NCBI GenBank assembly: GCA_009733575.1
Contig: ML769394.1
Location: forward strand, 248,001-312,000
Source of the DNA: Gymnopus androsaceus JB14
Lineage: Eukaryota > Basidiomycota > Agaricomycetes > Agaricales > Omphalotaceae
Length of the DNA stretch: 64,000 nucleotides
Reading direction: 5' to 3'
Numbering within the stretch: the stretch's first letter is position 1; every line of letters starts with the position of its first letter. Under the pieces are notes generated by a model, which searched no databases, had not been told where the DNA came from, and saw only the letters and a program-made list of their open reading frames with translations. This document shows, piece after piece, positions 1-64,000 of this stretch. A program made the position numbers and the translations under genes.

Positions 1-49
1 CAGTGAGTCAAACTGCTTTATTTCATGCAATGTACTGATAAGATAGGAG

Positions 50-3000
50 ATGGAGAGGTCATCTAGCCATTCTACAGAAGATAAAGATGGTGCTGAGCAT
101 CAAAGTGTTCCCAACATGTCATTGGAGCAACCTGAAGCAGAAGTAGGTGGTGCCTTTGTGTGCAAATATACACAGACTTAACTAGCATCTACTGATAATT
201 CCATTGGTAGATAATGAGTGATACCTCACTCAATACAGAGGATCAAGAGGAGCTTGAGAGGGCTTTGCTTCTGTCAACTTTGCCCTCAGAGGAGTTTGAT
301 GAAGCAGTTGCTGAGCTGTGCTGTCATGAAGCCATGCTCCAAATCAAGTCATTGGAGGAGACAATGAAAGTATGTTTCAATTTACAATGAGAGTTTGTAT
401 ACATTTCTGATGGGATCTGAGTAGGTGGTGAATGAGTTAAACAATGCAGCATTGCAGTTTGCAAGGTCTTTTCAACAGTCAAGAAACATATCCCAAATTG
501 AAAATGCTATACGACTCTGGAAGCAAGCAGTTGAGCTCACACCAGATGGTCATGCTGATAAGCCCAGCCAATTGAGTAATCTTGGCAATGCTTACCAGTT
601 AAGATTTGGCTATCTGAGGGAGCTTAGTGACATTGAGATGGCCATTGTAATGCAGAAGCAGGCAGTTGAACTCACACCTGATGGTGCTAATAGACCTATC
701 TGGCTGGGAAACCTTGGTGCTGCTTTCAAGGCACGATTTGACCAGCTGGGAGAGCTTAGTGACTTAGAGAGTGCCATTGTGGCCATGAAGCAAGCAGTTA
801 AACTCATGCCTGATGGTCAGGCCAACAAGCCTGGCTGGTTGAGTAACCTTGGTACTGCCTTGCGGTCCCGATTTGGCTATCTGGGGGAGCTTAGTGACAT
901 AGAGAATGCCATTGTGGCCCTGAAGCAGGCAGTTGAGCTCACACCTAACGGTAATCCCAACAAACCTACTTGGCTCAGTAACCTTGGAAATGCTTATAAA
1001 TCAAAGTTTGACCATCTGGGGGAGCTTAGTGACACAGAGGGCATTATTGTGGCCCTGAAGCAGGCAGTTGAGCTTCACACCTGATAGTCATGCTAGTAAG
1101 CTTAACTGGTTGTGGACCCTTGGCAATGCTTATCAGTCTCGATTTGACCATCTGAGTGGAGCTTAGTGATATAGAGAGCACTATTATGGCTCTGAAGCAG
1201 GCAGTTGAACTCATGCCTGATAGTCATGTTGGTAAACATGACTGGTTGTGGAATGCTTATCAGTCCGATTTGACATCTGGGGAGCTTGGTGACAAGAGAA
1301 TGCATTGTGCAAGAACAAGCAGTTGAGCTCACCTAATGGCATGCTGATAAATCTGCGGTTAGAAGCTTGTAATGCTTATAAGTCACGATTTGACCATCTT
1401 GGGAAACTTAGTGACATAGAGAGTGCTATTGTGGCCCTGAAGCAGGCAGTTAAACTTACTCCTGATAGTCATGATGATAAAGTTCCCCAGCTGAGTGATC
1501 TTGGCAATGCTTATCAGTCATCGGTTTAGCTATCTGGGGGAGCTTAATTGATATAGAGAGTGCTATTGTAGTACAGAAGCAGGCAGTTGAACTCATTCCT
1601 GATAGTGACATCAACAGATATATCCTGCTCAATGGCCTTGGCCAAGCTTATCAGTCACGATTTGGACATCTAGGAGAGCTTAGTGATATAGAGAGTTCCA
1701 TTAGTGGCTCTGAAACAGGCAGTTGAACTCACTCCATGATGGTCATGCTGATAAGCCTTCCCAGCTGGAACAACCTTGGTGGTGCTTCCAGTTCACGATT
1801 TGGCCATCTAGGGAGAGCTTAGTGACATAGAGAGTGCCATTTTCAGCCATGAAGCAGGCAGTTGAACTCACTCCTGTTGGTCATGCTGACAATAACACCG
1901 TTGGTTGGCATAATCTTGGTGCTGCCTTATCCTCACGATTTGGCCATCTAGAGGAGCTTAATGACATAGAGAGTGCCATTGTGGCCCTGAAGCATGCAGT
2001 TGATCTTACTCCTAATGGTCATGCCACCAAATCTGGCCTGCTTAACAACCTTGGCAATGCTTATCAGCACAATTTGGCCATCTGAAAGAGCTTAGTGACA
2101 TAGACAATGCAATTGTGGCCCAGAAGCAGGCAGTTGAACTCACTCCTGATGGTCATACTGATAAGGCTCCCTGGTTGAGTAACCTTGGCAGTGCTTATCA
2201 GTCACAATTTGACCATCTGAGAGAGCTTAGAGATATAGAGAGTGCCATGGCAGTCCTGAAGCAGGCAATTGAACTCACTCCTGATGGTCATACCAGCAAA
2301 CCTCATCGATTGCATAACCTTGGGGCTGCATTCCAATCAAGATTTCACCATCTGGGAGAGCTTAGTGATATAGATAGTGCCATTGTCGCCCTGAAGCAAG
2401 CAGCTGAACTCACTCCTGATAGTCATGCTAATAAACCTCACTGGTTGGGTAACCTTGGAAATGCTTATCAGTCACAATTTAACCATCTGGGAAAGCTTAC
2501 TGACATAGAGAGTGCCATCATAGCCCTGAAGCAGGCAGTTGAACTCACTCCTGATGGTCATGCTGATAAAGCTGCACTGGTTGGAGTAACCTTGGCAATG
2601 CTTATCCAGCAAACAATTTGGCTACCTGGGAGAGCTTAGTGACATAGAGAATGCTGTTGTTATCCTGAAGCAAGCAGTTGAGCTCACTCCTGATGGTCAT
2701 GTCAGACAAACCTGACTGGTTGAGTTTCCTTGGCATGCTTATCAGTCACGATTTGACCATCTGGGAGAGCTTAGTGACATAGAAAGTGCAATGGCAGTCC
2801 TGACGCAGGCAGTTGAAATCACTCCTGTTGGTCATCCTAATAAACCTCGCTGGTTAGGTAACCTTGGCAATGCTTATTACTCACGATTTGGCCATCTAAA
2901 GGAGCTTAGTGACATAGACAGTGCCATTGTGAATCCTGAAGCAGGCAGTTGATCTCACTCCTGTTGGTCATGCTAACAAACCTGTCTGGTTGAATAGCCT

Positions 3001-5093
3001 TAGTGCTGCCTTCCAGTCACGATTCAGGTTTCACCATCTGCATGAGCTTAGTGACATAGAAAATGCCATAGGTGTCCCTGAAGCAGGCAATTGAACTCAC
3101 ACCTGATGGTCATGCCAACAAACCTGCTCTGCTCAATAACCTTAGCAATGCTTATCAGTCACAATTTGGCCATTCAGCAGAGCTTAGTGACATAGAGAAT
3201 GCTATCGTGGTCCAGAAACAGGCACTTGAACTCACACCTGATGGCCATGCTGGTAAATCTACTTGGTTGCATAGCCTTGGTTTTGCATTTCATTTAAAAT
3301 ACATTTATTCTCAGAATACAGATTGACCTTGATTCTGCGGTATTCTGCCTTCCAACAAGCTAGTCTACTCTCATCCAGTAAACCTCATGTTCAACTAGAT
3401 GCTGCAATAAAGTGGTCCAAACTCTGTCCAACTCCAGCCTTGGCTGTACAAGCATATACAAGGTTTTTTGAGCTAATCCCTCAAGTTGTCTGGCTTGGGA
3501 AAACAGTCAGCCACCGATATGAAGAACTACCTCATATAGGAAGGGTCATTGGTGCAGCAGCTGCTACTGCAATCTCTACAGGAAATTTGCCACTTGCAGT
3601 TGAGTGGCTTGATGAAGGTCGCAGTATAATCTGGGGACAGATACTGCAATTGCGTTCACCATTAGATGATCTCCGTCAAAAGGATCCTCGAATTGCAAAG
3701 GAGTTAGAGATGGTTGCTCAGGCCCTTCAAAATACAGGGACATCCATCAAGAATGACTTTGTTGACTCAGGAATCAAAGAGGCAACTGTTGAAGAAGAAG
3801 CACAGAAGCACCGCAGGCTTGCAGGTCAGTATAAAGATCTTATCATGCAGATTAGGTGTTTGGATGGCTTTGCAAATTTCATGAAACCTAAGAAATTGGC
3901 TGAGCTTGCTTCTGCAGCTACATATGGACCTGTAATCACTGTGAATGTGGATGAATGTCAGTGTGATGCACTCATTCTGTGTTCTTCTGGGGCTGTCATC
4001 CATGTTCCTCTCCCAACATTTTCCCTCAAACAAGCACAGCAGTTGCACTTAAAACTGCTCTCATCACTTCATACCAAGGGTGTTCGCATTGACCGTAATG
4101 GAGATCGTGCTACACGACCAGCATCAGGAGACAATCATGACCATTTTGCATTGAATTTTGAAGGTCTTATGGTTAAATGTTGTACAGCCAATTCTATCAA
4201 AGATTGAAGATGTGGTAATATTCTTTTCTAATTTTTATCAAATATACTCTGACAGCTCTTCATTATAGCTACATGAATCTACAGAAGATATCATTCCTCA
4301 CATTACATGGTGTCCAACAGGTCCACTTACCCTTCTCCCACTTCATGCAGCAGGGATATATGGTGGACCAACAGAGAGAAACATCAATATTTCTGATTTT
4401 GTGGTATCCTCATATACCACAACCTTGAAGTGCTTTGACTAGCTCTATTCCCAAATTCAAGCAACATCAGGCCAAGATCCCCACTGTTCTCATTGTCTCA
4501 CAACCTAATACGCCTGGATGTCACCCTTACCTGGCACTGTAGAAGAGGCAAAGGTCATTCAAAAATATACTTCGAACACACATACTTGCCATCTCAATCA
4601 TGATGCAGCAACTGCAAAGGCTGTTATGCAAGAAATGAGCAAGTATGATTTTATTCATTTTGCTTGCCATGGAATCCAGGATATACAGGATCCACTTCAC
4701 AGTGCATTTGCCCTGTATGATCAGAAACTAAAGCTCAAAGCATTGATGTCCTTGTCTTTGAATGATGTGCAGCTTGCAGTCCTTTCTGCATGTCAGACAG
4801 CCACAGGAGATGAGAATCTCCCTGAAGAAGCTGTCCATCTTGCAGCTGGTATGCTTGCAGTAGGGTATCCAAGTGTTATTGCTACACTCTGGTCTATTGG
4901 GGATAAGGAAGCTCCTCTTATTGCTGATCAAGTCTATGCAAATCTTCTAGGACATCATGACAATTCTCAGGGTGAAAAGAAATCAAAAATGACTCCAGCA
5001 TATGCACTTCATGAAGCTACCCAGAATTTGCGCAAGGCAGTTGGTGAAACCAATTTTGAAAAATGGGTACCCTTTATCCATCTTGGAGTTTAG
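50..5093 (+). pseudogene. TPR-CHAT (caspase-like) protein gene, decayed
   Basis: The product would be a tetratricopeptide-repeat protein ending in a CHAT peptidase domain, a caspase-like fold often placed in NLR-like signalling proteins of fungi. Two short 5' exons (50-142 and 211-369) join in phase to a long repeat exon beginning at 425. About 21 TPR units follow, then a linker helix region (about 3330-4180) and the CHAT domain. An intron lies at about 4214-4268. The catalytic pair is visible as His in HFACHG (near 4663) and Cys in LSACQTA (near 4787). The frame breaks many times: the repeat exon is open only at 425-1084, 1305-1529, 1834-2085, 2115-2639 and 3072-3326, and the CHAT half shifts frame near 4177, 4432 and 4515. 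Because genes at 11-19 kb read perfectly, sequencing error is an unlikely cause. I infer a pseudogene; the active-site motifs are still intact. The true start could lie left of the window. Confidence 0.85.
490..3300 (+). repeat. Tandem array of ~21 TPR-coding units, ~135 bp period
   Basis: The unit is about 135 bp (45 codons), each carrying a version of SDIESAIVALKQAVELTP followed by a spacer with DGHADKP and LSNLGNAYQSRFGHLGEL. The phrase coding for QAVEL recurs at about 527, 664, 796, 934, 1069, 1203, 1319, 1447, 1585, 1721, 1857, 1996, 2128, 2266, 2401, 2538, 2671, 2810, 2946, 3084 and 3220. Units near 1260-1340 have lost scattered single bases relative to the consensus, which breaks the frame. 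High similarity between units suggests expansion by unequal exchange. Confidence 0.9.
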
Positions 5094-5680
5094 AAGTGAC
5101 TTGGTTTCTTCCAAGTTTCAGTGATCAGTGATTTCTTGTTTTGTTTTGAGCATTGTATTCAATTCTTGCATCCATACAAAGTTCAATAAATCCTTTTATG
5201 ATTGACTTGTCTAAGTTTTTTTTTGCTCAATAAGTAATCTTGTGCTGTGTTTTGCTAACCTGAAAATTCTTGTATTCAACTACTTGATCCTAAAGGTTAT
5301 GTTTTTTCCGATAACTAGACAATATAGTTTACTCTAGATTGTGTTTTGATTTCCCTTCATTTTATATATGATACAAATTGATCCACAATTTTTCATTGCT
5401 GCTAGTTACTACAAGTTAGTCAGTAGCTAATCTCACTGCTCTTTTTATTTAATTTTACAATTTGGCAAGTCCAAGAGAGCCTTAGTCTTCAGAGATAGAA
5501 AAATCTAATGAACAATCCTTCTTCTTCTAAGTTATTTCACAAAACCTTCAAGTTCTGAAATTAAGGTACAGGGTTGCTGCTAGAGAAATTCCAAGCAAAT
5601 CCGGACTCAGAGGTAAGTATTCAAATATCCATTACCAAAGGACACCCAGTGACCCAGATACTTATTATAAGTATTAAAGT
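5094..5680. other. AT-rich 3' flank of the TPR-CHAT gene
   Basis: I see no gene here. An AATAAA at about 5185, some 90 bases past the last in-frame stop, could be the polyadenylation signal of the TPR-CHAT gene. The rest is AT-rich and unstructured up to the inverted-repeat element. Confidence 0.5.
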
Positions 5681-6316
5681 CACACCACCAATAATTATGC
5701 TTCAGCCAAGCTGAAGCATAGTGTGAAATAAATGATTTCTGTACCTGCACGAAATGTGCTTTTTCGGAAGAATGTTATTTCAATAGACTGATGAATGAAT
5801 AAAATTCCTACCTTCCGAATTTTTGAATTTACACTGATTTCCAAAAGAATTGTTTTCAATTAAACTCTGAAAACAATAATTTCAAAGCAGACTGAATGCT
5901 TTTATTTCACAATGAGAGCAAAAGAAATTGCTTCGAAGAACCCTTTCAGCTGGTTCCCGAAAGACAATACTTCAATTTTCGGACCGGAGCGGGCCGCTGC
6001 CAAACCGGACAGCGAAAGGCAATCTTTCAGCAGAAAATTGAATTGTTTATTGAAACAATTAGTTTCACTCTTATTGTGAAAACAGGACATTCAAGTCCAC
6101 ATTGAAACTATTGTTTTTAGAGTTCAGGTGAAAATACTTCTTTTGCAAGTCAGTGTAAATTTAAAAATACAGAAGGTAAGAATTATATTCATTCATCAGT
6201 CTATCGAAATGATTATCTTCCATATTTGTCTGAAAAAGTATATTTCGCATAGGCATTAAAATAATTCATTTCACACTATGCTTCAGCCAAGCTGAAGCAT
6301 AATTATTGGTGGTGTG
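5681..6316. mobile_element. 636 bp foldback element (MITE-like), CACACC termini
   Basis: The left end reads CACACCACCAATAATTATGC and the right end is its exact inverse. Similarity between the arms continues inward for about 300 bases with scattered mismatches: the segment around 5783-5850 (GACTGATGAATGAAT) matches the inverse of 6180-6220. A direct AGT flanks both ends (5678-5680 and 6317-6319), as expected of a 3 bp target duplication. No transposase is encoded, so it would be non-autonomous. Its terminal CACACC and AGT flanks match those of the 20 kb element further right, so it may be mobilised by the same CACTA-type machinery; that link is inference. Confidence 0.8.
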
Positions 6317-6581
6317 AGTTTCATTGAGGAGTGTGAACAAGAGAAATAATGATGAGTTCAATCTAAGTATGGGTATGGCAAGAATAACTTGAGAGCCAGA
6401 AGGTTTTGGGCTTAGTTGGGACTTGGCCTTGCGGCGATGCAAATACATGCAGAATTTTATTGCTTATATGCTAGTACTTAGTACAAAACACGATACTCTA
6501 CCAAGTTCTGTGAGTAGTAAGTATAACTGATAGATATGAGTAGAGTACTAGTTCCAGCATCTGGAAATCACTCAAACACTG

Positions 6582-7347
6582 TGTAGTACTAGGTAGTACT
6601 GCATAGTGCTATAGTTTGCTTAGTGAACCGGATAATTCTACTGAACAACCCCATTGATTTGAAACAACCCTTCTGACAATCCCTTTGCATCTCGTGATCG
6701 CCGGTCACGCCGGATGTTGACCGGGGTGAGAACTTGGACATGTGCTGTCGGAGCGTCCAATACAACCATGATGACCATGCCACTCTTCGGCCTCCTAACC
6801 TTTCCTCTTCACTCACTTCTATCCTATTCATGATCGCACACAATGCTAAATGACAAGAAACAAGATGATCAATCACACAGCTGGAACCTTTTCGGCACAG
6901 TACAGGTTTTTTCTTGGGAGTGTGGCAATGACTCGAACAAACAAGAAGTATTTCCTAGGTGCGCTTTTCTTTACTTGCATAAGACTTGCTAACTTTTCTA
7001 TAAGCCAGATATCAGTCTGTGTTGCCGCGACTGGAGTTCAACCTGTGGGACAACCAGTGCCACCAAATCGACAGCAGACACACTGCGACTCATCTTATGT
7101 ACTCCAAACTCATGCAAACCTAGCAACCCTGTTCACGTTCTCATTTCGCTACTATACGCACTTAGATTTTACAACCAGTACTTTATTACTTTTGAACTAT
7201 TCACTGTGACCCGCTGCAAGACCGGTGTGACTGTCACTGTTCCGCCGGAATTCTTAGGGTTGTTAGAACCCAACAACCCCTTCAACAGGGTTGTTCAGTA
7301 GAATTATCCTAGTGAACCCCCCTACTAGGCTACTACCTAGTACTACA
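6582..7347. mobile_element. Second inverted-repeat element, ~766 bp
   Basis: The ends share TGTAGTACTAGGTAGTA in inverted orientation, and a second inverted block of about 30 bases (left at 6622, containing GGATAATTCTACTGAACAAC) lies just inside each end. The interior has no credible coding region. A non-autonomous DNA transposon is the simplest reading. I could not identify a clear target duplication, so the exact ends are uncertain. Confidence 0.6.
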
Positions 7348-7610
7348 TAGTAACTTATGGAATTCAATATCTTTCCATTTTTGGCCATAAATCCAAGTCA
7401 TTTGATTGTTGAAATCCCCTTTGATTGATATCATCAACTGCAGTGCTGGCAATCCTCCCAAGTCTTTCTTGGGTCTTCCACTTCTCTAGAAGATTTCCAC
7501 AATACAGAAAGGAGGAATGATAATAATTGGATTTGAGTATCATTTGACTATACTTATTCTACTATGACATAATAATACAAGGCTGTATTGTTACAGTTGT
7601 AAATATAAAT

Positions 7611-8348
7611 TCACTGAGCAAAGTAATGTTCATGAAAATCATGCAAGCATTTCACCTAAAGTTGAGATGAAAGTCATGAAGATAAGTCATAAAATCCATA
7701 TATCCAATTGTGAAATTCACATAGCAAGGTTATGAGTATAACACAATGAATTTCCTACTCAAAACGTCAGGTTTCAATATGATTTTTCACTGTTAAAGGA
7801 CATGAATTAGGTCCAACATTTTTTACCCAGCAAATGTAACACTAATCCAACCTGAATTTACTCCAAGTTTATGTGAAATAAGTTGTAAAGCAGGCGAAAA
7901 TGATATCATATATACATTAATACTAGTAACATTGGGTATAATACTGTAGTATGTTACAATAGTAGAAATGTATTACAGATAGTAAGTGGTATTATAGTAT
8001 AATAAGTGTATAGTTGCTAACTAATAGTTTAGTGTACATAGCAGTAAGTCCGCCGCTGCCTGTGCCGCATGCACACAAGCTTTATCTTAACAAGTATACA
8101 TCTGGTACTGACTCGCAGTATTTTGATTGTAGACAGTTCACGAGCGCCCGTCCATGGTTCAGCGCTTCTTACATGGAGCCAGTGATGTCATCACTTCCCG
8201 CTTGCCCTTAATGTCATTTTCAAATCCAAGAAGAATTCACTCAATTTTTCAAGCATTATGTGGAACTTGCATTCACAATGAAATTGTGTGAAACTTGATT
8301 TTCATTGGAGCACTAGATGACTTTCATGGACTTTACTTTGCTCAGTGA
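7611..8348. mobile_element. Third inverted-repeat element, ~738 bp
   Basis: TCACTGAGCAAAGTA at the left end is inverted at the right end as TACTTTGCTCAGTGA, and weaker inverted similarity (ATGAAAATCAT, TTTCAC, CAATTGTGAAATT) continues inward. The centre at 7900-8040 is a run of short AT-rich words (AGTAATA, GTATAAT). No protein is encoded. It may be part of a longer, degraded element. Confidence 0.5.
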
Positions 8349-9472
8349 TTTAGGTAGAGGACTCAGAATTATAGGATCTAGAATTGAGAACAATGACTGA
8401 ATACACTAGAGAGAGAATACAATGAGTATAGAAGGACAGTAAACTATACAGTGACTCACATGCTAATACAAACAGAGTGGATAAAAGTGTGTTGTTGCAT
8501 GGGAGTCAAAGGAAGAGTTGCAGAAGTGCAGGAGAGGGCTAGCACATCCCTTATATATGCTTCGCCCAGAGGGACTTCAAATGAAAAAGAAATAAGGTGG
8601 GAAGAACAATTGGAATGTGCAGCAATGGATGAAGCATCAAATGATGACAAAAATCTACAATAACCAAGACTTAAACTTGCAGATGTCAGTTGATAGGCTC
8701 ATCCCCACCCGCTTCCAGATGTTGATGCAATCAATGGTCAGCCGACTACATGAGGCTTCCTCTGGAAGAGGCCGGGCTCCACTTGCAGTCACTAATAGGG
8801 TCACAAATTTGTGACTTTAACTTAGTAAAATTTTGATTTCGAACCACCACTACCTCTGCGTGAATGGCCTGTCCTCCCTCCTCCTGATGGTAACAAGGTA
8901 AGTTACTGGGTGTTTATGAGTCTTGATCATGAATATTGCCATTTTCAGCCCTTTTATAGTAGATTGAGCTTGCTGCAGCAATTTAGCAGCCATCTTGTCC
9001 TGTTTTCTTGGATCCAGGTACTAATATCGAGCCCAATTTTTGGATTCAATACTTCATTCTGTATCACTGGATCATGGTAAGCCAGTGCAAATAAATTCAA
9101 GGTAAGTAAGTACTTTTCGGCCCAGTTATCAGCAATTTTTGGTCTTGAAGAGCACAATACTCACTCCCATTCAATGTCAAGGTAAGGAAAGATTGTTTTA
9201 ATCTTCAATATAGCCATTCTATACTTTAGTAAGTCTAATCCTCTCATTTAAACCTGCTACAACTTCATTATTCTGGATTTTGGTGATTTTTCCAGCAATA
9301 TCCAGTTTTTCTTGCTCTAAAGCTCTCTTATTTGAGATGCAATGCTAATTTCAGCTATGGAGAACCCACAATATCTTCTAGATTCACCTCAAGCAGTGCT
9401 TGTGCAAAACATACACCAGTGTCACTAGTTTTGGGGTCAGCTTGGGCAATATCTCATCCCATGCATACAGAA
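8349..9472. other. Gene-poor, AT-rich interval
   Basis: No recognisable gene. Short open stretches such as those at 8451-8663 and 8617-8814 have no similarity I know. Splice-like GTAAGT and CAG signals occur around 8900-9180, but the flanking frames do not join into a convincing protein. It may be remnants of a transposon. Confidence 0.4.
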
Positions 9473-11025
9473 CATCAGCAAAAATGCTCTAGGCCTGCGG
9501 TAGCCTAGGTAGCCTGGGTGACCTAAGGTTACCCTATAGATCAACCTCAGGTAACCTAGGTAGCCTAGGCAGCCTAGGTGACCAGGGCAACTTGGGTTAA
9601 TGAAGGCTACCCTCTAGGGTACCCTGAACATCAGCAAAAATGCTCTGGGCCTGTGGTAGCCTAGGCAGCCTGGGTGACCAGGGCAACTCAGGTTGATGAA
9701 GGCTGCCCTCTAGGGTACCCTGAAGTCACCTCATAGGGCTAACATGGGTGAGCCTGAGGAAGCCTGAGCAGCCTGAGGCAACCTGAGACAGTCTGAAACT
9801 TGGTTTACTTTTATACAAGTTCAACCTAAGAAGGTTAAGTAACTTTGGGTTTTAAGCTATTAAATATAGATGTTCTGTAATCAAAAGCAGACATTCCACT
9901 TGCTTGATAAATCATCTATAGATCAAAGTTGTAAGTAATTGCATGAAATAAGTGCTTAAATAAGCACCAAACCACATGGGTGGCTGTGAACTGCATACAA
10001 TCAAAAACCAAGGGGCTCCGGGCCAGGAAATTCCGTACCGGGGGTAGGTAGGGTGGGTCCATTGCAAGGCCCAAAAAATATTTTTTGACTGACCCTCAAA
10101 TTGCATTTTTGTGATATCCAAAAGAGTCAAATAAGCCCAAGAATCCCTGAAAAGTATATTTAGACCAGCTACATTGTGTAGAGTGAGTATATACCTTTTT
10201 ATTGCCTTTTTAGGTCATTTCATGAGTGCTTACAGTTCTTGACCTTGACTAATATATTTTGAGATATATGGCATCCAGAGTGAGGTGAAGAGTTTACAAA
10301 AGGCTAATTAGTTATGTAGAGCATGTACAAAGGGCAAAAGACCAGCACAGTAAGGTGAAATAGTGATCAGTGTGTCATAGTTACCTTATTTGGTAATCAC
10401 ATGACCCAAAAAATCACGTGAAGGGAGGGAGGGTCCAGCGCCAAGGCTGAAAAAAAATTTCCGACCCCTGGTACAAAATTAATTTTTCGGACCCCTTGTC
10501 AAAAACCTGTTGATGGGGTCAAATCATATTCATCAAGAATATAACAGTTTACCTCCTAAGCTTGCCACACTTAAACATGAGTCTGAATAACTTTAAGTGA
10601 GCTGTTCCAAGATGTAAGTTAAAGTCAATGAGATATTAAGAAGCTTCTTCTAATAAGAATATATTAAGTGAGTCCAATAAGAACAATGAAATACTATAAG
10701 TTGAGCCACATTGAGTGATAAGACTAAGTATAAAGACAGGTGAATAATGAGATAACTAAGATGTTTTTGGATACCACTACTTATGATAGGCACCCTCAGG
10801 TTGCTCAGGCTGTCTCAGGTTTACTCAGGTTCACTCAGGTTAGCTCAGGCTACCTCAGGCTACCTCAGGTTGACATAGGTTACCTATAACCTTCAAAGTG
10901 CCATCAATCAGCAACTGCAGCTTTGTTCTCTCCAGAGTCTCCAGAGTTCTCCAGAGCTCTCTAGAGACTTATTCAATTCTCTGGATGCTCCAGCAGCTCC
11001 AGCAAAAATACAGGTTTTGCTGATG
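9473..11025. mobile_element. Repeat-filled element bounded by CATCAGCAAAA
   Basis: The left end is CATCAGCAAAA and the right end is TTTTGCTGATG, its inverse. Just inside both ends lie arrays of short words in opposite orientation: GTAGCCTAGG, GAGCAGCCTGAGGC and relatives at 9490-9800, and their inverse, CAGGTTGCTCAGGCTGTCTC, around 10797-10890. The left array contains a direct duplication of about 156 bp (9471-9626 repeated from 9627). Inside are two roughly inverted segments near 10005-10100 and 10430-10510 with runs of A around GGACCC. No transposase is visible. A smaller relative with the same end lies at 58.9 kb. Confidence 0.55.
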
Positions 11026-11517
11026 CAGGCTGGATGTGCCCAATCTTAATAGTATAAGAGAAAAACTAGCATGCTAACATTGTCAATGATTATGATACAG
11101 AGCAAGATAGGAAAGGTCAAAGCGGTAAATATTACCCGGATCCACGATTCAGCACAAATTCAGCAGAATTTCTTGCTGAAAATACTTATTCAACATCGAC
11201 AGACTGAGACTAGTTTATTATGTGGGTATCCATTCCTATTTGCAACTTCGATCCAGAAAATAGAAAATTACAATAAGTAGTCGACGAGCATGGTGCGGGC
11301 TCTGTGCGGGCTCGGCAAGGGCTCGGTAATTGAAGACACAGTATCGAGCTCTTCTGACTTCAAGCAGTCTATGATCCAGTAAGTATATACAATATTAACG
11401 ATGACTTCTTTTTACCCTCTGATTAGCCTAGGCCCGAACTTAGAGCGCGCGCGCTGTAACTGGCTGACAGTGATGATCAGCAACGGTTGACCTAAACCGT
11501 CGCATACACGGACGAGA
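11026..11517. promoter_or_regulatory. Upstream region of the arylesterase gene
   Basis: No gene is visible. The stretch changes from AT-rich repeat DNA to more balanced composition and includes a GC-rich run (GCGCGCGCG near 11445). It presumably holds the promoter of the downstream gene; I see no clear TATA box. Confidence 0.35.
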
Positions 11518-12843
11518 ATGCGTTTTTTGCTGGTTACTGCTGCTCCTCTGCTAGTGAGTACTTATCCACTTTAACCCTCTCTCTCTCTTTCTAACAATAC
11601 ACAGGCCCTCTGGGCATGGAGAAGCAAATACACGATATACAACAACATCCTTATCAAACCCGACCTCCCAGATGCTTATTACCACCAAGGAAACGCCAGC
11701 ACGCAATGTTCTCCCTTGAAATTAGACCCCGAATTCACCTACTGCGAAGACCTCTCCCCTTGGGACCTCTACACTTCAGACGCAGAGGACAAGTCCATCT
11801 CCGAGCGCCGCGTCCTGATATCCTGCGACGCCGGACGCAAAGAATGGAATACCGTCATGGGTCCTCTCAAAAACCCAAACCCTCGTGGAAGCCTATGGTC
11901 TTATTCCCCAGTTTCAGGCAAAACGACGCGTCTGGTTTTACAAGATTTTCCTGAGGATCACACCTTCCATCCTCTCGGTCTCGAAGCGTGTCCTTCGTAT
12001 GCGGGCAATTCATCGTATCTCTACGTGGTGAACCACGCAAAGGAAAAGACAGTTATCGAGCAGTTCCTTATCTCCCCTTCATTCGCTGTCGCCAAACATA
12101 TCCGAACACTCTCGCATCCGCTATTTATTTCACCGAATGCGATAGCTTTGACGGGTCCGAATTCGTTTTATGTTACGAATGACCATGTTTTTACGAGACG
12201 GCTCCCGTACTACATTGGCTCTGTCCTCCCAATAGTCGAGACGGTCTTTGGTCTCCCATTGAGCTTCACGGCACACGTCACTCTCGATGCAAACGAGGCA
12301 GAGTCGGATAACCCCATCCTCGAACATACCATCGTTGCTCCCTTTGTCGCCTTTAGCAACGGCATCTCCATCTCCCCTTCCGGTCTCGAGGTAGCCATCG
12401 CTTCAACCTCCATCGCACAAGTCCATTTCTACTCACGAAACATCACCTCCAACGCTTTAACCTATACTTCCTCGGTGCACCTTCCTTTCTCCGCAGATAA
12501 CGTCAACTATGATGAGAATGGGAACCTCGTTGTTAGTGGGCATCCGCACTTTCCTACTCTGATTAAATTGGCGGCCAATAAGACAGATGTGGCACCTAGT
12601 TGGGTTATCTCCATTTCGCCGCTGGAGGGAGAGACGAAACCAGAGCCAGAGTATGATCTGAAGGCGACCTTGTCTGCGAGTGCGATGGTGCCTCCGCCCG
12701 CCAGACATACGTTGGAAACACTGTTTCAGAGCAATGGGTCGAAATTTTCGACAGGGTGCACGGGCTTGAATGACCCGATATCAGGCAACTTGTACGTTAG
12801 CGGTCTATACGCCGAGGAAGGAGTGATAGTATGCCATCCGTAG
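11518..12843 (+). CDS. Paraoxonase/arylesterase-like calcium-dependent lactonase
   Basis: Exons 11518-11553 and 11605-12843 join in phase to give about 424 residues, starting with a hydrophobic segment (FLLVTAAPLLALWAW) that should act as signal peptide or membrane anchor. The body matches the six-bladed propeller of the paraoxonase family: ED at residues 60-61, LYVVNH ending at 156, SPNAIAL with the motif NSFYVTNDH, FSNGISISP and DNVNYDENG. In human PON1 the corresponding residues E53, N168, N224, D269 and N270 bind calcium, so most ligands are kept. The histidine equivalent to PON1 H115 appears to be Leu136 (FHPLG), and PON1 D169 is Ala here, while H134 is kept (VVNH). The enzyme probably hydrolyses lactones or aryl esters in the secretory pathway, but the altered dyad makes the substrate uncertain. 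Confidence 0.85.
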
Positions 12844-13043
12844 ATTCTTGTACTAACACAAAACAAAAAAAAACCCTCTACAACAGAGAAAGAAATCATA
12901 TATTGAGAAGAGATAGATATATCCGAAATTATGAACAGTAGGAAGAAACGGAGAAAAGGAAGCGGTATCGCCAAACACAGTATTCATACAGCTGACATCG
13001 ACATAAGGATAGGAAAAAAAAACACGACAAAATGGTACAAATA

Positions 13044-14373
13044 CTATAGTAAATTTGGTAAAAAGGTTCTAACAATAAAACGTCAGCCACAGAAAATGCA
13101 AGATAGGATAGAAAGACTCACACTGCACCTATACCAAAGGCAAACGCCGCGATTCCCCAAGCCAACGACTGGTGTCTCGGTTCCTCAAAGTATCCACCGA
13201 CTCGACGATTAGTAGCAATCGCCCTCTCCCCAACCTCGGGTTCTTTGAAATTGAAACGTAGTGCTTCTTCCTCTTCCTCCCTAGACCTCTTCACCACGGC
13301 AGGCTGCGAACCACTCTCCGCAGCGTCCCTCTTGGCCTTCAAATCCTCAATCAAAATCTTCTGCTCCGCTATATCCTGCTGACGCAACTCCTCTCCAGCA
13401 ACATCCTCAACCGCTTCTACTTCTTCATCCTCTACCGCTGTCTCATCTGATCCACCTGGTGTTAAAACCTCCGCTTTGGGCTCTCGTTCACGTTCACGTT
13501 CTCGGCGAATAACAGATTTCCGCGATGGGGTTTTGACCAACGGAATCGGAGCAGGACTCTTGGTACGAGTGGTGCGTCGAGGAAGAATTCGCTTTTCAGG
13601 AGGGGGTGAAGCAGGAATTGTCGTTGTTGTTCGGACAGGGGATGACTCCTTCCTGCGTTTCGATGGATTGGGTGCGGCAGTGGGCGAAACCACCGACTGC
13701 GGTTTAGTTGCAATATCAACAGATGAAGGGGCCTTTGGGGTAGTGGCTCCTTTTCCTGACCTCCGGTAAGTTGCGTCGGGATCTGGATGAGCATCGACGA
13801 CAAGAGAAATTAGGTTTCCTAGGAGGTACGCCTGCCCCAATTCCCTCGCCAATTCCGGACTGACCCAAGTTCCTGCTAGACGAGTGATACTAGGGTCCTT
13901 GGAAGAGCCATTGTTGCCAGAAAGGTCATAGTTCTCTTTGACCCATTGAACTTCGTCTTTTTCGCTCTGATCGTCCGCCTTGGGGAACGCCGCTCTGAAC
14001 ATGGTCGTAAGACTGACTGCACCAGTGTCGTATCGACGGAGAATAAAGGCGTGCCCGGTGCCCTATAATGATATGAGAATTAGATGGAGAAGCAAGGATC
14101 TCGAGCAACACGCGTACGGTAGATGTTTCGATCTTGAGTCTGCCAACCTAAAGACACGTTTAATACGCAAGTATTAAGCTAGTAATCAGAACACAAAGCT
14201 CACAAGAATATCATTTCCCTGGCAGTTGAGAATCTGATACTTGACAGGCGGTAAATTCCCAGAAGAAACTGGCCTTGGAATCAGCGATTGGATGAAGATG
14301 GAAGATTCATAAACATACGAATGAGGGCTACATTAGGGTTTTTGTGTTCCAAAGGCAATTTCGGGCGCGGCAT
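13044..14373 (-). CDS. Bqt4-like APSES-domain inner nuclear membrane protein
   Basis: Five exons (14373-14319, 14268-14204, 14147-14118, 14062-13122 and 13068-13044) join in phase to 371 residues. Residues about 25-150 form an APSES/KilA-N type fold, with PPVKYQILNCQG, VGRLKI, GHAFILRRYD, SLTTMFRAAFP and LAGTWVSPELARELGQAY. A long Ser/Pro-rich and basic middle follows, then a charged coiled-coil-like segment. The protein ends in a hydrophobic tail, SLAWGIAAFAFGIGAV, plus a tiny last exon coding TFLPNLL. Fission yeast Bqt4 has the same order, an APSES-like domain then a C-terminal membrane anchor, and tethers telomeres to the nuclear envelope. The last exon is my choice: a perfect GTGAGT donor lies just before the alternative stop at 13118. 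The tail anchor lies at the extreme C-terminus in either model. Confidence 0.8.
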
Positions 14374-14520
14374 GTTTAGAGGTGATGATGTTCAAAAGCA
14401 ATTGGTGATCATAACACGTGTTCTGATTCCTGAATCGCTCCGGTTCAACGTAACGTGATCATAATATAAATATTAAACGCCGGCTCTTTCTTAGTATTTA
14501 TCTACAGTCTATATTCATCC
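14374..14520. promoter_or_regulatory. Short spacer between Bqt4-like and PFK genes with an E-box
   Basis: Only about 150 bases separate the start of the Bqt4-like gene from the stop of the phosphofructokinase gene, both on the minus strand. A palindromic CACGTG lies at 14415-14420 and a TATA-like AT run at about 14458-14474. This interval must hold both the terminator of one gene and the promoter of the other. Confidence 0.4.
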
Positions 14521-17500
14521 TCACAGCTGAGCTAAATCCTTTGCATGCAACCCAACCAACTGTGGTCTCCCAGCCAAAGATTCCGCCAGCTCCTTCAACC
14601 CCTCCCACCACGGATTCTTCCCTCTCCGATTCTCCATGTCCGCATGAGCAACCATTTCCTGCACAGGAACCCACTTGAGCGAGCTAGATTGGATGGTAAT
14701 GATAGCAGCCGAATCCGGGGGTGCATGTCTGGTTTTTACGGGCTGTTGTAAGAGCTTGGCATGTTCGCGTTCGATGAAAGCCATGCATTTTAGGGACAGT
14801 CGGACGGCGCGGGCTCGATCCAGTGGAGACGGGACACCTCCTTGGAGTGTGTGTCCGAGAGAGGCAGAGCGAGCGTCGAACAGGGAACCACCTTCTTCTT
14901 TTAACATTTTTGTCATCACGTCCGCGGTGTAAACTCCTGAAGCGGCTTCGTTCCTGCGAGGATATTAAATGACAAAGTTTCTCAGTAAAGGATGGACGTA
15001 CTTGATCACTAGCCGCCCTTCACTCCTGCCTTTTGCGTCCAGAGTGTATCTTGTTTTGAGGAAACGTACATCTCTTCGAAGCGTATCAAGGTCCATTCCT
15101 TGTTCTGGCGTGTACACCAAGCTGGCACCAGTCTAAAGAGCAATTAGCACGACGAAGAACATGCTATTCATCTTGCACCTACCGCCAAGGCTCCTACCGT
15201 CGCAATATATCCGCACTTTCCACCCTGAGTCTCAACCACAAACACCCTATTCCGACTCGCACTCGCACTCTGCTTGATAGCATCACAAGCATCCACCAAT
15301 GCATTAAGACTCGTATCACTCCCCAAACTCCATTCCGTCATCGGTACATTATTACTGATCGTCGCCGGAAGGTGCACCATCGGAATGTGGAACGCAGGAT
15401 AGTGTTTCCTTCCCTCTTCCAAGATAACCAACGAATTGAATGCTTCGAACCCACCAATCATCAACAACGCTTGGAACTGATGTTGTTGAAATTTCGATGC
15501 GATTGCACCAAGGTCGACGGAGGGTAAAGTTCGATTTGTGCCGAGCTCGGAGCCACCGCGAGACATCCAAGCGTCGACACCGAGCCATGAGAGTTCGTGG
15601 ATGTTGTCGTCGAGAAGACCGCGGAAACCGTTGTGTACGGCGATGGGAGTATGTCCGTGTCGTATGCAGTATCGAACTGCTGCACGAGTAGCTGCATTCA
15701 TGCCGCCCGCAGGAGCGCCCATACTACATATCCAAAATGAGATTTGCGAAATTCAAGGCTAACGTAGCACTTACTGCATGATAGCAACCCGTATCCTCTA
15801 CAGAATTCGTCAGGTCAAAGAACTAGGGATATCAAAGCACCCACCTGCTCTGAAGGTAATTTCTTTTGCTCCAAAGTCGAAGTAGTGAGGAAACCAATAA
15901 AACTTTCTTTGAATTCGGGATCGCGGTAGGACATGGCTTTTTCAAAGTCTTTGGCTTCAATCGCTTCGCTGACCGCTCGTGTCTATTTTATGTACGAGTT
16001 AGAGCAGGTGCATGTTAGAAAAGAATGAAACCGACCATTGCGACAGCTTCCATGAGAGGCACTCTTATAATCTTATTCTCCTGAATGCCAATCATATACG
16101 ACGGATCGTTGTGAGTGGCTTCGAGTAGTGCATCGACAGCCTCTATACCTTGCATTGTTGGCTGAGATTGACAAATCTTTTAATAAGTCGTACCAATTCC
16201 ATTCAAGATGACTGACCAGAACACGATCATAAGCACAAGGTCTCCCTCCTCGTTGAGTATGGCCAAGGGTAGTGACACGGGTATCCAACCCGAGACGATC
16301 TGTTAGTACATCCTTCACGTACTCGGCCTTGATGGGTTTCAAGTCGCGGTCGGTAGCGCCCTCGGCGACAATAACGATAGTTTTTCTTTTGCCAACTTCA
16401 CGGTGCTTTTAAGGAGTTAATTAGGGTACGTTGCGATATTTGAGAATAAAGTAAACATACACGATGAATGCACTCGCACATCTCGTTCTCCCATGAATCA
16501 GATGTGGGTGGACGTTCGGGAAGGAAAATAAAGTCGGCGCCACCACTACAGTATGTATACTGTTTTAGACAAAGTGGGTTATATGGTGGTAAACCACGTA
16601 CCTGACTCCAGCAAGCAGAGCCAACCAACCACAATGACGTCCCATAACCTCAAGGACGAATGCTCGGGAGTGACTAGACGCCGTAGAGTTGATATTGTCG
16701 ATAGCTTCGCAAATGCGATGAAGAGCGGTGGGTGCTCCGATGGTAAGATCGGTCATTGACATATCATTGTCGATTGAGCCAACGAGTCCGACTATTTTGA
16801 GATGAGCATGGAGAGATGCCTTTTCCGCGGTGATACGACCTAGAACCATCCGAGTAAGAATAAATCTTAGAAAAAAAAGCTTTAGAGGTTACCTTCCGCA
16901 TGTAGAGCTTCGACCAATTTCGGCCATTCACTTCGGAAAACATCGGCACCAGTTAGAGATCCATCCCCTCCGCAAACGACCAAAGCATCGATCCCTTCTT
17001 TAATCATGTTATACGCCGCCTGAAGACGTCCTTCTTGGGTACGGAAAGTTTTAGATCGAGCAGTCCCAATCAGCGTTCCACCCTGTAATATTCAGATATT
17101 AGGACGAGATCTTCAGAAGTAACATGCAAGCAAACATACCTCTGCAAACCAGCCTCTAACATCGTCAAAACCAACACGAACAATATACCTTCCCTTCAAC
17201 GACCGAGTTCCGGGATGATCACCAGTTCCATCTTTCAGCAAGTCACCATCTCCGAAACGTAGATTGTGAATGAGATTGTTGCTATTCCTATCTGTAGATG
17301 CAGAGATATCTGATAGATCGACAGGTGCTTCGTCCAAAGACTGTTCAGCTAAAGCTTCAGTGTTGCCTCGAACAAGTCCTTCGTATCCTTCGCGAACGAC
17401 CCAGGTCTCGCAACCTCTACAGAGAGATATTTAGTTGAAGCATAAAGAAAACAATATAGTAATAAAGACTTGCTTCAGAATACCAGCTTTAACGACTGCC

Positions 17501-17559
17501 CGAACGACAGCGTTCATTCCTGCGCTATCACCTCCCGAGGTAAGAATTGCGAGCTTCAT
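14521..17559 (-). CDS. PFK1: ATP-dependent 6-phosphofructokinase, eukaryotic two-domain type
   Basis: This enzyme phosphorylates fructose 6-phosphate in cytosolic glycolysis. Twelve exons join in phase to 818 residues: 17559-17474, 17416-17140, 17082-16893, 16839-16602, 16545-16461, 16405-16217, 16161-16036, 15982-15845, 15797-15775, 15723-15183, 15132-15002 and 14953-14521 (positions good to about one base). The catalytic half has [12 protein letters not shown] near residue 6, [11 protein letters not shown] near 159, SIDND near 206 with the catalytic Asp, MGRHCGW, and [14 protein letters not shown]. The C-terminal half is the regulatory copy, with [47 protein letters not shown] and [16 protein letters not shown]. 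It starts directly at the first domain, without the ~200-residue N-terminal extension of yeast enzymes. Intron 1 must use a GC donor (GCAAGT) to keep the reading KGCETW. Confidence 0.97.
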
Positions 17560-17711
17560 GGTGGATGAGTGTAAGAAGGAACAGCCCTGGAGCCCTACTG
17601 GAGCCTGGATAACTTTTAGGCTGAGTCGAGACTGAACGCGCACGTGTGCGATAGGGGCCGCGCGCGCTGCTGCTAGAAGCCCGTTGGACGATTCTAACCC
17701 GACCCGTCACC
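17560..17711. promoter_or_regulatory. Bidirectional promoter between PFK and Wss1-like genes
   Basis: The two genes are head to head, with 152 bases between start codons. The interval contains CACGTG (17641-17646) within a longer palindrome, GCGCACGTGTGCG, plus a GC-rich run (GCGCGCGC). CACGTG is the core site of bHLH regulators, some of which control glycolytic genes in fungi. Shared regulation of glycolysis and DNA repair is possible but is inference only. Confidence 0.55.
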
Positions 17712-19577
17712 ATGGTCCATTCACGCTTCAATGAGAAAGAGTCCAATCCCAACCCGTTCATTAACTGGATTAATCCTCTTCCAGCTAACGACAGCGAAGA
17801 TGCACGACAATATTTACGCGCTCTTGCAGCGCAGGTCCGTCCTATTATGAAGGCCCATGGATTCACGGTCAACAGCCTCGAAGAATACGAATATAACACG
17901 GTTTTTGCGGGAAGAAATTGGGAAGCAGGCGAGGCGAGTTTTTATTGTATTTCTTTCGTTCTGGACTCGTTCTGACGCGATCCGTTAGACTATTGGTGCG
18001 CATATTCCGAATCAGTAGTAGCATCGTTAACAAAACCTTTCATTCAGAACTCGTTCTGAGAAGACCAGACGGCTCTTTCCTTCCATCGTCGTGGCTCATG
18101 AGCACGTTTTGTCATGAAGTATGATGCTGCTGCATTCTGGAGAGCTTTTGATTGCTAATAGATTCACTCCCTCAGTTGGCACATATCAAAGTAAGCTGAC
18201 TTTGGATCTAATGTCGCTACGCGTCAAGCTACACTGAAACAAGCATATGAATCACGGACCTGGCTTCCAAGCATTATGGCAGAAACTGAGGGAGGAGGTC
18301 AGGGAACTACAAAACAAGGGATATTATGGCGATGGTGCTGGTACTATCCCTTATCCCAGATTCATGCTCTCTCAACTCTCTTCCAGGTTACTGGTCTGCC
18401 GGAACCCGATTGGCCGACTCTGCAGTTGTCTCCGGGCAAGGACTCGATACTGGAGATCTCCCTGAATACATCGTGCGTGTTTCCTCGTCATTTTCGAAGC
18501 CCGGTCATTGAATCTAGCATCTAGTGCGGTGGTGCGCAAAACCGGGCACGTCCTGCCAAACTGCGTCAACGAAGAGGCCCTCGTCGAGTAGCTCCGTCAA
18601 ACAGCACTGGCAGACAAACGGAGAAGAAACGTAAAGCAGGATCGCGAGTAACTTCAAAATACGCATTTCAAGGACAAGGTGCTTCCCTCACTGGAAGCGA
18701 CGCTGATATGAAAGGAAATGGATTCGGAAAGCAAGCTGGCAGGTGAGCGCTGAAATTTTGTGCCCGATAATAGGACCAATGTTGATTGTACCCTAGTAAA
18801 CGAGCCCGAGAAGAGCGAGCACTTGCTGCTGAAAGGCGGCTGTTACAGGCATCTTCTTGTGAGTATTCCGTTTGATGATCATATATTGTAGTTCTCAAAT
18901 GCTTTCAGCTACCATACCTCCCCCGCCTCTCGCTGAATATTCAGATAGCGACGAACACCCAGACGACTCGGATATCATCGCAGAAACAGACGCTGACAGA
19001 CGAAGTACCCTACTCACTGCGGAACAAGACCAAGACCTCGGAAATCTTTCCAGCGGTACTTCCTGGAGGGATTTTCAAAACGATTTCGTCTTCACTGGCC
19101 AGGGTCAATCTATCGACATCTCTTCCGAATCCGAGGATGAAAGTGGTTCCGACGTCAAGGCGAAAGGGAAACGGAAAGCGAGTGAGCAGCCTAAAGGTGT
19201 GAATTACCACTTGGATCTCCTGATGTTGTCCACTGAATTCTTTTCTTCGTCAGAACCGCCTGTAAAAGTGGCCAAGACAACAAAAAATACAGATCCTAAA
19301 TCAACACTTGTGAGCTCTGAGATTGCTTTTCGAAAGAAGGAAGCGCTGGGGATGGCTCCAGTCAAAGGCAAGGGACGCACGATTGGTAGTGCTCAGGCGG
19401 AAGACTCGAAAAGCAAGAATGGGGATTCGTGCTGGTCTTGTCTCGTCTGCACGCTGTAGGTCTCATTTAACTAGATTGAATTGTTTCTGGTCCTCACTAT
19501 AATCCAGGGAAAACCAACCGTTGCATTTGGCGTGTGCAGCCTGCGGTACTGAGAGGTCAAAATTAACTAATGTGTAA
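17712..19577 (+). CDS. WSS1: Wss1-type (WLM domain) DNA-protein-crosslink metalloprotease
   Basis: Wss1/Spartan-type proteases cut proteins crosslinked to DNA. Eleven exons give 443 residues: 17712-17933, 17989-17995, 18048-18118, 18176-18190, 18244-18334, 18387-18472, 18525-18742, 18797-18858, 18909-19196, 19254-19455 and 19508-19577. The zinc site HELAHIKHMNH spans residues 99-109 (ligands His99, His103, His109; catalytic Glu100) and is assembled from three exons. Further on come the conserved GYW-AGTRLADSA block and CGGAQ, a basic linker, an acidic stretch SIDISSESEDESGSD that resembles a SUMO-interacting motif, and a C-terminal RanBP2-type zinc finger (WSCLVCTLENQPLHLACAAC). That order is typical of Wss1. 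Oddities are a GC donor (GCGAGT) for intron 1 and a 7-base exon 2 (ACTATTG). Confidence 0.92.
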
Positions 19578-19918
19578 CGATGTGAACTGCGTAGTGTATC
19601 CTTTCTTGGTGATGTATCCTTTCTTGGTGGTGTATTTGTAGCGCATCCTTTCTGTAAAACACCAGTATATGAATTCGCGATTCGCAAATATTCATCGATT
19701 TAATTGCAGCTTGACCGAGAAAAGTTCTACAAGGCACGAATAGTAATCGGTATAGAGAAACAACAAATTAAAGTGTACCACAAGAGTCATAGTAAGGAAA
19801 CAGAAGTGGAAGTAGCAGACAGAATAAACAGCAGTGCATTGGCCGAGAGTCTGGCAAAGGTATGTTCTTCAATCGCGCGTACCGCTTTCGAAATCACATA
19901 GAAGATCAAATACCCATA
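19578..19918. other. Intergenic with a short tandem repeat
   Basis: TATCCTTTCTTGGTG occurs twice in tandem with a third partial copy (about 19598-19655), probably in the 3' untranslated region of the protease gene. A short open frame at 19704-19901 has no similarity I recognise. Confidence 0.4.
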
Positions 19919-22253
19919 CTAAACCCAGTCCATCCGATGTAGTCCTGCTGCAGACCAGACTGGGTTCGATTGCATTAGCAGGTTGAGGTTGCCTTCACGA
20001 GGGAAATCCGGGAATATCCTGCCTGGCATCAACAGTTCTTTCACAACATCGCAATCCGCAGGCGAGTCAAATCGTAGACCTTCCAAGCCCATCATTGTGA
20101 CTTGGTAGTTTTTGCTCTGTGGATTGGGGGTATCTGAGCGGGTACTCTTTCTGATACTTTTCGGTGTCAATACCGTTGAGGCCGGAGAAGGGTCAAGCCC
20201 AAGCTCGAATACGAATGAAAGCACTGGTCGTTCTGGGACTTGACCATCGAGAAATGTGACAGATGTGTCGAGAATACAATCACGCTTTGCCAGTCTATTT
20301 TTTAGTTGTGCTTGGAAAACAGAGTAGTCCCCAGGTCCAAGAGGAGACGTTAGGCTAGACGCGAAGGCTGAAGGCAGCACAATGTCGAGTAACCTTTGGT
20401 TATCTGCGCACTGGAGCGCAGTCCCGCGTGCAAAGAACTTGGCCAGTGTGCTGATTTCAACGACTTTGTAGTCGCCAGCAAGGGCGAAATGGGAGAAGTG
20501 GACATAGGCATCCTTAAAAGCCTCTTTGAGTGAAGTTTTATTGACAGAATCATCAACTGGAGTAGCCTCGCAGACAATTTTGAAAGCTTCTTCGGTTAAG
20601 AGGGCCTCTAAGAATGAGAGTAGACGTAGCGGTCTATGGTAGGTGAAACCTGAAGCTGTTTCTTCGGCTTTCAACGCTGCCCGGTGCTGAGCACTAATGA
20701 AAAGATGACGTGCCAAAATTTCCCCCCGCTCCCCTTTCGCGACCAGCCCGCTGTTGAAAGCGTGCTTCAATATGTCTAAAGCATTCACTGCATGCGCATG
20801 GATGAGGCGGGCAGCAGCCTCAGCCAAGACTGGCTCCGATGGAGTGCCGGTATGCATGAACTGCCGATGCTTGGGGATGCAGAAAACAATCCTCATGAAG
20901 GACTCACCAGTTCCGACGACATAGTTTTACTGTAATGCTCGGCAAGATCAAACTTGAGCATCACCAAAACCGATACCCAGGCGATCTTTGCCACAAGCTC
21001 TATTTTAACCTTCGGTGACAGTTTTTGTTGAGCAAAATCCGTAATTTTTCGGAATGTGGTTCTCGAGTTGGCGGATTCGTTGGTGACTAATGAGTGATAC
21101 ATGGCCCCCAACTAAGTAGACCCATGTCAGCAGGTGCTTCTCAGCATATAAAATCAATTACTCACACAGGACGCCCAAAGGCAGCAACAAATTCCAACTC
21201 GGTGCAATCGGAGAGAGTAAACGAAGTTTTTTTCTTGACGTAGAGATCGAATGGAAAAAACTCAGTAAAAGGAGGGATCAACTCTCTATCGACAGTATCA
21301 TACCGGAAAGAGGGGTGCTTATCGGTAGCTGGAGCAAGTCCTCCCAACTTTGAGCTTGTGGAGAGGAATACAACGATAATGTCACGATCTCTTAACAATT
21401 TAAACAGCTTCTGCATTGTCGATAGGCCGCTTCTGGTGTGAGTGCCAGAGCTAGAGGTGAGGGGATGAGCCTCATCAATAAAGACAATGATTTCAGCCCT
21501 TCGCCCTGCTTTCTTCTCCTCCTCTGTCTTGTACCGCTGTACAGAACAGATGAGCGAGTCTGCAGCCTTGACAAGGCCTTTCGTTGACAGGGATCCTCCT
21601 AACGATGATGCAGACTCATCTGAGCCAGTCTTAGTCATCGGAACACCAGCCTCGAACAGAGGTGTCTGAACAGAAGACGGTGCAGCCTGATCCAATGAGA
21701 GTACCGTACTGAACTGAGCCTTCTTGTGAGGCTGCTGTCCAGGTAGCTCAGGTTGATCACCGCTAGCTTTCCGCTTCCCCGTACTACTCTCAGCTCCAGA
21801 TGTAGAAGCTTGAGTTGGCTCTGTGCTGATTCCACCAGATAAACTTTTGTTCCAAAGTTCCGCCGCGCGCCTGAGAACTTCACCATAGAAGGTAGACCGC
21901 TCTTGTTTTTGATCCATCAACATCTGCCAGTCAGAGGCAAGCTTACGCGACTTGGACAATTTTTAGTCTATCCATTGTTCAGCAGTGAAGAATAACGCCT
22001 CGAAGAAAGCAGAGTGTCGCAATAAATCTCGTTGGAGAGGGGAGACTAGACTTGGAGGAGTGTGGAAGATTTTTTGGCCATCTTTGCTGGCGTCGAGGAG
22101 AAGATCTCTGACCGAGTCGTCCGAGGGAGGATAAGCTTTTACAAAATACTAACTCTCGAATATGAGAGACATCAGAGACATACCTATTTGAGCCGTGAGC
22201 TCCCACCGGGGGCATCCTGCAGGGCACCTCGAAACTAGGTGCTTCCTATTCAT
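19919..22253 (-). pseudogene. CRN/RHS-like P-loop NTPase gene with an in-frame stop
   Basis: This looks like one of the large Agaricomycete families of Crinkler/RHS-like NTPases. Read from the minus strand, an exon from the ATG at 22253 encodes CPAGCPRWELTAQI and joins across an intron to AYPPSDDSV. The frame then meets TAA at 21963-21965 and continues open directly after it for another 265 codons. That part carries a Walker B-like motif, IIVFIDEAHP, preceded by a Ser-rich spacer. Two more introns (donors near 21162 and 20895) lead to the C-terminal half, which ends at 19919. A clear Walker A is missing upstream. The single stop in otherwise open sequence suggests recent inactivation, or a strain-specific null allele. 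Confidence 0.6.
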
Positions 22254-22560
22254 TATGAAGTTCACATTGACGTTCACATTGAAAGGCACTTGAGTCAATT
22301 ACCCATGAGGTCATTTGATAATTTATTTTAGGCAGTACCCGGCATTGATAGCTGGGATGGAAATGCCAAAATAGTCACGGCGGCATGCGGCATCATGTGT
22401 GGTCTTAGCGCGCCCGCGCATGCCTCACATAATTCCCATTCAACCAGGCACAGCTTTACTCATCGTTCAAATGTGAACGCGCGCCATGGGCAACTATCAA
22501 TACATTCATCCTGCCGCCAAGGATAAAATCTTTACTCTGTCTTTGTCCGCAAACTTCATG
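22254..22560. other. Intergenic, no gene seen
   Basis: Mixed-composition DNA with a GC-rich patch (GCGCGCCCGCGC-like run near 22408). I see no coding region or structured repeat. Confidence 0.35.
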
Positions 22561-22569
22561 TTTCCCAGT

Positions 22570-23660
22570 CAACAGTTAGCAGGTTGAAGGCCCGGGTTTT
22601 GGCAACAGGAACAGTGGCCAAGGATTGTAAGGGTAACTGTGGCTGTCTGAGGAAACTCAATGCTTTAGACCTTGCGGTGAGTTCTAGCACTGACTGTTTC
22701 AATTCTTCTTTGCTGACTCTCTCGATCTACCATAGTACCTTGAAAGTTGTATTGAACAAACACCAGACCTTTTCCTTAAAGAGCTTCAAGAGCAATTATT
22801 TGAGGCTCGTGGTGTTGAGGCATCTCAACGGTGCATCCATACGTCATTAAAACGATGCGGATTCACTCGCAAGGAGGTGAGTATAGTCCATGACTTCTTG
22901 GGTACTATCATGAAAGATATCTAGGTCACGACTCACTCGGCCTGCCCTTGAACGCAATGAAGAGCTCAGGGCAGAATGCCTGATACGAATTGGACAAACT
23001 TATCACACAGATCAACTGGTCTTTGTTGACAAACGAGCCAATAACCGGAATACAACAAAGTGGGAATACGCCTGGTCACCAATTGGAACAAGAGCTCGAT
23101 GACATGATTACTTTGTGAGAGGGAAACGGTGGGTAACCTGGACACTCAATATCACTCAAAATCTAACCTCAGTTGCAGATACTTAATGTTGCCTGCACTA
23201 TCACTTGATGGCATCCTTCACTTGGACGTTCAAGACCAGCCATACACTGGTGCTTCATTCAACACATTTATTGATTGACTGCTAGACAATATGAATCCTT
23301 TCCACAGAAGAACTCCATCATTATTATGGACAATGCCAGTATACACAAATCACCGCAACTTTGGCCTATGATTGAGAACCGGCAAGTTTCTCAATAATTC
23401 CTTCATTGTCAACATTCTCACTTGTACATTCTACCGGTATGTGACTGGAATACCTTCCACCTTACTCACCTGATTTCAATCCTATCAAAGAAGGATTCTT
23501 GGGAATAAAGGCATGGATCCGAGCCAACCATGACTATACCCGCGTCGAGCTTGATGGTCATGCTGACTGCAACCCATATACGATGTTGTGGAGGGCTGTA
23601 TTTGAGACAGTGACCCCAGAAAAAGCAGAGGGGTGGTTCCGGGATTCTAGCTACATGTAG
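22570..23660 (+). pseudogene. IS630/Tc1-mariner type (DDE) transposase remnant
   Basis: Fragments read in order as a helix-turn-helix part (LNALDLA joined to YLESCIEQTPDLFLKELQEQ, then CIHTSLKRCGFTRKE), the start of the DDE domain (TDQLVFVDKRANNRN, WSPIGTRAR), HKSPQLWP and the final YLPPYSPDFNPIKEGF, which carries the last catalytic acid region. This is the layout of DDE_3/IS630-like transposases. In-frame TGA codons at 23100-23102 and 23276-23278 and several unclear joins show it is dead. Terminal repeats were not found. Confidence 0.75.
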
Positions 23661-23865
23661 TTCTGTCTGTCTAGTGGTATTGAGTTCAATGAAACTTCCT
23701 TGCTTCTAGTTCCAAGAAATAAACTTGATTGTAAATACTAATGTACGGTAATCTACAGTATGATACATGGTACAGAATCTGAGGAAAATATTTTACAGAT
23801 GGTTTGCGATTGAGGAAACCTGAGGAAATATGATACAGGTGACCGCGAAGTGGAGCTGGTAGAGT
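23661..23865. other. Left flank of the 20 kb element
   Basis: AT-rich DNA without genes. The three bases at 23863-23865 are AGT, repeated directly after the right end of the element. Confidence 0.5.
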
Positions 23866-24050
23866 CACACCGGAAACGGAAAAAATTCTTTACGCAAGAA
23901 TTTTCGACGGATTTTTTGCTTATCGTCCGTACTCTCACCATTGCTGATACCTTAGTTATCTCATGATACGAAATTCTCTAGTAAATCTAGTACGATTTTG
24001 TAAGATTCGTGAGTGAATTACACCCTGCTGAAAGATAGTAGGAGAACAAA
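23866..24050 (+). repeat. Left terminal inverted repeat of the 20 kb element
   Basis: It begins CACACCGG and contains its own small palindrome, AAAATTCTT-ACGC-AAGAATTTT. It pairs in inverted orientation with the stretch ending at 44035. Similarity is strongest in the outer 39 bases and falls off inward; the inner limit is approximate. Confidence 0.65.
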
Positions 24051-24375
24051 TATTTCGTTCAATGATAATTATTCGATGATATTCATTATCTTCTATCAAA
24101 AGATACAGTATGCAAAAACAGAGATACTTTATGATTCGATACTGTGAGTGATATTTCGACTATAAGCGTAGGAGATACCATGTCCGATAGCACAGGATTC
24201 TGCGGGGAGGAATGTGGTGAAGAAAGCTTGGTTGATATTCCAAGTTTCATGCTGATGGATATGCATGCATCGCGGATGCGATAAATTCTTGACGCATATG
24301 CGATGCGAAGAGCTGCGCATAGCTGTGTTAGCGACAAGTCCCACCACAGATGCCAATCACTAGTGTTGCGTCAGT

Positions 24376-26779
24376 TCATGAGCAGCGAACATTTATACTA
24401 CGACTCACAGTTTCATCCATAGAGTCCGAACCTTGATTGTACACACCGTTCTTCTCTAGCATAGAAAATGTAACATCTTTCTTTGCTTGAAGGAGTTCCA
24501 TGTCATACGGCGACAGGGACTTCAAATACCGGCAATGATATAGTGCAATCGGGAGTTTGCGCGCAACGGAATTGTGACTGCGTTCCTTACTCCGGCAATG
24601 AATCCTGCCCAAGGGAATGAGTCGTTGTTTTCCCTTAGAATGCACATTTCGTAGTTTCCGAGCAATGGTCTCCTCATCCAGCTCACGGAGAATTTGACCA
24701 ACAATGCGACGGCGATAGAATGGCTCATAGGTGACTAGTGCCAAGTCCGAGTCAGTGTGCTCCGATGACTGTCCATCTGTACCAAGTTTGATGAGAACTT
24801 CCTTTGCAAATTTCCATTTTGCGCGATCTGTTGTTGAAAGGCGCGGATTTTTGAGCAGTTCATTCACAGTATCAAGGCGCTCGCGATGTTTCTTCAAGCT
24901 AATAGATTAGCCTTGGGCTCAGAGATTGTCAAAATACATACTTTGAACTTTCGTTGGTTGACCTTGAGTTTTTCTGATCAAGCATTCTCTTGTGAGCGAG
25001 CACAATCATGGGATTCTTGGGCAGTTTCATAGCGTTCACCAGAAGCATGAACGCGCGGTTTATCAAGCTGCCAAGAGGCATGCGCTTGTTTCAGGTGATC
25101 CTGCAAGCAAATTTTGATCACCTCGGATGGGAGACAATCACCTGGAATGCGGAAAGTAGCTTGTTGATCAATGACCTGTGTCACCAGATTCGACACAACT
25201 TCTCGATTCCAGCGAGAGTTGCTCCAGCCTTGACCAAAGAAAAATTGGTGTTTGATTGCGCCCTCAGGGCCAGGCCCCTTGAACTCCTCATACGCCCGAG
25301 CTATTGCCGAGTCCACAGGGACATACTTCTGAAAATCATTGATTCTAGTCATACCAGTTGAGCTAATGAACACGCTGCGGATGAGTTTCTGCATGACAAT
25401 TAGCATCTGACAATGAAAAGAGGACCAAAACGCACCCTCCAATCTGATTCGAACTGATGATTTGCCAATGAGGAATCTTTGATCTCCTTATTGTAGGCTT
25501 GACTTCCAGGTCGAGGAATATTCTTGCGATGCGGGGCAGGAGTTGTAGGAGAAGTTGATGCAGCGGAAGTAAGCCCTTGTAGAACTTGGGTAACTATGCT
25601 ATCAACGAGGCTTTCGGACTGTTTTTGGCCAGGTGGGAATGAAGACAAGGGAGTTGATGAGGAGGCAGAAGAAGACGCAGGCAAGGGGGACGAGGAGGAT
25701 TGATTATTCTGGGACGACTGTTGCCGCATGCACTGTCGCAAGTCCTGTATCTCGGTTTCACGCTCGTTCTAGCAGGATATATTAGCTTCCTCTGGTTTGG
25801 GGAATTGAATTGATTTACCTTCTCTTGTTGAGCTTGGTTAAAATCCTTTGTCTAAGGCCAAGATGTGAGAAAAGTTATTTTCTCAATCTAGGGAACCTAC
25901 CAGCTGGGTAATGGTTTCGCTCTGCCTTGCAATTGTTGGAGCTGCCATCTTTATCTGATGGAGTGAGCTTGTGGTATACTCAATCAGATGTGCCATATAC
26001 GTACTTACTCTGCAAGCTTCACTGAGTTCGCTAACACATCTTCCTTCTCGGCTAAAGCTCTGTTCCTGTCAGAGGTGAGTCTTGCACAGTCTGATGCCTG
26101 AAAGACAGAATTAGTCTGTAATCCTGCAGACCAAGATTATAACTCACGAGTGTATGAATTCTGTCACTCTGGAGTTCAATGGTGACCTCAGCCTCTTCTA
26201 AACGTTCCATAGTCGAAGCAGCTTGGGCCTTGAGCTCTTCAAGCATGCGTACCACATCCTGCTGATTGTGTCAGAGAGTAAGAGGGAGTTTGATGGACAT
26301 ATATCATTGGGCTCATCCAAACGAGCGTTTATGCATTCTCTCAGTTGCTCGTTCTCCTGAAAGGCCGCAGCATACTGCGTGCGGAAAAACTGCAGTTCCT
26401 TCTCAGTAGCTAGATGCTTTTCTTGTTCCTGCGGACATGGAAATAGTCAGTGATGTTCAAAAAGAGTGTGGAGGCTAATCACTTCATCAAACTGGTGCTG
26501 CGCAGGACCAGATACTGCACGAAATTTATCTGGATGCGCGTACGGAGTACTTTCGTCATCATGTGGTCGATGTCCATTTCTATTGTATAGGACGAGTTGA
26601 GTTAATGGCTCCGAAGATACAGATGCCGCGTCCAATGGGGAATTGGAAGGCAGAGGGGCCGGGGAAGGCGAGGAGGATGAACCTGCATCTTGGGAAGATT
26701 GAGCTGGCCGTGTACCGTTAGTGAGTAGACGAGAAGGATAGGGCATATAGCGAAGACTTTTGGTGGAAGGATCAGTCAT
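24376..26779 (-). CDS. Coiled-coil, Ser/Pro-rich protein of unknown function
   Basis: I do not recognise this family. From the ATG at 26779 the first exon encodes a Ser/Pro/Ala-rich N-terminus (MTDPSTKSLRYMPYPSRLLT). Short exons rich in Glu, Gln and Leu follow (QEKHLATEKELQFF, VRMLEELKAQAASTMERLEE), predicting coiled coil, then another Ser/Pro stretch (SSSSPLPASSSASSS). The conserved-looking C-terminal half has WSNSRWNREVVSNLVTQVI, YEPFYRRRIVGQILRELDEE and LPIALYHCRYLKSLSPYDME. At least six short introns are needed. The last exon may splice at a GTGAGT near 24408 and continue past the stop I give, with DWHLWWDLSLTQLCAALRI. It lies just inside the left end of the 20 kb element, transcribed outward, so it could be a transposon accessory gene. 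Exact exons are not resolved. Confidence 0.5.
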
Positions 26780-27321
26780 CGTATAGTGTATGTTTCGTGT
26801 TTGTATGTTGAAAAGTAAAGACAGGGAATGTGAAGACAGGGAAAGTAAAGAAGGAAAAGTAGGGCGCCTGGCCTGATGGATGAGTTCATGTTGCTCAGGC
26901 ATTTTAAAAGCCGAGCCATACCATATGCGCAAGGCTGCGATGAGATTGCTGGATGATTCGCACAATAAGAATTGAACTTTGACAATAAGAATTTTGAAAT
27001 CTCACGTCATGTACATTTCTGCCATATGCGCAAGACTCTGGAAAGGAAGGAATTTAGCCAAACTCCAACAATAGTGAGTTGACATCTAACCTCAGGGACC
27101 ATGCGATTGAGGATGGCAGTCAGATAATGCGATCGTTCTTGTATTCATTAACCAGTCTCTTATTGTCATGATACTTTAGATGTACATAGATGGAAGTACA
27201 TTATGCCAACTGCAGGGGCGCTGCCAATCTTCATCTCCGAACGCTTTGAAAAGATGTAAGATGAGGTGCAAAACTAAAGAGTACTGTGTCAGTATTGAAG
27301 AATGAACATGAAGAAAACACT

Positions 27322-27758
27322 TCACAGCTTTGCAATGCGCCTTGCTTTTGGTGCATCGTTACTGCGGAGATTCACTACACAGTCAGTTGGTCCCTTGCTG
27401 ACTCTCATTATTAGAAGGTCTCCACGAAAGCCCAGTGTTGTATGTAACGCGAGTCTTTTGTGTCGTTGGAAGAAAATTCGAAACCGATTGCCTCTATACT
27501 GCACATCGCAATCATGAATATGCTGTTGGGTGAGCCAATCGGTGAAGCGAGGTTCTGGCAAGGGTAGACGAGATGCATGTAATAGATTCAATGGGCCTAG
27601 AGAAGTGGTGGCAATTGTCACACCAGTGGATGGCCCTTGCGCTGGGATTCGATACGCTCGTAGATTAAAGATATATTTGGACTGTGATGACGGTTAGTGA
27701 GCTGTTTGTAGTTAAGGTGAAGATTTACATTAGGTGAATTTGTTTGACTGGTAGGCAT
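27322..27758 (-). CDS. Small hypothetical protein
   Basis: Two exons are likely: a first coding MPTSQTNSPN from the ATG at 27758, then after an intron a second from about 27671 coding SKYIFNLRAYRIPAQGPSTG and ending ARRIAKL. The product of roughly 125 residues is basic, with no motif I know. It sits between two other minus-strand genes of the 20 kb element. Codon use looks like its neighbours. Confidence 0.4.
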
Positions 27759-28058
27759 TGTGAACGTTATGAATGTTGGACTAGAAAGTGACTAAAGAGT
27801 GGCTAGAGAGCAAGTGAATGGTAGCCTGCTACCAAAGTATTCAGTGAAAGGTATTCTCAATGCAAAGGATACAGATACGCACTATGTATATGTGAAGCGC
27901 AGGCTTAGCTGATTCGACCGTCAGATTGGATACGCACCCATCCTTTTGTTCTTTGGCCTTTTTCATTCCTTTTCCTTTTCACTCCACACGGTTATTTCTT
28001 ATCTCATCATTGTATTTTCACACTATGTACTACTTTATTGTTTCGTATTATTGTTTTA

Positions 28059-28781
28059 TTATGCAATGTGATTGGTTGTTGCCTTGCGCTTCTTACGAGC
28101 ATCGGTATCCTTCAGGTTCTTGAGTTGCTCGCGCAAAGCAGCGTTTGCACCCCAAAAGTCCAAGTGGTTTTTGAAGGCAGGAAACTGTTCAAATATCTGG
28201 GAGAAGGTTCAGAAAGGCGAACTGAGCAGCCACTTGTGGATGTACAATGTTACGAGCTGCTTGCAGAGCTTGTTCATCTTGCGCACTCAGTGGTTTGCCA
28301 AGCTCCAAGTGCGTCAAGACTGCGGATTTAGCAGTATTCTGCATGCAAACATTGAGATATGATATGTTAGGACATTGCAATCAAAACTTACTCTCAGGTC
28401 GCGAACAAGTTCTTTCTCCCAACCAGAATTAGTGAGTGTGAACCCGGAAGGGCAGGAAGTATACATTATACTCGAGGGACCAGGCGTGGTAGCTGGATGC
28501 ATTGGGCTGCCAATTGCATCATCTTCATCCTCGGGGCTGGGAGTTAGAGGAGATGGCGGGTTTTCAGACGGATCCGGAGCTCGCGCTTTTGTGTTAATCG
28601 GGGGAGGGATGGAACGCGCCCGGTAAGGATGGAACCTTGGGGTATCAGCTAGCTCCTGGTGGATAGCCAAGGGCACCGCACGAGTGGAGCGCTGGATATT
28701 GGTGAATATGAGCGGGATGACTTTCGGTTGTTTAGCCCTTCGAGGAGGTGCCCAGGTGGGGAGTGACTTTTTGGGAGGCAT
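28059..28781 (-). CDS. Small basic Pro-rich protein, unknown function
   Basis: The ATG at 28781 starts MPPKKSLPTWAPPRRAKQPK, followed by a Pro/Ser-rich acidic middle (ENPPSPLTPSPEDEDDAIG). A GTAAGT donor leads to a second exon, NTAKSAVLTHLELGKPLSAQ. A final segment, FWGANAALREQLKNLK then DARKKRKATTNHIA, can be joined by a 37-base intron (GTGGCTGC to CTCCCAG); without that intron the frame stops near 28188. The basic tail resembles a nuclear localisation signal. The start is about 130 bases from the divergent WD40 gene, so they may share a promoter. Confidence 0.45.
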
Positions 28782-28913
28782 TGGGATCCCCACCTCGTAC
28801 AGTCTGATGACCTTATATGTCAAATTGAATGACAATAAGAACATAAGTGTTATTGTAAACAAAAAGAACGGTCAGATTTAAAGGGAATCTAGTCTCACCC
28901 TGACTTGAGCCCA

Positions 28914-31900
28914 ATGCCAAATCGTACTTCTCCCTCCTGCGAAAGTGGACACTACGCACTGTCCCAGACTCTTGTTGGTCATGACGGGCCTACACTGTGC
29001 GTTGCAACTCATCCTCATGCCACCTACATTGCCACTGGTGGTGAGTTCACTTCCCACAATGATCTGTTGAAACTCACGATAGCTTTGTAGGGCGAAATGG
29101 TACAACAATTTGGGCAATGCCCCTTGGAGTACCTGTAGAGTCTCCGACAGGTCCGGGAGACCGCGGATTTACGACAGCAGTCGTATGGATGACCAGGCCC
29201 GATGATACTGAGGAAGGCATCGCATATGGCACAGACAAGGGTTATCTATACATTTGGAAGAGAGACAAACCTGAATTGAAAGTAAGTAATGCTCACAAGC
29301 TACCATGAGTCGTCAATAACTTACAGATTCTCAGTTTCATGAAGTTTTCTGCAGACGCTTGCAGGCAGACCCAGGGTGGGAAGAGATCTCGGCCTTAGCA
29401 TACGATACCAATTGCCACCAGTTGGCTGTCAGCCAGCGTTCGCAGATGGACCACAGATTTCTGATTGATGTGTCCATGCACCCCCACAAGATAAAATCGG
29501 TGAAGATCGAAGACCACTACCCTCAAGCTATAACGTTTGGCCATACCGGTGTGAAAGGAATTGAGATTTGGTCGTTTGGATGCGACGATGGAGATATGTA
29601 AGTGGTGATGATAAAACTGGTGATACACTAAATGAACTCGTTTGTGAAGTCACGTATTGAACAAGGAAGGACTTACTTTGGCAACGCACAGAACGGGCGT
29701 GGTAGCGTGAGTTCAGTGCAGTTCCTTGACAGTCAGATGCTCAATGGTAGCAGTGGAGACGCAGCCATTAACTTGAAGGACGACATCTTCATCCTGGACG
29801 ATGCGGCCCAGGGGATTGGCCTATACAAATTGAGTTCCTGCGAGCGTATGAAGACTTTTGAGGTGCCCATAAAGGTGGGCCGCCGGTCCCGAACAGTAGC
29901 TTTCCATGATCAAAGCACTGCAGTCATCAGTGGTAGTGATCATGGCCATGTACTGTGGCGGCGAAAATTAACCGAACACGCAAAATGTCACCTTGTAACG
30001 GCCATAGCGGGGTGAATAGCACATATTAGAATTTGTGTTCGGGGGCAATATTGTAGCCCTTTCGGATCCGCAGATGGTCCACTTTTCACGTTTGAGAAAT
30101 ATTTACAAATGGTAGAGTTATAGGCCAATATGTACAAAGCATCACATTTTATGATGTAATTTTTGTGAATTTTGACTCTAATGAGCTTTTTTCAATGTGT
30201 TCCTAAGCTTTTCTTGCGATTGTTTTTGTACAGGACTACTATTGGGACCATAAGGCTTTTATATCATGGCTTAAACCCAGAAGGAACATGCCATATTGAT
30301 GCATCAATTGAGGATGTTTATTTTTACCTGAAATTACAATAGCAGATGAATGAGGGCAAATCATGGGAAGGTTTAGTGGGTGATTCTATAGCATTTTGAG
30401 TCCTAAAGTGATCCCAATTCACAGAATTAAATAGTATAGGAAATTCATTGAATTATAGCTTAAGAAACTTCAAGTAGCAATTTTTCTGGGGTAATTTCAA
30501 ATTTAATGGCCTTAATTTGAATGTTTTTGAACCTTTTCTGCTGATGTTTTTTTCTGACCAGACTCTAGGGATGCATATAGTTCCATAATACATATTGGCC
30601 TCATCATACTAGTCTTGGTTCTGATCAAAAAGCCTCCACCATCCCAGAAATATGGCCCAACTAAGGACTAAGAATTTCTTCCCTCTTGTCTTCAGTACAT
30701 AGAGTGACTGTACCATCCAAAATGATTCATAGATATCCTCCAGCATCAAAGAACCCCATCACAGCCTCAATGCTTGAATTCAGACACCACAGGCTAAATA
30801 CAAGCTCACATTTTTATTTAGGGCAGATTTTCGAAAATAATTGTGGAAGATTTGTGTTTTTGGACATGGAAAATGGCCTCATTCATGGACCCAACTTGTG
30901 TTATGAAGGTATATGCATCCTTAGAGTGTGACCAGAAAAAAACATCAGCAGAAAAGGTTCAAAAACATTCAAATTAAGGCCATTAAATTTGAAATTACCC
31001 CAGAAAAATTGCTACTTGAAGTTTCTTAAGCTATAATTCAATGAATTTCCTATATTATTTAATTCTGTGAATTGGGATCACTTTAGGACTCAAAATGCTA
31101 TAGAATCACCCACTAAACCTTCCCATGATTTGCCCTCATTCATCTGCTATTGTAATTTCAGGTAAAAATAAACATCCTCAATTGATGTATCAATATGGCA
31201 TGTTCCTTCTGGGTTTAAGCCATAATATAAAAGCCTTATGGTCCCAATAGTAGTCCTGTACAAAAATAATCACAAGAAAAGCTTAGGAACACATTGAAAA
31301 AAGCTCATTAGAGTCAAAATTCACAAAAATTACATCATAAAATTTGATGCTTTGTACATATTGACCTATAACTCTACCATTTGTAAATATTTCTCAAACT
31401 TGAAAAGTGGACCATCTGCAGATTCGAAAGGGCTACAATATTGCCCCCAAACACAAATTCTAATATGTGCTATTCGCCCCGCTATGGCCGTTACAAGGTG
31501 ACATTTTGCGTGTTCGGTTAATTTTCGCCGCCACAGTATACGTTTTCGAACGTAGGTTGGGAACAGTGCGCGATACTCTGTATACGGGCCACAATGACTG
31601 GGTACAATCTGTAGCAGTGAGTTCAATTTAAACCTTCAGGAATACAAGTGGACTTACATTCATACAGACATTCGATAATGAGGGAAAAGCTAGTATCGTT
31701 GTTGGAAGATCAGGAGAGAATGTTGAAGGCAGTAACCCAATTCAAGTGTGGGTTAAGAAGGATCCGGTCTCGAGTGCTGTTCCTACGGCAAAGAGCAACA
31801 GGTTTGAAAAGCTCTGGATTGCGATTAGCGTTGTCTTGGCTGTACTTTTCGTGGTTGAGAATATTTTGGTGCGTGCCAGCTCTATCAGACTAAACCTTTG

Positions 31901-31966
31901 CTAACCATTCCTCGCTAGCATGTTCCAGTAGTGGCCTGGATGAAGAAAGCATTTATGAGTGTGTGA
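28914..31966 (+). pseudogene. WD40-repeat protein with C-terminal membrane anchor, split by an insertion
   Basis: Exons at 28914-29040 and from 29091 join in phase to give WD40-like blades (LVGHDGPTLCVATHPHATYI, GRNGTTIWAMP, GIAYGTDKGYLYIWKRD, ISALAYDTNCHQLAVS, VAFHDQSTAVISGSDHGH). The reading is interrupted at 29953-31536 by a palindromic element. Coding resumes with FERRLGTVRDTLYTGHNDWV, and the last exons encode IQVWVKKD and a hydrophobic segment, LWIAISVVLAVLFVVENIL, ending at 31966. The frame is restored exactly if the element and one TA are removed, so the gene was functional until the insertion. The family, a WD40 propeller on a single C-terminal membrane helix, is common in Agaricomycetes; its function is unknown to me. 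Confidence 0.7.
29953..31536. mobile_element. 1.58 kb palindromic (foldback) element, TA target duplication
   Basis: The ends are CTGTGGCGGCGAAAATTAAC and its exact inverse. The two arms, about 29953-30597 and 30893-31536, match nearly base for base, with only scattered substitutions, around a loop of about 295 bases. TA flanks both sides (29951-29952 and 31537-31538). No transposase is present, so this is non-autonomous; TA duplication suggests Tc1/mariner-type machinery. The high identity of the arms implies a young insertion or repair-driven arm homogenisation. Confidence 0.85.
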
Positions 31967-32423
31967 TAATGCTAGGAAGAAGCCAGGGCATCAGTATGCA
32001 CTGTATTTGTGCACGTTCAGCTTACCGATGACCGAGGACCTGCTCAAAGTCTGCCAGTAAGGTCTTAACTGTGTTGTCCTTTTGCGTCAAGATGTCTGTC
32101 CTTGCTGTTCGAATGTATCACTTACTTGTACAAACTTGTATGATCCTAATAGTCTTGATTTCCGTGGTTGCATGCGTGTATTCAAGTTTAGAGAGACATG
32201 CTGGCAGCGATGATGGACGTTGAGGAGAAAGAGCGAAAGTTGTTTGGTTGCCAAACAACGGTCCGATGGCCCTAGCCGCAACAGCGATTTTGACAGAAAA
32301 AGGAAATGCGTGCTAACCTACCGGCTACCGTGGATCCCGAATCCGCTACTGGCGTTTTTACACGTTGCCTCTTTCGCCGTCTTCCTTTCACAACTGCGCA
32401 TGCCTAGTTAGTAGTCTCCCACC
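31967..32423. promoter_or_regulatory. Spacer between WD40 and CRN-like genes
   Basis: No gene is seen. It contains the left copy of a ~100 bp inverted repeat (32202-32307). Just before the next gene is a short stretch rich in CACC and CCATGA. Confidence 0.4.
32202..32307 (+). repeat. Inverted repeat flanking the CRN-like gene, left copy
   Basis: About 103 bases (containing GATGATGGACGTTGAGGAGA and TTGGTTGCCAAACAACGGTC) recur in inverted orientation at 35511-35612 with roughly one mismatch per ten bases. Both copies contain a short open stretch reading ATGATGGACGTTGA, so they could be duplicated first-exon fragments rather than transposon ends. Confidence 0.75.
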
Positions 32424-35400
32424 ATGACTACTCGGCCCACTATGGATCGCTCCCTCACCATGGGGTCTCAGAGTTCTACCCTCACCATGGAGTCTCAGAG
32501 TTCTAGTTCAACCTGCTCCACGGTATGTACACACCACTCATATCCCACTCATTTGTATCTGAACTGATCTTGAAGGAACAAAAGCCCATCCTAGCGGGGG
32601 AACATGAGCTCATTAGTGGTCCAGCTCCGAAGGGGGTCTGGAGACTGCAAGGTCTTACGCCTATTGATCCCAAACTGCCTGATAAGCTTGCAGATTTGAC
32701 TCTGGCGTTCTTTTCTTCAGGAGGCCAGGATGTCGTGCTTGGGGCTTTGAAATGCTACAATTTCATGCTAAGAAAAGATGTTCTTTTCTTTTCAAAACCG
32801 GAGGAAAGGGGCCTACGGCTAGAAACTCAAACCTTTGCCTACAAAGTTTCAGATTCATTCCTCTTCCTTCACCCAAACTCGTATGACACGCTGTGCAAGG
32901 AGTATTATCTCGGCTGGTTCCATGTCAATGGCGGCTGCAGTTATTCTTCGCTCACCAATGTCGAATTATCCCCTACAAATTCTGGCTTTGATGTGACAAG
33001 GTTTCATTGCGAATGGGGCGACACCGATTACATTGACCTCTACTCCACAATGACGGCTCACGAGTGCCGACAATGGGTCAACGCTCACCAATCCTGTGAA
33101 CTGCAACTACGCTTCCGTCAATTCGACATGGAACAGAGTCTTAAATTCATGACCAGCGATTGTGAGACCTGTCGTGGCACGCACAGGGGGCTCTGCCCTT
33201 ATCAGAAACATTGTTCCCAGAGAAGGTCTTCTGCAGCCAAGAGGTTAAACGTTGAACTTGTTCGTGTTGGTCTGGTCGCTGAGATCATCTCACATGTAAG
33301 GCGTGATAGGTTCATCCTGGTGAGTAACATTGCTCACAAGGAGATAATGGGGAATTGACTATGAATAGATCAAGGCGCCGCCTTGTTCGGGCAAATCAAT
33401 GCTTCTTGACCAGATTTGGGAGGCTCTTCTGACGGAAGCACCGGAAGACCACCTCGAGAAACTTGGTGAATGTGGCGAGACATACAAGGGTACTGACCGG
33501 CAGCTATTCATGACGTTTCTCGCGAGTCTTTGCACACGGGCGGACCCTCGGCTTGGTGTCAACCGGCAGCTATTCATGACGTTTCTCGCGAGTCTTTGCA
33601 CACGGGCGGACCCTCGGCTTGGTGTCAATGTGGATGGCATTGACTTGGCGAACTTCATGAATATCAAGGGAAGGCGCCCTCTCTGGATCTGTTATGATGA
33701 AGTTCAAAGGACGTATGGAGATACCTCGCTCTGGGCAGCCCTCTACAGCGTTGCTACCAAAACCAACACGTTTGTGATTGCTGCTGGTAGCTTCGGTAGT
33801 CATACCGGGTCCACCAGCCATTCCCCTCTGCATATGGTCCCACCGGAGCATCGCATGACTCTTTTCAACCAGGAGGATGAACGGCTCAGCCTCGCTTTCA
33901 CCCAGAATGATATTGAAGAGTATAAGAGATGCTTGAATGCACCTGAGCTAGGTCCATACTGGATGAATCTACTGGATGAATCAGATCTTGCTTCACCCTG
34001 TGTCTTAAACATAGAATGGGACGCAGGTGCGCATCCTGGAGTGTTCACGCAAATGGCCAGATACTTTGTTCAGCGGGTGCGTTGTTTTGTCTGTGCGAGA
34101 CCAAATCTAACTAGCGATCAATAGATTAAACGGGCACGTTGTTTTTTTAATCTTATACAACCTGTTTTTTAATCTAGGTTAAACAGATTAAACAGCAAAG
34201 CCAAAGCACTACAGCCATTCCATTCAAACAATTGGTTGAGGATTTCACCTCTCAGTGCCTCTTTGAAGCAAGCATGGAGATAACCGCTGATTTGGGCCGA
34301 TGCATACCACGTCCGCCCTCCCATTGTCACAACTTCCCTCCCCCAGCACTGCTGGTTTTCCATACTATTCTGGAACAAGGAAAGATAGTGGTCCCCACCA
34401 TCGATACGAAGCATTCACCATTGATTGTTAGCAATGACTGCAGAATCTGGGATCAGGTTTCCAGTTCTCTTCGTATCGTGTACCAGAATGTTCCCGCTGA
34501 ATATCGCACTCCACACGTCCGACAGCCCGATACTTCTACCTATATAACTCTTGCCCATGGTATGATCGAGACAGTGGCAATTGCCGTGACTCCTCGCTTG
34601 CGCTTTCTGGAGGTGGTGCCAGGTAACCCCGGTTACAAGTTATACGCACTTCGTGAAAAACACGCTTCGGATCATGTTCTCTCTGACTTTGCCCAAGCTG
34701 CCCATGATGCGTGACGAATGGGCTGGCTTTTGCAGGTCCCGTCTGTGGCAGGAGCTACTTCGATTACATTGGTACACCCTACGCATTGGCATAAATACTA
34801 CACGGAACACCTATTCAGTCGGACGCAGACTTTCGAGACTTTCAGTTCTATCGATGACTTGTTGTACCGTGCGCTTGCCAACTTCTCAACCAGAGTCTTG
34901 ATGGAATATTCCCATGACCAGGGAAATGTGCGCAAGTCTGTCTATGCACATGAGTTTTCCCGTGTTGTTCATGATCTCGCGGGTCCTGGATATGCCAAAC
35001 AAGAATGTGTCACAAGTACCCGCGATGGCTTTGTTGACGTGCAAATCGATGTCCAAGCGCTGGCTCTTCGAGTTTCTGGTGGAAGGCAACAATTCCAGCG
35101 AGCACGTTGAACGGTTTTTGACCAATGGAGTGTATAATAACTCGTGGCCAAACTACGAGTGGCGGGTTGTAGATTTCCGTATGCGTAAGAATCCACAGCA
35201 TGTTCTAAGTAAGCATACTTTGTTTTTCCTTGATCTCTACTCATTAATCTCTCACAGCTCGCAGAAACTGCCCAAGCTATCGTACTGTTAAATTTGATGT
35301 CCGACATTGTCATGAAGATCGACCCGTTATCATGGAGGCCACCGTGAAATGGCAAGAGGGCGAAGTAACCGAGACGCGTTCCATTGTTTTGCGCGACTAG
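32424..35400 (+). CDS. Crinkler (CRN)-like P-loop NTPase, possibly frameshifted
   Basis: CRN-type proteins are NTPases, many with a C-terminal nuclease-like domain, and are greatly expanded in Agaricomycetes. A short Ser/Thr-rich first exon from 32424 is followed by a long exon with QGLTPIDPKLPDKLADLTLA. An intron near 33300-33370 leads to the Walker A motif IKAPPCSGKS, and Walker B-like PLWICYDEVQ follows. Later parts include HLFSRTQTFETFSSIDDLL and a C-terminal FEFLVEGNNSSEHVERFL and WRVVDFRMRKNP, ending at 35400. A block of 22 residues (RQLFMTFLASLCTRADPRLG and two more) is encoded twice in tandem at about 33499-33628. Around 34705-34790 the homologous reading passes through all three frames, which suggests a frameshift or an unusual intron. 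It may therefore be inactive. Confidence 0.65.
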
Positions 35401-35510
35401 CTTGACATGAATCATATTTACTTTTTTCACTGTTTTCACTGTTGTACTATTATATTTATACGTTACTAGTATTTATGACATACACGCGATTAATTACTAT
35501 TCTGCCGAGT

Positions 35511-35612
35511 TTCCTTTTTTGGTCGAAATCGCTGCTGCGGCTGGGGCCATCGGACCGTTGTTTGGCAACCAATCAACTTCCGCTCTTTCTCGTCAACGTC
35601 CATCATTGCCAG
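35511..35612 (-). repeat. Inverted repeat flanking the CRN-like gene, right copy
   Basis: This is the inverse partner of 32202-32307. Together they bracket the CRN-like gene with about 3.2 kb between them. Confidence 0.75.
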
Positions 35613-35809
35613 GTAAGTTCTCACTACAGTACAATACAACGTAAAAAAGCATTGCCGGAACATAACGAGAGCGAAACGACTGAACTGAGACTTGGAGAAA
35701 CTGGGACGACGACATTTAGTTGTCTCTCGTTCAGCCTCGTTCTCGCCTTAAATAAGTCTTAGTATAACAAGTAAGCTAACATTGTCATAGTCCTGCCCAC
35801 AGACGTGCA

Positions 35810-38800
35810 ATGAACAATCAGGTATCTTCGTTATATACTCGGATGGGTCTCGAATGCAACTGAACGACACCACAGTTCATCGATCTTGAAGCTCAGGTCG
35901 ATACTGACGATGAATTCTCTAGTGACGACGAGAACGGAGATCGAGACGGTGTGTTTGCCCCACTACTGCTCATCTCACTTTGAATACAGCTCTTCTTTAG
36001 ATTTTCTTGATGACGCTGAGGAAGTTGAATCACTTTTGCCAAAACCGAAATCCTTTGTTCTCCCTGAACAGCGGCCAAGAGCAGATGCATTGTTCCAACA
36101 CATTGAAATGAAGTACTTGACCAACTCTGCGGATTCAGAGTGCCTACCGAACACCTTGCTACTCGGAGATGATCATCCTCTCGTCGTTCATGTCCTTCAC
36201 TCGTCTCAGACCAACAACTGGCCAACTTGGAGCTTGAAATGTCGGGTATGTATTTGCACTATCAGTATTATGCATGTGCGCAAGTAATCGTTTTTGCAAA
36301 GGATCCTTACCCGGTGCTATATGAATTACAGCGGTGCCACGAGAGACTGAAGCCTCAGCTTTGGTCTGCCTACATGAACCCTGGCTCTCCTGGGTACATC
36401 TACCTGGAAGCCCTATTTCTTCATCACTACAAACCCGACCCACTGAGGACAGCGTTGGGTCAATTCTCGAGTATCCGCATGGCGACTCTGACGCGTGTAC
36501 CCCGAACGAGCTTCGCAAAACACTCACTGTGCCACAGTCCTCCTGTACCATCAACTTCATTCCCGGGCAGTGGGTACAGAGTGAAATGAGGGTTATACCG
36601 AGGAGATGTTGGCTGTGTATCAAGGGCTGAGGACGAGTCGCTCTCAAGACCAGGTGTCACGGTACTCCTAGTGCCGCGTCTTGTATACCCCCTACAGGTT
36701 ATTGACACACCAGATGAGGCCCTGCGCTCGAAAGCTCCATCGAAGCGCAAACGGGAGACTCGCCCTCCTTTGGCACTTCTTGAACCATCAAAATGTCGAA
36801 ATCATCTACAACGAATCAGTTCCACGGACTTTCGATATCAGAATTGGGACTTCTCTGGTGGCCTCATACTTAAACTTTTCAGCAAGCAGACACTTGTCGC
36901 CGCCCAGGAGATACCGTCAGAAATTGCCAGTCTGTTTCAAACAGTCCAAGAACAGCATGATGGCCTGGTCAACTTGGCCACTATGCCTCTTCCCGCCTTT
37001 TGGGACTTCCAGGAGGGAGAAAGAGTCTTGATCATTGCCTCAAATTCCGAGAGAAAGGCAGGAACAGTGCAAACCGCACCGCAGTGGCAGCGCGCTGCAG
37101 TCGGGCTTGTCCAAGTCTGTGAAATCAACGTAGCAGAGCTTGGGTTTCAGTCCATTCGAACTCGCAATATCTTGAAGGACATCTCCATTGGGGATTTTGT
37201 AGAAGTTGTTGCAGGGCAACATCAAGGCGAATCTGGTTTCATTGCAGCTAAGAATGACGGACATCTTGGTATCTGCAAGGGAACAAAGGGGAGAGGAATC
37301 GTGAGTTGTTGGTTTTTTGCACAATCGGTAACTGAGTTTATCACAGGATTTCTTAGTACACGCGAACTCTACCAGACTTGCTACGCCAAAGTTTCAGCGC
37401 ATCAACAAGCCATGGATCGGTGCTGAAGTCGTCGTAGTCTCAGGACCTTTTTCTGGAACCAGCGCAACGGTTCAAGATGTCACCATAGACGCTCGGCGTC
37501 GTCTCCGTCTTACAGTCCAAGCGATCTGCACGGGAAAAAATGTCGAGTTAGGTTATTTCGACGTGCAAGAGCGTTGGTATGTAGAGACTCTGTGTTGATC
37601 TCGATCTATCTGTATCTAACACGCCTTCAAAAGGACAAGACACAATTTGATGGACTTTTTGCCTCTCAAGCCATCTCAGCAGGAGTTTAATATTGAGTTT
37701 CCCTGGCGAGATGTCCAAGTCAGAATCGTTGTTGGGACTTTTGCAGATCAACTTGGCATCGTAAAGAATGTTTGGCGCGACTTCAGAGGTTTCCTTTGAC
37801 TGTTGATCTACATAACCAACCAGTTCTGCTCCATTGAACTGGATCACTGCTGTGTAGTGGAATGCAGGTACGTATACTCTGATTGACTCGAGTGGAAAGT
37901 GCCCTATTCACTATCATATAGCTCAGGTCGGACTTTGCTCGAATATCAACCCTTAGAAGGTATACAAGCACAGCTCTACGGGCTCAGTCCTTCGCTTTCT
38001 GCAATGCAAACAGGTCCAATGCCCTGGATTGGCTTCGAAGTCGATATCATTCGGGGACATTTTAAAGGTCAATCGGGAGTGGTCCGGCAGGTTGACCGTT
38101 ACCATCCGAAGCACAATGGTTCAACGCCCATTCACAGCGGTATTCTGTTGACCGTCGAATCATTTCTCATACACGCCGGGTGTGAGGTTCGACATTATAA
38201 GGTTGACTACCATGATGTTCGCTATGCGAAGTAAGTGCGTGCTGTGCAAAGAAGAGCAAGTTGTTAACACTTGATACAGAACCAGTTTCCGTCTTTGCGA
38301 TGTCTACCTTCCCACAACGTCGCAGTGTTTTTACCTACCTGATAACATGGACGCAGTTGACCCACTACCGTCAGCTCGTTCTTCGAGCAATGAAGAGCTC
38401 GGTAATAAAACGCCTTGTTACAATGACTCAGAAAGAGAGGTATTCTTTGGGGAGTACGATCCCTGGGACCCAAGCAGTAAGACTCCAACTGCCTCCACTC
38501 TGACAGAATATGACTCTGCTTTCAAACTGGTGGAGTCACCTATCACTCAGCCACCAAAGCATTGGATCCTACATCCCAAGCTGCTCGGAATCCCAATGCT
38601 GGTTGATATATGTGGTGGAGACTACGACACCTTGAAGAAGAAGAGTGGGCTTTTTGTTGAGACCGCCAAAAGTCTCGACACGATCTCGGTGATCGCCAAA
38701 GTGTCAAGGTCTGCATCGACATCCATCCCTGCTCAATTTGTCTGTTTGCATCGCAAACGACCCAATCCCTCTAGTGAAAACGGTCTGATGGTGATTGCTT

Positions 38801-39120
38801 GTGGACAGGAAAACTTGATAGGCAAGTATGTGCGGCGCGTACATCATTATTACGAAGATACCCGTTTGGAAGCCAACCACAAACTCATTTGTGTCGAAAT
38901 GGATCACTCAGAACCGGGCTGGGAACTAATAGCAAAAACTTCGGAATCCGGGAGCCTGTTTTTGTACATCCATCCTGATGACCTTGAAATGAGCAAAGAT
39001 ACTGCTGAACAACGAAAGGCAGTGAAGGAGAGTTTACAGCCTATTCGAGACTCGCACCAGCACGATGGAGTCAATGTGATATCCAAGGACGCAATTCAAA
39101 GGTTGACCACATCAGATTAG
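35810..39120 (+). CDS. Spt5-like protein with NGN-like and KOW domains
   Basis: Spt5 binds RNA polymerase II and promotes elongation. The start MNNQ joins across an intron to an acidic N-terminus (FIDLEAQVDTDDEFSSDDEN), as in Spt5. An NGN-like part follows (LWSAYMNPGSPGYIYLEALF), then several KOW-type segments: SIGDFVEVVAGQHQGESGFI, WIGAEVVVVSGPFSGTSATV, DVQVRIVVGTFADQLGIVKN and WIGFEVDIIRGHFKGQSGVV. The C-terminus has no recognisable heptad repeat and ends RLTTSD. Many short introns are required and not all joins are resolved. The sequence is divergent and lies inside a putative transposon, so it is more likely a cargo or dispersed paralogue than the essential Spt5. Whether it is intact is unclear near 36590-36700. 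Confidence 0.6.
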
Positions 39121-39681
39121 CTACATGACCATACTAGTTATTGTCTTTTTTTTTTGTATCTCAAAATGTAAATAACAATTGTACCAGTGCAGCAGTCGAC
39201 ACACCCAATAAAAGTGTAACAATTAAAGACAGCTCGAACCCACAAAACAATAAGAACATGCATGAACACGTCCGTAATGAGCCTTTTTAGGGGTCCTTCG
39301 TTCACCTATTTATTCCGGCAACCACACTCGTCCCAAGTGCCTCTCCCAATACTCGCAATATCTATGCTTCCTTCAGTTCTTCGCGCTGCTGGTACCTACT
39401 TGCAGACTGCCACAACAAAAATACATGTAAGTTCTTTAATCCGCTTACGCGCCATCTACTCATGAATTTTGTTCACTAGTCTGCCAGCAATTCAACCTCC
39501 CCAAGTCCACTTAGTGAGGTGAGCACTTGTGGTACATAATGTCTGTTATATACTAAGAGAAGCTTTAAAGGATGACCCGTACATCCCTGGCTCATTCTCC
39601 TCACATGCGTGTATGTCCCCGCAGGTATTCGCATAGGTGTTTTCATTGAATGAACTCCATTTGCTGACGCGTTAAAAACAG
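39121..39681. other. Spacer, possibly 5' exons of the transposase gene
   Basis: Short open stretches with splice signals (for example GTAAGT at about 39427, CAG near 39682) may be small 5' exons. I cannot assign them with confidence. Confidence 0.35.
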
Positions 39682-42600
39682 GTGTCACAAGTCACACAGT
39701 CGCTCAATAACCTAAACCTGGACATGGAAGAAGAAGTCGTACATCTCCTTGCTGAGCTTGACTTGGACAGGCTTCCCGATGTTAAGCACGATGAGGCTAC
39801 ATCGGAGCAGGTATGTAACCTGCACGATTCTGCAGTACAAGATACTCACTGGCTCCAGGATCATCAACATCATCAACTCAAGACCTACCTTACAGCAGCA
39901 ACTCTTGTACCCAAGCCCTCCAACATGCGCCATCAAGATGCTCTTTTCCTTCCATCGGAGGACATTTACGAAGCTTCCGCCCAACAAATGCCTGATGCGT
40001 TAAGGCCGCTTGCGGCTACTGATGCCGTCAGTAGCATGCAGAGTGTCTTGTCTCAAGCTTTACATTCCAAGGCTTTTCGCCCTAGTCCTAGATTTGGGCG
40101 TATGCCTCCACCAAGATCGGTTGTCGAGAAAATGCCGTCATCCACGTCAATTACAGCACCTTCTTCAGCCTCTTCCATCCAGAAGAAGATTAGAAAAGTT
40201 CATGCCAGTGAACTTACCATTCTTCGGAAGCTTTCAGAGAAAGCTGAATCCAATCGTCAATGCCTTTCGGGTGATTTTGAAAATCTTGCATCCAGCGCTC
40301 AGCGAGATGTGCTCGACAAAATCTCGAAGTTTGTCAATGACGCATCCTCCGCCTTACAAAAACTCGAAACTCGCTCGAAAGAACGCAAGCGGAAATCAAT
40401 GCGTTGAGCTGCTGGTGATCAGGATCAGATGGAAGAGATTGAGATTAGAGACGAACAGCAGAAGCTGGGGAGACGGCTACTCAACCTCGACACACTGACG
40501 TCGATGTTATATTCTCCTCTACTTGATGATATGCCGGAGTATGTCGATGCTGGTGAGTCCCCCTCTCCAAAGGTGGCCAAGATGCATCTAATTCTTCTGG
40601 TAGAGTATGCATACAGCTACCCCCTGGACCACTACGAAGGCATCCATCAAGTGCTGATTGCATTCGCCATCATATGTCATCTCGTTATGGGCCTGTCTCG
40701 TATCCACTCTGAGTTCATTCTGGGAACAGCAGCACTCTTAGTGCGGCTCGCTTTCTGCTATGGGGCCCCTGAAGGATCAAACAGTACCCCCGAGCTCTCC
40801 GCTTCGCACACTGAGCTTCTAGCAGGAATGCCTCATTCATTACATGAAGCGCTCCGCGACTTCAAGATCGATGGCAAGTACGAGCTCCATGCGACCTGTC
40901 CAGCGTGTATGGCTACATACCCAGCCACATTGCTCCGTAGTACGCAATCTCCCGTCTTTCCCGATGAGTGCAGTAACAATATCGTCGGGAAGACCGGTCG
41001 CATTCAATGCGGGACCGGTCTGTTACGAGCTAGAAGTGGCGGAGCACTCCAGCCAATCAAACCATATCTTGTCGGATCCTTGCCCGACTACCTTGCTCGT
41101 GTCCTTGCGGATCCAGTATACCTGGCCCAGTCAAATGATGCAGCTGCGGATGCATGGTCGAGAATCCGTTCAGGCTCTCAGCATCACTCTTCCTCCAATG
41201 TTTTCGAAGCCGATTTCCTTCGGGACTTTCGAGGACCAGATGGCAAGCTTTTCGTTGACCACGGTGACAAAGTGCGCCTTGCGTTCGCTTTACACATGGA
41301 CTTCTTCAACCCAAACGGTATACATGCTCGAGGAAATCACCACTCTGTTGGTGTCATCTCTGCTGCTAATCTCGCACTCATCACGGACAATCGTTATCTG
41401 CCAGAATCCATGTTCATCGGTGGCATCATTCCTGGGCCCAAGGAACCTGATTTCGAGCAGTGTGACCACTTCCTTTGCCCAATCATTGAGCAGTTCCGAA
41501 GGACATGGAGTCCTGGTGTACAGTTATCGCGCACAGCAGATTCAGACTCAAACGTTCTCGTTGAAGCTGCCATCATTCTTTCCGTCAATGATCTCCCTGC
41601 AGCACGAAAGCTTGCCGGACTACAAGGTCATAGCTCCGGTTTGTACATCTGCAGTGTATGTGACTTGCAGGGAAAGAACTCTATTATGGACACCAATCAC
41701 TCTCGCTGGTCTTGTCGCAATGTGCAGCGAATGCGTGATGCTGCATATGCTTGGAGAACAGCAGACACTTTAGCCCAGCGGAAGAAGATCTTCAAGGAGC
41801 ATGGTGTGCGCTGGTCGTCAATGTGGCTATTACCATATTGGGATCCAACTCGCATGCTTGTTGTAGACAGCATGCATTGCATCCTCGAAGGGATCGTACA
41901 CTATCATTGTAGGCACGTTCTTCATCTCGATGATGCGGCATCCAACAAAATCAGTGCGGATGGCTTTCGACATGCGTACAACTGGCCTTGGGAAGCCTAT
42001 CATCCTGATAATGTTCCCAGTGCTTACGCGGTACCCGAGAAACACATTGTTCGCGTCGGTAAAATTCATGAACTTCTCTGCCTTGCACTCGAAGGCCCAA
42101 AATCTCTGAATCTATTGGGTTTGTGGAATTGACTGGACAGAATCAGTACTCTTGCTTCCCTCCCTTATGTTGCCTTCACGCTTGACCTGGTACCGTGCCA
42201 GCTGCATGTTAGCCCTCAAGTAGCAGCACCGTTCTACGCCGAGCGTGAACTTGCCCGACACTCAGAACATGGCCACGTAGAGCTTCCAATTGGTAAGGAG
42301 GTGACCCGCAAAAGCCACTTGATTGCTTTGCTCCTGCCAGTGGACTGGGTGAGTTTGCAGTATTCTCTAATCATTATTCAGATTTTGATGCTACATACCA
42401 GCGACTCAATCGCGAGTTGGCTTCAACAGCTCAAACACTCCCTACCAACACACCCGAAACGATGCAACATATTCGCACCGTCATCTGCAACACCAAGCGA
42501 CCATCATGGGTTAATTCTGTCCCTCTCAATTACGGCCTCAACAGTGCTGGAACAATAAAAGCGGATGAATGGTGTACACTTAGTACTATCTTTATTCCTA

Positions 42601-43537
42601 TTGCTCTTGTCACACTCTGGGGGGACAATGATGGTGTCGCCCCACCCAGCAATGACTCGGATGAGGGCTTGTTGTTTCAGGCGCTTCAGCATTCTATGGC
42701 GCTTTTCCAAGCCACTCTGATTGCTTGTCGCTACACAATGACAAGTGATTGCATTCAAGCATATCGCACACATCTCACAAAGTGGATTCAAGAACTGAGG
42801 CCTCTCTTTCCTCACACTCAAGAGAGTCCTCCTCGAGTAAACATTCACATGGCTAATCATATCTACGACTTTCTCAAGCTTTTTGGCCCCGTCATTTCCT
42901 GGTGGTGTTTTCCTTTTGAACGCCTCATTGGTGCATTACAAAAAGTCAATACCAATGACCACATTGGCGGTGAGTTTGGCAGTCAAGATTAAACAACGCT
43001 CTAATCATGTGTGTAGGACCTTTGGAGAGTACGATCATGAAATCGCAACTTCGCGTTGCTAACATTCGTCGTTGGCTCCGTCGAATAGACTGTCCTGAGG
43101 CACTCAAACAGCTGAAGATTCTTTTCGACAAATGCTTTGTACCTACAGAGTCGCCTGAGGAGCATTTCAAGCCTGGCTCACATCGTTCCTATGTCAAGCA
43201 CAATGGCGCTGTGTTCTCCCCTTATCTCACCCATGAAGGTAACGCCACAATCGTCTACCGACCAAACCCGAACGAGAACCCCATAGCTGGTCGTATCGAA
43301 CAAATTGACAATATCGTTACACTAAATGGCACCCACACGCGCCTCCTGGTTCGTGCTCATCTACCTCTTCCCAAGGCTTCATATGATCCTTTCGGAATCT
43401 TCCCCGATTTCCCAGCGAGGACATACTCCACTCACATGAAGGATTCCCTTGACGTTGTTGACCTCAACGATGTTGTCGCTCATGCTGCGCGTTTTGACTT
43501 TTCACACAATCGTTCTGTCTTTCTGAACTTGTCATGA
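39682..43537 (+). pseudogene. CACTA-type (Tnp2/EnSpm-like) transposase, two in-frame stops
   Basis: The N-terminal part is acidic, then Ser-rich and basic (SKERKRKSMR), and meets TGA at 40405-40407. The same frame continues with the catalytic region: a zinc-binding part (CPACMATYP), then FALHMDFFNPNG, ARGNHHSVGVISAANLAL, FIGGIIPGPKEPDFEQCDHF, LSVNDLPAARKLAGLQGHSS, YICSVCDL, VRWSSMWLLPYWDPTRMLVV and DSMHCILEGIVHYHCR. These blocks typify basidiomycete Tnp2 transposases of the CACTA superfamily. A second TGA (42130-42132) is again in frame with open sequence after it. An intron near 42350 leads to SWWCFPFERLIGALQKVNTN, and after another intron comes RVANIRRWLRR, ending at 43537. Two stops in continuous frames mean this copy is inactive. 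Confidence 0.85.
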
Positions 43538-43850
43538 GCATAATGGTGTGTAACCCCTTCTTGCTGCAATTACATGTCTACTGACCCTGCGTCAACAGAG
43601 AGATTGCATATGCGTCAGGAACTTAACGCATCCGCGGTATATAGCTCAGCATGAAACTTGGACTATCGGCCAAACCTTTTTCATCGCATTCCTCTGTGCA
43701 GAAACCTGCACTATCGAACAATGTTTCTCGTCCGCTTATTTTCAATATATCACTTTCAGTGTCGTAACACAAGAAACTCCCGGTTTCGCATACCATATAT
43801 TTTCATAAGAGATTTTGAATATTGTTGAATAAATATCATAGAATGAGACA
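43538..43850. other. Spacer between transposase and right terminal repeat
   Basis: No gene is seen; AT content rises towards the element end. Confidence 0.4.
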
Positions 43851-44035
43851 TATTTTTTCCTACCATCTTTAGGCAGGGTTGAATTCATCCGTGAAATTCA
43901 CAATATCGCACAAGATTTACAATAAAGTTTACTATCTCAAGATAATCGATGTATCCACAATGCTGAGAGTTCAGATGATATATGAAAATTCCCTTCAAAA
44001 TTCTTGCGTGAAGAATTTTTTCCATTTCCGGTGTG
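43851..44035 (-). repeat. Right terminal inverted repeat of the 20 kb element
   Basis: The inverse of this stretch begins CACACCGG and pairs with 23866 onwards. AGT follows directly at 44036-44038. The inner limit is approximate. Confidence 0.65.
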
Positions 44036-44326
44036 AGTGGAGCTAAACACGTCATTTTATTGTTGGAATATTGATCTGCTCCAGGCAACCGCACTCGCTT
44101 TTACCCGATTAGATTCCATACATTTTGCTTTGACATATTTGATTTACCCATTTTAGATATAAGTAGATTATTATTGTACCGGGAACCCTTGCGCGTTTGC
44201 AACGGTTCCCTACCTATCCAAATTCAACCTCCCTTTTTTGTCCCATCTCACGGTCTAATTCAACATTTATTTGGATGTAAACAAGAACATAGTACTTAGT
44301 TGTACAGAAAATGTCTAATAAATCCT
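44036..44326. other. Right flank of the 20 kb element
   Basis: AT-rich, no gene seen. GTGGAGCT at 44037-44044 also occurs at 23850-23857, just outside the left end but seven bases further out. Confidence 0.4.
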
Positions 44327-45936
44327 TTAAAGGTCATTGTCACTCATGTCTTGGTCCTCCTCATTCTCATACACACTGCTCTCTTCATACTCATCCATAT
44401 CATCATCACCTTCACCACCTAGATCACTGTTTACTGGGGTAGCTTCACTGTGGTCATTGTCAGTGTATGCAGAATCTTCCTCCGATACTTCCATATTGAC
44501 ATCATCATGGCTATCTCTCATTGCATCCTCCAGCCAATTGGTAGTAGCTCCTTGCTCTCCAGGAATATTATACAATGCCCTGACCTCATTTCCATATTTT
44601 GTCATGAACTCTCCAGTCTTCATATCCTTCCAATCACTCTCTCCTATTTTCTCCTCCAAGGGAAGGGCAATTGGTGAGCTGGCATAAAGCTTTCGGATGG
44701 CTTCTGGAAGTTTGTTGAATTCTTCAGGGTCCCACCAGTCAAGGGCCATATCTGGTGAAGGAAAAGCAAGGGATTTTTGTCGGGTTTGCTTCACATTGAG
44801 AAGCCCTTGGTAGGTATGAGTTCCTCGAAGATGTAAGGTGCAGAGAAGAATCTCCTTGTCCAGTTTTCGGATGTAGCGAGTAACTTTCTTGTTTCGCTTC
44901 TCTGGAACCAGACAAACAATTGAACCCACATGTTCCTCATAATCTGAGTGACATTCTTTCTCAGAGACAAGGGAGAGAGTATAATGTGAGCATTTTCGCT
45001 CATGCTCAAAAAGAACTCGAAAATCAAACATCTGCATAGGTTATTCAAATTATTTTCTTCACAAAAAGTAAAGGGAACACTTGCATTCTGAGTCTGGGTA
45101 GCAGCCTTACTAGCTGCAATACTTTCATTCTTTGCATCCATGATTTTGGAATGAAGGGCTTCTGCCTCTCTAAAGAAGCTAGTCACAAAGCTTTGAAACA
45201 ACAATCTCAAGATATTATCATCTTTGACATAATGCGAGGGTACCCCAAGGTTTCTAGTGAAAAAAAGTAAGCTTGATGATGATGACACTTGCATATCCAT
45301 CACTGACCTGTAAGCATCTGTATTAAGGACAAGATGTTTGAAGAGTTGAATGGCTAGCTCTTCATGGACAAGATTATAAGTGGACATCAAAAATCCACTT
45401 GAGGCATCTGGGCACCATTTTGGAAGTTTTGCTTCCCAGATTACTGAGATTATTATCTGAATACCAAAATCACAGATCAAGAAGACTTTTTTTGACAATT
45501 GGGCTTCCGAGCTGTGAGATACAAGCAAGGCGGAGCTTATGAACTTTGTTGATTGCTTCAGCATTTCTGGGATCAGCTTCATCAATACTTTTCTTGACAT
45601 ATCCGTGGACAGATGTATTGTGCGGATAACTGGTATAAGGTATCAGCTCAGCAATCTGCTCTAGTTGCTTCTTAACATACGTGTGCTCAAACAACACAAT
45701 AACGTCGTGAGATGGAACTTGTGGCACCACGTCTGCTTTGATGATTTGCCATAATAGCAAAATATGGAACTCAAAACAATCCTAGAAAAAAAGACAATGT
45801 GTGATTGAAACTCATTCATGAACAAGAGCTTTACCTTGCTGTGCTTGAAAAGCCCATCTGGGTTGTTTGAAAGAAGATTCTCTATGGTGGCAACATCTTC
45901 CATGGCGTTGTGAGAGTCACTGTAAGACAATGCCAT
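44327..45936 (-). CDS. Hypothetical protein with long acidic C-terminus
   Basis: The family is unknown to me. From the ATG at 45936 (MALSYSDSHNAMEDVATIEN) at least four exons can be followed: one with CFEFHILLLWQIIKADVVPQ and LIPYTSYPHNTSVHGYVKKS, one with IIISVIWEAKLPKWCPDASS and VPSHYVKDDNILRLLFQSFV, and the last with FDFRVLFEHERKCSHYTLSL and ALDWWDPEEFNKLPEAIRKL. The C-terminus is a run of Glu, Asp and Ser ending EDQDMSDNDL. The mostly open frames suggest a real gene of about 500 residues. It lies just outside the 20 kb element. Strongly acidic tails are common in chromatin-associated proteins, but I infer no function. Confidence 0.5.
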
Positions 45937-46905
45937 GTTTTCTATGCAATGTAGGTTGTAGGTTTGGAGGAGGAGATTAAATACAATTTACATGGTATAC
46001 GTGAAAGTGCAACCCCACTAGCTATTCATGGGCAGCAAGTAACCACTGCTGCGTCACCGGACCAGGCCAGACCAGACTGTCATGGTACCGGTACCCATGA
46101 ATCATGTCAGTCTCCCACTCGTGTCAGATGCCGGATCCGGCATCAATGTCCAGCGGAGCGAGTTACTTGCGCTCTTTGCTTACCAACCACATTGTTGGTA
46201 AATTTTGCAAGCCTCACTCATCACTTGTCTGCCACTCCATCTAGGATTTTGCCATGGCCTGCCTGCTTGGACCAAAGATTATGGAAGAGCATTGTGAGCC
46301 TCACAACTCGTTGATATCTGTGACTACATGGCTCTCCCTCTATACACTTTGGTGCCTCAATCGCTCGTAAATTGGTATGTGAAATCAAAGAAGACTTGAT
46401 AACATGGAGTGCTTGCCTGCGGTAACTGGAGCACATATTTGGTGGGTCTTACCTTCTTTCTATTCATTTTCTTTCACATATTCCCTTATGTGTGCATACA
46501 AGCTCGATATCGCTCATTTTACTTCTTCACACAGATCACTTCACCTTCCTATTAGAGCATTGAACCTTCCCTATAATCACTTCATGTTTGCCTCATTGCC
46601 ATCTTTTCCCCTTTCCTACTTCTTTTCCCAACTCGTGCACCGGGCCTGCTCACATACCCGTCAAGCGGTCCAGCTTCACTTACTGTTCTCGGAGTGGTCC
46701 AGGCATGATGGTCTTCGAGGTTATCACAATTTGTATTAGAAAGAGTGAACATGAGACTGGAGGCCTGCGATTGATGGTGCTCCTCCTTGTTCTATCACAT
46801 TTTGTGATATCTGTTGATGAGGCCAGACAATGTTCTTCACTTGGCTCATCTACTGTATAAAAGCTCATTACTCTCACTTTTGATTCTCATCATTCCTTTA
46901 CCTCG
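45937..46905. other. Intergenic
   Basis: No convincing gene. The sequence at 46030-46170 is richer in CpG and contains short palindromes (CCGGATCCGG-like at about 46131). The 3' part presumably includes the promoter of the HMG-box-like gene. Confidence 0.35.
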
Positions 46906-48350
46906 ATGCCTGCAATGCCTCCAGGTCTACCTTCGCAGTCTCCACCAATCCGAAATCACTTTTATTTCTTCAAAATGGAATGGGAAAGGCTTAACCTTTC
47001 AGACCAGTTCTCGTATGGGCTGATTCAGCGAACACGTTGGGCATCACAAGCTTGGTCCCAACTCACCCGCAAAGAAAAGGCGCAATACCGGCAACGTTTC
47101 TCACAGTGGAAGCAAAGTCATCCCAATTTGGATACCCAAGTCAAGTGTCAACGAAGACGAAGAAAGAACACAAAGCTTTCATGGCCACATGAATATCCAC
47201 CACCTGCTCCTAATTCATTGTCACCCTCAAGCCTCGAGGTATGTCAGCTTCTTTTTATATTTTTCTTATCTGATCGCTCCATAGGATGCGAACAACGACA
47301 CCTTTGTTGTGCTGGAGAAAGGTTTGACCTTTGAAAATCCACCAGATGTGCCATTTGTAGGTTGTCATCATCTCATAATCACAATCTTTACTAATACTGG
47401 CTTCAATACCAGTTCAATATCAATGACCTTGACGGGTTTATCCAGTCTCACCCTGCTGCGCCCTTCAACCCCATTGATGAGTATCCAGTGCTTGCTCGTA
47501 ATAGGTGCTCACCCTTAAGCCTTAAGGTATATCTACTTCTTCTTATATTGTTCTTATCTGATCTCTCAGTAGAACATCAACATGGATGGCACATTTGTTG
47601 GACTGGAGAAGGGTCTGACTCTTGAAAATTCACCGTTTGTAAGTTGTTACTATCTTATTATTACAACCTCCGCTAATGTTTGCATCGATACCAGTTCAAT
47701 GTTAATCGACTGGAGGGGCTTATCCAGCCTCACCCTGTTGCGCCCTTCAATCCCGTGGATCCTGAGGTGTCTTTTGATTGGTTTCCGAGGTCACTTACTT
47801 GGGGTTGTTCAGTGACTGGCACTGCAGATGCCTGTCAGCATGTAAGTCTATTCCAAGCCTGCAATGGATGCGCAGAGTGTTAACATACCTTTTCTTTCAG
47901 CACTTCCTCGACAATTTGAAATTATCTTTTCAAGGAAGCAGTGTCAATCAGGTTTGTTTGTTTCTATTATTTGATCTCAATCTCAAGCCTTGTTAGCCCA
48001 ACACCATCTTGCGACCGTCCCCTGTCACTCCAATTCCCATTGCACTTTTGGAATTAGAGGCATCATTGTGGGACGAGTACTTGACTGAGACTGCAAAGGA
48101 GGCCTTTGGATTTTCCACTCATGTTCGTTGATTTGGCTATCCCACATATCTTTATTAAAGACTTTGCTTTGCAGTATGCTTTGAATTTTGAGATGTCTGG
48201 CCAGCTCTCTCCATCTCCAATCACACCAGCACTTTCATTGTCTTTGGAGTGGGAAGGGATCACTTCTTATCTGGTGTTGGATGAGCCAGTGAGTGCCTCT
48301 GAAGTTTCACAAGTGCGTTTTCCGGTAAGTCATATATGCTTTTGGTGAAA
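46906..48350 (+). CDS. HMG-box-like DNA-binding protein with duplicated exons
   Basis: The ATG at 46906 opens MPAMPPGLPSQSPPIRN, followed by a region resembling an HMG box of the MATA/Sox type: HFYFFKMEWERL, RTRWASQAWSQLTRKEKAQY, RQRFSQWKQSHPNL and a basic tail, CQRRRRKN. The first helix is atypical and lacks the usual RPxNAF. Downstream exons are duplicated: NDTFVVLEKGLTFENPP (near 47295) and MDGTFVGLEKGLTLENSP (near 47585), each followed by a version of GLIQPHPVAPFNP. A later exon encodes LLELEASLWDEYLTETAKEA (near 48045). The 3' end is not resolved, and in-frame stops near 48130 suggest either further introns or decay. Confidence 0.45.
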
Positions 48351-48829
48351 CTGCACCATGCTTAATCTAGGCAGGATGCGTGTTTGCAGGAAGAAGTTGC
48401 ATTGTCACCACCTAACGGTCTTGATTTGCAGGAGGACAGCGTCTGGATACAATTTCTTGATTCGCTTTTGCTACCAAGCAACAACTTCGCAAACACCTAC
48501 CCAAGTGCATATGCCTCTTAATAATGCCAAGTATCTACCTATTAGCATATCATTACTGGCTTCACTTGCATTATTCGGTCTCGTTTGGTATCAGCATTAG
48601 ATATCAGACGCATGTAATAAGTATAAGAATGATCAGAACTATTGCTCATAGTGGAACTGAGATTGACAGTACTTGCTCCAGCATCTTGTCCGCCAAACCC
48701 ATGCAACTTCTGGCTACTACCCAAATGAAGAGCAGGATGCTCGTTGATGTTGCAAGAGAGAGCTCTTTGGGTCGACGAGAGTGCTGCTTACAAGGACCAT
48801 TTGACATTTCCCCTACAGGGTCTGGACAT

Positions 48830-51530
48830 TGCCCTCATGGAAGCTCAGTCAATACCGCTAGGACACCGTCCATAACTACAAAGTAAGTCAGTAAAGGTGA
48901 ATATAACGGCAGCCCTCAGTGCACTCACTTTTGACATTCTTGGGAAGACCGTGATGGGGAAGCGTGGTACGAGGAAGAAGGTGGATGCTTCCCATTGGTT
49001 CGCCAGCTGTTGGGGTAACACTGGTGGCAGCTGTAGATACTACGTACACTAGAGTTGCTGTAGTGAGTGAACGTCGAGCTAGACATGGTGGTGTTTGAAG
49101 TAGTGCTCGTTGAACTGCGCCAATTACCAGATGTGACCGAACTTGCACTAGAAGCCAGAGGCTGTCCACTGCAAGTGCTGTTGGGAGAGATTGCACATTC
49201 AGAACGTGTATCATCAGTCCAGCGTTCGCGATGGGGGCTGCGTGGTGGCATGGGCAAACATGAGTTGTGAACATCGCGGTAAGGAGGTGACCCGCGATTG
49301 CATCTACCACGATCAATGTCGTCATTGAGGTTTGTACTGCTTGCTTTGGGAGGGGGCACTTCCAGTCCCATTGTCAAAGTCTTTACATTGCTCGCAGTGG
49401 TTGTCATGGGCATGCTAGACTCTGCCAAAGCAGACGGCATGGAAGAATCATCCTCGTGAGATAACACGCCAGAGGCCAAGGCAGCAGCGCTGGCCTTTCC
49501 AAAGCTGAATGTCCATTTCGACGCCTTTTTACTCACTGGAGCTGATGTAGGAGCATTGGAAGCAGCAGATACAGAAGGATGTGCAGGAGGCAGTAAAGGT
49601 CGGATTGTAGTGAGCAAAGGAGTGGGCAAAGGATACGTGGAAACGGGCTCATACAGGCGGGAACGCCGAGACAAGCTCGAAGGTGCAGTCAACAATGTAT
49701 CCGACCGTCCAGAAAGCTTCAACGCTTTGCTGAGCTTGCATGCCAACAGCAAGAGTGGCTAGCGTTTCATCTTTTGGTGTGGTCGGCGTCGCAACTGTGC
49801 CCTTGCCCTTCCTGGCACCACGTTTTTTGCGCTTGTGAGCAGATTGTGACGTGGAGTGCATCCCTTCTTCAGACATCACTTCCGATATTACATCTGCGGC
49901 ATCTTCGTGATCACGGTCATCCCTAGCTTTGAGCTCTTCAACCTCAACTTCTTGATCAAAGATGGTGGAAAGCTCAGAAGTCTCGGGGTGCTCATAAGCG
50001 GGAGCAAGCGAAAGAGCACGAGACAAGGAACAAGAAGGAATAGCTGGTGTTCGTACCGCGGTGGTGCTGCCGGAAGCTTGTCGACATTGAGGATGATGGG
50101 ACATGGGTGTCGAGGCAGAGATTGAGAAGCCCTGGGTGAAGCTGATTGAAACATTGTGTTGGTGACCCTTCCTGGGCTTGGGATCATCAGAAAGCAGGTC
50201 AGGAAGGTCATGGATCCAAGTCCCAAAACCAGATACTGAGATACGCTTGGAGTCGTCTTCGGGATCATCAAGAACGTTGAAGACCCTGTTGGCGAGAACC
50301 TCAGCTCCAGGTTGGGTCATGCCCAAAAAGCGCTACATGAAAAAGCTGATGGGATTGCGAAGGAAAAGATCAAAGGTGCTACAAGCACCCTGCGCGGTGT
50401 CTGTCCAGGGATTACAGTGGTACAACCTGTATAAGAGAATGAGAGGGATGAATGGCCAGAAGCTTAAGCGACACGCATGTATTGATCAATACGATGCCAA
50501 GTGACCACACATCTGCAGCACACGGACTGTATGTCGGTGCCGCATTGTTTCTGCATTCTGTTATGTAGAAAAGTCAGAATGCATTGAATATAAAGCCAAT
50601 CAGACATACCGTAGCTCATGTATGGAGCACTTCCGCAGTCCATGTCAGACAATTGAGCATCAGTCGTGGACAACCCAAAGTCGGTGAACTTGACCACAAC
50701 TTTGCGCTCTGTGGTACTGTCTTCGCGAGTGTGCCGAGCATCGGTGACAATAAAGTTTTCAGGCTTGATATCACGATGAAAGACATGCTGATCATGGCAA
50801 GCAGCCACAGTGTCACACATTTGAGAAAACATGGACGAGATGAGATGGAGCCATGTATGGGAAAGCTGCTGAGCAGGATTCATGTTAGAGAGAAGACTGG
50901 GAGTAGGTGGTGTGCAAGAAGAGCATGTTGACGAGTCGGGAGAGTCTATCTCGCAATGGTCGCAAGATTGCTCGAGGAAGTAAAACAGGTCCTCTCCCGG
51001 CACGTATTTGAGAAGGAGTAGTATGAAGGAAGAGGTCTTGAGGGTTCGATGAAGAGTGACAAGGTTTGGTGCGAATGGAGGGGAGTGATGGATTGTCACC
51101 TGCGAGGGATGATATCACTATCTGAATCAACGCTACTAACAGGATAATGCACCTCTGACATTTGTGCAGCCAAGGCATCCTTGTCAAGGTTTGCCTTTGA
51201 AAGACACTTTAGAGCATACTCGCACCCATAAACAGGAGGGACAAGGCCCAGAAGTATTGTCGAGGTCCATAGCACCAGCCATATGACCATCCTCAGAGGG
51301 AGGACGATAGAGAACCTCGCAAACTAGATAGACAACCGCATGCCTGCACCAAGATGCCTAACCACTTCAAACTTCTTGGCAGGCTTTTCGATAGTTGGGA
51401 GTATCTGAGGAGATATGCAAAGACTGATGGGGGCAAGTTGGAGAGTGACCAATCATCCTTGTTGAACTGCAAAAAAAAAATAAGAGGGTGTACAACAGAA
51501 GAAGGAAAATACTCACCAAGCATGAGGATC
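48830..51530 (-). pseudogene. Ran1/Ksp1-type Ser/Thr protein kinase, frameshifted
   Basis: Kinase motifs appear in order on the minus strand: FEVVRHLGAG (glycine loop, near 51350), EYALKCLSK (catalytic Lys), CHDQHVFHRDIKPENFIVTD, FTDFGLSTTD and MDCGSAPYMSY. After the kinase domain comes SGFGTWIHDLPDLLSDDPK, then a long Ser/Thr-rich tail with SKKASKWTFSFGKASAAALA and HGLPKNVK, as in basidiomycete Ran1-like kinases. The frame is broken inside the glycine loop (near 51335), again between there and the catalytic Lys, and in the tail near 49050. The last exon (near 48860), recognisable as MDGV and LTELP, is also shifted. A working copy presumably exists elsewhere. Confidence 0.75.
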
Positions 51531-52150
51531 ATGAGAGGAGTTCATAAGGACCACATGCTTGGGTGTCGGAATCACAGTCCGTGGCGTGTTCACGTGATGA
51601 GCACAAGATGCGATGATTGTTGATCAACAAACTTGAAAAAAGCCACAGGACGTGTTCTGCCAAATTTCACAACCACAAGGGTAAGCGGCACCATGGTTGG
51701 ACAAATCCGCATATTTAAACCCTCTTAGAAGCATTAGGATGCACCCCGCGAGTCAGAATACACATCGTGCAACCTCATCGCAAGTTGCAACCTGCCTCTG
51801 AAGCTGAAAGGCATACTAAGGTCAAGCAAGTCTCCATCATAGATTGTGATAGGTGTTGAAAGTGCATGGATGGTTATAAGGATAGCTCACGCTATTAGTA
51901 TTAATATTATATGAGGCGCCAAAACCACGTGATTCTCCCAGGCCGACCGGATCATGACCATTTCGGCAACCGTGCAAAATCGTGAGATTAAATTCCAGTC
52001 GCTTCGCTGAAGGCTTTGATCGACTAATCATCAAAACTCATAGAAGCTACTGGCACGAGTCTAGGTAATAGCCTTCATCCTTGCTTTGTCCTGTCCTTCA
52101 TCTTCTGCTAGATCGATGATTGGACAGAGCTTCCCGCAATACATCTTTAT
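51531..52150. other. Intergenic
   Basis: No gene is seen. Part of it may be upstream sequence of the kinase pseudogene. Confidence 0.35.
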
Positions 52151-53753
52151 CCGCATTTGCATCTTCCAGCTGAAACTAATCGCTCCTGCAAATTTATTCT
52201 ACCTTTTTCTTTTTGCATGAGGCAAGTTTTTCTGTACTGGGTGTTCCCATATGCTGTCTTGGAAAGCAGTTTCTATGTGTTTGTTTATCTCCCAAGAAAG
52301 AAGAGATTACAGAAGGTTCTAAAATACTCCTCTCGAGCTTATCTTGACTTATTTCTCACTCAATGGAGCATCCACAATGCTCCTCCACTCGACCGAGCAC
52401 AGCGTTGTTCGTTAAATGTTCCCAAAGACTATCTGGCGCTCCCAACTATCCTCTTGGATGGTTCTCGTCACACGACTTGAAGCACGAAAACGTGGTCGAG
52501 TGCATTTTATGGGCTTTGTTCTCTTGTGGACCGGAAGATGCTCAGGAGTCTTGGAATGATGAAATAGAGATATATGTGAAGAAGGTTGAAGAGCTGACCG
52601 GGATGAAGCTCAAAAAAGGATGAACTGCGCTGACGTCTTCGCTGAGATTGACATTGGATTGCGTCAATATGTCGCATAGACCGTTTGTATGGTATACGGT
52701 GAGTGAATGATTGGCTGTCTTCATCCTTGTTTCCTGACCCAGTCCTTGAAGATTGTCGGGCTCGTGGATCTGATTACTTGCGTCAGACTCTATGCCATTG
52801 GATTTGGACATTATTCTCCTTCAATATTTGGACGAGTGTTTCCACCTCGCTTCTTGACACTATTCTCCAAACCATCCATTACAGAACATATCTCCTACTG
52901 GTATAGACCCCATAAATCACTCAACAAAGACCCAGTAGTTTTATCCATGGTATTGGTGTAAGCCAATCGCTAATTCCTTGGCCCAAATTCTGACAAGACG
53001 CTACAGATCGGACTCTATCCTTACGTTCCCTTCTTAAAAGAGTTGATTAGAACCAACCCAGACATGGGCATCCTGCTCATCGAGCTCATCCCCATCACCA
53101 TGCACATTACATCCAACGCAATTCCTCCCCAACTGGAAATGCTGGACGCCTTGTACACGACCATGAACTCCCTTGGGATGTCTCGTGCTGTTCTAGCTTC
53201 CCATTCGTATGGCACTGTTATCGCAGCTCATGTCATACGAGACTGAGACAGTGCATCCCAGTCAATCACCAAACCTCTAATAACTGGACAACTCCTCATC
53301 GACCCAGTATGCTTATTACTACATCTGCCCAATGTTGCCTACAACTTTCTCTACTGCGTACCCCGGCGGGCTAATGAATGGCAGCTATGGTACTTTGCAT
53401 CGCAAGATCCTGATATTGCTTACACACTGAGTCAGTGCTTTTTCTGGGCTGATAATATTCTATGGAAGGATGATCTGGTGTAGGAAGTTCAAGTAGCGGG
53501 CGGGATGGCCAGGCCAAAGGTTGCTGTCATTCTCTTGGGAGATGACCAGATTATCCCTGCTTCGGCGGTTCAAATGTACCTTACAGGGGAAGAGGAAGTG
53601 AAGGATAGATGGTTGCTCGAGGTGTTGTACTATCCTGGTCTGGACCATGCTACTGTATTTGACACGAAGGAGCAGAGAAGAGGAATGATTAGAGTATTAG
53701 ACAAGTTCATGTCACGGTCAGCAGATATAGATTACAGATCTCTCATTAGATAG
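52150..53753 (+). pseudogene. Fungal alpha/beta hydrolase, broken
   Basis: An N-terminal hydrophobic part (QVFLYWVFPYAVLESSFYVF) is followed by fragments in several frames. The hydrolase core is clear: IGLYPYVPFLKELIRTNPDM, ILLIELIPITMHITSNAIPP, then ASHSYGTVIAAHVIRD, whose SHSYG is the nucleophile elbow (catalytic Ser near 53205). Further blocks are QLLIDPVCLLLHLPNVAYNF and the final exon with VAVILLGDDQIIPASAVQMY and VLYYPGLDHATVFDT, giving the catalytic Asp and His. The frame shifts or stops near 52480, 52620, 52760-52900, 53247 and 53480. I infer a decayed copy of a membrane-anchored hydrolase. Confidence 0.75.
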
Positions 53754-53944
53754 TATTGGTACATATTAAATAATGTCTGCAGTAGTGTCTACAGTAGTTT
53801 CAAGCTATTTTCTTAACATCACGCATCTAAGCGCCCACGACTCAAACCTTCTCGAAGCGTCCACAACCTTCTCCACTTCTTCTGTATCCATATACATCCT
53901 TGAATTTCCTTTTGTATCTTTAATATTCCACAATCGTGCAATCT

Positions 53945-55274
53945 CTCCTCCAATGGGGTATTGAAAACTCTACGCCTCAAGATGGTAATGCAAACGCCCC
54001 TCCGCCTACGTGAAGAAGTGACCTGAATCCCGAAATAATCGATCTGCTTTTGGGCAAAAGCGATGCGGAACTGATGAAAGAAGCTATGGTGATAGCTGTA
54101 GATGCTAATAGAAGTGAGGATGATCATATAGATGCTTTGGATAACTTGGAAATGGTCAGTTCGTTTTTTTTTTCTGTGCGGAATTTCACTGACTTTCTTT
54201 CAGCTCATAGAACACATCGACAATGCTAATAGTATGTATGGATCACTTTGATCCTCCTTTGTTTTCTTTTAACGAATGTTCAATGGATAGATCTTGAAAA
54301 ACTCAAAATGTGGGAGCCTTTACACGCTCTTCTAACATCCAGACCCAATTCTGTCAAGGCCCACACCGTTTGGGTCATTGGTACTGCTCTTCAAAATAAC
54401 CCTGCAGCTCAGGATGCAGTAAATCCTCCTGTCATTCTGCTTTTCGAATCGCTTGCTAACCAATTTTGTTTAGTATCTCAAACTAGAGCCATTACCCACT
54501 CTCACTTCCTTCCTTTCGCCGAGCTCTGGTAATTCTGCAGCCTCATCACAACAAATATGATCCAAAGTCATGTACGCACTTTCGGGCTTGCTCAAGCACA
54601 ATGCTCCTGCGCTAGTACAGCTGAATTCCGATGGTTGGAGCAGGCTATGTCAGGCTTTACAAGGTGAGTAATCCAAGACGACTCACTCACTCTTTCTTAC
54701 ATTGATATCTCTACTACAGATCCAAATATCGCCGTCTGCAGGAAAACTGCTTTCCTCCTGAACAGCCTTCTTACACCGAATGAAACAACATTGTCGTCTT
54801 CCTCATTGTCATCCGATAACCTCCATACACCCGACTCGCAGCAAAACCAAGGACCTATCCATCCTAATTCCCATGCAGCTCATCTCTTTCAGCCTGGTCA
54901 TGCATTGACGTCCGTGCTTACCCTTGAGGCGATGACAAAGCACAAAATACTGGGTACCCTCATCGACGGCTTGACGAACCCATTACCATATGGCAAAGAT
55001 GGTGACAAAGAGGAAGTGGATCCGGACTTTGAGGAAAAAGGTGTTGCGTATGTTTCCTTTTCTTTATCGACATCTCTCTAAAACATTTCATATGTCGTTT
55101 AGGCTTTTAAGAACATATGCCATCGTATGCAACGGGACACTAGACCAAGACCAGAAAGACCATCTTTGGGAGTGGATTGGCAAGGAGAAGATGAAGGATT
55201 CAGGTGGCTTGGCAGAAAGATGGAGTATGAGTGGTGGCAAGCTTGATGAATTGGTGCAGAGGGTCAAGTCGTGA
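53945..55274 (+). pseudogene. FES1: Fes1/HspBP1-like Hsp70 nucleotide exchange factor, inactivated
   Basis: Fes1 releases ADP from cytosolic Hsp70 through an armadillo-repeat domain. The reading QSLLQWGIENSTPQDGN, NPEIIDLLLGKSDAELMKEA, LDNLEMLIEHIDNAN, LEKLKMWEPLHALLTS and VWVIGTALQNNPAAQD is unmistakable, and YALSGLLKHNAPALVQL, LTLEAMTKHKILGTLIDGL and LLRTYAIVCNGTLDQDQKDH complete it to the stop at 55274. Short introns are preserved. The copy is dead: the expected start codon is GTG at about 53938-53940, and in-frame TGA codons stand at 54011-54013 and 54558-54560, each where an Arg codon would be expected. Synteny with a functional copy elsewhere in the genome could date the duplication. 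Confidence 0.88.
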
Positions 55275-56000
55275 AACGCCCGATGCCATACTCGAGTTGC
55301 TATAAGAGTGCCAGTTTGTCTAACAAAGATGCAGTGTCTAAACATGATCATATAAACAAGGTTAAACAACCACACTGGGCCAAAATAATGATTTCCTGTA
55401 CAGCCTGAACGAGGCATTGTGGGAAAAAACTGACACCCCCCCCCTGCCCCAGTTTGTTGATCTATAGCCAACCATATGCTTACTTAAGCAAAGTGGCTTA
55501 ACCCTAGCCCTGTATGATGTCTCTCCTATATTTAAACAGTGGGGGCAAGCCCCCACACCCCCAATTTCATCCTTATCCCTAACCCTAACCACCTAACCCC
55601 TAACCCCTAACCCCACCTACTTAATCTCATGTGTTGACCAGGCTAGGGTTAGCTAGTGCTAACCCTACCCTTAACTTTCCCACAGTCATGTGCTGACCAG
55701 GTCAGGGTTAGCTGATGCTAACCCTAACCCTAACTTTTCATCATCACATGCTTACTATGATGGTATGTCATGTGACAACTAATATTATCTATGTTTCCCA
55801 TGGTCACATGCTCACTATATCATGTGACAACACAGTTGTTTAAAATTGTTTAAACAAAAAGGGCAGTGGCTAGTAGTAATTGGGATGTTTAGTAATATGT
55901 CTGTAATTGATCATTGTTGGGCATCAGTACCGTGTAGTCGTTTGATGAATATAGTATATTGGACTCAAGTTCTGCATGCATCGAATTTGAGACAGTTTAA
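55275..56000. other. Gene-free interval with telomere-like repeats
   Basis: No gene is seen. It includes a run of nine C at about 55437, a G/C mirror stretch near 55545 (GTGGGGGCAAGCCCCCAC), telomere-like repeats (separate entry), and repeated CATGTGCT/CATGTGACAAC words between 55630 and 55830. Confidence 0.5.
55577..55735 (-). repeat. Interstitial telomere-like repeats (TTAGGG type)
   Basis: On the + strand, CCCTAACCCTAACC followed by CCTAACCCC units fills 55577-55615. Further short CCCTAA units, and one GGGTTA in the opposite direction, occur at 55646-55675 and 55706-55735. TTAGGG is the usual telomere repeat of basidiomycetes. The mix of TTAGGG and TTAGGGG and the interruptions indicate an old internal tract rather than a chromosome end. 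Confidence 0.8.
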
Positions 56001-56080
56001 GGGCCAGAAGTGCAACCCAGTGTTGTAGGTTGGATAGCTGGAGCAAGATTCTGGAGCTTATACATAATAAATACATTACT

Positions 56081-56395
56081 GGTATTGAATGGTACTGCGA
56101 GGATAATGGGAGTGCCTGCAGGTGGCAATGATATGTACATGTCACCATTATGTACAAGCTCCAGAATCTTGTTGGTATTGAATGGTGCTGCAACAATAAT
56201 GGGGGTGCCTGCAGGTGGCAATGATATGTACATGTGCATGTCACTATTATTTACAAGCTCCAGAATCATGTTGGTATTGAATGGCGCTGCGAGGATAATG
56301 GGGGTGCCTGCAGGTGGCAATGATGTGTACATGTGCATGTCACTATTATGCACAAGCTCCAGAATCTTGTTGGTATTGAATGGTGCTGCGAGGAT
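56081..56395. repeat. Minisatellite, ~99 bp period, about 4 copies
   Basis: GGTATTGAATGG recurs at 56081, 56174, 56273 and 56372, so units are 93, 99 and 99 bases. Each contains GGGGGTGCCTGCAGGTGGCA and a CATGT-rich part. A further partial copy lies near 56585. Because 99 is a multiple of three, both strands stay open by chance for more than 130 codons; I do not believe either is a gene. Confidence 0.85.
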
Positions 56396-56665
56396 AATCA
56401 CACAGGAAAGGGAAAAAATTTGGTAGACCTTATTTTGCAATTGAAAGATGCACATGACTCTGGATAAGCCATGTATAGGTGTGGGAATAATCACATGATA
56501 GCGGATATCCCATTTGTGAATTATTGCAATAATTCAGGTGGCAATTCGGTAGACCTTAATTTTTTCCCTTTCAGGTGTGAATGGAAGTGCCTGCAGGTGG
56601 CAATGATGTGTACATGTGTTATATGTATATATATACCCATAATCATCTTGCTCTCAACCTTGACC

Positions 56666-58845
56666 ATGGTTGAGCTCAAACACTCAATGCGCACTGCATT
56701 CAATGTTCTGGCTCAAAGGTAAGCATCCTTTTATCTCAATACTTGAACCATGCCTATGGTAACATACTGCAGATTTCCTGACCTTAATCGAGTAAAATTG
56801 AGTGCTCAAGATGTGGACATATGGCAGCCAAAGCACATCCAGCTAGAATCACTTGGGGTGCTAAGAAACTTCTCAAATGTTTCTGATCTCCAAAACACCG
56901 ACCCTGACTTGGAGGCTTTAGAGGATTGGGTGAAAAACTCACAGTCTTGTCAAGACAGTGGCATGCAAGTTGACCTCCAGTCTTTGGATATTGTTGACTT
57001 TACCATCCCTTGTGAAGACATCCCTTATAATTCCGACTCTGATTCAGACATGGAAATTGCATCTGATGGCTCAAATGACAAGGACTATGTGCCAGAGGGA
57101 AGGTGTGCCAACCTTGTGCATTTTCTCTCCCTCCCTTATACTGATTTAACACAGAAAGCCACAGAAGTCTTCCTCATATGCCTCAAAAATGCCCAGAAAG
57201 AATGTCTCAAAAACTATGGTGCCATCAGGCTCTCCTCTACAACTTCCACAGGATGTGTATGATCAAGTTCAGTAAGTTACCCTCCCTCTGACACTGTTCC
57301 AAGTATAACAATGTTCTATAGGACTGCGCAAGCTCTTTTCAACCCTTGCACCCATGAGTTTACTCCAAGCTTGCCAGAGAACCTACATGGGAAACCTCGC
57401 AAGCGTGAGCGCAAACGGCAGCATCGCCGCTGGTCCCTCTATAAAAGATTCTCCAGGAATACTGAAGTTCACATTGCCAATTCATTCCATGTTGAAAAAG
57501 ATGGACGCTTTTCCAAGCCAGCATGGATGGGACAGAAAGCATCCGCTGATGTTCGTCAGAACATCACTGAAGCCCTTGAGAAGCCTAGCTCAAATGTAGC
57601 AAGGGAGATGCTCTCAGGAATCACCTTGATTCCATACATTGGGTATGTTATTCCCACTTTCAAGTTTCTACTGTGATATCTATTGAATGACTTACAGACA
57701 CAAAGCCACTGCTGTTTGTGACAGTGTGGGGAGGATGTTCTTGTATCGATCCAGCCTAACAGAAGATATGGTTCACCAACTTTTACCAAAAGTCAACCAG
57801 ACAGCCCAGGCATTTTTTAGTTCCATTAGGTATCCTTTTTCTGAGGACGACATGTTGAAGAACTCTCATGGCCACCACTGGTTCTCCATTGCAGGACATG
57901 ATCGGAATAACAAAGAGGCATGTCCATCTGCTTCTTCTCCCTTCCTTCTTTGACCTCTTGCTTTTTCAGCAACCAAAGGCCAGCAAATTCCAGCAAGCAA
58001 ATGATCCAGTAATTACAAGGTTTTTTGAGCAAGGATCTGTTCTTCAATGCCTGACGTGAGTTCACTTTCAACTTTTCACCATGTGCACATCTTACCATAG
58101 CTCTCAGTGCATTTGGGTGTAACATTCTGGAAGCACAATTTCCAGCCATTGCAGAACGTTACAAAGAGTCCATTAACTACATGAAGGACACTTATGGCAT
58201 TGAAGCAAAGTTTGGTTTGTTTTTCAACTTTTGCCTCAACTCTCCACGTAAGGGTGTAAAACGAGTATTTTGCAAGCCCCATGTTGACTGGAAGAATGTT
58301 GCCTTTGGAGTATGCATGATTTTTTTCTATGGTGAGTCTTGTCTAACCAGTGCACACCATCAGCTCTAAACACTTTGCTTTGATTCTAGGTCATTTCAAT
58401 CATCGTGAAAAGTGCTGGCTGGTCATTTGGGAAGCAGGGATTGCTGTTGAACTTCCTGCAGGGGTATTTGTCATTTACCCATCATCTCTGTTCCTTCATT
58501 TCAATGTAGACCTTTCCCGTGTGTTTTTTTTCCCTTCTTTTCATCAACTTCCTTCTCACAGAGCAGCTAGATCTTCCAATTGTGACCACTGCCAATGATG
58601 AGCATCCCACTAAGGAGAATTCAACTCCTATTTACTTTTGCGGCCATGACTCACATGATGATGATGAAGCATGGAAGAAGGCAGATGGAAGGGGCTCCAT
58701 GGTTTGGTTCAACCAAGCATCCATGATACAGACATCTGAGTTGGGTGTATCAACTGTGAAATTGGCAAAGGAGTTAGGAATGGAAACCAACTGTAATGTT
58801 AAAGCTTGGTTGGAGAAAGATGTTTTCCCAGTGCATAGCACTTAG
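56666..58845 (+). CDS. Probable TET/JBP-like 2-oxoglutarate/Fe(II) dioxygenase
   Basis: Fungal TET/JBP proteins oxidise 5-methylcytosine in DNA and are expanded in Agaricomycetes in company with DNA transposons. The first exon (56666-56718) joins in phase to one from 56773 coding LNRVKLSAQDVDIWQPKHIQ. Later exons read KPRKRERKRQHRRWSLYKRF, FEQGSVLQCL, FGCNILEAQFPAIAERYKES and FCLNSPRKGVKRVFC, then the core: KPHVDWKNVAFGVCMIFFYG with the metal-binding HxD (HVD), FNHREKCWLVIWEAGIAVEL, PAGVFVIYPSSLFLHFNVDL with the distal His, and GRGSMVWFNQASM, possibly holding the 2-oxoglutarate-binding Arg. It ends at 58845. At least seven short introns are needed; one join near 57245-57330 is unresolved. The family call rests on these motifs only; another 2OG oxygenase family is possible. 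Confidence 0.6.
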
Positions 58846-58936
58846 ACTTACAATGTATTTCCTTATTATTGCTATTGAACATTCCTCTTTGCTAGTTCAA
58901 TATGCTCTGCTATAATATATCATGTTACTCACCATT

Positions 58937-59194
58937 CATCAGCAAAACCTGGATAATTGCCATAGCTGTTATATCAAGCCATAGCAGCCATAGAACTATG
59001 AACTGCTATGAATTGCTATGGGTAGCTATGAGTTACTATGGACTTCCCAAATTATATTGCCTGTTGACAGATGTCATGCTCTATATCAATCCATAGCAGC
59101 CCATAGCAGCCCATAGCTCTGGATAGATGGGGACCTTGCTATGGATGCTATGAGTGCTATGAGTGCTATCCAGTTCACCCAGGTTTTGCTGATG
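58937..59194. mobile_element. 258 bp element with CATCAGCAAAACCTGG ends, filled with CTATG words
   Basis: CATCAGCAAAACCTGG at 58937-58952 is exactly inverted at 59179-59194. The interior is nearly all versions of CTATG and CATAG (ATAGCAGCC, GCTATGAGTGCTATG), so the whole can fold on itself. The ends resemble those of the element at 9473-11025. Confidence 0.7.
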
Positions 59195-59855
59195 TTTTTG
59201 TATGTCACAACTTTCAAAGCTTTGAACTTGAACTTGGCTTGAGCACTGAAGTGCCCAAGTCCAGTGCTGCCTCACCTGACTTCCAAGTTCTCACAGTAAA
59301 AAGTTCTCACAGTAAAAATGTATGCAATGATTGATAATCACACTCAAATCCCTAAAGCATACCTAGTTGAACCTTCAGTATGATTACTTATTTACTTCCT
59401 ACAAATGATTGTCTCTTGTTGGTATCACACCACCCACATCCTCTCTCACAGTTGTCTCACAGTGGTGAATGATCCCTACTTATTTCACAGATTTATAGTA
59501 TTTCACTGTTAGTGTAGTTACTGTTGTAATGCCTAGTGATACAAGTTTCAGCAAGCAAAAGAGGCCATTGCATTGTTGCCTCTTACCAGGAGGGCTACTC
59601 ATTGGAATTATCCCTTACAGTTACCTATTATCCAATGAAGTACTTACTTTACCTTACTAAAGGATGCAATGAGCATCTTTTTCTGCTTAGTGAAGTGACT
59701 TCCAAACTATTCAAATTTAACACTACAATTGGCATACTTCTGTTTCTAGCTTAGTCATGGTAAATAAGACTGCAAATATAGAGTGTATTAACAGTGCCTA
59801 AAGCACAACAAATGCTACCTACATACAACAACCACTGGCATCTAAGTAGTAGAAG
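59195..59855. other. Intergenic between the convergent oxygenase and transposase genes
   Basis: No gene is seen; AT-rich with no clear repeat. The shared 3' side of two convergent genes is expected here. Confidence 0.4.
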
Positions 59856-62800
59856 TTAAGGTCCTCTTCTCCCTCTATCAAGGGACTTTACAACTGCCAT
59901 GACTGGAGTATTGATATGTTTGTATAACTTCAGATAATCTGCTTTTTCAAACTTTCGAACAGCAAGATGACAGATTATATGTTGAGGCTCAATGATATGC
60001 AAGCTTGAAGAAAGAGCCTGTAGAACAAGGTCAACTTTGAGAAGTGAGCATGGTGGCCTAGAATAAGGATTCCACTTTTGTTGAGCAGCAGAAAGTTGAC
60101 CATGAACTTTCACTGTGAAAAAGGTCCGTATTTTTTGCTGCAATGGAACCTGCCAAATGGACTCTATACAGCCTGTCACAGTTGTGCCATTGGCATAAGG
60201 GATATAGTAATATATATGGCTCCCTGTCTCTCTAGAGCCCTTACAATGAAAAAGTTTGCCATCTATAGGGAAATAATTAAGACGCAGAAAAGCTGATGGG
60301 AGAATAATGGAGTGACGAGGGGGGGTAGGAAGTGTATAAGCAGATGTGTAGCTATGACTTGACTTCTTAAGATAGGCTAGAATATTTCTGTAGAACTTCA
60401 TCTCTGTTTTCTCATCCAGAGGTTGAGCTCGTGCAAGAAATGTTGCAACTTCTGCCTCAGTCATAAGTCTTGGTGGATTTCTAGTGCCATACATATCTTC
60501 AAGCTTCAGGATATCAGCAAACTGTTTAGCATAATCATCCATGTTGGGATCATGAAACTTGGCATTCAGTTTAGACTTTCTTGAATATTGTTGAATCATT
60601 GTTAACTCCATATCCACTATATAAAAAATAAGAAAAAGTCAACAAAAACTAGTTATAAATAGCTTACCAAAGTGATTATTAGTTGGAATCCTTTGAAGCT
60701 CTCCATTTAGCCTTTCCCCAGGATATTCACTAAGTGTTCCCATTGGTCCCCAAAATCTCATTTGGTCTGGATAATGGTGGGCATAGTGATGATTAGGTCT
60801 GGAATTAGCATAAGGCCACAGTCCTTTTAAAGAAGCTCTATAGGCTGTATAATATTCATTATAGAGATCTGCTTCCTCATTGGAGGTTGAATAGGCTGTT
60901 ACTAGGTTCACGGAAGCTACCAGATTGCAAAAATTCTCCAGCAGTGCCTCATTGACTTCATTGGACTCCTCTGGTTCAAACCAAAACTCAGGTACAATGG
61001 TGGGCAAATCTACTGAGAAAAGAATATGAAGCTGGTGTGCTTTCAGCTTTCCATGTCTTGCTTCTCCCAAATTGTATGGTGGTTTTTCTACCCATGAAGG
61101 ATGCATTATATCAACAATACACTTTCTGATTGCACCCACTTCCGCCTCATTGAATTTGTAAGTCCCACCTGGAACTTCAATATACTTATAGTCAGGATCA
61201 TTTTCATCATCATCATCATCATCATCATTGTCATCATCATCAAACTTTACATCCCACATCTTCACTTGTCTTGCAAAAGATTCTCTGGAGCCTAGATATG
61301 GTGAGTTCTCTAGATCTTCTTCTTCATCAAAATTCTCATCCAAATCCCAATCTTCCACAGGAATATCATCTTCAGAAGCCATTGTGTGATCACCATTTTC
61401 ATCCAAGTCTCCATTGGGGGAGTCTCCATCACTCATTATGAAATCATGATCACTATGAAGACTTTCTACTTCAGAGTTTGCTTCCTCTGTATCTGCCATA
61501 GAAAATGTTTCTGCTTCCTCTTGTTCTGCTATCTTTTTGATATCTTCCTTTTTCTGACCTAGTCCATATAAGTTTCTAAGTTGAAAGGCCAGATTCCCCT
61601 CAACGGGACAATGCATAGGACCAATGATAGTACAGAGAACTGCATTCCAGTGAGGAAAATCATGCAGGGGTGTCCAAAGAACTCCATTTGACCTCCAAAG
61701 CTCATTCCTCTGTCCAACCAGAGGTGCTTCCTTCCATCTCTGTGCCTGTTCATGAACCTTTTCCCCTGTCCTAGGTGGCCAAGTAGAGGGGTCAAGATCT
61801 TCCAGGTATTCAGGATTTCTGCACAGGCAGTATGTGCAGAACCATTTGCCTGCATGAGAGCTAAACCCTGTTAAAAGTTTACTGCCCTCCATATCAGCAA
61901 TTGTAAGATAAATTCGAGCAGCAACTTCTATACCAGCTGGATGATTAGAAGTAATGATTGTCTGGGCATTTTCAAATTTCCACAAATAATCTTTAAGGAT
62001 GCCAAGAAGATGGAATATTGTCCAAGTACCAGGTTTGTGTGGTGCAGGCATTAATCCAAGGATAAGGACATTTTCAGACTGGAAGCAAATCTCCAAAGGA
62101 AGATTCATACAGTAAAGGACAATAGCACCACATGACATGGTTTTACCTAATTCTAACATTAGCGGTAATTTGGTGAAGAAGTCACATTTATATTACCTGC
62201 TGCCTTGTTACCTAGTGGATTGAACCAATCCACATATAGTGCAAAAACAAGGTGATAAGGACCATTGAGAAATTCCTTCATATACTCCTGCCAAGCAGGA
62301 CTATCATAGACATCCCGCATTTTCCCTCCCGGATGCCACTTTCCCTTTTTGGCAAAGGTCTCATGAAAATAATGATCAAGCTCAGGCCTTGAGACTAGAT
62401 ATCTCAGCCAGGAGTCAAAGGATTGAGTAGTATAGAAGCATCGAGGCACTTTTTTGGGTCTGCGCTTTCCCATCTTGTTCTTTCTGTATACATACTTGAA
62501 CAATGGAGCATTGCAGTAGTGATGTGAGCAATCAGATTTTCTGTAGTCACATTTAGACAACCTAGTATTGGCTGGATATTGCTTGAAGCATTTTGGGCAG
62601 CAAAAGATCCGAATCAGCTCTGGGTTTAGGTTGAGCTTGGAGTATACTGTCCTCATATCTATAGGAATATCACTAGGTGAGAAAGGTGCATCTACCTGTG
62701 CACCCAAGCTTTTTAGCATGAGGTAGATAAGTTGCAGAGTTGTAAAAAGAATGAAGCAAAGAGCCCGGAGCAGAGTATTTCCTGTGTTCTGGCTGAGTCC

Positions 62801-63187
62801 TTTGCACAGGACCAGCCAGGCCACAAGTAAGTAGCACAGATTATAAACTGGCATGATCACTGGAGACTCATTTTGTTACCGCCAGTTTATTAAATAAAAT
62901 ACAAGCAGTTGCGCACCAGTATTCAAATTGGGGACCACAATCTTAGGAGCATCTGTGTGATGCTTTTTAAATCTATGCTGGCTGTTTGGGTTTACCGGCC
63001 TTGCTTTTTTCTTGGAAGAGGAACTTCGATTTGCTGCCTTGTTTTGAGCCTGCTGCATAAGGTGGTCACTGAGATGATCACGTTTAGCCCGCCTTGATAT
63101 TAGTCTCCCAATTGCTTTTTTGCCATTGGAAGCCAAATATGTTTGCTTGCTGCAACTATTGCAGGTACAAACCACTCGATCGACCAT
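59856..63187 (-). CDS. Tnp2-type (CACTA superfamily) transposase, apparently intact
   Basis: Four exons join in phase with ordinary GT-AG introns: about 63187-62919, 62861-62197, 62148-60657 and 60607-59856, for roughly 1,060 residues. The N-terminus has Cys pairs (CTCNSCSKQ) and a basic region; the next part is a zinc-ribbon-like CCPKCFKQYP with DCSHHYC, then FALYVDWFNPLGNKAAGK, SCGAIVLYCMNLPLEICFQS, GKWFCTYCLCRNPEYLEDLD and CTIIGPMHCPVEGNL. A long Asp/Glu-rich insertion follows (about 61200-61530), then VGAIRKCIVDIMHPSWVEKP, ARHGKLKAHQLHILFSVDLP and EYPGERLNGELQRIPTNNHF. The last exon resembles the C-terminal domain of plant and fungal CACTA transposases. No stop or frameshift is seen, so this copy could be active. 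I did not find matching terminal repeats, which may lie outside the window. Confidence 0.8.
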
Positions 63188-63351
63188 TAGATGAAAGAGA
63201 GATGGTAGGAGATAAGAGCACGGGCTGTGGGAATTTCATCACCGGTGAATTTGATTTAGCGCTCAGCTTGCCGAGAATGATTGGCATCTAATAAATGGCA
63301 TCCAGCTTGCTTCCTTTGTGACCCGATTAGCTTGGTGAGCAATCCGTCTAG

Positions 63352-63637
63352 TAAGAGGTCAACAAAAATAAGAGAACTTGTTAGAGGGCTTGGCAAAATG
63401 GAAGCAAAATTTGGCGCAGACCCTTCCCGTTATATTCCATTAGTGCTACAGTGGAAAGTAGAAGATCCGACCACTGTAGCACTGATTAGGGAGGACCTGG
63501 GAGATGTTAACAAGATATATAAGGCTAATCAAATAATTCATTAGCTATATTGGGGGTGCTAAATGTCTGCGCCAATTTGCTTCCATTTTACAGGCCCCTC
63601 TAACAAGGTTTCTTATGTTGGTAACACCAACCTCTTA
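63352..63637. mobile_element. 286 bp inverted-repeat element (MITE-like)
   Basis: The left arm starts TAAGAGGT and contains CTTGTTAGAGGG and AAAATGGAAGCAAA; the inverse occurs at the right end ending CCTCTTA. A second inverted pair, AGTGCTACAGTGG and CCACTGTAGCACT, lies in the middle, so the whole element is a hairpin. No coding region. Confidence 0.7.
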
Positions 63638-64000
63638 GAGGGAACTGCTTTAGGCCTATGACCCAATGAATGCTGAGAGTTGCTTTCAGTATCCACCAAC
63701 CATTTTCTTTCAATATGACTCTGTCAGATAATGCATGATAGCCTCATACTGGATTACTATTGATCTTGCCTTGCCTAGACAACCAGTATCCAGTGACTTC
63801 CCCTATCATAGTGCCTACTATCAGCTCCCAAACCAAATTGCAAAGTCTGCACTCAAGCTCAAAAAAAAACTCCAAATATCACTGGGAATACATGGAGATC
63901 CAGTATTCTCAAGTCGAGCTTCATCTATTCATGTGTCAATATGCAATGCGGCTTCATATCTTGAAGTGAATGTGAAAATAGGACCACATCCGAGTCACAG
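63638..64000. other. Window end, no gene seen
   Basis: An open stretch at 63760-63969 has no motif I recognise, and nothing else stands out. Confidence 0.35.

What the first reader, a model, noticed from the sequence alone, without database searches (positions are those of the whole stretch)
23866..44035. Candidate 20 kb CACTA-like transposon carrying a WD40-membrane, a CRN-like and an Spt5-like gene
Inverted ends (CACACCGG, 37 of 39 outer bases identical, then ~140 gap-free weaker positions) are flanked by a direct AGT, and a Tnp2-type transposase ends about 500 bases inside the right end. CACTA elements normally have CAC-type ends and 3 bp duplications. Here they would enclose six further genes, including a transcription-elongation-factor relative and an NTPase family linked in the literature to transposon-derived effectors. 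A cargo-bearing giant element of this kind in a mushroom would be notable.
Basis: partly seen in the sequence, partly recalled or inferred. Interest (0 to 1): 0.85.

Follow-up and report, generated by a model that had tools for sequence, protein, structure and literature searches.

The report
Giant mushroom transposon with conserved genes
A 20-kilobase stretch of a mushroom genome is one jumping gene that carries, besides its transposase, five other genes including a relative of a general transcription factor, and much of the same gene set recurs in the same order at many other places in that genome, so the extra genes look like working parts and not random passengers.

Summary
Confirmed and extended. 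Window 23866-44035 is one 20,170-bp CACTA/EnSpm-type transposon: terminal inverted repeats (TIRs) of about 440 bp, CAC..GTG ends, AGT duplication. A paralogous empty site on contig C543 has a single AGT. Two more two-ended copies share its genes: 19,847 bp (duplication TTG) and 25,081 bp (no matching duplication). Eleven further contigs hold ends only. Protein matches place the genome as Gymnopus androsaceus JB14.

Gene set: A(-), g3(-), WD40-membrane(+), CRN-like(+), Spt5-like(+), tnp2 transposase(+). Three or more of these six occur together in 25 of 115 clusters (window included), 20 of them outside contigs of this TIR family. Geometry is nearly invariant (Spt5-tnp2 12 of 12, A-Spt5 13 of 13, g3-WD40 15 of 15); only the CRN-like gene often changes strand or place. 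Non-CRN genes have dN/dS 0.10-0.40 against the C226 copy. They look like an old, selected core.

The window copy is damaged: a 1.6-kb foldback interrupts the WD40 gene, the CRN-like gene has a stop, and the Spt5-like frame is probably broken. Functions are inferred. Whether the 20 clusters lie inside TIRs was not tested. Ten searches of open-access papers listed no description of this gene set.

The parts
23863..23865 (.). left copy of the 3-bp target-site duplication (AGT)
   Evidence: single AGT at the paralogous empty site on C543
23866..24304 (+). left terminal inverted repeat, about 440 bp, CACACCGG end
24376..26780 (-). gene A, conserved multi-exon gene of unknown fold; candidate TnpA-like accessory protein (approximate limits)
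   Evidence: one exon gives 50 matches in own genome; dN/dS 0.13-0.29 vs C226; frames; no Pfam hit for the two exons scanned
28185..28782 (-). gene g3, small conserved gene, divergent to the WD40 gene (approximate limits)
   Evidence: 22 matches; g3-WD40 divergent in 15 of 15 pairs; frames
28900..31895 (+). WD40 gene with C-terminal hydrophobic stretch (membrane anchor inferred), interrupted in this copy
   Evidence: WD40 identity from the uninterrupted C148 copy
29951..31538 (.). 1.58-kb foldback insertion, 648-nt arms 97% complementary, TA at both edges, inside the WD40 gene
   Evidence: absent from the C148 and C226 copies
32500..35400 (+). CRN-like gene: P-loop NTPase exon (33369-34076) and REase-like C-terminus; in-frame stop in this copy
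   Evidence: family label recalled, not matched in a library
35811..39119 (+). Spt5-like gene: acidic N-terminus, weak NGN-like piece and several KOW motifs; frame probably broken in this copy
39676..43537 (+). tnp2-type (Transposase_21) DDE transposase gene
   Evidence: dN/dS 0.16-0.26 vs C226
43603..44035 (-). right terminal inverted repeat
44036..44038 (.). right copy of the target-site duplication (AGT)

Best explanation
One 20.2-kb cut-and-paste DNA transposon of the EnSpm/CACTA kind whose accessory genes are an old core. SHOWN: paired TIRs of about 440 bp, 3-bp target duplication, single-AGT empty site, Tnp2 transposase, other copies with the same genes, and a conserved gene order across distant clusters. 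INFERRED: the D-D-E transposase binds the TIRs, excises the element and inserts it with a 3-bp stagger. Gene A is the most likely end-binding partner (the TnpA role). The Spt5-like protein is most likely an element-dedicated elongation factor that helps RNA polymerase II transcribe long, silencing-prone element genes, an analogy with bacterial NusG paralogues such as RfaH and LoaP (recalled). The CRN-like NTPase-nuclease is a shuffling module, probably a nuclease helper or an anti-competitor function. The WD40-membrane protein is an adaptor of unknown target. The window copy is damaged and probably not autonomous. The confidence given is for the shown part and the core reading; for the inferred protein functions it is about 0.3.
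For: Paralogous empty site on C543: the joined flanks align across the junction with one AGT; 688 bp of left flank at 93% and 24 of 26 bases from the AGT rightwards. C226 copy: 19,847 bp with TTG on both sides. C148 copy (25,081 bp) aligns with most of the window element in the same order at 74-93% (one 125-bp piece inverted); C226 in blocks, 65-79% for the long ones (protein level). Three or more of six genes in 25 of 115 clusters, 20 outside family contigs; Spt5-tnp2 12 of 12 same strand, A-Spt5 13 of 13, g3-WD40 15 of 15, A-g3 16 of 16. Spt5 loci within 30 kb of tnp2 loci 9 of 21 outside family contigs, expected at most about 4.5% if placed at random. dN/dS vs C226: A 0.13-0.29, g3 0.37, WD40 0.10-0.40, Spt5 C-terminal part 0.13 (dS saturated), transposase 0.16-0.26. 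CAC..GTG ends plus 3-bp TSD match fungal EnSpm in PMC12730594 (passages).
Against: The empty site is a paralogous repeat copy; its right-flank homology ends after about 26 bp, and nothing beyond exceeds shuffles apart from one 24-bp match displaced by some 200 bp. The C148 copy has no matching 3-bp duplication and one end begins AACACC. No empty site was found for C226. Eleven contigs hold ends without a found partner. 77 of 115 clusters hold only one of the six gene types, and all six occur together in only 3, the window included. Clusters are not all independent: C294 and C727, and C120 and C229, give identical Spt5 scores. The random-placement control ignores that repeats crowd together. 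C226 lacks most of the Spt5-like gene, and its g3, two WD40 exons and one tnp exon align across a stop. No accessory function was tested; both structure models were unusable.
Confidence: 0.88

Rival explanations
1. Two separate insertions, or an inverted pair of TIR-like repeats, happen to bracket ordinary host genes.
For: Many unpaired ends exist in the genome; homology of C434 and C396 to the window element stops 2.4 and 5.2 kb from the left end in the stretches fetched.
Against: Single-AGT empty site; second two-ended copy with its own TSD; interior shared in order between copies; same gene order at unrelated loci. The C434 copy is probably interrupted and not short: a g3 match resumes about 21 kb further on.
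Confidence: 0.02
2. The five non-transposase genes are recent passengers captured from the host by one family and neutral to the element.
For: Spt5 and WD40 domains are common host domains; C226 lacks most of the Spt5-like gene.
Against: The same genes in the same order in 20 clusters outside family contigs, mostly at 26-66% aa identity; dN/dS 0.10-0.40 for non-CRN genes vs C226.
Confidence: 0.06
3. The element belongs to Plavaka, not to EnSpm/CACTA proper.
For: Plavaka and fungal EnSpm transposases are related and share motifs (PMC12730594, passages), and that paper reconstructs Plavaka families from various Agaricomycotina.
Against: Termini are CACACCGG, not TGT..ACA or CATCA..TGATG as given for PlavakaA and PlavakaB; Pfam assigns Transposase_21, though whether Plavaka would hit it too was not tested.
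Confidence: 0.15
4. The CRN-like gene is itself a semi-independent mobile or swapped module that uses the giant element as a vehicle.
For: CRN-tnp2 orientation 5 same, 5 opposite; CRN-Spt5 8 same, 3 opposite; CRN lies outside the usual slot in C120 and C64; identity to C226 32-38% in the four exons aligned against 76% for the main tnp2 ORF.
Against: dS of CRN exons is also high (1.6-2.2), and the Spt5 C-terminal part is likewise old (dS 2.9), so exchange of a larger block between element families explains much of it; no ends of a CRN module were looked for or seen.
Confidence: 0.3

Closest known systems
Fungal EnSpm/CACTA families (Kojima 2025, PMC12730594; outline and passages read)
   Same: CAC..GTG ends, 3-bp TSDs, transposase with C(2)C and H(3-4)H motifs; some such families carry an accessory TET/JBP gene
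   Different: Here six genes, with no TET/JBP hit in the ORFs scanned; the words Crinkler and WD40 and Spt5 do not occur in that paper's held text
Enlarged En/Spm of the red alga Chondrus crispus, 16-20 kb with 4-5 ORFs (cited in PMC6431247, passage read)
   Same: Oversized CACTA-type element with several ORFs
   Different: Different kingdom; identity of those ORFs not seen, so homology of the gene set is untested
SmTRC1 and TRC elements (PMC1636069, passages read)
   Same: Transposase_21 transposase, TIRs, second protein proposed to do the TNPA job
   Different: CCC ends and 2-bp repeats in animals; no Spt5, WD40 or CRN-like genes in the passages read
Plavaka A/B (PMC12730594, passages)
   Same: Related CMCT-clade transposase in Agaricomycetes
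   Different: TGT..ACA or CATCA..TGATG ends, 2-3 bp TSDs
Starship giant fungal elements (search listing; passages of PMC13066641)
   Same: Large multi-gene mobile elements of fungi
   Different: Tyrosine-recombinase captain; here a DDE-type transposase and TIRs
CR (Crinkler-RHS) proteins with NTPase + REase (PMC5289972, passages read)
   Same: Proposed link between such proteins and transposons; NTPase plus nuclease-like C-terminus
   Different: Here the gene sits inside a defined TIR element; membership not shown by any library match

Membership tests
EnSpm/CACTA | 5'-CAC..GTG-3' termini within TIRs | tested here: met
   CACACCGG..CCGGTGTG, TIR about 440 bp
EnSpm/CACTA | 3-bp target-site duplication | tested here: met
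   AGT (window) and TTG (C226); the C148 copy does not show one: 2 of 3 two-ended copies
EnSpm/CACTA | Transposase_21 (Tnp2) transposase | tested here: met
   PF02992 E 6e-11 above cutoff
EnSpm/CACTA | C(2)C and H(3-4)H between second D and E | tested here: met
   CSVC at 41650, HMANH at 42846, FERL at 42915; the same patterns also occur elsewhere in the ORFs (one further C(2)C, three further H(3-4)H), and which D is the second catalytic one is assigned from recall
EnSpm/CACTA | subterminal short repeats bound by TnpA | tested here: inconclusive
   no exact 8-mer repeat beyond shuffles in the 600-bp ends; degenerate motifs not tested; the feature itself is recalled
EnSpm/CACTA | transposase falls in the EnSpm clade in a tree | not tested
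   no reference EnSpm or Plavaka set held
Plavaka | TGT..ACA or CATCA..TGATG termini | tested here: not met
   ends are CACACCGG; family features from PMC12730594
Spt5 family | several Spt5-type KOW domains in order | tested here: met
   PDB Spt5 colinear over residues 3-240; in P0125 KOW 3e-9 above cutoff, KOW4_SPT5 6e-6 just below cutoff
Spt5 family | NGN domain before the KOW domains | tested here: inconclusive
   Spt5-NGN only E 0.13, below cutoff, on ORF 36173-36586
Crinkler/CR proteins | P-loop NTPase with REase-superfamily C-terminus | tested here: inconclusive
   Walker A PPCSGKS and a DE Walker B seen; REase resemblance recalled; no meaningful Pfam or PDB hit; fold unusable
WD40 repeat proteins | WD40 repeats | tested here: met
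   C148 copy: PDB hits among WD-repeat proteins, best 3.4e-8; Pfam WD40 0.0013, below cutoff
Starship | tyrosine-recombinase captain gene | not tested
   not searched for directly; the element has a Transposase_21 transposase

The most novel reading that the evidence does not exclude
A whole superfamily of giant mushroom CACTA elements that encodes its own Spt5-type elongation factor as a working part, used to transcribe or un-silence its long genes, with a CRN-type NTPase-nuclease module that lives and recombines inside the transposons. The elements would then be a native habitat of CRN proteins and a eukaryotic counterpart to NusG paralogues on bacterial mobile DNA.
Probability: 0.3. Interest if true: 0.86.

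Novelty: new variant of a known kind. Interest (0 to 1): 0.7.

Why it matters
CACTA elements usually carry one or two ORFs (PMC6431247, passage). Here a six-gene set keeps its order across loci whose transposases are 44-56% identical to this one where both occur in a cluster, so the accessory genes are probably needed by the element. An element-owned Spt5 would be a new way for a transposon to act on RNA polymerase II. CRN-like genes inside bounded transposons make the literature's 'transposons to toxins' idea directly testable: CRN trees can be compared with transposase trees.

Tried and rejected
Two separate insertions: rejected by the empty site and by copies with the same interior. Recent passenger capture: unlikely. 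An empty site for the C226 copy was sought with joined flanks and not found. Structures of a gene A exon and of the NTPase exon gave mean pLDDT 46 and 36, so no fold search was made. The viral-contig scan found no relative. Pfam gave nothing for the gene A and g3 exons scanned and nothing meaningful for the CRN exons. Subterminal repeats: none beyond chance for exact 8-mers. Papers: ten searches of an open-access library; no title or abstract start in their listings describes this gene set in a CACTA element. Zhang et al. 2016, the source for CR proteins, is not held.

Dropped rows: merged neighbouring matches on one strand, so gene counts there are lower than the raw match counts. Clusters of fewer than three gene types (90 of 115) were not listed. 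One search listed 120 of 356 proteins.
Full report
WHAT IS THERE. Window 23866-44035 (20,170 bp) is bounded by inverted ends CACACCGG..CCGGTGTG. The outer 37 of 39 bases agree. The inverted repeat runs for about 440 bp: 398 nt at 74% plus 34 nt at 88%. AGT lies on both sides. The left TIR finds 18 places in the 83.3-Mb genome, the right TIR 18 places, and the 25-bp end 16 places with 0 in the reversed control. The genome is probably Gymnopus androsaceus JB14: P0012 and P0126 bear that name and lie on contigs whose lengths (171,385 and 575,152) equal those of C146 and C12.

IT IS ONE MOBILE ELEMENT. A search with the left flank found contig C543. There the two flanks of the window element, joined in a script, align with one AGT instead of two. 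The left flank matches over 688 bp at 93%; from the AGT rightwards 24 of 26 bases match and then homology stops, with nothing beyond above shuffles except a 24-bp match displaced by some 200 bp. The flank looks like the end of another repeat (Tc1/mariner-like by a recalled motif), so this is a paralogous empty site and not an allele. A second two-ended copy on C226 (19,847 bp) has TTG on both sides; no empty site for it was found. A third on C148 (25,081 bp) lacks a matching duplication, and one end begins AACACC. Eleven more contigs hold single or interrupted ends: C791, C98, C396, C434, C286, C52, C146, C481, C136, C638 and C45. In the stretches fetched, homology of C434 and C396 to the window element stops 2.4 and 5.2 kb from the left end. 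On C434 a g3 match about 21 kb further on suggests that this copy is interrupted and not short; for C396 it is open.

GENES. Left to right: A(-), g3(-), WD40-membrane(+), CRN-like(+), Spt5-like(+), tnp2(+). The transposase scores 6e-11 with Transposase_21 and carries CSVC, HMANH and FERL. The Spt5-like ORF matches 13 PDB sequences, all Spt5, best E 4e-6 over residues 3-240. Its close relative P0125 has KOW at 3e-9 and Spt5 KOW4 at 6e-6, the latter just below cutoff; the NGN match is weak (0.13). The WD40 call rests on the uninterrupted C148 copy (best PDB hit 3.4e-8; Pfam below cutoff). The CRN label rests on a Walker A and B pair and on recalled C-terminal resemblance; no library confirmed it.

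THE WINDOW COPY IS DAMAGED. A 1.58-kb foldback with TA at both edges (29951-31538) sits in the WD40 gene and is absent from the C148 and C226 copies. The CRN-like gene has an in-frame stop where both other copies read on. The Spt5-like stretch is open for 278 codons here but for 537 in C98, so the frame is probably broken here. C148 is degenerate in the first half of its CRN-like gene. C226 may be damaged too: its g3, two WD40 exons and one tnp exon align across a stop, unless these are introns.

THE GENES ARE A CORE, NOT PASSENGERS. Searches with one exon of each gene gave 50 (A), 32 (CRN), 30 (Spt5), 77 (tnp2), 32 (WD40) and 22 (g3) matches. Merged and clustered with gaps up to 20 kb they form 115 clusters. 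25 hold three or more of the six gene types, 20 of them outside contigs of this TIR family; 13 hold two types and 77 only one. All six occur in three clusters: the window, C584 in the same order and strands, and C120 with CRN between A and g3. Most matches outside the family lie at 26-66% amino-acid identity. Clusters are not all independent: C294 and C727, and C120 and C229, give identical Spt5 scores. Nearest neighbours within 25 kb: A-g3 16 of 16 in one geometry, g3-WD40 15 of 15, A-Spt5 13 of 13, Spt5-tnp2 12 of 12, WD40-Spt5 13 of 14, A-WD40 18 of 20, A-tnp2 9 of 12. CRN is the exception: CRN-tnp2 5 same strand and 5 opposite, CRN-Spt5 8 and 3. Outside family contigs 9 of 21 Spt5 loci lie within 30 kb of a tnp2 locus where at most about 4.5% is expected at random; that control ignores the crowding of repeats, so the fixed geometry is the stronger evidence.

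SELECTION. Window against C226, dN/dS by a Nei-Gojobori count in a script: A 0.13-0.29, g3 0.37, WD40 0.10-0.40, transposase 0.16-0.26, Spt5 C-terminal part 0.13 (dS 2.9, saturated), CRN exons 0.36-0.37 with dS 1.6-2.2 (first exon saturated). Against C148, which is closer and partly decayed, values run from 0.20 to 0.88. The CRN and Spt5 C-terminal parts are older splits than the rest, so the middle of the element has probably been exchanged between element families.

MECHANISM. Shown: TIRs, TSD, empty site, transposase, repeated gene set. Inferred: cut-and-paste movement by the DDE transposase; gene A as TnpA-like partner, by its place and its constancy; Spt5-like protein as an element-dedicated elongation factor; CRN-like module as a helper nuclease or a weapon against other elements. 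The analogy with RfaH and LoaP is recalled.

COMPARISON. Ends and TSD match fungal EnSpm as described in PMC12730594 and not PlavakaA or B (passages). That paper reports accessory TET/JBP genes in such families; the words Crinkler, WD40 and Spt5 do not occur in its held text. The review PMC6431247 mentions 16-20 kb En/Spm with 4-5 ORFs in a red alga (passage). PMC5289972 reviews the link between CRN proteins and transposons (passages). Ten paper searches listed no description of this gene set, in an open-access library that lacks most subscription papers.

LIMITS. No transposase tree with reference families was possible. Structures failed.

Noticed in passing
window 29951-31538: Foldback insertion with 648-nt arms (97% complementary), TA at both edges, nested in the WD40 gene; absent from the C148 and C226 copies
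   Followed up: partly
window 59856-62192 (-): A second Transposase_21-like transposase: ORF 60639-62192 has Pfam E 2.3e-5 (below cutoff), neighbour ORF 59856-60638 no hit; from a different element
   Followed up: partly
window 512-3280 and 3275-4207: About 20 tandem 135-bp units (TPR-like by recall) followed by an ORF without a Pfam hit
   Followed up: no
window 19919-21962 (-): ORFs with a FIDEAH motif just left of the element, NTPase-like by recall, no Pfam hit
   Followed up: no
window 56080-56398: 99-bp tandem repeat array, 3.3 copies
   Followed up: no
window 11575-12843: Arylesterase-like ORF (Pfam E 5.5e-6)
   Followed up: no
window 27322-27693 (-): 123-aa ORF inside the element with no tblastn match in the C148 or C226 copies; its DNA lies within the stretch shared with C396
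   Followed up: no
L008/L014 (C52), L007/L015 (C286), L018/L035 (C146), L017 (C638): TIRs of this family are themselves split by later insertions of about 17.5 kb, 0.35 kb and 18.4 kb; the C146 end shares its flank with C638
   Followed up: no
C226 copy (L051): The C226 element also holds a fragment of another related transposase (about 49% aa identity over 187 residues), a possible nested or mosaic piece
   Followed up: no
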